Positions 1 through 39,931 of a stretch of DNA of 39,931 nucleotides are shown one piece after another (position 1 is the first letter of the stretch; every line of letters begins with the position of its first letter). Source of the DNA: Waterburya agarophytonicola KI4. GTDB lineage: Bacteria > Cyanobacteriota > Cyanobacteriia > Cyanobacteriales > Xenococcaceae. The stretch covers positions 1 to 39,931 of the forward strand of contig NZ_JADWDC010000046.1 of NCBI RefSeq assembly GCF_020640915.1, written 5' to 3'. A model generated the notes under the pieces. It did not search any database. It worked only from the letters and a program-made list of their open reading frames with translations, and was not told the origin of the DNA. Position numbers and translations under genes: made by a program.

Positions 1-55
1 CACGAACCTTCTATTTCCGCCTACTAAGCTAATTCTCAATTGCCGAGATCCTCAC
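1..55. repeat. Terminal overlap, left copy (contig circularity)
   Basis: Bases 1-55 are identical to bases 39877-39931. An exact odd-length overlap at the two ends of a contig is the usual trace of a de Bruijn assembler closing a circle at k=55. Features that cross the ends should therefore be read as continuous: the region after the truncated coupling ATPase near 39.65 kb runs directly into base 56. The unique circle length is then 39,876 bp. Confidence 0.9.
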
Positions 56-67
56 ACCGCCAAAGCA

Positions 68-250
68 ATGGCTGAAATTATCGGCCATCAAGAGGTAATT
101 GAAGAGTTTGTATCTGACAACGGCAACACAATTTCAACAGTCAGAGAAAAGTACGCAGTAATGCCGAGTGAGATTCAGAATTTGATTCCCCTTCAAGGTT
201 TTAGTCTTTCTGAGCTTCAGCAATTTTCATCAATCCTTGAGGATCGTTAA
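68..250 (+). CDS. Small hypothetical protein (60 aa)
   Basis: This is a 60-residue open frame beginning with MAEIIGHQEV and ending LEDR. I recognise no family. It is acidic and soluble, with no membrane segment. No convincing ribosome binding site precedes the ATG. The frame stays open leftward across the circle junction to a stop at 39854-39856, so a longer non-ATG start is possible. Its last 50 bases overlap the 3' end of the MobD-like paralog on the other strand. It could be a remnant of a larger gene or a chance frame. Confidence 0.3.
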   Translation: MAEIIGHQEVIEEFVSDNGNTISTVREKYAVMPSEIQNLIPLQGFSLSELQQFSSILEDR

Positions 251-1007
251 TCACTGAAGGAAATATCTCACTATAAAGAAGCTCGATTTGAAGGGAAAAC
301 TTGGTAACTTTTTGTTGGATGTTAATACTTTTTCCAACACCTAATTTTCGATAAGAGAGATTATTTTGTTCACATTCAAATTGTAAATTTGAATCTAACT
401 TGGGGAAAGTTAATACGGGAACTTGATGAGTTTTGATCGCCTCCATCAAGGGTTTGTGTCCTTCAAGATCCCTAAAATTATCAATACTACTGAAGCGTCC
501 TAGATTTAGTACTAAGCATTGATACAGCCTGTCCATTGGATATTTATCTAATTGCTTTAAGAACTGCTCAATACTGTAATAACTTCCATCAGATACAAAG
601 AAATAAACAATCCTATTGAAATAATCTCTTAAGTCAGAAGAAGACGAGAAACCTAATGAATCGAGCCATAAATTCAACTTCAAACGTGTATTTGAGGGAA
701 GATTGGCAACCACTGTTTTCTCTTCTGCTGCTCTGTCAACTATTAGATTAGCTTCATGCCTGTGAAACTTGCCGTCTGAAAAATACACTTTCTTATAATT
801 ATTGCAGTGTATATTAGGGTATGCCAAACTCACATCGTCAATGTTTGGATTGGCTTCTACCAAAGTAAATTGTGAATTCCAACCTCTAGCGATAAAGTAA
901 TCCACCATACAACGAGTAAAAAAACTTTCTCCTTCAACAAAATAAATACTATTTTTTGTTTGGTCGTAATTAGTTGTTTCAGCTTCTGCAAGAGGTGTTT
1001 TGCTCAT
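201..1007 (-). CDS. MobD/ParA-like protein lacking the P-loop (degenerate paralog)
   Basis: I chose the start at 1007 (MSKTPLAEAE) because the open frame upstream of it overlaps the relaxase gene; this gives 268 aa. By eye the protein aligns along its length with the ATPase at 4248-4967. VEGE-SFFTR here matches VDGE...KSFVTR there, VEANPNIDDV matches VETDRSNPDV, FVSDGSYYSI matches FVTNGEYDSI, and FPKL matches FPKL. The six residues KGGVGK of the Walker A motif are missing between residues 27 and 28, so ATP binding should be lost. It sits 55 bp downstream of the relaxase stop and probably shares its transcript. It could be a non-catalytic partner or regulator of the ATPase in plasmid mobilization, or decaying duplicated sequence; the frame is intact. 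Confidence 0.75.
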   Translation of the reverse strand: MSKTPLAEAETTNYDQTKNSIYFVEGESFFTRCMVDYFIARGWNSQFTLVEANPNIDDVSLAYPNIHCNNYKKVYFSDGKFHRHEANLIVDRAAEEKTVVANLPSNTRLKLNLWLDSLGFSSSSDLRDYFNRIVYFFVSDGSYYSIEQFLKQLDKYPMDRLYQCLVLNLGRFSSIDNFRDLEGHKPLMEAIKTHQVPVLTFPKLDSNLQFECEQNNLSYRKLGVGKSINIQQKVTKFSLQIELLYSEIFPSVINDPQGLMKIAEAQKD

Positions 1008-1062
1008 GTTATTTTGTTGAATTAGTATTTTAGTAGTAAAAAAGTTATTTAAATATTTCTTG

Positions 1063-2820
1063 CTATCTACTCCATCCTCGATCAATGTTCTGTTTATGTT
1101 GAGGCTGCTGCTTGGTTGCCTTTTCTCGGTTGGGATTAGACCAATCAAACGTATTCACCAGTTCCTCATTCCAATCAACAGCTTTTGGCGATTTTACTAC
1201 CGCATCGGGCAACTGCTCGATGACTCTTTCCGCCATCTCCCTCCCTGAGCGATCACGGTCAAAAGCAATTACTAGATCCTTAATATCTTTCAAATACTCA
1301 GTTGGTACTTGACCCGCCCCATCGGTAGATAGGTAAAGTGTTTTCTTTGAGTCAGTTCGCTCTAACACCGCCAAGGACATCGCATCAATGGGTGACTCGA
1401 CCAAGACTACTCTCCTTACTGGATCTTTTGATTGCTCTCCCCGCTCAAAGTAAAACCACCCTTCATTCCTCTTTGAACCTTTGGCTAATCCTTTAAACGT
1501 GTTATCATCTCCCGCCGTACCTCTAAGGGATGCACCTGTGATTTTTGGTTCATCCAAAGCACGACGAATAAACACTGCATTGTGATTCTTATCTGCATAG
1601 ATCAATCCTTGTTGGTGCAGACTATCCACTAAACTACTGGGTAACTTCCTAGTGCGGGTTAAATATTTTCTGACAGAGAGCCATTTACTCTGTTCTGGAA
1701 CTGGGGGAGTAAATTCTGGTACTGGTTCAGTCTTGATTATTTCTCTAGTTTTATAGTCAGCAGCTTCAATGGTCGCACTTTCACCAAAGCGATCTCCCAG
1801 CCAAGCTACTGACTGTTTATAATCACACTCGTTAATGTGCATGACTAAATCGATTGCCCCACCACCACCTTTACTATGTTTCCAATCAAAGAATTTACTG
1901 CCAGTAATATTAATGATGTGGTGTTCATTTTGCCATTTATGTTTGTCTAATGGGTCTGGTTCTAAACCTAATTCGTAGACAACATCTTTTAGCGGTAAAT
2001 CTCTAACTTGGTTAGCAATGTCTGCATACTTATTTTTCCAGTTAGTTAATTCTCGATTCTGAGTTTTGATTTTAATTTCAGCTTGCTTCAAACGCTGCTG
2101 TAATGCTTCGTTATCTCTCGATAATAGTTTGGCAGTAACCAAAGCCTGTTCCTTTTCTTTGATTACTCGAAGCCTATCTGCTAACTGATGTTGAATAGTC
2201 TCTTGGTCTAAAGTTAAATCTGGTGTTTTAGTTACCGCAGCATAATATTGCTTGACCGTAGTGTGCCTGGCTCTACTTCCTCTAATACCTCTTTCTAGTC
2301 CCAGAGGAGAAAGGGCATTGGCATAACTATCTTGAAACTGACTCAGTTTTTGCCGTCCACCAAATATGCCCCGACAGTTTAATTTACCTCTTTCATCTAA
2401 AGGAACAAGATAGGCGTGAACATGGGGAGTTGATTCGTCTAAATGTAGCTCGGCTCGAACAATGCGATCTCCATACTCATTGTCTAACCAACTATGAACT
2501 GCGGTACGAAAATCAGCTAATCTTTCTGGCTTATAATAACCTGCTTTGCTGGGGTCATTGGGTCGAAAATATTCAGGGCTAGCGGTCAACAACATCTCCA
2601 CACAGAGAACGCCATTCTTCCTGATTGTCTGGTCGCCAATGCGATCTCTAACAATGGTTTCTAAGTTTCTATTTTCGCTCTTATCTGGTTGACCGATAAA
2701 ACGAATGTTAGTGATTTTTGGATCGGCATTTAGAGTTTCTCGTTCTCTTTTGGTATGCTGCTCTGAAGCACCAACATTTCCCGACTTTAGTTTGGCAATC
2801 CTAGCTATGGCATGGGGCAT
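1063..2820 (-). CDS. mobV: MobV-family relaxase with C-terminal Toprim region
   Basis: This 585-aa protein should nick oriT and start plasmid transfer. The N-terminus MPHAIARIAKLKSGNVGASE is the MobV/Pre opening motif. His22 lies where MobM of pMV158 has its catalytic histidine. The metal-binding signature HLDESTPHVH spans residues 126-135 (H126, H133, H135). A coiled-coil stretch follows at about 210-270. The C-terminal part contains a Toprim-like module, with VLVESPIDAMSL at about 475 and VIAFDRDRSGRE near 520, as in primase-like relaxase fusions. It is followed by the P-loop-less MobD-like gene and faces away from the mobilization operon at 3624. The origin of transfer is expected in the intergenic stretch upstream, which now holds the four-helix-bundle cassette. 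Confidence 0.88.
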   Translation of the reverse strand: MPHAIARIAKLKSGNVGASEQHTKRERETLNADPKITNIRFIGQPDKSENRNLETIVRDRIGDQTIRKNGVLCVEMLLTASPEYFRPNDPSKAGYYKPERLADFRTAVHSWLDNEYGDRIVRAELHLDESTPHVHAYLVPLDERGKLNCRGIFGGRQKLSQFQDSYANALSPLGLERGIRGSRARHTTVKQYYAAVTKTPDLTLDQETIQHQLADRLRVIKEKEQALVTAKLLSRDNEALQQRLKQAEIKIKTQNRELTNWKNKYADIANQVRDLPLKDVVYELGLEPDPLDKHKWQNEHHIINITGSKFFDWKHSKGGGGAIDLVMHINECDYKQSVAWLGDRFGESATIEAADYKTREIIKTEPVPEFTPPVPEQSKWLSVRKYLTRTRKLPSSLVDSLHQQGLIYADKNHNAVFIRRALDEPKITGASLRGTAGDDNTFKGLAKGSKRNEGWFYFERGEQSKDPVRRVVLVESPIDAMSLAVLERTDSKKTLYLSTDGAGQVPTEYLKDIKDLVIAFDRDRSGREMAERVIEQLPDAVVKSPKAVDWNEELVNTFDWSNPNREKATKQQPQHKQNIDRGWSR

Positions 2821-2856
2821 GGTCTTTAATTATTATTTCCCAGTAACAATCTTTTC

Positions 2857-2891
2857 AAGTAGCAAGTAGTAAGTAGCGAGTAGCAAGTTTT
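2857..2891 (+). repeat. Heptameric tandem repeat (STRR-like), left arm
   Basis: Successive units AAGTAGC, AAGTAGT, AAGTAGC and GAGTAGC are followed by AAGTTTT. The stretch is the near-perfect reverse complement of 3306-3340. Short tandemly repeated heptamers of this kind are typical of cyanobacteria. Confidence 0.85.
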
Positions 2892-2943
2892 AGCTACGCT
2901 GTTGCTTACGGTTAATGTTGAGCTGTTAATGACCAGGTTAACT

Positions 2944-3306
2944 ATGAATAGTAGTAATATTTCGATTCAAGATAGAACTCGCCAATTTGCTAACAGGGTG
3001 ATAAAAGCTTATATCGAACTTAATAAAAAACACTTCGATGACGCTGGAAAAATTTTGTCAAAACAATTTCTCAGGTCTGGCACATCTATCGGAGCTAATT
3101 GTGCTGAGGCGGAGTTCGCACAGTCGAGGAAAGACTTTTTATCTAAATACACAATAGCTCTGAAAGAAGCTTCCGAGACTAGATACTGGATAAATCTGAT
3201 GATAGACAATGAATTAGCCTCAAAAACAAAATTTACCCTAATGCTAGAAGAACTTAATATCATTATTAAAATACTTGTTTCTACAACCAAAAAACTCAAA
3301 GAATAA
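2944..3306 (+). CDS. Four-helix-bundle protein (23S rRNA intervening-sequence protein family)
   Basis: I chose the ATG at 2944 (MNSSNISIQDRTRQFANRVI), preceded by AGG, giving 120 aa, the normal length of this family. Diagnostic features are the FLRSGTSIGANCAEAEFAQS stretch at about residues 48-67, RKDFLSKYTIALKEASET next, then RYWINLMI. The family was first seen in intervening sequences inside 23S rRNA genes; the proteins are small helical bundles of unknown molecular role. The gene ends exactly where the right-hand inverted repeat begins and is flanked on both sides by STRR arrays, suggesting carriage as a cassette. Confidence 0.85.
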   Translation: MNSSNISIQDRTRQFANRVIKAYIELNKKHFDDAGKILSKQFLRSGTSIGANCAEAEFAQSRKDFLSKYTIALKEASETRYWINLMIDNELASKTKFTLMLEELNIIIKILVSTTKKLKE

Positions 3307-3340
3307 AAACTTGCTACTCGCTACTCGCTACTCGCTACTT
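3306..3340 (-). repeat. Heptameric tandem repeat (STRR-like), right arm
   Basis: Units CTACTCG repeat three times in a row after AAAACTTG. This is the inverted counterpart of 2857-2891, and the first base overlaps the last base of the four-helix-bundle stop codon. As RNA the two arms could pair and enclose the whole gene. Confidence 0.85.
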
Positions 3341-3374
3341 AATACAGTTAAACCATTTTTTCTTTTTCCCAGTA

Positions 3375-3445
3375 GCGCGGGGGTTTAACCCCTTGGCGAA
3401 CGGAATAATTTTAGCGAAGCGTCGCCCAAAGGCGAAAATTGTGTA
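3375..3445. repeat. GC-rich palindromic element in the mob intergenic region
   Basis: This stretch is GC-rich against its AT-rich surroundings and contains several small dyads: GGGGTTTAACCCC, GCGAAGCGTCGC and GCCCAAAGGC. It resembles the multi-hairpin elements inside the genes at 35126 and 37514, though it is not the same sequence. The rest of 3341-3623 contains no gene. Confidence 0.5.
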
Positions 3446-3557
3446 GTGAGTACTGACAAACTTACACATTTTTAGTCTCTCGAATAAATACTTCTGGGAA
3501 AATAAAAAGCACTCTTAACTATGATACGTTAGTTTACCAAAGTTTAATTTAAGCAAT

Positions 3558-3590
3558 TTGCTATTTATGTAATGATTAATTATATAGCAA
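3558..3590 (+). promoter_or_regulatory. Dyad upstream of the mobilization operon
   Basis: A 7-bp inverted repeat TTGCTAT...ATAGCAA with a 19-bp AT-rich spacer lies 33-65 bp before the first operon start codon. It could be an operator or part of oriT. The evidence is positional only. Confidence 0.3.
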
Positions 3591-3623
3591 TAAATTACTT
3601 AACGAATGCTGGAGTAATTAAGG

Positions 3624-4226
3624 ATGGTTAAAGCTAAACCCAATCAGAAAATTCATGTCGATAAACTAGCTGGTGCTTTAGATAAATTAGATCAACTAGA
3701 ATCAAAGCCAAAGGAAGAACTAACACTGCGAGAAAGTATTTATTTTCTTCGAGATAAGTTAAACAGTGCTTTGAAGAAAGGTTATAACTATGAGGATTTG
3801 TCTGAAATTTTAGCCGAACAAGAGATTTTGGTTTCTGCTTCTACTCTAAAACTGTATCTAACTGATAGTAGTAAGAAGTCCAAATCACGAATCAAAAAAA
3901 GTAAATCTGCTTCTATTCCTAAACCAAGTCCTCAGTCGAACTCTGGATCACTAACATCTAAATTATCAACAAATATTACTGATTCTAAAGAAGAGTTAGG
4001 GATTAGTAATTCTGAGACTGAAATCAATAGTATGGAAGATAGTACTAATTCAGAACAAGCAGTTAATCTGAATTCTACGACTCGGACTAAATCATCATCA
4101 TCTTCATCTGCTACTAACAAAGCTAAAGCCAAAAGTCAGTCAATTGATAATAAGTCTAATGCGACTAAAACTAAAGTTCTGTCTGGTTCAGATGATGATT
4201 TGTCTAGCGAATTTAATAGTTTTTAA
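3624..4226 (+). CDS. Mobilization accessory protein (MobC/StbA-like position)
   Basis: This 200-aa protein has a structured N-terminus and a low-complexity tail. Residues 35-75 (SIYFLRDKLNSALKKGYNYE, then EDLSEILAEQEILVSASTLK) match the small helical domain found in plasmid mobilization and stability proteins, probably a DNA-binding helix-turn-helix. Residues 85-200 are rich in Ser, Lys, Asn and Thr and probably disordered. GGAG lies 9 bp before the ATG. The ATPase gene follows after 21 bp and then a coiled-coil membrane-anchored gene, forming a three-gene operon like mobCDE or stbABC of other plasmids. A role in oriT or plasmid-site binding is inferred from context. Confidence 0.65.
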   Translation: MVKAKPNQKIHVDKLAGALDKLDQLESKPKEELTLRESIYFLRDKLNSALKKGYNYEDLSEILAEQEILVSASTLKLYLTDSSKKSKSRIKKSKSASIPKPSPQSNSGSLTSKLSTNITDSKEELGISNSETEINSMEDSTNSEQAVNLNSTTRTKSSSSSSATNKAKAKSQSIDNKSNATKTKVLSGSDDDLSSEFNSF

Positions 4227-4247
4227 TTTGGAGCAAGAAGACAAAGG

Positions 4248-4967
4248 ATGGCAGTTATTCATTTGGTTGATGGTGAGAAAGGAGGAGTTGGTAAGTCCTT
4301 TGTGACTAGAGCGATGATTCAGTATGGATTAGATCGTGAGTTGCCTTTTGTAGCGGTAGAGACAGATCGTTCTAATCCTGATGTTAATCGTGTCTATAAA
4401 GAAAAGTGTCAGTTTGCTGTTTTCAGTGAGGATGAGAGACAAGCTGGTAAGGCAGATCGTATTTTTGAAATGGCAATGGAGCAGCCCGTAATTGTTTCTT
4501 TGCCTTCTCAGGTTAATCGGGCGGTTACGGCTTGGATTGAGAATAATCAGTTACTCCAGATCGGTATTGAGTATGACGTTAGTTTTTGTAAGTGGTTTGT
4601 GACTAACGGTGAGTATGACAGCATTCGACTGTTTCAGGCTTCGCTTGACTATTATGGCGAGCAGATGACTCATGTTTTGGTAAGAAACTTTGGGCTTTGT
4701 GATGAGTGGTCACAGGTGGATAATGATAAGTCGCTACAAAAGCTTATTAGCAAGTATGGAGTGAAGATAATTGATTTTCCCAAGCTAGGTTATCAAGAAC
4801 GGTATTTGATTAACCAGAAGCAGTTGCGCTTTGATGATGCTACTAAGTCTAAGGATTTGACTGTGCTGGGTAAGCAGCGGGTGGTTAATTTCTTGAAGGC
4901 TGCCTATGCTGCTTTTGACAGTACGGAGGTTTGGTCAACGGAATCTAAAGTAGCTTCAGCTTCTTAA
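4248..4967 (+). CDS. ParA/MobD-like P-loop ATPase of the mobilization operon
   Basis: This 239-aa protein begins MAVIHLVDGEKGGVGKSFVT, with a deviant Walker A motif (KGGVGKS, residues 11-17) of the ParA/MinD type. VAVETDRSNPD at about 37-47 corresponds to the switch region. Related proteins in mobilizable plasmids are called MobD or StbB and are thought to position the plasmid or couple it to the transfer apparatus. It is the middle gene of the operon 3624-5730. A diverged copy without the P-loop lies at 201-1007, next to the relaxase, so the two ends of the mob region carry paralogs. Confidence 0.8.
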   Translation: MAVIHLVDGEKGGVGKSFVTRAMIQYGLDRELPFVAVETDRSNPDVNRVYKEKCQFAVFSEDERQAGKADRIFEMAMEQPVIVSLPSQVNRAVTAWIENNQLLQIGIEYDVSFCKWFVTNGEYDSIRLFQASLDYYGEQMTHVLVRNFGLCDEWSQVDNDKSLQKLISKYGVKIIDFPKLGYQERYLINQKQLRFDDATKSKDLTVLGKQRVVNFLKAAYAAFDSTEVWSTESKVASAS

Positions 4968-5013
4968 TAATCGAGCAAAAGGAGGAATAACAAGTAGGTA
5001 TTAAAGGAATAAG

Positions 5014-5730
5014 ATGAGTCTACTTAATGGTAGTGCTGTAAAAGCCAGAGAGGTCATAGATTTTTGCATGGCGAATGAGTCTCCTGAGCTAAAAGCTAAG
5101 GTGTTTGAGATTATTAGTCGCAGTGAATTAGAGCCAAATGACCCGATGTTTATGGCTCTACTCTTAACAGGACAGATGCGGGTGTTAATTGAAGCTGCCC
5201 CAGAAGGTCTCAATCGGCTTTTATCTGAATGGAAACAGGAAAGTGCGTCGAGTTTGTCTGAAATTACCGAAGCTATTTCTCTGGTGGCAAAACAACAGCA
5301 GAGGCAGGCTGAGACGATCGAAGAGAATATGGAAGCTGTTAGCAATAAGTGTGTCTCAGATATTAAAGAGGCGGGCATGGGTACGGTAGGGGCGATCGCT
5401 GATGCTAGCAGTGAGAATTTTGAGCAGTTACAGCGTAACTTAAAACAGATTGAGCAATTAGAGTCGAAGGTTACTCAACTCGATGCTAAATTTGATGAGC
5501 GCGAGCAGAAAAGCATTGAGAATATGAATGCTTTAATTCGCTGGGTCAATAAGACAACTCAAAAACAAGAAGCAGTAAACCACCAAGTCGATATATTGAT
5601 CTCGGAGGTTGGCAAAATTAAGCGCAAAAAGGTTTGGCTGAGAATCGCCGACGCTTTTTGGTCTCTCCCCGCTTTGGTTGCGTGTATGTTAATTGCTATG
5701 GGTGGTACTTGGTGGATAGCATCTAGGTGA
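5014..5730 (+). CDS. Coiled-coil protein with C-terminal membrane anchor (DUF6753-like)
   Basis: This 238-aa protein ends the mobilization operon; AAAGGA lies 7 bp before the start. The N-terminal 70 residues are globular (SELEPNDPMFMALLLTGQMR is characteristic). Residues 75-205 are heptad-rich and probably coiled coil. The last about 25 residues (SLPALVACMLIAMGGTWWIA) form one transmembrane helix, so the protein is probably tail-anchored in the inner membrane. Proteins of this shape occur on other cyanobacterial plasmids, and I believe they are annotated DUF6753. It may tether the mobilization or ATPase complex to the membrane; that is inferred from position. Confidence 0.65.
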   Translation: MSLLNGSAVKAREVIDFCMANESPELKAKVFEIISRSELEPNDPMFMALLLTGQMRVLIEAAPEGLNRLLSEWKQESASSLSEITEAISLVAKQQQRQAETIEENMEAVSNKCVSDIKEAGMGTVGAIADASSENFEQLQRNLKQIEQLESKVTQLDAKFDEREQKSIENMNALIRWVNKTTQKQEAVNHQVDILISEVGKIKRKKVWLRIADAFWSLPALVACMLIAMGGTWWIASR

Positions 5731-5932
5731 TGTATTTATCTGAATACTGTCTTCGGGCGGTAATGTAGTGGATTGAAACATCGATCGCCTTAACCATTGT
5801 CAAGAAACTAAAAATCCTAAATGTACTTTGTGGAGGATTCCTCCTGGTTCTCCATAAAGGAATGAATAAGCCCACCAATATTTTCTATGACTATTTATTG
5901 TTAGAGATCGAATTGATTAGACGATTAAGACC

Positions 5933-8032
5933 ATGCCAGAACAAAATGATGAGATCTTTAAGTTCGATCCGAACAGTTTTTGGGGCGATCAAGAAAAAAA
6001 ACAAAATATAGATTACGTGCGTGTCGATAATAAAGAGACGGGAATGATTGCTATGGTTTCTACTTCTACATTAGAAACACAAAACAAGCAACAAGTTCTC
6101 ACGCAAATTGACGAATTTTATCAACAATACAATGTATTTAGAAGCAATTTAAAGCCTGAAGAAATTAAACAAACTGCTCAATGGTTTAAAGAAAATTATC
6201 AACTTTTAAATTTAATAGCACGTCAAGTAGTTTTTCACCTAATAAAGCTATACGAACATCGCGTTAAAGTTCACCTAATAAAAACAGGCAAATTACACTC
6301 ACAATTACCAACATTTACCTTAAATTTTGACAAAGAACAAAATTTAGTTTCCGTCGAACTACATCTTAGTGAAAAAAGAATCGACCAGATAATTAAGCAA
6401 TTAGAAAAAGACATAACCACAGAATTAAAAGATTTCCAAATTTTAGAAACAGCAGCAGAAGAGTTTCTGACTTTTAATTCAATATCGTTAGTTGAAAAAA
6501 TGCAACAAAATATTGGAATAGAAGCTTTTAATAGCATGAATTCTGATGAAAGAGAGAAAGCTTGCAACCAATATTTTCAAGAACAAGAACCAAGGGATTT
6601 AGAATCTAAGGTTGTAGATTTTTTAAAACACTTTTCTCAAAGAAATGCCACAGCTATTTTTAAGACTCTTGAAACTCTTCCCTTAACAGAACTAGAGCGA
6701 ACTTTTGGATTCAGAGGAAACGAGATTGCAGAGCCTGTACCAGTTACCGAATCTAGATTAGCCAATGCTGTTCTACCCATTCCTACTTTCGCAGCCTTTA
6801 GCAGCGCGTCTTCAGCTCAAATTAGAAAAGACCTATGGCAAGAAGATGACAGCGGGTTTGCCTACTTTAAACATCAAGCCAAAGGCAACCCCAAAAACTA
6901 TATCGAACATTACATTAGTAATCCTGGTGATATTGAACTGCTTCCCTTAGAGCAAGCGGAGCAGATTATCGATAAATTTGGTTTTAATACAGTAAAGCTA
7001 CATTTAATTTTTGCAGCACATACGATGAATCAGGATCGACCTTGGGACAGTAAGTTTAGTCTAAAGGCGAGCGATATAATTAAATACTTGGGGTGGGACA
7101 AAAGAACCGATCTGCCAGTTCATCAGAAGCTCAGTGAAATTGCTAAAACAGCCTTTGTTCTAGATTGTTTGTTAGTTAAGTCTGTTTGGGTAGAAGGTAG
7201 AAACAAAAAGGGCGGAATTAATGCCAGTACACCTACAGGGCGAATGTGGAATGTAGTGGTAGACCCCAGAGGAGAGCAAAATTCAGAAGGGAAGGTTCAA
7301 AAACCCGAAGAGGTTTACATAACGGTGCAGCCTGGTTTAATTTTCCATAGTTTTCTCAACAAAGCTGGTAGCAAACTGCAAAAGGCTTTGTACCAGTTTG
7401 GCTATCTGGCTAAAAGTATTCTCAGAATCGATCCCTACCACGACGAACTAGCGTTGAGGTTGGCGATTCACCTAGCAATGGAAAGCAGAGTCCATATGTC
7501 GGGAAAATACCGAGTCGAAACTTTGCTCAAACATTTGCTGCCTCACGCCAAAATTGATAAAGCACGCAGCGATACGCGCAGAGGTTATGACCTCAAACAA
7601 CACTGGGATAATGCTTTGAAATTGCTAAGAAAACTTAGTTGGCAAATTCAGTTTGATGAATCTTATCCAGAGTGGCTACAGCCTGGAAGTAAGTCGAAGA
7701 AACCAACAGATGCCAGAAAAATGAAAAATATCGAATGGTTGCTTAATGCCAAGATAACCATCCGACCTCCAGAACCAATACCAGAATTACTGACCAATAA
7801 AGTTCAACCAAAACTGAAAGCTTCAAAACAGAAGAAAACAGCAGCAATTGCAACTGGAATTACCAGCGACCAGATCCGAAAAGGCAGAAACAAAAAGGGC
7901 TGGAGTCAGAGAAAGCTGGCAGGATGGTTGGGAGTTAGCCAATCACTAGTAAAAATGTGGGAAAAAGGTAGACGCACCCCCTCAGAAGAAACGGAAGTTA
8001 AGCTGAGGCAGATACTAGAGATTCAAGATTAA
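5933..8032 (+). CDS. Large plasmid protein with C-terminal XRE helix-turn-helix, possible replication initiator or regulator
   Basis: This 699-aa protein has a helical N-terminal 270 residues, a central region (about 300-610) with features of a winged-helix replication initiator (the stretch YHDELALRLAIHLAMESRVH is suggestive), and a clear XRE DNA-binding domain at about 645-695 (GWSQRKLAGWLGVSQSLVKM). I do not recognise a named family. It is followed by a strong terminator, three iterons and then the CyRepA1-like gene, so it may bind the origin or control copy number. Alternatively it is a plasmid regulator unrelated to initiation. Confidence 0.6.
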   Translation: MPEQNDEIFKFDPNSFWGDQEKKQNIDYVRVDNKETGMIAMVSTSTLETQNKQQVLTQIDEFYQQYNVFRSNLKPEEIKQTAQWFKENYQLLNLIARQVVFHLIKLYEHRVKVHLIKTGKLHSQLPTFTLNFDKEQNLVSVELHLSEKRIDQIIKQLEKDITTELKDFQILETAAEEFLTFNSISLVEKMQQNIGIEAFNSMNSDEREKACNQYFQEQEPRDLESKVVDFLKHFSQRNATAIFKTLETLPLTELERTFGFRGNEIAEPVPVTESRLANAVLPIPTFAAFSSASSAQIRKDLWQEDDSGFAYFKHQAKGNPKNYIEHYISNPGDIELLPLEQAEQIIDKFGFNTVKLHLIFAAHTMNQDRPWDSKFSLKASDIIKYLGWDKRTDLPVHQKLSEIAKTAFVLDCLLVKSVWVEGRNKKGGINASTPTGRMWNVVVDPRGEQNSEGKVQKPEEVYITVQPGLIFHSFLNKAGSKLQKALYQFGYLAKSILRIDPYHDELALRLAIHLAMESRVHMSGKYRVETLLKHLLPHAKIDKARSDTRRGYDLKQHWDNALKLLRKLSWQIQFDESYPEWLQPGSKSKKPTDARKMKNIEWLLNAKITIRPPEPIPELLTNKVQPKLKASKQKKTAAIATGITSDQIRKGRNKKGWSQRKLAGWLGVSQSLVKMWEKGRRTPSEETEVKLRQILEIQD

Positions 8033-8040
8033 CTTGCTTT

Positions 8041-8082
8041 AAAGAGTTTGAGTACTTATCGAGTACTCAAACTCTTTATTTT
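8041..8082 (+). terminator. Rho-independent terminator after the HTH gene
   Basis: There is a perfect 16-bp stem (8041-8056 AAAGAGTTTGAGTACT with 8062-8077), a TATCG loop and a following T-rich tract ATTTTTG. The motif GAGTAC or GTACTC in the stem recurs at 8083, 8147 and 8263, so the hairpin may also be part of the origin's protein-binding pattern. Confidence 0.8.
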
Positions 8083-8368
8083 TGTACTCAAAAAATTAAC
8101 CCAGTAAAAACGCACTTTGAGCTATACACTGTATGACTTAGAAGTTGAGTACAAAAACTCTAGTATCCCAGGACGAAAACTCTAGTATCCCAGGACGAAA
8201 ACTCTAGTATCCCAGGACGACTCATTTTTGAAACCCTTACATTGCAATAGTTTCAGCTTTGAGTACACTCCTAATTAGTCTGATAAGACTAATACGTTTT
8301 CAAAAACCGTTTTAATAAATCTGGCATCATAAAGCGCGAACTCCACTAAACAAGGGACAAAGAGCTTT
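8083..8368. other. Candidate replication origin region
   Basis: This 286-bp non-coding stretch holds three 22-bp iterons and repeated GAGTAC/GTACTC words, and lies directly before the CyRepA1-like gene. Iterons next to a rep gene are the usual mark of a theta-replicating plasmid origin. The last 80 bases are AT-rich and contain a TCTGATAAGACTAATAC stretch that could hold the rep promoter. No DnaA box was confidently seen. Confidence 0.6.
8154..8219 (+). repeat. Three tandem 22-bp iterons
   Basis: Three perfect, directly adjoining copies lie at 8154-8175, 8176-8197 and 8198-8219. Each starts AAAACTCTAG and ends CCCAGGACG. The 22-bp period equals two helical turns, placing bound proteins on the same DNA face, as in plasmid iterons. 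Confidence 0.9.
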
Positions 8369-11300
8369 ATGTCGCAGCCAGGAGCTTTTAACAATGCTGA
8401 AAATAATTCTGTTAACTCAATCCACCCCCGTCACCTGACTGAATGGCGCGAAAGTTCGGTTGATGACAAATTAACCGCCCTTAATTTGCTTTCGCTCAAA
8501 GGCACAGAACCGAAAAATCACCTCTTCTCGTTCCTACCAAACTCCGAACGTCGTAACGATGGGCGAGTGCGAGACAAGTGGCTACATCGCTATGCTCACA
8601 CCGAAGCTGGTGGATATTGGATTTCTGGCTTGGACCCCCATAACAACTGGCAGAAATGGGATGTTGGACGCTTCAAACCCGACACTCCTCGCATTGATGC
8701 GGGGGGCAAACCAATCAAATACGAGTCCCAACCAAAAAGCGAGAGTCACCCAACTTACTTTGATGTTCCGAATCACATCTGGGACAGAGTAGCCAAACGC
8801 TACCGCATCAAACGCTATCGTTCTCCTTTGAGCCTGAGACTAGCCGATAAAATTCCACCAAGCTCATCTGGCTACTCCTTAACACCCACAGGGCAAAAAC
8901 GTTCTCTTTCCGATTGCCTTCGAGGTGGAGTAAAACCTGCTCCTTTTCTTCCCCCGAATCTCCGATCACCCGTCATATCTGAGAAAGAACCAAGAGATGA
9001 CTATTGCTTTTGGTCGTGGGTGGTAAAACATCCCGAAATCCCCATTCTCCTTACCGAAGGAGAAAAAAAGGCAGCCTGTTTATTATCTCTGGGTTTTGTG
9101 GCGATCGCCTTACCTGGGATTTGGATGGGTCGAGTTAAAAACCAAGAGACTGGCATAGACTACCTGCACCCCGACCTCATGCCGATGGTAAGTTCGGGGC
9201 GTAAGTTTATCATCCTTTTCGACAACGATGAAAAACCCAGCACTCGTCATGCCGTTCATTTAGCGAGTATTTTCACAGGTAAAGTAATCGAAGCTGCGGG
9301 AGCATCCTGTTCAATTGCATCTTTGCCCGAAGGCTCAGAAAAAGGGGTAGATGATTTTGTTACCGCCAATGGCAAACGAGCTTTATCTCTGATTACCAAA
9401 ATTGTAGATCGCGCTTTAGCTCTCAAAGACTATCTGCGAAAATCTCGGAAGAAAACCTGGGGACTGAGTAAAAAGTATCCTGCTAACGTTACCCTCGACA
9501 CCCGTTACCTCAGCGATGCCCTCAGACTCCCACAACAGGGTCTAATAGCTCTCTTAAGTGAAATGGGGACTGGTAAGACGGAACTGCTAGCAAAACTCCG
9601 TAGAGAGCATCCTCGTGCGAGATTCCTTAATGTCGGTCATCGAGTCAACCTAATGAAAAATCTTTCTGAACGATTATCCACCCAGATGTACTCGGAAATA
9701 TCTCAGGGACAGTTAGCCAAAGCACTGAGTCTTTCGATTACCTTAGATAGCCTCTACAAGCTACAAACCCAATTCAACGAATACGACTGCGTATTTGTCG
9801 ATGAAGCCTGTCAGAATTTAGCCCATCTCCTCCACAGCAAGACCTGTAAAGAACATCGAGCCGAAATTCTTGAGGTTCTAGAATACATCATTGGTAAAGC
9901 CAAGCTAGTTGTGTTAGCTGACGCACACATGAACGATGTTACGGTAGACTTCTTCCGCGCTATGCGTCCAGAGGGGGAAGTTCCTTTCATCATCAAAAAC
10001 GAATACAAGCAGGGGGGAAGAGAAGTATTTTTCTACGAAGACGACAACAGCAGTGCTTTAGTCGCTAAAATTTCCATTGCCTTGATGATGGGACAGAAAA
10101 TTATGGTGGTTTCTGACTCGAAAAAGTTCATCAAAAAGTTAGAGGCTATGATGACAGTTCAAGTTGACGAGGAGCGGTCGTTATTTAAGCCAGAAACAGG
10201 GGTAAACTCTCAAGGTGATGGCAAGCTTCGTGTTTGGTCAATTCATGCCGATAATAGCGGTTCTAAGGAGAACAAGGCATTTATCAAAGATATCTCCACT
10301 GAAGTTAAAGCAAAAAACATTGACGCTCTTTTGGCTTCTCCTAGTCTGGGTACGGGAGTCGATCTTTGCCAGTATCACTTCGATGCAGTTTTTGGTGCAT
10401 TCCATGCCGTATCTCAATCGGCAACAGAATGCGCTCAGGCTCTCCATCGCTATCGTCACCAAGTACCATTGCATATCTGGGTCGCCCCTCGTCCTCCTTT
10501 TGGCTACCAAGAAACTAGTGCCAAAAAGATTAAAGAAAGTATGCTGCAACTCAATCAAATGACAGCTTTTTTAATTCGTGTAGATAAAGAAAGTGGTCAA
10601 AGAGGAGCGGAAAAAGATTGGGCGTTAAATGCTTATTGTGAAATTGAAGCTAATCGCAATTATTCGATTAATAATTTACGAGAAGATCTACTAACTTTAC
10701 TCGAAGAGATGGCTTATAAAATTACTATCATAGAGTCAGAAACAGATGTAAAAGTTAAAAATAAAATGGTTGAAGCTGGTCGGTATTTGGATACTGTTCA
10801 TCAATTAGCAGTAGTCAATGCTAATGATATAAGTTCGACCGAATATTTATCTCGTCAAGCCTCTGATTATTTAGAGCCAGAGGAAATAGTTGAATGTGAA
10901 AAATATCGTATTAAGCGCGATTATGGCATGGAGGTTACGGAAGAGTTAGTCAAGAAAGACGGACAAGGACATCTCATTAGCCAATTTATAGCTTTAGAAT
11001 CTATGATCGCTAATCCCTCTGGTAAGATTGTTGACCCTCAAACTAATAAAGAATATCCCGCACCACCCCAGATAGTTGCCGATAAAGATTTGAAGGAAAG
11101 AGATAATTTGCCTTTGTGTATGGATTGGCATAACTACTCTAGTAAATGGCTAGCTCGTTATAACTTAGGTTTGCCCAAGCTAGTTGCTCGCTTGATGTCA
11201 GGCGAGGAAATCTGTGCTAATGACCCCGATGTTGAGAAAATTGCCGAAGCTGCATTTAATTCCAGGGTTCATATTAAAGCTATTCTCAATCTTACCATTC

Positions 11301-11740
11301 CTGAAAACTGTAAACCGATGTGGGTAGTGGGAGTATTAATCGGTCAGTTGGGAATAAAGACAGTTTCAAATAAGAAAGGCAAACGAGGAGAACAGGTTAG
11401 ATATTACTGTCTGGCAGTTGAAGATGCTACCTTTGCTATTGAAGTTTTACAGTACCGAATAAGCCAACGAAAAGAGAAAGCGGTTAAAGAACTAGAAATT
11501 CAACAAAAGAATAGGGAGCATCAAGCCAGAATGCAAACACAATATGGTATTGAACCACCACCAAGCCCCGTAGACACCCCCCCCCATTTTGAGGGTATTT
11601 ATACATTAGGGGGAGACGTGGATACAGAAGATAATTTAGTTTCCAAGTTGAATTTTGAGCTAAAAAACAAGCTCTCAAGATATCTTTCTATTTTGAGGGG
11701 CGATGATTTAGGTAAAAAAAGACTCAATTCTTCATTTTAA
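8369..11740 (+). CDS. CyRepA1-like plasmid replication protein (DUF3854/Toprim plus helicase)
   Basis: This 1123-aa protein probably primes and unwinds the plasmid at its origin. A DUF3854/Toprim-like region lies at about 225-320 (PILLTEGEKKAACLL with the metal-binding Glu, KFIILFDNDE with the acidic pair). A superfamily-like helicase domain follows: Walker A EMGTGKTELL near residue 397 and Walker B CVFVDEAC near 475. A conserved segment SPSLGTGVDL near 655 is helicase motif-like. The layout matches the CyRepA1 proteins described for cyanobacterial plasmids such as Synechocystis pSYSA, as I recall. It lies directly downstream of the iterons. A run of nine C residues at 11577-11585 near the 3' end could slip, but the frame is intact here. 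Confidence 0.82.
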   Translation: MSQPGAFNNAENNSVNSIHPRHLTEWRESSVDDKLTALNLLSLKGTEPKNHLFSFLPNSERRNDGRVRDKWLHRYAHTEAGGYWISGLDPHNNWQKWDVGRFKPDTPRIDAGGKPIKYESQPKSESHPTYFDVPNHIWDRVAKRYRIKRYRSPLSLRLADKIPPSSSGYSLTPTGQKRSLSDCLRGGVKPAPFLPPNLRSPVISEKEPRDDYCFWSWVVKHPEIPILLTEGEKKAACLLSLGFVAIALPGIWMGRVKNQETGIDYLHPDLMPMVSSGRKFIILFDNDEKPSTRHAVHLASIFTGKVIEAAGASCSIASLPEGSEKGVDDFVTANGKRALSLITKIVDRALALKDYLRKSRKKTWGLSKKYPANVTLDTRYLSDALRLPQQGLIALLSEMGTGKTELLAKLRREHPRARFLNVGHRVNLMKNLSERLSTQMYSEISQGQLAKALSLSITLDSLYKLQTQFNEYDCVFVDEACQNLAHLLHSKTCKEHRAEILEVLEYIIGKAKLVVLADAHMNDVTVDFFRAMRPEGEVPFIIKNEYKQGGREVFFYEDDNSSALVAKISIALMMGQKIMVVSDSKKFIKKLEAMMTVQVDEERSLFKPETGVNSQGDGKLRVWSIHADNSGSKENKAFIKDISTEVKAKNIDALLASPSLGTGVDLCQYHFDAVFGAFHAVSQSATECAQALHRYRHQVPLHIWVAPRPPFGYQETSAKKIKESMLQLNQMTAFLIRVDKESGQRGAEKDWALNAYCEIEANRNYSINNLREDLLTLLEEMAYKITIIESETDVKVKNKMVEAGRYLDTVHQLAVVNANDISSTEYLSRQASDYLEPEEIVECEKYRIKRDYGMEVTEELVKKDGQGHLISQFIALESMIANPSGKIVDPQTNKEYPAPPQIVADKDLKERDNLPLCMDWHNYSSKWLARYNLGLPKLVARLMSGEEICANDPDVEKIAEAAFNSRVHIKAILNLTIPENCKPMWVVGVLIGQLGIKTVSNKKGKRGEQVRYYCLAVEDATFAIEVLQYRISQRKEKAVKELEIQQKNREHQARMQTQYGIEPPPSPVDTPPHFEGIYTLGGDVDTEDNLVSKLNFELKNKLSRYLSILRGDDLGKKRLNSSF

Positions 11741-11765
11741 AAAGTTAATTAGAATCAAAAAAAAA

Positions 11766-12404
11766 ATGGGTGAAGCAGCAAGAAGAAAAAAGTCAAATAA
11801 AGATTATGGCAAGTATTGTAATACTTCTGACTTTAGTCAATTAAAACAAAACACTGAAAGAACGATCTCGCTTGTTCTAGATATAAGCGATAGCTTTAGC
11901 CAGTTAGATAACTTAAATTTCCGAAAAGATATGGTGCAGCTTTATTATGAAACCAATTCTCATCAGAAGGATGAAATTCTAGATAAATGGCTTGAAGAGA
12001 GAGAGAATTTAGAACTACAAGTCAAGCAAGAAATAAATAGTCATTTTCAACGCTATCATCCCTCAACGAAGACAAGCCTGGTTGAGTTGATGATGTTTGA
12101 TATCTTAAAAATCTACCTTCATGAAAACATGAGCTTTAGAGGCATAGGAGAAAGGATGTATTTTCTCTATTTTGTTGGTAATGCAATAATTAAAGCCATA
12201 TATTCTTATAGCGAAGGTGAAACGTGGCAACAGTTTAAAAAACTATTTAACGAAAGTATGAGTCGGGGAATACAAACAGATAGTTTACCTAAATTAATAG
12301 AATTTCTTGGTCAAATTCAAAACAAATACCCTCAATTAAAAGTAGAGGAAATACAATATCGCTATCGTTCTTCTGTCCCTGTAACCAGAGTAATGCACTC
12401 TTGA
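11766..12404 (+). CDS. Hypothetical protein following the replication gene
   Basis: This 212-aa protein opens MGEAARRKKSNKDYGKYC and is mostly helical, with a charged segment around residues 70-100 (DEILDKWLEERENLELQVKQ). There is no signal peptide; one moderately hydrophobic stretch (FLYFVGNAIIKAIYS, about 133-147) is too short and polar for a confident membrane helix. It starts 25 bp after the CyRepA1-like gene behind a run of A residues and is likely cotranscribed with it. I do not recognise the family. It marks the end of the backbone; the next gene belongs to the biosynthetic region. Confidence 0.6.
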   Translation: MGEAARRKKSNKDYGKYCNTSDFSQLKQNTERTISLVLDISDSFSQLDNLNFRKDMVQLYYETNSHQKDEILDKWLEERENLELQVKQEINSHFQRYHPSTKTSLVELMMFDILKIYLHENMSFRGIGERMYFLYFVGNAIIKAIYSYSEGETWQQFKKLFNESMSRGIQTDSLPKLIEFLGQIQNKYPQLKVEEIQYRYRSSVPVTRVMHS

Positions 12405-12436
12405 CTAAATTTTCGCTTTATATTTGAAGATCCTTT

Positions 12437-12461
12437 AAGTGGAGTTATCGGTACTTCACTT
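12437..12461 (+). promoter_or_regulatory. Dyad upstream of the YqcI/YcgG-like gene
   Basis: The arms AAGTGGAGT and ACTTCACTT match at 8 of 9 positions around a 7-bp centre, about 60 bp before the start codon at 12524. A TATACA hexamer (about 12480-12485) that could be a -10 box follows. This is a candidate operator and promoter for the plus-strand pair 12524-14685. Confidence 0.35.
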
Positions 12462-12523
12462 TTAGAGAATAAGTTTGGCTATACAATTCTGATAGTTTCA
12501 CACAAAATAATATAGTAATTTCA

Positions 12524-13231
12524 ATGATGAATAACAAATTTGATTCGTGTATTCAAAATAATTCTATGGCATCAGAATATGGATTAACAGCATTATCCGT
12601 TCAAAATTTTGAACCTATACGAAGTGGAACCGATTGTCTTTATGCTATGACCTCACGTTTATGGGGTTCTCCTCCTTATGACGAAGCAAAGAGCTTTGAA
12701 GAGAATATGGAGCAAATAATGGAAGATATGTGTAATTTTCTTGATGTTGCTAGGGAACAACGACTGGATGGATATGTTTTAGAACTTCCTGGTTCTGGCT
12801 TTGGAGAGAATCTTGGGACGTTAGCATACTCTCTACACCGTATATTGTATTGCTTAAGTGAACACGATCCAGTGGGCGAGCATTGTCTAAATCAACCCGT
12901 CGAAGATTTAGCTTGGTCGTTTGCCTTTGGAGGAGACAAAATTTTTGTTAATACTTTTGCACCTTTCTATCCAGAAGGACATAGTCGTTACGGTTTTGGT
13001 TCGTCTTCTACATGGATAATGTTTCAGCCACGTCATTCCTTCGGTCGAGTAGCTAAAATAGGTGAAACAGCTTTGCCTCCTCATATTCGCTTACGTATTC
13101 GAGAAGACCACGCATCTCACAATCGTGCTTACGATCCTAAATTAAGTGCTATACCTTATGAGGCATATCGGTGTATTCGTCCTTTATGCTTAGGTGACTC
13201 CGAAGTGCGCTGGTGGGAAACAACTCTTTGA
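12524..13231 (+). CDS. YqcI/YcgG-family protein, candidate heme-type N-hydroxylase
   Basis: This 235-aa protein has the family pattern: LAYSLHRILYCLSEHDP in the middle, then LAWSFAFGGDKIFVNTFAPF, HSRYGF and IMFQPRHSF (about residues 127-175). YqcI/YcgG proteins are widespread and mostly uncharacterised. As I recall, the GntA enzyme of the guanitoxin pathway, reported as a heme-dependent N-hydroxylase, belongs to or near this family, which makes an N-oxidising role in this cluster possible. It starts with two ATG codons in a row. The LamG gene follows after 32 bp on the same strand. The function is inferred; the family call is by motif reading. Confidence 0.65.
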   Translation: MMNNKFDSCIQNNSMASEYGLTALSVQNFEPIRSGTDCLYAMTSRLWGSPPYDEAKSFEENMEQIMEDMCNFLDVAREQRLDGYVLELPGSGFGENLGTLAYSLHRILYCLSEHDPVGEHCLNQPVEDLAWSFAFGGDKIFVNTFAPFYPEGHSRYGFGSSSTWIMFQPRHSFGRVAKIGETALPPHIRLRIREDHASHNRAYDPKLSAIPYEAYRCIRPLCLGDSEVRWWETTL

Positions 13232-13263
13232 TTTCTTAGAACAATACTCAATCAATTCTAATA

Positions 13264-14685
13264 ATGGAAAAGCACGAAGATTGTAATTCCGAAGATTTGC
13301 TCAACCATGATTCATTCATGATCCTTACTAGTCAATTAGCATCTGCAAGAATTTCACCGACGAAGCTCAAAGCTCTTGTTTTAAAGTCAGGATTTACCAT
13401 TGAAAGCTGGATCAAACCCAATGGAGGCATTAATAGTCTTGATATTTTTGGTTGTGCATCCAGTAGGGGGAGGTATCAGCTTTCTCTAGATGCTATTGGC
13501 AGCGTTTTTTTTGATGGACGTAAGCCTCGTAAATGGATGATGGTAGAAAATTTTGTTGATTTTCCTGTTACAGAGTTAACTTTAGAATTTTTGATATGCC
13601 CGTTTCGAGGGAATTCCCAGACAACATTAGTTTCTTATGTTACTGATCGCTCTGATGCTAATTGTGAATTTGCTGTCAAAGAAGATGGATGTCATGGTCT
13701 GACAATTACGATTGGCGATCAACATCTAGCATCAGGCATCAACATGGATTATTCTCAATGGCAGCGTATAGCAATAACTTGGGAGTCTAAAACTGGGCAA
13801 ATAGAAATTTATAAAGATGATGGTTCAAAGGTAATTGCTGTAGAGGGAAAGAACGACGGGACAATAGTTCCTTTTGGTTCTCCAGTATTTGTTGGGACAC
13901 TTGCTCCTAATACCCAGCTTGCTAGTGGAGGTTTTCTTGTATTTGGTCAAGGGCAAACACGACCTGGTGATGTTCTAGGATTTCCGATGCCAGAGGGATT
14001 TGTCGGAGGATTTAGTGAGGTGAGATTGTGGCGATGTATACTTAACCAAACTACGTTAAATACTCTTAAAGGGTGTTGGCTTACTGGAGATGAGCCAGGA
14101 CTAGTAGGTTGCTGGCGTTTTACTGGTCTAGCTTTGAGTACTGGCGAGTGTCGTAATATTTGCCAAACTGGTAACGATGGAGTGTTAGGAGGTTTTCGCT
14201 CTGATTTAGGGGTAAAAGATATTTTAGGATATCGAGTATTGGGCGTGGCTGGGCAGTTAGCATATTTATCTACAGCAGTAGTCCCAGCAGGTAAATGGTG
14301 TCATTTAACAATGGTTGTACCTGAAGGATCTCTCAATACAGCTAATCCACAGTTATTTATTAATAGTCAGCAAGTAATTACCAGCCAGGTAGATAGTCAA
14401 GATATTTCTCTACTGGAGATTGGTCAAGGTGGAATTGGTTCTTGTGGGGATAGTGAATTGGATGCCTTAAAATTATGGAATATACCTCTTTCTGAAACGG
14501 CTTTAAAGCATAATTATCTGCATCATTACCCCTTAGATGCTAAAGGTTTATTTGCTCTTTATGATGGGGCAGGCATTAAAGGGGAAAAAATATACAATAG
14601 GCTAAGTCAAGATTTAGACTTAGTAATTAAAGGTTCTTTAAAAGCCATACCATCAACTAGCCCAATTGCTAAGAGTCAAACTTAA
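13264..14685 (+). CDS. LamG / concanavalin A-like repeat protein
   Basis: This 473-aa protein is built of two or three LamG-type jelly-roll units. Recurring cues are FTIESWIKP (about residue 36), GGFSEVRLW after residue 245, and LDALKLWNIPLSE near 400, with WQRIAITWES and KWCHLTMVVP as the internal strands. LamG domains bind glycans or other ligands. There is no signal peptide, so it appears cytoplasmic, which is unusual for this fold. Its stop overlaps, tail to tail, the stop of the oxygenase gene. It could be a scaffold or a binding partner for the product; no catalytic motif is visible. Confidence 0.7.
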   Translation: MEKHEDCNSEDLLNHDSFMILTSQLASARISPTKLKALVLKSGFTIESWIKPNGGINSLDIFGCASSRGRYQLSLDAIGSVFFDGRKPRKWMMVENFVDFPVTELTLEFLICPFRGNSQTTLVSYVTDRSDANCEFAVKEDGCHGLTITIGDQHLASGINMDYSQWQRIAITWESKTGQIEIYKDDGSKVIAVEGKNDGTIVPFGSPVFVGTLAPNTQLASGGFLVFGQGQTRPGDVLGFPMPEGFVGGFSEVRLWRCILNQTTLNTLKGCWLTGDEPGLVGCWRFTGLALSTGECRNICQTGNDGVLGGFRSDLGVKDILGYRVLGVAGQLAYLSTAVVPAGKWCHLTMVVPEGSLNTANPQLFINSQQVITSQVDSQDISLLEIGQGGIGSCGDSELDALKLWNIPLSETALKHNYLHHYPLDAKGLFALYDGAGIKGEKIYNRLSQDLDLVIKGSLKAIPSTSPIAKSQT

Positions 14686-15299
14686 GTTATGGGATATCCT
14701 TTTATGTCAAAACTAATCGAAATTCGTTTCTGTTCTCCTAAGTTTGGATCAACATTATGAGGAAGCCAAGATGGAAACAAGAGCAATCGACCTGGTAAAG
14801 GCTCAAAGGGAACTATAAAATTACTAAAAGAAGTGTCTTTGGCAAAACGAGGGCGTAGCATCCTAACATCAGCACGAGGATCGTGAAAATTTAAATTTCC
14901 TGAATTCGGAGATGTTTGTAAATAGTAGACACCACTAAATAAAGAATCAGGATGACGATGTAAATGATTATGAGCAAATTGAGAATTAAGAATACACCAC
15001 ATGGTTTTGATGCGATACTTTTCAGTCTTGAGATCTAACTGTAAATCTTGGGCTATTACATTCTCAATGAATTCTTCTATTTGCTTTTGCAAAGGGGTAA
15101 AAGCTGGCTCATTATGTAACTGATCGGGACTGTGCCATCCTAGTACATTGGAACGTTTTAATCCTGGGTCGTTTTTATACAATTGAATTATGTATTCAAG
15201 CATCGCTTGATTATGAACCGAAAAATTTTCCAGTTGAGATGCCCAGACTGGGGTAGGAAAAAGTTCATATCGTTTAAGCTGGTTCTCATCGCTACTCAT
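14682..15299 (-). CDS. 2-oxoglutarate/Fe(II)-dependent oxygenase (2OG-FeII_Oxy_5 type)
   Basis: This 205-aa protein should hydroxylate a substrate carbon using 2-oxoglutarate, oxygen and iron. It opens with the family's FPTPVW motif. The middle region HNHLHRHPDSLFSGVYYLQT is characteristic of PF13759/TIGR02466. PNSGNLNFHDPR follows, then the distal PHNVDP with the second iron histidine, and RISISFDI with the 2OG-binding Arg. The start overlaps the upstream NRPS stop by four bases (ATGA), so it is translationally coupled as the last gene of the NRPS operon. Likely substrates are an amino acid or a carrier-bound peptide; a hydroxyl made here could be the site used by the carbamoyltransferase. 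Confidence 0.82.
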   Translation of the reverse strand: MSSDENQLKRYELFPTPVWASQLENFSVHNQAMLEYIIQLYKNDPGLKRSNVLGWHSPDQLHNEPAFTPLQKQIEEFIENVIAQDLQLDLKTEKYRIKTMWCILNSQFAHNHLHRHPDSLFSGVYYLQTSPNSGNLNFHDPRADVRMLRPRFAKDTSFSNFIVPFEPLPGRLLLFPSWLPHNVDPNLGEQKRISISFDIKGYPIT

Positions 15300-18200
15300 T
15301 TTTCAAACATTGCCTCAAAACTAATACTAATTGTTTCATGAATAAGAGCAGCATTTGCAGAAACGTTAGGTCGTTCGAGTAGATTATCGTGATGACCATT
15401 CCCCAGGATTTTTTGGAAACTATGGCGACTTGCTTCTTGCCAGTTTTGCATATTACTAGCGTTGAAATTATTTTCAGTAGTAGTAATTAATGTAATAGGA
15501 GCAGCAATAGTACCGCTGTCCTGACCATTACTATAAACTCTAGCAAAGGTACGAATACGTTCTTCCCAGCGTTGCCGTCCTTCCGATTCAGGATATAGTT
15601 CGTCAAAACGAGGATTGTCTAAATAATGAGTCACTATTTGCTCAATATAAACTTCACTATAGGCTGGGGATAAAGTGCGCCAGATACTATCTAAAATTAA
15701 TAAATGGGCTACTTTAGTTTTTTCTGCTTCTAGATATTGAGCGACACTAAAAGCTAGACTAGCCCCAGCAGAGTAACCAATTAGGGCAAAAGGTCGATCT
15801 TCTGCAATAGACTTAATTGCCCTAGCATATTGTTGAATTCGGTCTTCTGTCAATAAAAAATCAAATGCATACACACTATAGCTGGATGACAACTCTTGAG
15901 CTAAGTCTAAAAAGCTCCAGGTACTCGTACTAATAGGGGGAAAACAGAATAACAGTGGATACCCTTTATGATTGAGCAAATGAAGATTTTTTGCTGAAAA
16001 TTTTTGTTGTAAGGTATATTCTGCTTCAATTACCTTAGCTTGGGCGGCGATAGTTTGAGCTTCATAAACCTGGCTAACCGAAAATGAAATATCAAAATAT
16101 TGAGAGATTTTACTTGCTAGTACTGCTGTTTTAAGACTATGACCCCCCGCATCAAAAAAGTTATCATCAATGCCAATATTGGAGTTAGATAGAACTTCAT
16201 GCCAAATGCGAAGAAGAATTTGTTCCGTCTTTGTCCTGGGTTTTTGGGTTAATTTATCAGTATTGCTAGCAATATTTTCGATCTGTTTAGGATTAGGTAA
16301 TTGACGTTTATCTATTTTGCCATTGAGATTGCGGGGTAAATTTCCTATCTGATATATTTTCGCTGGCACCATTGCGGTGGGGAGTTCTACTGTCAACCAT
16401 TCATGTAAAAGCTTTACTGAAAGTTCTTTCACTGTACTGAGAGGAGTAACATAGCCGATTAGTTCCAGATGTTCTTCCCCATCCTGAAAAGGAAGAATCA
16501 CCGCTTCTCTTACTCCTGGATAGGTTCTCATTCGTTGTTCAATCTCTTCTAATTCAATACGTACACCACGAATCTTTAACTGATTATCGCAGCGACCACT
16601 ATAAACGATAGATCCATCTGTCCTACGGTAGGCTAAATCACCAGTGCGATACATCAGTTTACCTGAGAAAAAAGGATCTGGGATAAAAGCTTGAGCAGTT
16701 TTTTCTGGATTACCCAAATATTCTATTCCCAAACCTTCCCCCGCTAGATATAGCTCGCCAATTGCTCCTAAAACTTGTGGATTTAAGCGGTCGTTTAATA
16801 TATATGCTCGAATGTTAGGTAACGGTTTGCCAATGGGAGGAAACGAATCCAATTGCCAATCTTCCTTTTTTATCTGATGGCATAGGGCAATATCAGTACA
16901 TTCAGTAGGACCATAAATATTTACTAACTCGGCACGGCAGTTAGTATGAGTTAACCAAAGGCGCAATCTTGTCATAATTGGAGGTTCTCCCCCTAAAGCT
17001 AATAATTTTAGGCTTTGAAGCTCGCTATACTTATTTGCGCGAGCTAACTCTAACACTGGATAAAACATACTAGGAACACCAGGGTTAAGAATATTAATCT
17101 GATGGTGTGAGATCGCTTGCAGTAATGCTTGAGGATCGAAGGGTTTGTTTTGGAAAAGGATTAATTTTCCTCCAAATAATAGTGGTGCTAAATAATTTTT
17201 AATCGAAGCATCAAAATTTGAGGAAATAACTTGTATTAAATTAGTATCAGAATTGATATTCCCTAAATCCTGATACCAATAGAGTAAATTAATTAAAGAT
17301 CTAGTTTTGACTTTTACTCCTTTAGGACGTCCTGTAGATCCAGAGGTAAAAATAATATAAGCTGGAGCATCAGGATGACTACCTTTGGGAGATGGTAGCT
17401 TATCCAAAGTTTCCAGAAATCGCTGGTCAACTTGCATCTTCAATGGCTTAACATTCGATGTCAAATTATTTGCCGATTGTGCTGTGTGTAGCAAAACATC
17501 ATAGCTGTAACGACCAAGAGTAGAAGTTTCAGGTAGATGTAGTGGGGTGATATCAACTTGCTGAATACGAGCTTGATGAGCTTGCCAATCTCGCCAAAAA
17601 TCACAATGTACGAATAAACTATCTTCTACGGCTTCACTACCTACCGTATTGATAAAAACTTTACGCTGTGATGGATTCCAAATATGCGAGCAAAAAATTA
17701 TACCGCCATTGTTTAGTTGAGCTAGACTAGCTGTTAAAATTTGACGGAGATAGTTAAGACCAGGAAAACTTTGGACGACGCTTGCTATTACAATCACGTC
17801 AAATTGGGTAAAGTCCAAACTTTCTAACTCGTGAGCAGCAAGTTGCAAAAGATGGACATTAGTTAGTCGATTTTTCTCTGCCAACTTTTGAGACCAAGTT
17901 AATGCACTAGATGCCAAATCAATACCAACATATTCACCTACTTGTGGTGCAAGGCGACGCATTGTTAAGCCCGAGCCACAACCTATATCTAGTAAACGTA
18001 TATTGGAGTTGAGATATGGTTTTAACTTGTACTCTATGTTATCGAGATATTCGCCTATTTCTACCTCTGTTAAAACTAGTCCTCCCAGACCATGACGCCA
18101 ACCGCTAGCTTCAATAGCAGTCGTAGCAGTCGTAGCAGTATAGTCCCAAACTTCTGGACTCATACGGGGTGATTCTGCTTCTGCTTCCGCCATAATATTA

Positions 18201-18706
18201 TGGCTATCCAAGCATAAGATTGTCTTTACTGACGAACACTCATATTGCAGACTATTAAGACGACCAATGTAGTTGCTTATACCTATCAATAAACGACATG
18301 AAGTTTGGTCAATCATATCCCGCAAACGACTGTCAGGCAAATCTGTATTCAAGGGCAGATAAACTGCTCCAGCTTTAAGAGTGCCTAGTAAGGTTACAAC
18401 TAGCCAAAAATCACACCCGAAGAAGGCACCAACACAATCACCTTGTTTTAGTCCATTGAATTGGATAAAGCGAGCAATGCGATCGGAGTATAAATCTAGT
18501 TCGGCATAGGTTATGTTCCTGTCTCGATCTACAATGGCGATCGCTTGAGAATTTTTTTGAACTTGGTGTCGAAATAATTCACCAATATTTGCCGTAGCTG
18601 GGAAACTTTTGGTTGTGTCATTGTAACGGTATATTAAGGTAGATATAGAATCTGCATCATCTCCCCGCCCTAAGTCCCCCAGTTGAATATCACCAATCTT
18701 CATCAT
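15296..18706 (-). CDS. NRPS: A domain with embedded methyltransferase, T, TE (terminating module)
   Basis: This 1136-aa enzyme activates, methylates and releases the second unit. The A domain begins at about 40 (A2 motif LKAGAVYLPL, 110-119) and is interrupted at about 185-410 by a SAM methyltransferase (LDIGCGSG, 239-246). It resumes at A3 (FTSGSTGRPKG, 453-463) and ends with A10 (NGKIDK, K797). The carrier Ser is S857 in GGHSL. The thioesterase has GYSAG (S979) and GHHDN near its end. Hand alignment to PheA reads the pocket as D-A-K-N-A-G-I-D-I-K; I recognise no substrate, although Lys at position 239 also occurs in a Glu code. There is no C domain here; condensation is supplied by the partner's C-terminal domain. 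The start overlaps the partner's stop by ATGA. Confidence 0.92.
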   Translation of the reverse strand: MMKIGDIQLGDLGRGDDADSISTLIYRYNDTTKSFPATANIGELFRHQVQKNSQAIAIVDRDRNITYAELDLYSDRIARFIQFNGLKQGDCVGAFFGCDFWLVVTLLGTLKAGAVYLPLNTDLPDSRLRDMIDQTSCRLLIGISNYIGRLNSLQYECSSVKTILCLDSHNIMAEAEAESPRMSPEVWDYTATTATTAIEASGWRHGLGGLVLTEVEIGEYLDNIEYKLKPYLNSNIRLLDIGCGSGLTMRRLAPQVGEYVGIDLASSALTWSQKLAEKNRLTNVHLLQLAAHELESLDFTQFDVIVIASVVQSFPGLNYLRQILTASLAQLNNGGIIFCSHIWNPSQRKVFINTVGSEAVEDSLFVHCDFWRDWQAHQARIQQVDITPLHLPETSTLGRYSYDVLLHTAQSANNLTSNVKPLKMQVDQRFLETLDKLPSPKGSHPDAPAYIIFTSGSTGRPKGVKVKTRSLINLLYWYQDLGNINSDTNLIQVISSNFDASIKNYLAPLLFGGKLILFQNKPFDPQALLQAISHHQINILNPGVPSMFYPVLELARANKYSELQSLKLLALGGEPPIMTRLRLWLTHTNCRAELVNIYGPTECTDIALCHQIKKEDWQLDSFPPIGKPLPNIRAYILNDRLNPQVLGAIGELYLAGEGLGIEYLGNPEKTAQAFIPDPFFSGKLMYRTGDLAYRRTDGSIVYSGRCDNQLKIRGVRIELEEIEQRMRTYPGVREAVILPFQDGEEHLELIGYVTPLSTVKELSVKLLHEWLTVELPTAMVPAKIYQIGNLPRNLNGKIDKRQLPNPKQIENIASNTDKLTQKPRTKTEQILLRIWHEVLSNSNIGIDDNFFDAGGHSLKTAVLASKISQYFDISFSVSQVYEAQTIAAQAKVIEAEYTLQQKFSAKNLHLLNHKGYPLLFCFPPISTSTWSFLDLAQELSSSYSVYAFDFLLTEDRIQQYARAIKSIAEDRPFALIGYSAGASLAFSVAQYLEAEKTKVAHLLILDSIWRTLSPAYSEVYIEQIVTHYLDNPRFDELYPESEGRQRWEERIRTFARVYSNGQDSGTIAAPITLITTTENNFNASNMQNWQEASRHSFQKILGNGHHDNLLERPNVSANAALIHETISISFEAMFEK

Positions 18707-21700
18707 TGTTTCTCTTGAAGTACTACATGATTAGCCAATTGTTCGAGCATATTTAATAACCGATGACAGGTTTGCGACCGCAAGCAACTAGTACGATATT
18801 CCAAACTTAATAGTAAATTTTCATCCCGTTGATTCACGAATAATGTTAGATCGAATTTTGCCGTATCAAAAAATATTTGCTCTAATTGCCTTGAATCGAG
18901 CAGCGAATCTGTTTGGTTAGTTGGCATTACTTCCTCAAAACTTTGAAAAGCAAATAATACGTTGAATAGTGGCTGGCGGTCAGGACGCCGAGATGGGTTT
19001 AGTTGGCGAATTATTTCATCCAAAGGAGCTGCTTGATGATTTAGTGCTTCAGCAGTAATTTGAGCAATCGTACCAGCCAATAGGGCGAAGGTCATTGAGT
19101 CGGTAATTTGAACCCGAATCGGTAAGATGTTCACCATTAAACCTACGAGACGTTCTAATTGTGGGTGAGTACGTCCAGCAGCCCCCATACCTACACAAAT
19201 ATCAAACTGTTTTGTAAGTTTGAACAGTAATAGCAAAAACAGCGACAAAATTAGACTGGCTAATGTTATGCCATAATTTTGAGCCAGCTCCTCTAAATCT
19301 TTTACTAAGGATGCAGAAATTATTCGCTGAACGGTGCTACCGTGAAACTGTTTCGTCTCGTCTTCAGAATCAATTGGAAGAGTAAGTTCTGGCGGTACAT
19401 TAGCTAATTGTTTTAACCAGTATGCAATAGATGGTTCATAATTTTGCTTAGTATGCCAGACTGCATAGTCTTTGTATTGTAGTAATACAGGCGGTAGTTT
19501 GGGATAAGAACCATCACATAATTGTTTATAAGCCTGATTAATTTCATCAAACAATATCATCAAAGACCAACCATCTATTACCAAGTGATGAAAGGTAAGT
19601 AACAACCTCCATGTATTACCAGGCAATTTCAGAACGACCAATCTCAACAATGGTGGTGCTTCAAGCTGAAAAGTTATGTTAGCTTCGCAAGTTGTTAAAG
19701 TTTCTGCTTGGATAATTGCATCAGATGCTCCAGTTAAGTCATGTACTGTAGGAAAAATGGAAATTTCTTCTGGAGATAATATAAATTGTTTTGGTTCGCC
19801 ATCAACTGTCATAAATCCAGTACGCAAAGCTTCATGACGATGAACTATTAACGTCAGAGCTTCTGCTAATCTAAGGATATCTACACTGGAGACATCCCAA
19901 ACTAAAGGCACGTTATAGGCTTTAGAACCAGCTTCCATTTGACAGAGAAGCCACAGGCGTTTTTGGGCATGAGATAAAGGATAATCGGGTCGATCTTCAA
20001 CTTGCGGAATTAGGTTTAAGGGGGTAGTTTTTTTCTCTTGGATCAAAACTGCGATCTCTCGAACACATCGCCGATTGTAAATATCTGCAATTGAAAGATT
20101 GATACTCAAATGTTTGTGAATGCGACCAGTAATCTGGGCCGCTTTGAGGCTATGACCGCCAAGCAAGAAAAAGTCATCAGTAATACTTTGGACCTGTGTT
20201 CCTAATACTTCTTGCCAAATCTCTAAGACAATTGATTCAATTTTATTAGTTGGAGGAACAATCTTAGTTGTAGACTGCTGCTCTAAAATCATTGTTTCCA
20301 AGACTTTGAGGTCAATCTTTCCATTTTGATTATGTGGTAAGCGATCGAGTACTCGGATTTGGTTGGGTATCATGTAATCTGGCAAACGCTCAGTTAAAAA
20401 AGTGCGTGCCATCTTACTATCTACTTCATCGTCTGTAGCAATGAAAGCAACTAAAGCAGTATCCATTTTGTTTTTCTGCGCGATGACTGCTGCCTCTTTT
20501 ACTCCTGTTAAATGTAATAAAGTTGCACTTATTTCCCCAAGTTCAACGCGATAACCACGAATCTTGATCTGCTCATCAGAACGACCAACAAATAAGAGCC
20601 ATCCCTCTGGTGAGATATACCCTAAATCACCAGTGCGATAAACACGTTCGTTTGGATACAAGGGATCGGCAAGAAAACTTCTTTTGGTAAGTTCAGGTTG
20701 ATTCAGATAACCTTTCGCTAGACCAGCTCCAGCGACGTAAATATCCCCTATCGTATTTGGTAGAACGGGTTCTTGCTTTTCATTTAAAACATAGACACGT
20801 GTATTAGGTAAAGGATAGCCAATGGGAACTTTTCCCTCAACTGAAGTAAATTTTGAGGTAATGGGAAAATAAGTACTATCCGTACAATTTTCTGCGGGGC
20901 CATACATATTAGTTACAGTTAAATGGCTGCTAGCTTTATGGGCATACAAACGTTCTATTAAAGCAGGATGAACGGCTTCGCCACCTGTAACAATATGTTT
21001 GAGGGATGGTGGTGGATCTTCAGCTAAACCGCGATCAATAAGTGCCAGTAAAAAAGGCGTAACTACATTGATAATCTCAATATCGTGGTCGCGTATATAT
21101 TTGAGAAAAAGAGCAGGATCGCTGCGGATAATATCGTTGACAATATGAATTTCATTACCAGTAATCAGACAAGAAAGACATTGTTGAATAGCTGCATCAA
21201 AGATGAAGGAAGCTGATAATAATTCACGTACTTGGTTTCCCAATGGCTTATATAAAATTTGCTCTAAAGCGTAAATAAGATTGGTAACAGCATGTCGCTG
21301 AATCGATACACCTTTAGGCTCTCCTGTAGAACCAGAAGTATAAACTATATATGCCAGTTCATTGGGATCTATATTTGATGTTAGTGATAAGTCATCAACT
21401 TTTTGCTGTGTAAGTCTAACAATATCAACAATTATTGATGCTGATTTTGGAACCTGAAATTTTGTTTCGTTAGTCACCAGCAACAGTTTAACCTCACTAT
21501 CTTGGAGCATATAACTCAGCCGTGCTTCTGGTGCTGTCGGATCGAAAACAACAAAAGCTCCTCCAGCCTTTAAGATAGCTGCCATCGCTAACGGTATCCA
21601 TTGACTACGGGGTAAAAATAAACCTATAACAACACCAGGTTTAACTCCATAATGAGTTTGCAATATAGAAGAAATATGTCGAACAGACGAGGCTATTTCA

Positions 21701-21864
21701 GCAAAATTTAATTTGACTTGCCCAGCAATTATTCCATATTGATTTGGTGTAGTGTTGGCACGAGAAATGATTTCAGTTTCAAGTCCATTTAAAGATATAG
21801 TCAGAGGCGAGCCGATTAGGATAGAACGCTTTGAATGATTTTCCTCGATTTCAACGTTTGACAT
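18703..21864 (-). CDS. NRPS: A-T-C (loading module plus condensation domain)
   Basis: I chose the ATG at 21864 (MSNVEIEENH), which overlaps the carbamoyltransferase stop by 14 bp; longer frames run deeper into that gene. The 1053-aa protein contains an A domain at about 25-525 (A3 VYTSGSTGEPKG at 174-185, A10 NGKIDLK near 514-520), a carrier domain with Ser572 in GGHSL, and a condensation domain from about 628 (C1 SHAQKRLWLL, catalytic HHLVIDG at 759-765, later GRTHPQLERLVGLMVN). The pocket read by hand alignment to PheA is D-A-Q-N-V-G-M-T-D-K, which I cannot assign. Ending in C and lacking a starter C domain, it loads residue one and joins it to residue two carried by the next protein. No docking domain was recognised. 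Confidence 0.92.
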   Translation of the reverse strand: MSNVEIEENHSKRSILIGSPLTISLNGLETEIISRANTTPNQYGIIAGQVKLNFAEIASSVRHISSILQTHYGVKPGVVIGLFLPRSQWIPLAMAAILKAGGAFVVFDPTAPEARLSYMLQDSEVKLLLVTNETKFQVPKSASIIVDIVRLTQQKVDDLSLTSNIDPNELAYIVYTSGSTGEPKGVSIQRHAVTNLIYALEQILYKPLGNQVRELLSASFIFDAAIQQCLSCLITGNEIHIVNDIIRSDPALFLKYIRDHDIEIINVVTPFLLALIDRGLAEDPPPSLKHIVTGGEAVHPALIERLYAHKASSHLTVTNMYGPAENCTDSTYFPITSKFTSVEGKVPIGYPLPNTRVYVLNEKQEPVLPNTIGDIYVAGAGLAKGYLNQPELTKRSFLADPLYPNERVYRTGDLGYISPEGWLLFVGRSDEQIKIRGYRVELGEISATLLHLTGVKEAAVIAQKNKMDTALVAFIATDDEVDSKMARTFLTERLPDYMIPNQIRVLDRLPHNQNGKIDLKVLETMILEQQSTTKIVPPTNKIESIVLEIWQEVLGTQVQSITDDFFLLGGHSLKAAQITGRIHKHLSINLSIADIYNRRCVREIAVLIQEKKTTPLNLIPQVEDRPDYPLSHAQKRLWLLCQMEAGSKAYNVPLVWDVSSVDILRLAEALTLIVHRHEALRTGFMTVDGEPKQFILSPEEISIFPTVHDLTGASDAIIQAETLTTCEANITFQLEAPPLLRLVVLKLPGNTWRLLLTFHHLVIDGWSLMILFDEINQAYKQLCDGSYPKLPPVLLQYKDYAVWHTKQNYEPSIAYWLKQLANVPPELTLPIDSEDETKQFHGSTVQRIISASLVKDLEELAQNYGITLASLILSLFLLLLFKLTKQFDICVGMGAAGRTHPQLERLVGLMVNILPIRVQITDSMTFALLAGTIAQITAEALNHQAAPLDEIIRQLNPSRRPDRQPLFNVLFAFQSFEEVMPTNQTDSLLDSRQLEQIFFDTAKFDLTLFVNQRDENLLLSLEYRTSCLRSQTCHRLLNMLEQLANHVVLQEKQ

Positions 21865-23425
21865 AACAATTATTTTTAGTAACGAAGCCATCAAGTTGAT
21901 GAGTTTTACAATATTCCTTGAGATCGCTAGTACGATTGATGAAACCGCGCCCATTAAAATTCAAAGAAGTATTGCACATAACGCCGTAGCCAGTAAGTTC
22001 TTTAAAAGCACGAAGTAAACAGTATAAATTGGGATTTTGTTGCTCATTTACTGTCTGAGTGCGTGTACTACCATCCACATGAGTAATAGCTTTAAGAGCC
22101 TCCGTTTTTACCCTATGAAAAAAGAGCATATAGGGACTAGGAGTATGACAGTCAAAATATAAAGAAGCATCTTCTTCTAAGCAAATAGGAGCAATAGGAC
22201 GATAGTTTTCGCGTTGCTTAATCGCGTTCAAACGATTTTGAGTTTCTTGAGTGAAAGGAGCAGCTAATATTGAACGATTGCCCAAAGCTCGTGGTCCAAT
22301 CTCACAGAGACCTTGAGCCCAACCAATGATCCCACCATCTCGAATAAATGCGGCTATCCAACTATAGTCCAGGGGTATAACTTTAAAGTCATCATCCTCC
22401 TTACCATCATCATCATCAATGAATTTTTGACCTGCATAAACATTCCATTCAATCTTTGCGTTACCAGTAAAATGATGTTGTGCGTCGATTGCAGTACCAA
22501 TTCCTGACCCTGTGTCGTTTGTACAGGGTGGTACAAAAACTTCCTTAAATAAACCACTATTTTCCCACTTGGTATTCCATTCACAATTTAATCCACAACC
22601 TCCAGCTATGATCAGTGGATAATTTTTAGTTAAATGTTCACGAGCAAAAAGGTGAAACCGCTCAAAAATAGCATCTGAATATTTTCCTGCAAGCTGCTTG
22701 AAAGCATTATTGGTAACGCCAATATTATAGAATGGTGAATCTTGAAAATCTTCTTTTTGCGTAGACAGTAAGATACCATCACGAGCTAACAAATAATCAA
22801 TCACTTTCTTTTCTTCAGAAGTTGGCAGCGATCGATCTGAAAAAGCTGCTAAAGCCATTAATTTACCAGGATCGCTGAAGCGAAAGTGACTTTTAATTGG
22901 TGGAAAAGTAGGATCTGCTATTCTAAACAAAAAAGCATACTTGTTACCAGGGTCGGTGAGTACACGTCCCAAATGAGTTATATTTACATTTTCATCGATT
23001 AAATAAAAATCCCCCAAGTTTCCTTCCCATACTAAACAGTAGACAGGTTGTCCTTGAGGAAAGGGGGATAGACCGTAAGCACAATATATATGCGATCGCT
23101 CATGAGTGGAAGTATATAGATGTATCGACTTGCCAAAAAATTTTTGAGTAGTACAGTCTGCTTTCTGAAGCCCATAATATCCAGCATGAGAAGCTTTTTC
23201 TACAGAATGCCAACCCTTGACCCAACCACCGATTGCAACGATATCAGGCAGATCGTTGAGTAGTGTAGCAGCCTCTACTATTGTTGTTGGTGTAATAGAT
23301 TCGTAACGAGGAAAAGAATCTTTCTCTGCCTCAAGTGAGAACAATAAACTACCATTTTTAATTGCAGTAATTTGTCCGTCATGACCTGGTTTTAGTGCCA
23401 ATATAGAGCACAAAGGTTGACTCAT
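21851..23425 (-). CDS. O-carbamoyltransferase (NodU/CmcH/TobZ family)
   Basis: This 524-aa enzyme should transfer carbamoyl from carbamoyl phosphate to a hydroxyl through carbamoyl-adenylate. The N-terminal Kae1-like half has KPGHDG (H15) and HERSH (H108, H112, the metal-binding pair). AGGCGLNCEWN and NDTGSGIG follow near 275-310. The YrdC-like C-terminal half has GPRALGNRSIL and RENYRPIAP. The acidic stretch FIDDDDGKEDDDF (about 335-347) is an odd insertion. It is the first gene of the minus-strand operon and shares a divergent promoter region with the ATP-grasp gene. Carbamoylation of the NRPS product, or of a hydroxyl made by the co-encoded oxygenase, is the natural reading. SxtI of saxitoxin belongs to the same family, but no other saxitoxin gene is present. 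Confidence 0.9.
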   Translation of the reverse strand: MSQPLCSILALKPGHDGQITAIKNGSLLFSLEAEKDSFPRYESITPTTIVEAATLLNDLPDIVAIGGWVKGWHSVEKASHAGYYGLQKADCTTQKFFGKSIHLYTSTHERSHIYCAYGLSPFPQGQPVYCLVWEGNLGDFYLIDENVNITHLGRVLTDPGNKYAFLFRIADPTFPPIKSHFRFSDPGKLMALAAFSDRSLPTSEEKKVIDYLLARDGILLSTQKEDFQDSPFYNIGVTNNAFKQLAGKYSDAIFERFHLFAREHLTKNYPLIIAGGCGLNCEWNTKWENSGLFKEVFVPPCTNDTGSGIGTAIDAQHHFTGNAKIEWNVYAGQKFIDDDDGKEDDDFKVIPLDYSWIAAFIRDGGIIGWAQGLCEIGPRALGNRSILAAPFTQETQNRLNAIKQRENYRPIAPICLEEDASLYFDCHTPSPYMLFFHRVKTEALKAITHVDGSTRTQTVNEQQNPNLYCLLRAFKELTGYGVMCNTSLNFNGRGFINRTSDLKEYCKTHQLDGFVTKNNCYVKR

Positions 23426-23570
23426 AAAAAAATGTAAAAGTATATATGTTTTATTCTATGGGAATACGTATCCGTTTAATATAGGATAATTAAACTATTT
23501 CATACAATTGTTTAATTCAGCATTCTCATATTTATAAAACTTCATTAATTTAAAGTTTGGGATGAAATAA
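23426..23570. promoter_or_regulatory. Divergent promoter region of the NRPS operon and ATP-grasp gene
   Basis: This 145-bp AT-rich intergenic region separates the start codons at 23425 (minus) and 23571 (plus). It holds an inverted repeat AATTAAAC (23488-23495) with GTTTAATT (23510-23517) across 14 bp, and a near-palindrome GGAATACGTATCC at 23461-23473. Either could be the operator of a regulator not encoded nearby. The TATATA-like words next to the minus-strand start are consistent with a -10 box. Confidence 0.45.
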
Positions 23571-24536
23571 ATGGTACAGGAAAAAATACAATTACAAATG
23601 CTTAAGGACATAACAAATAAGTATGGTATTGAGATACATTTATTTAAAGATAATCCCATCATCCATTTGCAAAAAGGTAACTATCAGAAATTTATACATG
23701 GTTTTCAGTTTGAATTAAATTCTGATTCAGTGTCAACTATTTGCAAAGACAAAGGTGCAATTTCAATCATTCTCGATTTTCATCAAATTCCTCATGTAGA
23801 GCATCGAACTTTTTCTCTGTCTTCTCAAAAAACTTCGATTAATGAGAGTCTATGGACATCAATACAAAATTTTGCTCAAAAGTATAATTTTGATGTTGTT
23901 TGTAAACCTAATAATGGTTTTTCTGGACAAGACGTATATCATGCTCACTCTCAAAGAGAACTAGAGAAAACCGTACATAAGTTACTTTCTATTTATAGTG
24001 AATTTTGTATTTCTCCTTTTTATAAGGCCGAATTTGAATATCGTGTAATTGTAATAAACGATCGACCAGAATTAATTTGGTGTAAAGAATGCCTTGCTCT
24101 AGTTGGTGATGGTCATTCTAGATTGAAAACATTATTTTCAAACTATATATCATTATTAGACACTCAGAAGATCGCTAAACTTTTTAAGGATTTTGACCAT
24201 TCTATTTTGACATCTGATCGAGTTCTAGCTTATGGAGAAAAGTTTAACTTGAAATGGAAACATAATGAGGCTCTAGGTTCCACAGTAAGTCTACATAATA
24301 ATATTGACCAAGATAAGAAAGATAAGATTAGCAATCTTGCATTGCTAACAGCGCGTAAACTTAACCTTTTTTTTGCTTCAATTGATATTTTGGACTGTAA
24401 TGATGAATTTAAAGTCCTAGAAGCACATACGGCTGTTACTATGGGTCCTGTGATTAGAAATTGTGGTGAAGAAGGATATCAAAAAACTAAAGAAGTTTAT
24501 GATAAAGTCGTCCGCTATATGTTTGATATAGATTAA
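23571..24536 (+). CDS. ATP-grasp ligase
   Basis: This 321-aa protein shows the ATP-grasp plan: FDVVCKPNNGFSGQDVY (about 105-121) as the ATP-binding lysine and glycine-rich loop, SEFCISPFYKAEFEYRVIVI (about 143-162) as the strand with the conserved Arg, and LFFASIDILDC...FKVLEAH near 265-285 with metal-binding Asp and Glu. ATP-grasp enzymes activate a carboxylate as acyl phosphate and join it to an amine or similar. The closest general resemblance is to RimK and cyanophycin synthetase-type grasp domains. Transcribed divergently from the NRPS operon, it may add an amino acid to, or amidate, the product or a precursor. The substrate is unknown. Confidence 0.75.
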   Translation: MVQEKIQLQMLKDITNKYGIEIHLFKDNPIIHLQKGNYQKFIHGFQFELNSDSVSTICKDKGAISIILDFHQIPHVEHRTFSLSSQKTSINESLWTSIQNFAQKYNFDVVCKPNNGFSGQDVYHAHSQRELEKTVHKLLSIYSEFCISPFYKAEFEYRVIVINDRPELIWCKECLALVGDGHSRLKTLFSNYISLLDTQKIAKLFKDFDHSILTSDRVLAYGEKFNLKWKHNEALGSTVSLHNNIDQDKKDKISNLALLTARKLNLFFASIDILDCNDEFKVLEAHTAVTMGPVIRNCGEEGYQKTKEVYDKVVRYMFDID

Positions 24537-24628
24537 GAGTCAAGTACTTTCCTAATCAATCACAGCAGTAATATTTTATCAATATTTTATTTGATGTCTT
24601 TATTCTCAAGCTCATAAGTTAAGATGTC

Positions 24629-24649
24629 AGATTGGAATGACTCCAATCT
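24629..24649. terminator. Hairpin between convergent ATP-grasp and formyltransferase genes
   Basis: A perfect 8-bp stem AGATTGGA / TCCAATCT with an ATGAC loop lies between two stop codons that face each other. It is a plausible bidirectional terminator, although no clear T-run follows on either strand. Confidence 0.5.
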
Positions 24650-24725
24650 AATGATTTCATTTGATTATCTTGTTTGTTTTTAAGACAGGTTTGATGCAAA
24701 AAATAACCATCATTTAAGACTATCC

Positions 24726-25541
24726 TTAGTCCTTAAGCGTAATAATGGGAAGCTTCTTTGTTCTCGATGGATTCTTTAAAATAGTTTTAATAACACCATT
24801 TTTATCAATAAATTCAGTTTGCTTCACTAAATATTTTCCAAATTGCTTCTTAATATTTAGATAACCCAGAGATAAATCTTGTTTAGCGAAGTTTATTTGA
24901 TGACCACACTCAATTCGATTGATTATTTTAGTTACAAGTTCAGTACCAAAATAAGTTAATTTCATATTAATAGAATGAATAGTATCATCAGGTTGAGCAT
25001 CAATTCTCGCTTGAGCAACAATATCGCCACCATCAATTTCAGATGCTAATTTATGGATAGTAACACCTATATTGTAAATATCCCAATTTAGTAATGCCCA
25101 CTCAGTACATGCGGCACCTCGGTAATAAGGGCTTAGTCCCCAATGCAGATTTAATCCTAAATTTACATTATTAATAATTTCAGGCTTCACAATTGAAGTG
25201 CCATGCACTAATAGTAAATCAGGGTGAGTTTCTCTGATTTTTTGACAGACTGTAGGAGAATTGACACTCTTAACTACCATAATTGGAATATCCTTATTGA
25301 GGTTTTTCCAACTATTAGAAAAAAGCTGATCGTATAAATTAGATTTCCATGTTTTTAATAAGAATCTATCTAATAGTGTCCTGGCTGCACCGAATAATCC
25401 TTTGAATTTGATTAAGCCGATTAAAAATTGTGATGAGGATGGCTTTTCGATAACAACAAGGTCTACTTTATGAGTTTCATTGATTTTGTTAACAAAATAA
25501 ACTGTTACTGGCTGTTTTCTGATAAAACAAACAATGCTCAT
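24726..25541 (-). CDS. Formyltransferase (Fmt/ArnA-type, N10-formyl-THF dependent)
   Basis: This 271-aa protein carries the formyl-transfer catalytic triad: N131 and H133 in LNLHWGLSPYYRG, and D170 in EIDGGDI. The N-terminus (MSIVCFIRKQPVTVYFVNKI) fits the Rossmann start of the family. It lacks the usual C-terminal tRNA-binding domain of methionyl-tRNA formyltransferase, so a small-molecule amine or hydroxylamine substrate is likelier. Its start codon sits exactly at the junction with a truncated IS1634-like transposase, so its native upstream region has been lost and any promoter must lie in transposon DNA. Formylation of an N-hydroxylated amine would make a metal-binding formyl-hydroxamate; that is speculation. 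Confidence 0.82.
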   Translation of the reverse strand: MSIVCFIRKQPVTVYFVNKINETHKVDLVVIEKPSSSQFLIGLIKFKGLFGAARTLLDRFLLKTWKSNLYDQLFSNSWKNLNKDIPIMVVKSVNSPTVCQKIRETHPDLLLVHGTSIVKPEIINNVNLGLNLHWGLSPYYRGAACTEWALLNWDIYNIGVTIHKLASEIDGGDIVAQARIDAQPDDTIHSINMKLTYFGTELVTKIINRIECGHQINFAKQDLSLGYLNIKKQFGKYLVKQTEFIDKNGVIKTILKNPSRTKKLPIITLKD

Positions 25542-26801
25542 TTAGATTCTACTTCGTTCCATGTAGATGGGAAATATGAATCCACAGCAAAAGACCCTGA
25601 ACTGGGGGTGATTGAAGTTACTTACGGATATTCGAGAGACCATCGACCAGATTTGAGGCAGTTTGTGATGAATTTGATATGTGTTGGCGATGGAGATATC
25701 CCAGTGCTGATGGAAATAGCCTCAGGAAACCAATCAGATAAAGCAAGATTTGCTGGGTTGCTGGGTGACTTTAAACAACAATGGACATTTGAAGGACTGT
25801 GCATAGCAGATGGCGCACTGTATAGCGTAGACAATATAAATGCTATGAACAATTTACAGTGGCTCACGAGAGTCCCCCTGAGTATCAAAGAAGCATCAAC
25901 CTTGGTAAATAATGAAGTTGAACTAAAACCAAGTACTGTTAAAGGCTATAAGCTAGAAGAATCAAGCAGCGAGTATGGGGGAGTGTCACAACGTTGGCTA
26001 CTGATTGAAAGTAAACAAAGACGGAAATCGGACTTGACACGACTGGCAAAAAAGATTGAGCAACACCAGCAAAAATCTCAACAGGCACTGAAGAAGTTAT
26101 CAGCCCAGGAATTTGCCTGTCCTAAAGGATACCGCTCCGCATATATTGCAGATGCTATCAGCGCGGCACAAAAATTATCGAAGAAATTAAACTGGCATGA
26201 ACTTTCAGATATTCAGACAGTTGAAAAACGCCACTATGGCAAAGCGGGTAAACCAAGTAAAGATGATGTACCAAATCGCATTAATTATCGAGTTACGGCG
26301 ATAGTTAACCCAATAGAAAGTGAAATATCAGCTCAAAATATCCGTTGCGGTCGATTCATTTTAGCGACCAATATTCTCGATTCAGAAAAGTTAAGTCCAG
26401 ATGAAGCTTTACGTGAATACAAAGCACAACAAGGTGTGGAGCGTGGGTTCCGTTTCCTGAAAGACCCTCTTTTCTTTGCGTCCAGTGTATTTCTCAAGTC
26501 ACCCAAACGCCTTGCTGCTTTGGGAATGATTATGTCTTTGAGTCTGTTGGTTTACAACTTAGGTCAGCGTCAACTGCGACAGGCTTTGGCTCAAAAGGCA
26601 CAAACAATTCCTAATCAATTAGGAAAACCAACTGCTACTCCTACACTTCGCTGGGTGTTTCAATGTTTCATAGCAGTTCATCTAGTCGTTTTCCAAGGTG
26701 TTCAAGAAGTTGTGAATTTAACAGATGAGCGACAGCATATCTTAAAGTTTTTCAGCAAGACTTGTCGCCGCTATTATCTTCTCCCTGAGCCAGATTCTTA
26801 A
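25539..26801 (+). pseudogene. IS1634-like transposase, 5' truncated
   Basis: Recognisable transposase begins at HLDSTSFHVDGKYES and runs to the natural C-terminus. The catalytic acidic residues are visible: D in HLDST, D in CIADGALYS, and E in YKAQQGVERGFRFLKDP. About the first 100 or more residues of an IS1634 transposase are missing. The open frame continues upstream to 25470 only because it reads through the complement of the formyltransferase 5' end. No intact element end is seen on the left, and the right side is abutted by the IS5-like element one base after the stop. Confidence 0.82.
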
Positions 26802-27974
26802 TTAGGGCTTACTGAAAAAGTCTGAGTGAAACAGAAAAGAAAGTGGAATTAAAAAGAGTAAGCGAAAAAATCGGCAGTATTAGAGAGTTTAGCCATAATA
26901 CGTCCTAAGCTGAAGCGACGCTTTGCCTGACCAAACTTACCTTCAATCGCATTTCGGAATCTTTCATCTTCTCGTTGTTGCTTAATCATGCCTGGTTGTG
27001 GGTTAAGAGGAGGTCTTCCCAAAGCAGGGGCACTGATTCTGATGTTCCGTTCTTTACAGAATGCTCTGTTAGCCCTTGTACGATAAATTCGGTCGACATG
27101 AACCGATTCAGGATAGCAACCAAATCTTTGCCGATATTGCTCTATTTGTGATTGAAAGTCCCCTGATTCATTAAAATTATCCCAACTGAGGCGATCGAGA
27201 AAACAACAACCATCAACATAACTGACAGAAAGTTTTGCTCCGAATTCAACAGGAGTGCCAGCTTTACCTCGTACAATAGGACGTATATGAGGTTGAGTCA
27301 GACTAACTATTCGGTCATCAATGCGACGCGAACGGCTGCTGTACATAGATTGCTGTTGCCTGAATAGTTCATTAATAATTAACAACATACGATAACTGTG
27401 TCCCTTGAGTTGGGATAAGTTTGCGCCTTCGCTGATGAGAGTATCGATGTGGCATAAATTCCGCCGTAGATAAGCTAACTGTTTGCGTAATGCTTTTCGA
27501 CGTTTTTTATGACGAGGGCGACGCTGCTTGGTAATTTCTAAATAGTCTTTTCTCGCTTTTTGGCGGTAAGTTCTGGGTTTCCTCTCAAATTTATCTTCAA
27601 CTTGTTCGTATAATCTATCCAATATTTTCTCTGTGTGTTCTCTAGCTTGATTCAACAGTTTAATATCGGTAGGATAACTGATATCTGCGGGAGTACAAGT
27701 AGCATCGAGAATCAATTTTCCTTGATTTTTAACAGATGACGGCTCACTTTCTTTTGATAGTTTTACCCATCGATTCTCTTGAGATAATCTGCCTCCAAAT
27801 GGCAGCTCAAAGTTTTCTACTTTTTTCTGAACCTCGTTTGTATTTCTGTACATTTCAACTGACAGGTGCAAGGTTTTTTAGTGATTATCTCAATTTTCCT
27901 TGGATTTGAATAGTCCCCAACCACCTTCAACTTTATTTATTGCAATCGTTCCCAACCTTTTCAGTTAACCCTAA
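26802..27974 (-). mobile_element. Internally deleted IS5-family-like element
   Basis: The ends are imperfect inverted repeats matching at 17 of 20 positions: TTAGGGCTTACTGAAAAAGT at the left (26802-26821) and TTAGGGTTAACTGAAAAGGT reading in from the right (27974-27955). The element is about 1.17 kb, shorter than a full copy, because the transposase has lost an internal part. Flanks read ...TTAA on the left and TTAT... on the right; I cannot fix the target duplication. Confidence 0.75.
26849..27853 (-). pseudogene. IS5-family transposase, internally deleted and 3' truncated
   Basis: I chose the ATG at 27853 (MYRNTNEVQKK), the usual family start. The N-terminal 37 residues (to RWVKLSKE) join directly to SEPSSVKNQGKLILDATCTP, which in full-length relatives lies much further on, so an in-frame deletion of roughly 100-130 residues has removed the intervening helix-turn-helix part. 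LILDATCTPADISYPTD is the first catalytic block, and the later REDERFRNAIEGKFGQAKRR holds the catalytic Glu region. The C-terminus ends early at ADFFAYSF. It should be inactive but could be mobilised in trans through its ends. Confidence 0.75.
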
Positions 27975-28090
27975 TTATTTTATGACGATGCTAACAGCGG
28001 AATGTGGGTTTGAACTAGGCAGAGGAATTTTGTTGAAATAAGTAGTAAATCCGAAACCCAAAGCGGATAAATAAATTGAGTAACTTTTAT

Positions 28091-28306
28091 TTAACTTTTA
28101 TTTGAATTATTATTGACTAATATTAATAAGATTTTTTCTAATTCCAAACTTATTCCCACAGTTGCAGCACCTAATCCAAAAAAAATTGCATACAAAGCAT
28201 ATTCTTTATGTCCTGTGATTACTGCAATAATAACTGAAATTGCCGTTATAAAAATAACGTAAATAGAAATCTTAAAAGATGAAGAATAAAAATCTAATTT
28301 GTCCAT
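28091..28306 (-). CDS. Small membrane protein (71 aa)
   Basis: The short frame predicts two hydrophobic helices, ISIYVIFITAISVIIAVITG (about 13-32) and YALYAIFFGLGAATVGISL (about 36-54), then a short polar C-terminus. I recognise no family. It stands alone between the IS5-like remnant and the deaminase gene; the strong amphipathic and hydrophobic pattern argues for a real gene, but it could be chance in AT-rich DNA. Confidence 0.45.
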   Translation of the reverse strand: MDKLDFYSSSFKISIYVIFITAISVIIAVITGHKEYALYAIFFGLGAATVGISLELEKILLILVNNNSNKS

Positions 28307-28703
28307 TTCAGATCCAAAATAATTTTATATTAATTCTTTCTCTAATCTTAATTTTAAATAAAGTCAAATTAAATTTTGTTTTGATAAAAAATACAAAAAT
28401 ATATTAAAAGTTAGTAAGCTATTACTTGACTATCAGTACGATCATCGCAGTTACCTATCAAGCTAACACCCTGTTAAAATAATATTAATAATAATATGAC
28501 TTTTTTGTGAAAAATATTTAATAATTTGCTATCGAATTAACAATTTTTGAATCTCGATTTTCTGAAATAGCAAAGTACGTAATAGAGTCATAGGTTAAAT
28601 CTTTATAATGAGCAACAGAATCAATTAAAAGTCTTTTCTATTTAATTTTTGCCTTGACAAGATACAATTGAGTGCTTGTATACTTAATATCTTACTAATT
28701 TAG
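28307..28703. promoter_or_regulatory. Intergenic region with promoter for the deaminase gene
   Basis: This is a 397-bp AT-rich stretch. The clear signal is TTGACA (28654-28659), a 19-bp gap, then TATACT (28679-28684), a sigma70-type promoter ending 19 bp before the ATG at 28704. The implied leader is very short and has no visible ribosome binding site. I see nothing else gene-like in this stretch. Confidence 0.55.
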
Positions 28704-29342
28704 ATGCAACATAGCAATAAAGAACAAGACATAATCTTATCTTTACGTTTACGGGGTGAAACACTATTAGAACAGATTAAAAATGAAAGATCTGAAGTGA
28801 GTACTTGGCGAAATTGGCTCTATCTATATGAATTTACTAAAGTTGAAGACGATCCTTATATATGGTTGTCCTGTATTTTGGCATTACAAGCTGTATCTTT
28901 AGGAAATTATGGTGTAGGTGCGGTCATTACTGATGTACAAGGTCGAGTAGTTGCTGAGGGACAAAACAAATTACTGAAGCCTTACTTACGTACAGATCGT
29001 CATGCTGAAATGATGGCTCTTGATATATTTGAGGATAGTCTTCCTAATCTCAAGCAAGTTACTGACTTCAGTCTCTATACTTCTTTAGAATGTTGTCCCA
29101 TGTGTACGGTACGTCTAATTAACACAGGTATACGTAGGGTATTATTTGCTGCCGAAGATCCTGAATGTGGAATGGTAAGTCAATGGAACAAACTACCTCC
29201 TTTTTGGCAGCAAATGGCTAAACGCCGAGAACCACCCCAGTTTTTTGGTAGACCCTCATGTAATCCTGAACTAATTAATGCAGCAGGTAAAATTTTTGCT
29301 TTGACCGAGAGTGAGTTAAGCAATATTATTGCTCAACGCTAG
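28704..29342 (+). CDS. Cytidine/deoxycytidylate deaminase-fold zinc protein
   Basis: This 212-aa protein has the zinc deaminase signature: H100-A-E102 (RHAEMMAL) and C131-P-M-C134 (CCPMCTVRL). YGVGAVITDVQGRVVAEGQN precedes it as the core beta-strands. An N-terminal extension of about 50 residues and a C-terminal tail make it longer than simple tRNA adenosine or guanine deaminases. Substrate could be a free base, nucleotide or another amidine-type ring; the family reading alone cannot decide. Its 3' end overlaps the nucleotidyltransferase gene by 17 bp, tail to tail, suggesting old co-localisation. A good promoter lies upstream. Confidence 0.82.
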   Translation: MQHSNKEQDIILSLRLRGETLLEQIKNERSEVSTWRNWLYLYEFTKVEDDPYIWLSCILALQAVSLGNYGVGAVITDVQGRVVAEGQNKLLKPYLRTDRHAEMMALDIFEDSLPNLKQVTDFSLYTSLECCPMCTVRLINTGIRRVLFAAEDPECGMVSQWNKLPPFWQQMAKRREPPQFFGRPSCNPELINAAGKIFALTESELSNIIAQR

Positions 29343-30213
29343 CTAAGTTTTCTATGCTTGGGCGCAGATCTCTATCCACCTTTTCTTTGAGCCACTTGCC
29401 ATAAGTTAAACATTTAGCGATGGCTTCTAGATCGGGTTGAGGATTAAGATAAAACTCTAACAATTGACGTACTGTTTCACGTTGCTCTGGATAGTAACGA
29501 CACAAACAATCATAGCAATAATAGAGACTACCAGTGTAACGTCTTTCCTGTTCCATTATTAATTCAAACCCAACACGAATCATACGCTTAACTGCTGCTT
29601 GAGCTTTGTATACATCTAGATCTTTCTGACCCAAAACCATAGCCGATAGCAATGCTAATTCTCTTTCCAGTCCCAGATAATTACAACACATTTCTGGTCC
29701 TGGTTTAAAATTAGGCAACAGAGATTGGACATTAATGCCTGCAATACATAAGGATTGTGTCTTAATCGTAGTTGCTAAAGTTGGATTTCGTTTGAGAAAA
29801 TCTTTATGCCAAGTAGCATAACCAAAATCGATTTTAGTAATATATTCAGGATACTTACTTAGAATCATTGATGAAGCCTCTGATTCCCAATCTGGTGTAC
29901 ACCACCAAATAAATGGTTGTTTATCTGTTGGCTGAACTAATGCAAAAGTATCTAAATCGGAAAAATTTCGTACAGATGTGCCATGAACTACAGAACCACG
30001 TACATAGACACTGTGTAAATTTTGTCCAAATCTTTGTTGATAAACAGTAACCACTTCATCAATCAAAGGATGTACGGATTCTGGTACATTATCCATACTA
30101 GCTGGATTAATAACAGTGCCGTCAGCAGCTTGAGAGAAAAAACGTCCGTGAGGTTTAATTTGACGAGTTACAATTTTACTGCTGCCTAAATCTTTTTGTT
30201 CATTCTCTCTCAT
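29326..30213 (-). CDS. Nucleotidyltransferase-fold protein
   Basis: This 295-aa protein has the polymerase-beta-like nucleotidyltransferase motif: VRGSVVHGTSVRNFSDLDTF, with GS at 73-74 and metal-binding D86 and D88. A helical C-terminal half follows (ERELALLSAMVLGQKDLDVY onward), resembling aminoglycoside and other small-molecule nucleotidyltransferases rather than the tiny MNT toxins. It would move a nucleotide from NTP to a hydroxyl or protein. Its ATG overlaps the radical SAM stop by four bases, so the two are translated together. A role in modifying, or giving resistance to, the plasmid's own product is possible but only inferred. Confidence 0.75.
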   Translation of the reverse strand: MRENEQKDLGSSKIVTRQIKPHGRFFSQAADGTVINPASMDNVPESVHPLIDEVVTVYQQRFGQNLHSVYVRGSVVHGTSVRNFSDLDTFALVQPTDKQPFIWWCTPDWESEASSMILSKYPEYITKIDFGYATWHKDFLKRNPTLATTIKTQSLCIAGINVQSLLPNFKPGPEMCCNYLGLERELALLSAMVLGQKDLDVYKAQAAVKRMIRVGFELIMEQERRYTGSLYYCYDCLCRYYPEQRETVRQLLEFYLNPQPDLEAIAKCLTYGKWLKEKVDRDLRPSIENLASVEQ

Positions 30214-31187
30214 GGTGTATTGGCAATAATTGCTTGTTTTAAAATTTGAGAGGAAAAATCTTCCCTTCCTCTATAGGTATTTTCTTTTGCTGAAAGACCT
30301 TCAGAAGTTAAACCAAGATATACTTTCATGCCTTCACTTTTCTTTTTATTAGCTAAAGTATATACATCTGTCAATTTAGGTGGTTGATAATTGTCCAAGG
30401 ATTTTGCTAAATTCGCCCAAGGAGTTTTTTCAGCAACATACATAGGGTTGAGGCGAATGGTGAAGGGAATATTCCGTCGATTACAGCTTTCTGCTACATA
30501 ATCAATAGAACGCTCGGCTTCAACAATCGCTTCGGCATCAGTCATGTATGGACTAGGTTTAAAAAGTACATAAGTAGTTAGTTCACAGTCAAATTTGGCA
30601 ATCTTATCCAAACCCAACTGAAAAGACTCTAATGGTTCTCGTTTACCTAAGATTTCCTCTCGAATGTGTTCATCTAAACTTTCAAAACCAGTAAGGATGT
30701 CAATCCTTTTACTGGTAATTGTTTTCAGTTGCTGAAGTCTGTTTACATCCAGAAACTCCAGACGAGTCTCAATAACCAATTTGGCAAGACGCGGTAAGCA
30801 ATTCACAGCAGCAATAATATCAAATAGTGCTTCTGTGGGAAAGGTACGTTCGTCAAATACCGATCCTTCATTAGCAATAGTGAATCTATCAAGGGAACTT
30901 AAGGAATGCTTCATTTCGCTAATGACATACTCAAATTGAGCTAGGATACTCTCTGTGCCAATCCAAGTGCGAGACGACTTGTAAGGCAAAGCGCAGAATT
31001 TACACTGATATTGACAACGTTTAGTATTAAAAAGAATGGCAAGATCTTGCTCCCCTAAAAAATTACGATGTAGAAAAAAATGGGGGCGATTAAGATTAGA
31101 GGTACTATTACCCATCTGTTTAGATGGACCATAGGTCCTATAAAATTGTTCGACTTTTTTGGACAAAAGGTTTGTTGTGCTAACCAT
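30210..31187 (-). CDS. Radical SAM protein, Elp3/MiaB-like (RaSEA/TIGR01210-like)
   Basis: This 325-aa protein has a CxxxCxxC cluster motif (C58, C62, C65 in KRCQYQCKFCALP) that binds [4Fe-4S] and S-adenosylmethionine. FTIANEGSVFDERTFP, VIETRLEFLDVNRL and ILTGFESLDEHIRE follow in the order seen in the Elp3/MiaB/NifB class. IRLNPMYVAEKTPW near 245 resembles the TIGR01210/archaeosine RaSEA family. Bacterial members outside tRNA modification are poorly described. Upstream lies a 17-bp perfect inverted repeat; downstream, the nucleotidyltransferase overlaps by ATGA. An alternative start is MGNSTSNLN, 24 residues in. Confidence 0.78.
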   Translation of the reverse strand: MVSTTNLLSKKVEQFYRTYGPSKQMGNSTSNLNRPHFFLHRNFLGEQDLAILFNTKRCQYQCKFCALPYKSSRTWIGTESILAQFEYVISEMKHSLSSLDRFTIANEGSVFDERTFPTEALFDIIAAVNCLPRLAKLVIETRLEFLDVNRLQQLKTITSKRIDILTGFESLDEHIREEILGKREPLESFQLGLDKIAKFDCELTTYVLFKPSPYMTDAEAIVEAERSIDYVAESCNRRNIPFTIRLNPMYVAEKTPWANLAKSLDNYQPPKLTDVYTLANKKKSEGMKVYLGLTSEGLSAKENTYRGREDFSSQILKQAIIANTP

Positions 31188-31276
31188 TGGCAGCTATTTA
31201 CCTCAGAAAGATAGTGTAGATTCAGAGCAACATAGTACGAGCAAAAAAGTAAAAAACTAAACTTTTTTGCCCTATA

Positions 31277-31314
31277 CAAGCCTAAGAATGATAATGGTAT
31301 CATTCTTAGGCTTG
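31277..31314. promoter_or_regulatory. Perfect 17-bp inverted repeat between radical SAM and thiolase genes
   Basis: CAAGCCTAAGAATGATA (31277-31293), ATGG, then its exact complement (31298-31314). It lies 90 bp before the radical SAM start and 124 bp before the thiolase start. No T-run follows on either strand, so it is unlikely to be a simple terminator. It could be an operator, an attenuator in a long leader, or the remnant of a small transposable element. Confidence 0.7.
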
Positions 31315-31437
31315 TCACCACTTACATTAAGCTGATCAGCGTAGCAATTCTTAAATCAACCTAACTTCAGTATTTAGTTTGAATTTATTGAAACGGCTAA
31401 ATCTGCGGAACCAAGTCACCAAAAAGTCAAACTAAAT

Positions 31438-32628
31438 ATGAAAAAAGTTTACATTGTTGCAGCAGTTCGTACGCCTATTGGACGTTTTGGAGGTAATCTT
31501 GCTTCTATTTCTCCAGTAGATTTAGGTTCGCATGTCATGCAAGCAGCACTCAAACAGGCTGATGTATCAGGGAAAGCCTTAGATATGTATATTTTTGGTA
31601 ATGTACTGGGAACTGGACACGGACAATTACTACCTCGTCAAGCTGCTTTAAAAGCAGGAATTCCTCTAACGGTAAACGGCTATGGAATTAATATGGTTTG
31701 TTCCTCAAGCATGATGGCAGTTATAAATGCTGCCACAGCAATTAAAGCAGACGAAGCTAATTTAGTCTTAGCTGGTGGTGTAGAATCTATGTCTCAAACT
31801 GGATTTTTCCTTTCTCATCGTGCTCGATGGGGATATAAGCTTCTCTTGGGTTCACCAGAAATAGTTAAAGATATTTTAGTTATTGATGGAATAACAGATC
31901 CCATAACTTCGGAGGTGATGGGAAAACAAGCAGAGCGATTAGCGACAGAATACAAAGCAACTAGAGCAGAATTAGATGAAATAGCTTTTTACTCTCATGA
32001 AAGAGCAGTTAAATCTACGGCAGAATCTGTATTTCAGCGAGAGATTACTCCAATAAATATTAGTGGAGAAAAAGGTTTTACGTTGATCGACGAAGATGAA
32101 GGTATCCGTCATGATATTAATAGAAAAAGCCTTGGAAAACTTAAATCTGCTTTTAAGACAGAAGGTATGTTTACGGTAGGTAATAGTAGTCAAATATCAG
32201 ATGGTGCGGCAGCTTTGCTCTTAGCAAGTCAAAAAGCCGTAGATGATTACGGACTCAATCCCATAGCAGAGGTACTAGGTGCTAATTCTGCTGCGGGTGA
32301 AACTTGGCGTTTTCTTGAAATGCCAGTTTTTGCCGTTAAAAGTCTTTTAGAAAAGCTCAATCTCAAAACCAAAGATATCGATCTATTTGAAAATAATGAG
32401 GCTTTTGCATTAAGTAATATTCTATTCAGCCGTATGCTAGGTATCTCTTATAGCAAGCTTAATCCATACGGAGGAGCAATCGCTATAGGACATCCAATCG
32501 GAGCTTCAGGGGCTAGGATTTTAGTTACCTTACTTAATGCTTTACAACAAGAAGATAAAAACTTAGGTATAGCATCGATTTGCCATGGAACTGGTGGTGC
32601 TACAGCTTTAGCAGTAAAGAGATTCTGA
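31438..32628 (+). CDS. Thiolase family protein (acetyl-CoA C-acetyltransferase)
   Basis: This 396-aa protein has full-length thiolase architecture: acyl-accepting Cys88 in NMVCSSSMMAV, NNEAFAL, GGAIAIGHPIGASGARI with the catalytic His, and the second Cys382 in SICHGTGGATAL. The usual last motif reads CxGGGxG, so CHGTGGA is slightly divergent. It would join two acyl-CoA units to a beta-ketoacyl-CoA, or run the reverse cleavage. As an isolated thiolase on a plasmid next to a radical SAM gene it may supply an acyl building block; chromosomal thiolases for storage polymers (phaA-type) are an alternative origin. A hairpin follows the stop. Confidence 0.88.
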   Translation: MKKVYIVAAVRTPIGRFGGNLASISPVDLGSHVMQAALKQADVSGKALDMYIFGNVLGTGHGQLLPRQAALKAGIPLTVNGYGINMVCSSSMMAVINAATAIKADEANLVLAGGVESMSQTGFFLSHRARWGYKLLLGSPEIVKDILVIDGITDPITSEVMGKQAERLATEYKATRAELDEIAFYSHERAVKSTAESVFQREITPINISGEKGFTLIDEDEGIRHDINRKSLGKLKSAFKTEGMFTVGNSSQISDGAAALLLASQKAVDDYGLNPIAEVLGANSAAGETWRFLEMPVFAVKSLLEKLNLKTKDIDLFENNEAFALSNILFSRMLGISYSKLNPYGGAIAIGHPIGASGARILVTLLNALQQEDKNLGIASICHGTGGATALAVKRF

Positions 32629-32679
32629 TAAATTGAAAAAGTTAGATTGTTATTTGATTTATTTATATTCTTTCTATTT

Positions 32680-32711
32680 CTAGTACCGATAATAATCACT
32701 ATCGGTACTAG
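32680..32711 (+). terminator. Hairpin downstream of the thiolase gene
   Basis: A perfect 12-bp stem CTAGTACCGATA / TATCGGTACTAG with an 8-base loop starts 52 bp after the thiolase stop. There is no strong T-run after it, so factor-dependent or bidirectional termination is likelier than a classical intrinsic terminator. Confidence 0.55.
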
Positions 32712-32875
32712 GATTTACCGCAGAATCAGGGTTACGGCGATCGCATAATCTACGCTCACTTTTTATTGAGAATAGGAGCGGCAATTGAGAATTAACTCAT
32801 CTTATTGCAAAAATATATGGCAGTAAAGATAAATATAATTTATGTTTCCTCATTTTCAAAAACAAAGAGCAATCT

Positions 32876-33310
32876 TTAAATAGAGCGATCCAATAATAAA
32901 ATACTAGTCTCTTGAATTTTAATTTTTAACGCATCTGCCACTTCTGCTATACGGCGAAATCCCGCAGAATTATATTGATTGGCTTCGTCTCTTTGTACTT
33001 GCTGCTCTTTGACTCCTAGAAGATCGGCTAACTCTTTCTGAGTCATTCCCAGAGCAATTCTGGCTTTAATCAGAGCCAGAGGTAAATCTTGGATTGATGT
33101 AATTTTAATTGATGTCTGTTGTTGTCTTAAGCCTTCATATTCAGCAATTTCTCGCCGTATAGCATCAATTTTTTCAACTAAACTATTCTTACGTCCTAAA
33201 AACTGACGTGGGTGTAAGTTATCTTTGATTTTTTCTAATTCGATTGAACTTTGTTCTAAATCCTTCAACTTATTCTGAGTTACTTGATGTTGATGCTGAT
33301 TTTGGATCAT
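32876..33310 (-). CDS. XRE-family helix-turn-helix regulator, antitoxin-like
   Basis: I chose the ATG at 33310 (MIQNQHQHQVTQ), which has GAGG about 9 bp upstream; this gives 144 aa. The first 80 residues are helical and charged; the DNA-binding domain is at about 80-135 (KARIALGMTQKELADLLGVK). It lies 13 bp after the broken nucleotidyltransferase-like gene and probably formed a two-gene toxin-antitoxin-like operon with it, autoregulated through the palindrome at 33766-33783. Confidence 0.72.
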   Translation of the reverse strand: MIQNQHQHQVTQNKLKDLEQSSIELEKIKDNLHPRQFLGRKNSLVEKIDAIRREIAEYEGLRQQQTSIKITSIQDLPLALIKARIALGMTQKELADLLGVKEQQVQRDEANQYNSAGFRRIAEVADALKIKIQETSILLLDRSI

Positions 33311-33323
33311 GGTGTTTTTTCCT

Positions 33324-33734
33324 CTATTGTTCAAGCAATTCTCTTGGGTCAATTGCGACGATTCCTCTAGGATTACCATCTCGATCTGTTTGAAAAAAGC
33401 CTTGAAAAGTTGGATCTGCTAATAGTTCTCCGCCAAATCTTTCTTTCTGAACGCTTAGATCCTCATCAAATATAGGATCTAGCAAATTGTAATCTATATT
33501 CATGTCATCATAGCAACCATCGAAGTCGTTAGGATATTCCTTATTGCTGATAAAACTGCCACCTAAATAAACTCTTTGACAGCCTGCTTATCCTAATAAC
33601 TTTAGAATAGCTGACAAGCCAACCAAGATGTTCTGCCTACGATCGCCTTTGCCAAAACGATTTTTTAATTCAGTCCAAGATGTTTCATAAATTCCAGGTG
33701 GGAGAAAACCCCTTTCATTAAATTGGGGCAGCAT
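33324..33734 (-). pseudogene. DUF6932-like nucleotidyltransferase-fold gene, interrupted by a stop
   Basis: Translating the minus strand from the ATG at 33734 gives MLPQFNERGFLPPGIYETSW and so on. A TAA at 33590-33588 (codon 49) comes between KLLG and AGCQRVYLGG. After it the same frame continues to KEYPNDFDGCYDD and ends at 33324. LGGSF followed by DFD is a minimal nucleotidyltransferase signature. The opening and middle resemble small cyanobacterial proteins I believe are annotated DUF6932, which often precede an XRE gene. With one premature stop it is a pseudogene, or a sequencing error at one base. Confidence 0.7.
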
Positions 33735-33765
33735 ACAAACACGATTGCATTATTAAAAGTTTGTA

Positions 33766-33783
33766 CACAACATATTTGTTGTG
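33766..33783 (-). promoter_or_regulatory. Palindrome upstream of the DUF6932-like/XRE pair
   Basis: CACAACA, TATT, TGTTGTG forms a perfect 7-bp inverted repeat 32 bp before the start at 33734. A TAATAA word, a possible -10 element on the minus strand, lies between it and the start. The XRE protein at 32876 is the obvious candidate to bind it. Confidence 0.5.
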
Positions 33784-33845
33784 CTTGACCTTAGATTAGC
33801 ATAAATTGCTGAATAGCATGTCAATTGTTCAATAAAACGGTCGTT

Positions 33846-33888
33846 AAAATAGATTTTGTACTACCAAATATAATACAAAATCTATTTT
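33846..33888. repeat. 15-bp perfect inverted repeat upstream of the resolvase
   Basis: AAAATAGATTTTGTA (33846-33860) and its exact complement (33874-33888) are separated by 13 bp. It lies 130 bp before the serine recombinase start and could be a res/crossover site or an operator. The rest of 33735-34017 holds no gene. Confidence 0.5.
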
Positions 33889-34017
33889 CTCTCAAACGGC
33901 GATTGCTATGAGCATTTCTAATTTTCCATTTTTCGAGATTTGTTCATTATTGTAGTTTAGCTAATCAAAGTATATTATTGTTCTTAGTAGATAAGTTTAG
34001 TAAACAATTATCTTTAA

Positions 34018-34611
34018 ATGCTTCTTGGTTATGCTCGCGTTAGTACAAAAGACCAAAATCTGGATTTACAGCTCGATGCTTTAGATTTGCATGGATGCAA
34101 AAGATTTTTTACCGATACCGTCAGTGGAGCAAAAACTGCTCGCCCTGGCTTGGATGAAATTTTGAAAGAGGCGCGACAAAAAGATGTAATTGTGATTTGG
34201 AAATTAGATCGGCTAGGGCGATCGCTCAAGCATTTGGTTGAACTTGTGGCTGAATTGAATCAAAGAGATATTGGTCTGAGGAGTCTTAACGATCCAATTG
34301 ATACTACTACTGCTCAAGGAAGATTGGTGTTTAATATCTTTGCTTCTTTGGCAGAATTTGAACGGGAGATTATCAGAGAAAGAACAAATGCGGGATTGGC
34401 TGCTGCTAGAGCTAGAGGAAGAGTCGGCGGGCGTAAACCAGGATTATCTGAAGATGCTCAAAGAAAGGCTCGTATTGCTGCTTCCTACTATGAGGAAGGA
34501 ATGCCTGTCAATCAGATTGCTAAAGATTTAGATATCTCTAAAGCTACTCTCTATAAATATCTGAGATGTAGACGAGTAGAGATTGGTAAGTATGTCAAAC
34601 ATAAATCCTAA
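34018..34611 (+). CDS. Serine recombinase (Tn3-type resolvase/invertase)
   Basis: This 197-aa protein has the catalytic Ser in YARVSTKDQNLDLQ (residues 5-18) and the conserved WKLDRLGRSLKHLVELV (about 61-77) with the active-site arginines. EFEREIIRERT starts the long E helix, and a C-terminal helix-turn-helix lies near 160-190 (GMPVNQIAKDLDISKATLYK). On a plasmid this normally resolves multimers or inverts a segment. The inverted repeat at 33846-33888 just upstream is a candidate site. No visible ribosome binding site precedes the ATG. Confidence 0.9.
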   Translation: MLLGYARVSTKDQNLDLQLDALDLHGCKRFFTDTVSGAKTARPGLDEILKEARQKDVIVIWKLDRLGRSLKHLVELVAELNQRDIGLRSLNDPIDTTTAQGRLVFNIFASLAEFEREIIRERTNAGLAAARARGRVGGRKPGLSEDAQRKARIAASYYEEGMPVNQIAKDLDISKATLYKYLRCRRVEIGKYVKHKS

Positions 34612-34709
34612 TATCGAAGTTAATCGATTTTCTTTTAGTATGTTGACCTTCAACGCCGATATTAAGCAGGCTGAACCTGTTCGATAATAATGGGTGCGAC
34701 TTTTTGAAA

Positions 34710-35129
34710 TTATTGATGCCAGTTTTCTAACTTCAAATTCAAAAAGTTTTCAAAATCGGAAGTGTTATTAGTAACGAGAATTAAATTGTTGGCGATCGCC
34801 GTAGCAGCGATTTGTCCGTCAACAAAGGCGGGAGTTTGACCTGCTGCGACGAGGCGAGTTCTTTCTTCTGCGTGCCAGGTTGCTGCTGTTTCGTCGTAAG
34901 GAAACAGGGGGATGTGAGGCTTGACTACATTTTGTAAATAGGTTTCAATAATACGGCGTTTCTTGGATTCGGGGAGACGAAGAAGCCCAAATAAAAGCTC
35001 GTGCCAGACAACGGTAGCCGTAGCAATTTCTTCTTGATGCGCTCGTAATGAGCGCATCACTGCGGGGTTGGGTTTGGGTCGCAAGGGTTCGGAAACGACA
35101 TTAGTATCGAGTAAATAAAGCAGGGTCAA
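34710..35129 (-). CDS. vapC: PIN-domain toxin (VapC-like ribonuclease)
   Basis: This 139-aa protein has the PIN acidic residues: LLDTNVVSEPLRPK at the start, WHELLFGL in the middle (Glu), FVDGQIAATAIANN (Asp), and LVTNNTSDF (Asp) near the end. VapC-type toxins cleave RNA, often tRNA. The start codon is TTG at 35129, overlapping the antitoxin's TGA (TTGA), which couples translation to the antitoxin, normal for this family. The pair promotes plasmid retention. Confidence 0.88.
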   Translation of the reverse strand: MTLLYLLDTNVVSEPLRPKPNPAVMRSLRAHQEEIATATVVWHELLFGLLRLPESKKRRIIETYLQNVVKPHIPLFPYDETAATWHAEERTRLVAAGQTPAFVDGQIAATAIANNLILVTNNTSDFENFLNLKLENWHQ

Positions 35130-35500
35130 AAATTAACCTCCCGTCCTGACGAGCGATCGCGAACATCGGCAAATACATCTGTCTCAGTCTCTAATTCTTC
35201 TAAATTGTTAGAGGAGCGAAAGTCTTGTAATGATTTCCAGAAGCTAGATTTAGATGAGGACACGGGCGCTGAACTCGGTTCAGCACGCAGAGCCTTCGGC
35301 TCAGAGCCATGCTCCGCATGGCGATGGGGCGTTAGCCCCGCAGATGTCCGTGCGGTCAAACGCTGATATTCTGATGATGAGAGAATGACGGCAAAGGGTT
35401 CTCCTGACTGAGTAATTTCAATCGGATTACCCTGGCTTATCTGCTTTAAAACTTCAGGCAGGTTTTGATTTAGTTGTTGGGTTGAATATTGATTTTTCAT
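35126..35500 (-). CDS. Phd/YefM-family antitoxin with inserted palindromic segment
   Basis: I chose the ATG at 35500 (MKNQYSTQQLNQNLPEVLKQ); an in-frame ATG 18 bp upstream is also possible. The Phd fold covers residues 1-50 (EITQSGEPFAVILSSSEYQR). The toxin-binding tail resumes at SSFWKSLQDF. Between them about 30 residues (TSAGLTPHRHAEHGSEPKAL and on) are encoded by a GC-rich multi-hairpin element at 35259-35358. It represses its own operon and neutralises the PIN toxin. The insertion keeps frame and lies between DNA-binding and toxin-binding parts, so function may survive. Confidence 0.82.
   Translation of the reverse strand: MKNQYSTQQLNQNLPEVLKQISQGNPIEITQSGEPFAVILSSSEYQRLTARTSAGLTPHRHAEHGSEPKALRAEPSSAPVSSSKSSFWKSLQDFRSSNNLEELETETDVFADVRDRSSGREVNF
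35259..35358. repeat. GC-rich multi-hairpin element inside the antitoxin gene
   Basis: Consecutive perfect dyads include GCTGAAC/GTTCAGC, GAGCC TTC GGCTC, GCCATGC TCC GCATGGC and GGGGC GTTA GCCCC, with CACGG/CCGTG as an outer pair. GC content is far above the surroundings. It adds about 30 codons to the Phd gene without a stop or frameshift. Confidence 0.75.
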
Positions 35501-35595
35501 ATTTTTTAATAGCCTCATCTAAGGGCGGATAATTGGAATATCCAGATCTAAATTATCAACTAATCTTGGTTTTCCGTTGTTCTCAAACAGTTTAT

Positions 35596-35880
35596 TTAAC
35601 TTTTACGGCGGTCGGCTATATCTTCATCTTTGACATCGATACCCATTTTTTTTAACCCCTCTAAGATAAATTCTCGTTGGGTTTTGTCGGCGGTAGCTGC
35701 TTTAATTCTTAAGTCTTTAGCGATTCTAGGGGGAATTCTCAGGGTAATAGTTACATCCTTTTCAGGTTTTTCTTTATTCAATTTACTTTTTGCAGGTTGA
35801 GTTTTGGGAAAGTTTTCGGCTGCGAAATCTCCTAATGCCGAGGTATCAATATCTCCTAGTCCCTTCTTGATTTTACTCAT
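35596..35880 (-). CDS. Ribbon-helix-helix partner of ParA (small centromere-binding protein)
   Basis: This 94-aa protein has an unstructured N-terminus and a C-terminal RHH/CopG-like domain: VTITLRIPPRIAKDLRIKAA (about 43-62) as the beta-strand and first helix, and TQREFILEGLKKMG as the second helix. AGAGGA lies just before the ATG. It follows ParA by 54 bp in the same orientation, the standard type Ib layout in which the small protein binds the centromere and represses the operon while its N-terminus contacts ParA. Confidence 0.8.
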   Translation of the reverse strand: MSKIKKGLGDIDTSALGDFAAENFPKTQPAKSKLNKEKPEKDVTITLRIPPRIAKDLRIKAATADKTQREFILEGLKKMGIDVKDEDIADRRKS

Positions 35881-35934
35881 ATCATTTCCTCTTTATATCT
35901 ATACATCATTACATACAGTTAAAAGTATTTAAGG

Positions 35935-36576
35935 CTATAAGCTTAACTGTACTTCTATCTCTTTTGCCAGGGCTTTTATTTCTTTGGCTGCTTTACCTTG
36001 AGGTTCGGCAGTAATGGGAGTTTCCCCACTAAATCTAGAGGTTTGATAGATGGTGCGAGAAGCGATCGCCGTATCAAATAAGGGGACATTAAAAGCTTCA
36101 AATTGCTTGAGGGTATGGTTAATAACTAACGTACCTGCTTTTACCTGAGTCAACACTACTTTATAAGGAATCTCCCGACGGGTGAGTTTAGCTGCATTGG
36201 CTACTACCTGTTTGGTTTTAAGTGCTTCTAAAACATCATCCTCTGAGGGACGGCAAGGAATGATTACAAAAGAAGAGATTCCAATGGCATAAACCATTGA
36301 TTGATTGCCGAAACCAGCAACATCAACTAAGACGATATCGCGATCTGTAGATATATTTTCTACAGCTTCAATAATTTCCCCTTCGTTAGTTTCTGCTATA
36401 TGGGGAATATCGGTAAGAGTACCTTTATCAAGCCAGCGAGTCAGATTACAGTTAGGGTCGGCATCCACCGCAGCAACACGCCTTTTTTTACTATGCCAGT
36501 GAGATAGCAAACTGGCAGTTAGTGATGTTTTGCTCGTTCCTCCCTTAGTGGTACAGAGAGTTATTATTTTTGTCAT
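35935..36576 (-). CDS. parA: ParA-family partition ATPase
   Basis: I chose the ATG at 36576 (MTKIITLCTTKGGTSKTSLT), since family members start right before the Walker A motif; this gives 213 aa. Walker A is TTKGGTSKT. VAAVDADPNCN is motif A' and IVLVDVAGFGNQ the Walker B region (the family usually has D-x-P-P here). It lacks an N-terminal helix-turn-helix, so it is a type Ib ParA. It segregates the plasmid together with the RHH protein. Inverted repeats just upstream (36604-36619, 36677-36706) are likely operator and centromere. Confidence 0.9.
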   Translation of the reverse strand: MTKIITLCTTKGGTSKTSLTASLLSHWHSKKRRVAAVDADPNCNLTRWLDKGTLTDIPHIAETNEGEIIEAVENISTDRDIVLVDVAGFGNQSMVYAIGISSFVIIPCRPSEDDVLEALKTKQVVANAAKLTRREIPYKVVLTQVKAGTLVINHTLKQFEAFNVPLFDTAIASRTIYQTSRFSGETPITAEPQGKAAKEIKALAKEIEVQLSL

Positions 36577-36603
36577 TACATCTTTATCAAATGCTAACAG
36601 CAC

Positions 36604-36706
36604 GTCAGTTTTAACTGACAGTATGATTGAAGTCAATACTGATATATGGTTTTAATTTAATAATGATATACAGTTAGCTATAAATCATTATGTAATGATT
36701 TATAGC
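36604..36706. promoter_or_regulatory. Par operator/centromere candidate with two inverted repeats
   Basis: Repeat 1 is GTCAGTT TT AACTGAC (36604-36619). Repeat 2 is GCTATAAATCATTA TG and its exact complement (36677-36706), 14-bp arms. The word ATACAGTTA occurs here (near 36668) and again between parA and its partner (near 35912). The region lies between the divergent parA and HTH antitoxin genes. RHH partition proteins bind such short repeats. Confidence 0.6.
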
Positions 36707-36798
36707 GTGGATATGGCGATCTCTAACAAAAGTGACGGAGCGTACAAATCAGCAATCCCTAAAGTTGAGTAATTACTGTGTCATAATGTTGAATATTA

Positions 36799-36820
36799 AA
36801 TATATAAAATTTTATATATT
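36799..36820 (+). promoter_or_regulatory. 22-bp perfect palindrome before the HigA-like gene
   Basis: AATATATAAAA followed directly by TTTTATATATT, ending 4 bp before the start codon at 36825. It overlaps any leader or -10 region, so binding by the encoded HTH protein would shut off its own gene. Confidence 0.6.
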
Positions 36821-36824
36821 AGTC

Positions 36825-37142
36825 ATGGCACTTAATTTTTACGAAACTCCATTTCACGCGTTCGAGACTCCCAAAGAAGCCAGTAAATCCGTGCTGAAAA
36901 CGGAGATGACCATCATGATTCGCGATATCATTGAAAGCTCTGGCTGGACGCAGCTTGAAGCATCTAAGGTATTAGGTGTTGACCAGCCAAGGGTTTCTGA
37001 TTTAATGAGGGGCAAAATCGATAAATTCACTATAGATGCTTTAATCTCAATTCTCGACGATCTCGGCTTTAAGTCTAGCTTTGTTAGTAAAAATAATAAC
37101 GAAGCGGAAATTAAAATCGAGCGGGTAGCTACCTCTGTTTAG
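36825..37142 (+). CDS. HigA-like XRE antitoxin (HTH_37 type)
   Basis: I chose the ATG at 36825 (MALNFYETPFHAFETPKEAS), giving 105 aa, because family members start near the NPF/TPF segment and the upstream frame has no support. The helix-turn-helix lies at about 38-70 (SGWTQLEASKVLGVDQPRVS), followed by DLMRGKIDKFTIDALISIL. Relatives neutralise Gp49-type RelE toxins. The cognate-looking toxin gene is on the opposite strand, its stop codon directly adjoining this one. The usual arrangement is co-directional with the toxin first, so this pair has been rearranged. Confidence 0.82.
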   Translation: MALNFYETPFHAFETPKEASKSVLKTEMTIMIRDIIESSGWTQLEASKVLGVDQPRVSDLMRGKIDKFTIDALISILDDLGFKSSFVSKNNNEAEIKIERVATSV

Positions 37143-37514
37143 TCAAGACTTTTTGGCTTTTGCCACTTCTGCCATTAGCTCTTTATATCTTTGTTTGGCA
37201 GTCTTCATAGCTTGTCTGTCTACCCCGTTGGTGGTTTTGGTAAAAGAGTGTAAAACCACTACGGTATCTAAATACTTGGCGATATACACGCACCGATAAG
37301 CAGGACTGCCATCGATCTTTAACTCGATTACTCCTGCTCCAATGCTACTCAACGACCTGATGGTTAAAAATGGAGTTTCATCTTTTTGAATGGCACTCAA
37401 GCTAACGCCAAAATCCTTTTGAATTCCCGTAGGTAAAGCCTTGTATTCTCGCTCTGCTGCATCGTTAACAAACGCAAATTTTTTCATAGGTGTTTGGGGC
37501 GAACCTTTAGTCAT
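37143..37514 (-). CDS. HigB/Gp49-type RelE-superfamily toxin
   Basis: This protein of up to 123 aa has the Gp49 pattern: KKFAFVNDAAEREYKALPTG, GAGVIELKIDGSPAYRCVYI and VVVLHSFTKTTNGVDRQAM. These are ribosome-dependent or free mRNA interferases. The ATG at 37514 overlaps the integrase stop (TAATG), so it is coupled to the recombinase gene; MKKFAFVN, 9 codons in, is the alternative start. It abuts the HigA-like gene tail to tail. Confidence 0.8.
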   Translation of the reverse strand: MTKGSPQTPMKKFAFVNDAAEREYKALPTGIQKDFGVSLSAIQKDETPFLTIRSLSSIGAGVIELKIDGSPAYRCVYIAKYLDTVVVLHSFTKTTNGVDRQAMKTAKQRYKELMAEVAKAKKS

Positions 37515-38407
37515 TAGATATTAATAAACTGAGAAGAACCACTCTCAGGATTGATATGAAGATAGCGTTCTGTTGTCTCTAACTTACTATGTCCGAGGGA
37601 TTTCTGTAGCAGTCTTAAATTACAGCCCGATTCAATGGCATGGGAAGCGTGGGAATGTCTCAACCAATGACAGGAGGCTTTTTGAGATACCTCTGCGCGT
37701 TTGGCACAAGCTTTAACGATTCGGAAAATCATCGTTCTTTCTAAGGGTCTACCAGTACGGGAAACAAACACCGCATCAATTAGTCTCGGTTGCTTCATTA
37801 TTAATTTCCAGACAGAAGCAGGAACTAATACCACGCGGGTTTTAGCACCTTTACCAAAGACGTTACATCTTCCTCCTTCACCATTCGGCAAAGCCGAATC
37901 GACATTCGCGAATAGCGAATGGCGGTGCGCTCCAGCGCACGGCTGTAAATCATCCCAGGTCAAACTACATACCTCCGACACCCTCAAACCACAGCCGTAC
38001 ATCAGACATAACATTGCGCGATCGCGTTCGCTTTTAGTAGCCTCAATCAGTTTCAAACAATCCTCTTCCGATAGTATCCGTTGGGCTAACTTTTCCTTGA
38101 CTTTAGGACATTTAATATAGCTGCCGACATTAACCTCAAGATAGCCAACCTTAACCCCATAGCTAAAGAGGGACTTAATCGCCCTAATTTTATTAGCGAC
38201 GGTAGAGGGCTTATCTGTTAACTGGAGTCGCCTGTGCCATAGCTGCAAATCCTCGATCGCTACTTGGGATAAAGGCTTGTTGATGAAGTCAAAAAAGCCA
38301 GTTACAATGCTGCTGTAACAAACCACGGTAGTTCTACTTTTATCTCCCAACCAAAGATAGACCAGATCGCGATCGCAATCGACGCGGGTAAGGACATTAG
38401 TATTCAT
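37514..38407 (-). CDS. Tyrosine recombinase (XerC/D-like integrase) with inserted palindromic segment
   Basis: I chose the ATG at 38407 (MNTNVLTRVDCDRD), giving 297 aa. It has an N-terminal core-binding SAM-like domain and a catalytic domain with Arg in GLRVSEV, Lys in VFGKGAKTR, HxxR in HWLRHSHASHA, H in LGHSKLET and Tyr in TTERYLHI. Between WDDLQ and VFGKG about 22 residues (AGAHRHSLFANVDSALPNGE) come from a GC-rich hairpin element. All catalytic residues remain. It may resolve plasmid dimers or integrate DNA. The HigB-like toxin follows with a one-base overlap. Confidence 0.87.
   Translation of the reverse strand: MNTNVLTRVDCDRDLVYLWLGDKSRTTVVCYSSIVTGFFDFINKPLSQVAIEDLQLWHRRLQLTDKPSTVANKIRAIKSLFSYGVKVGYLEVNVGSYIKCPKVKEKLAQRILSEEDCLKLIEATKSERDRAMLCLMYGCGLRVSEVCSLTWDDLQPCAGAHRHSLFANVDSALPNGEGGRCNVFGKGAKTRVVLVPASVWKLIMKQPRLIDAVFVSRTGRPLERTMIFRIVKACAKRAEVSQKASCHWLRHSHASHAIESGCNLRLLQKSLGHSKLETTERYLHINPESGSSQFINI
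37873..37950. repeat. GC-rich multi-hairpin element inside the tyrosine recombinase gene
   Basis: Three dyads in a row: ATTCGGC AAA GCCGAAT, CATTCGC GAATA GCGAATG, and GTGCGCT CC AGCGCAC. It keeps the reading frame and falls in the loop before the catalytic lysine. It differs in sequence from the element at 35259 but shares the design and the host preference for open frames. Confidence 0.75.
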
Positions 38408-38520
38408 AGTGCAACAAACCAAGTCATTTTGTTGAATTCAATTGAAGCTAGAACAGTACGCATATATTAAAATCGCCACTTAAATAAAGTAAATTCTTTT
38501 CTTGATTGAGCAATTAAAAT

Positions 38521-38895
38521 CTACGCCCTGCGATCGCGTTCAATTAAACTATCAACTTTATTTTCAATTGCCATTAATCGGCGTAAAACCGTTGGTCGAT
38601 CCTCATCTATACTCACTAACATCTTGTTCTGAGCTTCTTCGATGTTTGCCAATTTAACCGCAACATCTTCTAAGCGATTTATTCTTTCTTCGGAGAATCG
38701 CATTCTCTCGTCATGTTCGAGCTTATCTGTAGCTCTTTGCTCTAACATGGCTTGAATAGTACGTTCAATCGCTAGCATTCTGCGGTTGTCTGATTCTTGC
38801 TGGAGAATCATTCGCCCTAGTCTAATTTCATTTTGCTCGAATAGCTGCTCAATTCTATCTAGGCGATCGCTATTATTTTCGTTCGGGTTAGTCAT
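38521..38895 (-). CDS. Coiled-coil hypothetical protein
   Basis: I chose the ATG at 38895 (MTNPNENNSDRLDRIEQLFE), giving 124 aa. The protein is almost entirely charged heptads, with LDRIEQLFEQNEIRLGRMIL, RMLAIERTIQAMLEQR and IEEAQNKMLVSIDEDRPTVL as repeats, so a long coiled coil is likely. There is no membrane segment. Similar small proteins are common in cyanobacterial genomes. It is transcribed towards the integrase; function unknown. Confidence 0.6.
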   Translation of the reverse strand: MTNPNENNSDRLDRIEQLFEQNEIRLGRMILQQESDNRRMLAIERTIQAMLEQRATDKLEHDERMRFSEERINRLEDVAVKLANIEEAQNKMLVSIDEDRPTVLRRLMAIENKVDSLIERDRRA

Positions 38896-39045
38896 TGGTA
38901 TAATCTTTATAGGTTTTAAAACAAAGGGAAGCGTTACTGATTGGTCGTCGGGAGGCTTCCTTTTTAATTTTATTATCTCACTTACCAGGATTAACACTAC
39001 AAGGGCTGGTATACGATCGCCTTTTTAGTCTAAATAGAGCAATCA

Positions 39046-39654
39046 ATGAAATTTAAAGAACAGTTTTTGCGTGGAGTCAAAATAGAAGAATCGACCAATA
39101 AAATTCAAGCTCTGTTGGATCGACATAACGACAAAATAGATAAAAGCAGACATGATTTTCACCTACCTCAACTGTCCATCGCTGGATTACGTTTGCCTCA
39201 TAACCTAGAGGACTTAGGAATTTTCTGTGTCGGTTCGCCAGGCTCTGGCAAAACCCAGGCAATTGCTAAATTAATTAGCGAATTAAAACAAAGACCTGAC
39301 TATCGAGTTGTTTGCTTTGACCGTAATGGAGAGTTTACTGCCAATTTTTATAATGAAAAGCAAGATCTTATTTTTAATCCCAAAGACAAACGTAGCTTGG
39401 GTTGGAGTCACAACTGGGAATCCGCTAGTAATGAAACTATAGCTGCCAGTATAATTCCCGATCATCATCATACTGATAAGTTTTGGTCTGATAGTGCGAG
39501 AAACTTATTAAGCGAAATCTACGAGCGGACTAGCAATAAGGCGGAAATAGAAGGTTCGTGTCATATGGTGCAGCCTTATATGATTTCACACTTGTCAACC
39601 CCATTTGAACCCTATTTAGATCGAAATTTCTTATCAAAACATTGCCTAGTTTGA
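39046..39654 (+). pseudogene. Truncated TraD/VirD4-type coupling ATPase
   Basis: This 202-aa product retains the N-terminal part of a type IV coupling protein: Walker A GSPGSGKTQAIA (about 65-76), VVCFDRNGEFTANFY, DLIFNPKDKRSLGWSHNWES and DKFWSDSARNLLSEIYERTS. Family members run to about 500-600 aa and contain Walker B further on. Here similarity stops near residue 168 and the remaining tail (about 34 residues) is unrelated, ending in a terminator hairpin. Transfer would need a coupling protein from elsewhere, so the plasmid is at most mobilizable, not self-transmissible. Confidence 0.78.
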
Positions 39655-39676
39655 GTCCTTTTAGGCAATGTTTTTT
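39636..39676 (+). terminator. Rho-independent terminator after the truncated coupling ATPase
   Basis: A 13-bp perfect stem AAAACATTGCCTA / TAGGCAATGTTTT with a 13-base loop and a closing T-run. The gene's stop codon lies in the loop. Confidence 0.82.
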
Positions 39677-39876
39677 AAATTCAAGACGTAGTTACAATGC
39701 TCTGAGATAGATGTTTTGATATATCCCGACTTCCATTTTCGGCAAAGTTTTTTTCATATTTATCATGCTAGAAAAACATTTGCATAACTTATATTTGGGC
39801 GATCGCTAATGATTGAAAATAAAATCGCTGTATTAGTTGTACAGCAAGGGTTTTAGCGACAGGCTGCACTTCGTTG
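39677..39876. other. Non-coding stretch across the circle junction
   Basis: No gene is seen in 39677-39876; it continues into base 1 of the circle. It contains one HIP1 octamer (near 39801) and a short palindrome TGCACTTCGTTGCA beside the contig join (39866-39879), which resembles the GC-rich hairpin elements elsewhere on the plasmid. Such repeats are a common cause of contig breaks. Confidence 0.5.
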
Positions 39877-39931
39877 CACGAACCTTCTATTTCCGCCTAC
39901 TAAGCTAATTCTCAATTGCCGAGATCCTCAC
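39877..39931. repeat. Terminal overlap, right copy
   Basis: Identical to 1-55; it should be removed when the molecule is written as a circle. Confidence 0.9.

Follow-up and report, generated by a model that had tools for sequence, protein, structure and literature searches.

Organization of the cluster

The window, meaning the whole stretch of DNA that was analyzed, is an entire contig of 39931 bp. An end-to-end comparison revealed that its ends share exactly 55 bp and, because assemblers leave such an end repeat on circles, the window appears to be an entire circular plasmid of ~39,876 bp. It encodes a Mob_Pre relaxase, detected by a profile search, and a CyRepA1-like replication protein; judged from the relaxase gene, the plasmid would be mobilizable. 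No DNA nearly identical to positions 12001-27000 of the window was found in the plasmids searched. The genes and elements considered here are as follows.

12524..13231, plus strand: YqcI/YcgG-family protein, candidate thiolate-heme N-oxygenase, accessory (PF08892, 41 bits, cut-off 27)
13264..14685, plus strand: LamG/pentraxin-like protein, accessory (Laminin_G_3, 48.4 bits; Pentaxin, 33.8 bits)
14682..15299, minus strand: PF13759 / TIGR02466 2OG-Fe(II) oxygenase, window only (PF13759, 91.8 bits)
15296..18706, minus strand: NRPS module 2, A(MT)-T-TE, core (A code DAKNAGIDIK; 36-38% to the four actinobacterial proteins)
18703..21954, minus strand: NRPS module 1, A-T-C, core (A code DAQNVGMTDK; 35-37% to the four relatives)
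21851..23425, minus strand: NodU/TobZ-type O-carbamoyltransferase, short 524-aa form, core (56-57% to the four relatives)
23571..24536, plus strand: ATP-grasp-like protein, putative cluster member (weak match: RimK, 22.7 bits, cut-off 21)
24726..25541, minus strand: formyltransferase-like protein, putative cluster member (Formyl_trans_N, 59 bits)
25470..26801, plus strand: transposase ORF (DDE_Tnp_1), its start overlapping the formyltransferase gene on the opposite strand
26799..27977, minus strand: insertion sequence bounded by 23-nt terminal inverted repeats (inverted pair 87%)
28704..29342, plus strand: CDA-fold (TadA/guanine-deaminase-like) deaminase, core (PF00383, 51.8 bits; 42-46% in the four relatives)
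29326..30213, minus strand: nucleotidyltransferase-like protein, window only (GS-x-DxD motif only; overlaps the radical SAM gene by 4 bp)
30210..31187, minus strand: radical SAM enzyme, distant kin of archaeosine RaSEA, core (61-63% in the four relatives; CxxxCxxC)

The preliminary description of this DNA had placed eight genes between 12524 and 25541, and the ORF calls and Pfam searches recover all of them at their positions with the named domains. A two-module NRPS, a carbamoyltransferase, an embedded methyltransferase and tailoring enzymes thus lie together on a plasmid, as it had proposed. The overlaps of 14, 4 and 4 bp that it gave are also right, the first on the assumption that the A-T-C gene starts at ATG 21864. 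This is the probable start: the longest ORF, from 21954, would overlap the carbamoyltransferase gene by 104 bp, as compared to 14 bp from 21864.

Conserved core and borders

How far does the cluster extend? In tblastn searches, the radical SAM, deaminase, carbamoyltransferase, A-T-C and A(MT)-T-TE proteins occur all together in five of five loci, namely the window and the loci of Frankia QA3, Parafrankia colletiae, Saccharopolyspora spinosa and Actinokineospora auranticolor, the four actinobacterial ones having been confirmed through a carbamoyltransferase scan. These five genes constitute the conserved core of the proposed family. The carbamoyltransferase and the two NRPS genes, whose separation in relatives would have spoken against a cluster, are kept together in the four actinobacteria; they follow one another with overlaps in both the window and Frankia, and in the latter the carbamoyltransferase/A-T-C and A-T-C/A(MT) overlaps are 4 bp each. 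The interval 12524-25541, formerly taken as the cluster border, is too short, as it omits the radical SAM and deaminase genes at 28704-31187.

The accessory genes are distributed less uniformly. The YqcI and LamG-like genes are found in three of the five loci (window, S. spinosa and Actinokineospora), and belong to the cluster as accessory parts. The four actinobacterial loci contain nothing that significantly matches the ATP-grasp, formyltransferase and PF13759 oxygenase genes, previously regarded as defining parts, or the nucleotidyltransferase gene; we infer that these four genes are local additions or neighbors. For the ATP-grasp protein, a single weak match lies outside the loci in four whole genomes, and the S. 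spinosa cluster contains a different oxygenase (DIOX_N/2OG-FeII_Oxy). The nucleotidyltransferase-like protein has no Pfam or NCBIfam hit and no significant PDB match; self-protection is a possible role, at the level of a guess. No exporter gene was detected among the window proteins scanned by profile searches.

In the window, the transposase ORF and the insertion sequence part the deaminase and radical SAM genes from the operon, and the strands are mixed, as one would expect if the pair were accidental neighbors and the cluster consisted only of a carbamoyltransferase-NRPS operon with local tailoring genes. We consider this highly unlikely, since in all four actinobacterial loci the pair lies upstream of the operon, at most 5 kb away and on its strand, with the YqcI and LamG-like genes in between in two of them, and since the radical SAM enzyme is the best conserved of the cluster proteins.

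The mobile elements also bear on whether the window copy is still functional. The insertion sequence, which contains a transposase ORF at 26849-27871 (DDE_Tnp_1_2, 86.3 bits), sits between the two halves of the cluster. The other transposase ORF, 25470..26801, probably lacks its N-terminal part, and no full copy of it exists elsewhere in the same genome; the junction sequence places the start of the formyltransferase gene at its edge. Both elements would fit a decaying, IS-disturbed cluster that has lost its full product. The core ORFs, however, match their counterparts in the relatives in length and contain the motifs sought, and hence decay appears quite improbable.

Two-module NRPS and its substrate pockets

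The reading of the NRPS as a two-residue system holds, as all six domains and their catalytic motifs are present in A-T-C plus A(MT)-T-TE. According to Pfam, the 1083-aa protein comprises A (65-417), T (576-635) and C (657-1078), whereas in the 1136-aa protein a methyltransferase (233-343) splits the AMP-binding domain into two parts, followed by a carrier (830-891) and then a thioesterase (919-1111). Motifs present include HHxxxDG, GGHSL in the two carriers, GYSAG and GxHxxLL in the thioesterase and DIGCGSG in the methyltransferase. The second A domain is interrupted between a2 and a3: the a2-like LKAGAVYLPL at 110 precedes the methyltransferase DIGCG at 240, AMP-binding resumes at 426, and the a3 motif TSGSTG follows at 454.

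The A2 code DAKNAGIDIK is identical in all five loci, while the A2 cores are only 46-50% identical. Similarly, the A1 code DAQNVGM[T/V]DK matches at nine of ten positions among the loci, with A1 cores 41-43% identical. Since the pockets are kept although the A cores are only 41-50% identical, the five loci probably share a core product, as far as the codes predict it.

Carbamoyltransferase

The carbamoyltransferase belongs to the O-carbamoyltransferase superfamily: its Carbam_trans N (81.9 bits) and C (187.1 bits) domains exceed the Pfam cut-offs, and the HxxxH, NDxG, GPRALG and KxRExxRPxAP motifs are present. It scores far below the NodU equivalog (253.8 bits against a cut-off of 1000).

This gene was rejected as a marker of the cluster, as the 20 plasmid homologues listed, of 309 matching records, show 48-57% identity. 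By itself it says little about the family, because tblastn found no radical SAM, deaminase or YqcI protein in six other carbamoyltransferase neighborhoods. Among those six, the S. tendae neighborhood (L025) contains other NRPS genes, and another (L026) has a PKS with an A-domain match. The S. tendae NRPS cluster holds a 56%-identical carbamoyltransferase, and none of the five A-domain stretches read there by eye looks Gln-like; it therefore provides no support for carbamoylation before loading.

Radical SAM enzyme and deaminase

The radical SAM enzyme falls below the RaSEA equivalog TIGR01210 (107.5 bits against 212.15), and the deaminase, with its HAE and CPMC motifs, falls below the TadA tRNA adenosine deaminase equivalog (46.6 bits against 150). 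As neither protein comes near the cut-off of its closest named family, the reactions that we assign to them are guesses. No ArcS or TGT-type match was found among the window proteins scanned.

In separate scans, strong radical SAM matches (at least 60% identity or profile E <1e-190) appeared only in the same four actinobacterial genomes, and no strong match turned up among the remaining genomes sampled from the window's phylum. In phage contigs, 90 pattern matches yielded 0 confirmed relatives. Neither the radical SAM nor the YqcI protein had a plasmid match at E 1e-5, and both are all but absent from the other sampled genomes of the phylum. The same core genes are thus found in a few distantly related actinobacteria and one cyanobacterial plasmid, a distribution that supports the horizontal spread suggested earlier from the plasmid location. 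A genome (G950; L049/L052) with a 31% radical SAM match was rejected as a member, as the other tested window proteins have no match there.

Might the product instead be a peptidyl nucleoside, or carry a nucleobase-like ring? The deaminase and the radical SAM enzyme would then modify a unit resembling a purine or pyrimidine, whose hydroxymethyl or sugar hydroxyl would be the target of the carbamoyltransferase. The nearest named relatives of the pair, TadA / guanine deaminase and RaSEA, do act on nucleobases, and on a Salmonella plasmid a related carbamoyltransferase adjoins a thymidylate-synthase homologue. Miharamycin is a nucleoside antibiotic. A YqcI member is cited in its pathway in PMC12866846. 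We nevertheless regard a nucleoside product as doubtful: no glycosyltransferase, nucleoside phosphorylase or sugar enzyme was detected among the window proteins scanned, and the similarity of the pair to nucleobase-acting families is remote.

YqcI and LamG-like proteins

The YqcI protein is a member of the YcgG/YqcI profile family, as is its S. spinosa counterpart (41.3 bits); it is 49% identical to the proteins of the S. spinosa and Actinokineospora loci by tblastn, and is absent from both Frankiaceae genomes. The LamG-like gene follows the YqcI gene in the three YqcI-bearing loci, and its product is 30-31% identical to those of S. spinosa and Actinokineospora. Cys38 of YqcI is invariant in the three sequences, and the alignment to AglA, whose heme ligand is Cys44, does not reach it; at the sequence level, YqcI gives no significant hit to the AglA structure 9uba (E 0.86). 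The predicted structure was poor (mean pLDDT 45.7) and was set aside. PMC12866846 describes the YqcI family as guanidine N-hydroxylases and names AglA, argolaphos, guanitoxin, the miharamycins, the ambocidins and DcsA in connection with YqcI/YcgG heme enzymes.

Proposed pathway and product

Taken together, these genes apparently constitute a biosynthetic gene cluster of an undescribed family on a small circular plasmid. As the preliminary description had suspected, no pathway of this make-up is described in the literature searched. We favor, with reasonable though not high confidence, an undescribed family with five core genes and the following pathway as the best overall explanation.

Precursor supply and loading: The pair of radical SAM enzyme and deaminase would supply a non-standard amino acid precursor, by synthesis or by remodeling. 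Module 1 is predicted to activate a residue whose side chain resembles that of glutamine, and module 2 a second residue that is polar or charged, the side chain of which would be methylated by the embedded a2/a3 methyltransferase.

Assembly and tailoring: The C domain would couple the residues, and the thioesterase would release a two-residue product. The carbamoyltransferase may add a carbamate to a hydroxyl. Since O-carbamoylserine resembles glutamine in shape, our preferred but unproven guess is that carbamoylation precedes loading; carbamoylated amino acids have precedents in GE81112 and polyoxin PolN. The YqcI heme protein, where the cluster has it (window, S. spinosa and Actinokineospora), would add an N-hydroxyl, probably on a guanidine or amidine, and the LamG-like protein may assist these YqcI-bearing versions. 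Judged by gene content, the most likely product is a dipeptide that is carbamoylated, methylated on a side chain and, in the versions with YqcI, N-hydroxylated.

More speculatively, a RaSEA-like radical SAM enzyme and a TadA-like deaminase, of superfamilies known chiefly for tRNA base modification, might have been recruited to create a new amino acid, which a two-module NRPS joins to an O-carbamoylated glutamine mimic, with side-chain methylation and N-hydroxylation. This would be a new class of small dipeptides resembling antimetabolites, which would have moved between actinobacteria and a cyanobacterial plasmid.

The cluster defines a compact, testable pathway family that has persisted, substrate pockets included, over a wide evolutionary span and has two enzymes with putative reactions at its center. 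If the pair does act on an amino acid, its chemistry would be new. As named carriers exist (S. spinosa NRRL 18395 and Frankia QA3), the product can be sought directly.

Comparison with known systems

The methyltransferase of module 2 lies between a2 and a3, as in TioN (thiocoraline) and MarQ (maremycin), whose insertions are S-methylating, that of TioN on cysteine, according to PMC11355689. The window module, likened to them by description only, has the code DAKNAGIDIK and its own T and TE domains. A counterpart in architecture is WP_014747081.1 (1166 aa) of Tistrella mobilis pTM1, with the same A(MT)-T-TE order and insertion site and a 35%-identical methyltransferase, but its A2 code differs (DAIIVGAVGK as aligned); the 14 kb inspected on one flank carries no annotated carbamoyltransferase, radical SAM or A-T-C gene. 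The carbamoyltransferase has both Pfam domains and the tested motifs in common with NodU, TobZ, GdmN and NovN, and is shorter than these enzymes. YqcI resembles AglA and its kin in belonging to the same Pfam family and in having a conserved cysteine near the N-terminus. Finally, RaSEA is the closest named family of the radical SAM enzyme, which retains the CxxxCxxC cluster motif and, unlike RaSEA, sits in an NRPS cluster.

Domain organization of the cluster

The preliminary description proved correct in its observations, namely the ORFs, strands and overlaps, which a sequence check confirmed, and the named domains, which Pfam recovered (the ATP-grasp domain weakly); the cluster interval is the exception. 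The domain order, A-T-C followed by A(MT)-T-TE, is the reason for the two-residue reading. All of the sought motifs were found in the C, T, TE, methyltransferase (MT), carbamoyltransferase, deaminase, radical SAM, oxygenase and formyltransferase proteins. In the 1136-residue A(MT)-T-TE protein, the methyltransferase follows an a2-like stretch (residue 110) and precedes TSGSTG, the a3 motif (residue 454). According to a review, a8/a9 is the usual insertion site in interrupted A domains, and the S-methylating domains of TioN and MarQ lie at a2/a3 (PMC11355689), as does the window methyltransferase.

Extent of the cluster

How far does the cluster reach? The proposed interval, 12524-25541, is too short. 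A carbamoyltransferase scan of genome contigs, which more distant relatives would escape, gave 16 pattern matches, and four loci were confirmed, in Frankia QA3, Parafrankia colletiae, Saccharopolyspora spinosa and Actinokineospora auranticolor. When twelve window proteins were run against these loci by tblastn, five matched in all four: the carbamoyltransferase (56-57% identity), A-T-C (35-37%), A(MT)-T-TE (36-38%), and two proteins encoded outside the interval, a radical SAM protein (61-63%) and a CDA-fold deaminase (42-46%). The true cluster is thus larger. Features in and around the added part are as follows.

26799-27977, insertion sequence that separates the cluster halves; it encodes a DDE transposase and is bounded by 23-nt inverted repeats of 87% complementarity
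28704-29342, deaminase gene
30210-31187, radical SAM gene
31438-32628, gene for a PhaA-like acetyl-CoA acetyltransferase, adjoining the cluster; its score of 660.4 bits falls short of the family's 740

In the actinobacteria, the genes lie on a single strand in the order radical SAM, deaminase, [YqcI, LamG-like], carbamoyltransferase, A-T-C, A(MT)-T-TE. The bracketed pair, YqcI (49%) and the LamG-like protein (30-31%), is carried by the S. spinosa and Actinokineospora loci. Neither Frankiaceae strain has YqcI anywhere in its genome, and the LamG-like protein has no match in either Frankiaceae locus, although the Parafrankia contig spans just 13.2 kb. A cobalamin radical SAM protein follows the operon in S. 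spinosa and Actinokineospora, that of S. spinosa scoring 959.9 bits against the KedN5 C-methyltransferase family, whose cut-off is 700, and the S. spinosa locus has an additional, different 2OG oxygenase. The PF13759 oxygenase, ATP-grasp, formyltransferase and nucleotidyltransferase-like proteins of the window have no significant match in the four loci, nor has the PhaA-like protein a tblastn match there; genome-wide, the four strains together showed a single weak ATP-grasp match, located outside the cluster. In the window, a transposase ORF and the insertion sequence with its 23-nt ends separate the two halves, and the local gene order is therefore disturbed, while the core genes are whole.

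The loci had been found via the carbamoyltransferase, and the radical SAM protein then served as the query in its place, a strong match being at least 60% identity by tblastn or a profile E below 1e-190. Strong matches occurred in one of 396 actinobacterial genomes (with two more weak matches), in two of 180 genomes of the S. spinosa family (with one 31% protein in a different setting) and in two of 35 of the Frankia QA3 family; in the S. spinosa order, 2 of 229 genomes matched at E 1e-10 or better. Since these samples overlap and contain the genomes used as their centres, the strong matches amount to four genomes in total. They are the same four, and thus no match of such strength occurred without the operon in these samples. 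By these sequence counts, the gene set is rare. In another actinobacterium (L052, 7927-12775), a 31% radical SAM relative lies close to two ORFs named by eye, one short and uncharacterised, the other resembling a sulfotransferase.

Adenylation pockets

We compared ten A-domain positions, which we take to be the pocket positions by GrsA numbering. The A2 pocket is DAKNAGIDIK in all five sequences; the A1 pocket is DAQNVGMTDK in the window, as against DAQNVGMVDK in all four relatives, whose A-core identities to the window are 46-50% for A2 and 41-43% for A1. A stand-alone A(MT)-T-TE protein of Tistrella mobilis plasmid pTM1 (L060, 1-3501) has the same architecture, a specificity code different from that of the window's A2, and 34% core identity, so the pocket is not fixed by architecture alone. 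Pocket codes kept at 41-50% core identity consequently argue that the window and the four actinobacteria probably share both substrates. The A1 pocket presumably resembles a glutamine code, and for A2 the side chain may be acidic or polar, given the lysine at position 239.

Plasmid setting and probable transfer

The window is an entire contig of a 5.1-Mb genome in 149 contigs. Its two ends share an exact 55-base overlap, and the plasmid is most likely closed into a circle of about 39,876 bp. The plasmid encodes a Mob_Pre relaxase with Toprim domains and a replication protein whose eight best matches (51-54%) all lie on plasmids of cyanobacteria; five of the eight carry a CyRepA1-family annotation. 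By this evidence, the host genome is probably cyanobacterial. C domains occur at four places in the host genome, one of them on the plasmid.

In 149 relatives, the best-scoring carbamoyltransferases align along a portion of the protein at 35-40% identity, with short segments reaching 49%, whereas the actinobacterial ones reach 56-57% over nearly the whole protein. Among other sampled genomes of the phylum, the radical SAM profile has one weak match in 223 and YqcI one in 385. The embedded methyltransferase is 36-39% identical to its actinobacterial relatives and 35% to Tistrella; in 385 other genomes, the matches with the best scores (31-35%) are nearly as close as the former and no more distant than the latter, and it is therefore a poor witness of history. 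The simplest reading is transfer between phyla. G+C is 37-38% in the cluster genes and 39% in the rest of the plasmid, and therefore gives neither the direction nor the time of transfer.

Proposed chemistry

Gene content, order, overlaps, motifs and conserved pockets are the observed elements of the mechanism. NovN, GdmN and TobZ, the named relatives of the window carbamoyltransferase, act on a hydroxyl, and it presumably does likewise. If carbamoylation of a hydroxy amino acid precedes loading, the product would look glutamine-like to A1. Against this order stands a Streptomyces tendae cluster whose carbamoyltransferase is 56% identical: of five A-domain stretches read there by eye, none looks glutamine-like.

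The YqcI family comprises thiolate-heme enzymes that hydroxylate guanidines, according to PMC12866846. Cys38 of YqcI is invariant in three of three sequences; the match to the structure of the family member AglA is not significant (E 0.86), and the YqcI model is poor. The archaeosine enzyme RaSEA converts a lysine adduct of preQ0 into archaeosine, as stated in PMC11298593. The window radical SAM protein is nearest to RaSEA, yet scores half of that family's cut-off, and the deaminase scores below the TadA cut-off. Together, the two could make an amino acid that carries an amidine or guanidine group, or could have a nucleobase-like ring as their substrate.

Relation to known systems

Related carbamoyltransferases occur in other plasmid neighbourhoods. 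A Salmonella enterica plasmid (NZ_CP030205.1; L024, 13441-18993) carries one at 57% identity to that of the window, with thymidylate-synthase, ITPase, amidohydrolase and MFS genes as neighbours; by gene content, this looks like a small nucleoside-type pathway. In Planktothrix agardhii NIES-204 plasmid1 (L027, 1-21071), a 55%-identical one accompanies amidinotransferase, sterol-desaturase-like, sulfotransferase and dioxygenase genes, a set that we take to resemble cyanobacterial guanidine-alkaloid pathways. The NRPS cluster of S. tendae 139 (L025), on a 408-kb plasmid, combines a carbamoyltransferase with a capreomycidine synthase, a GntD-type hydroxylase and P450s. A search of the open-licence literature, only partly aimed at the whole gene set, found no description of the pathway, which we provisionally regard as a new family of NRPS cluster, a kind of pathway already known.
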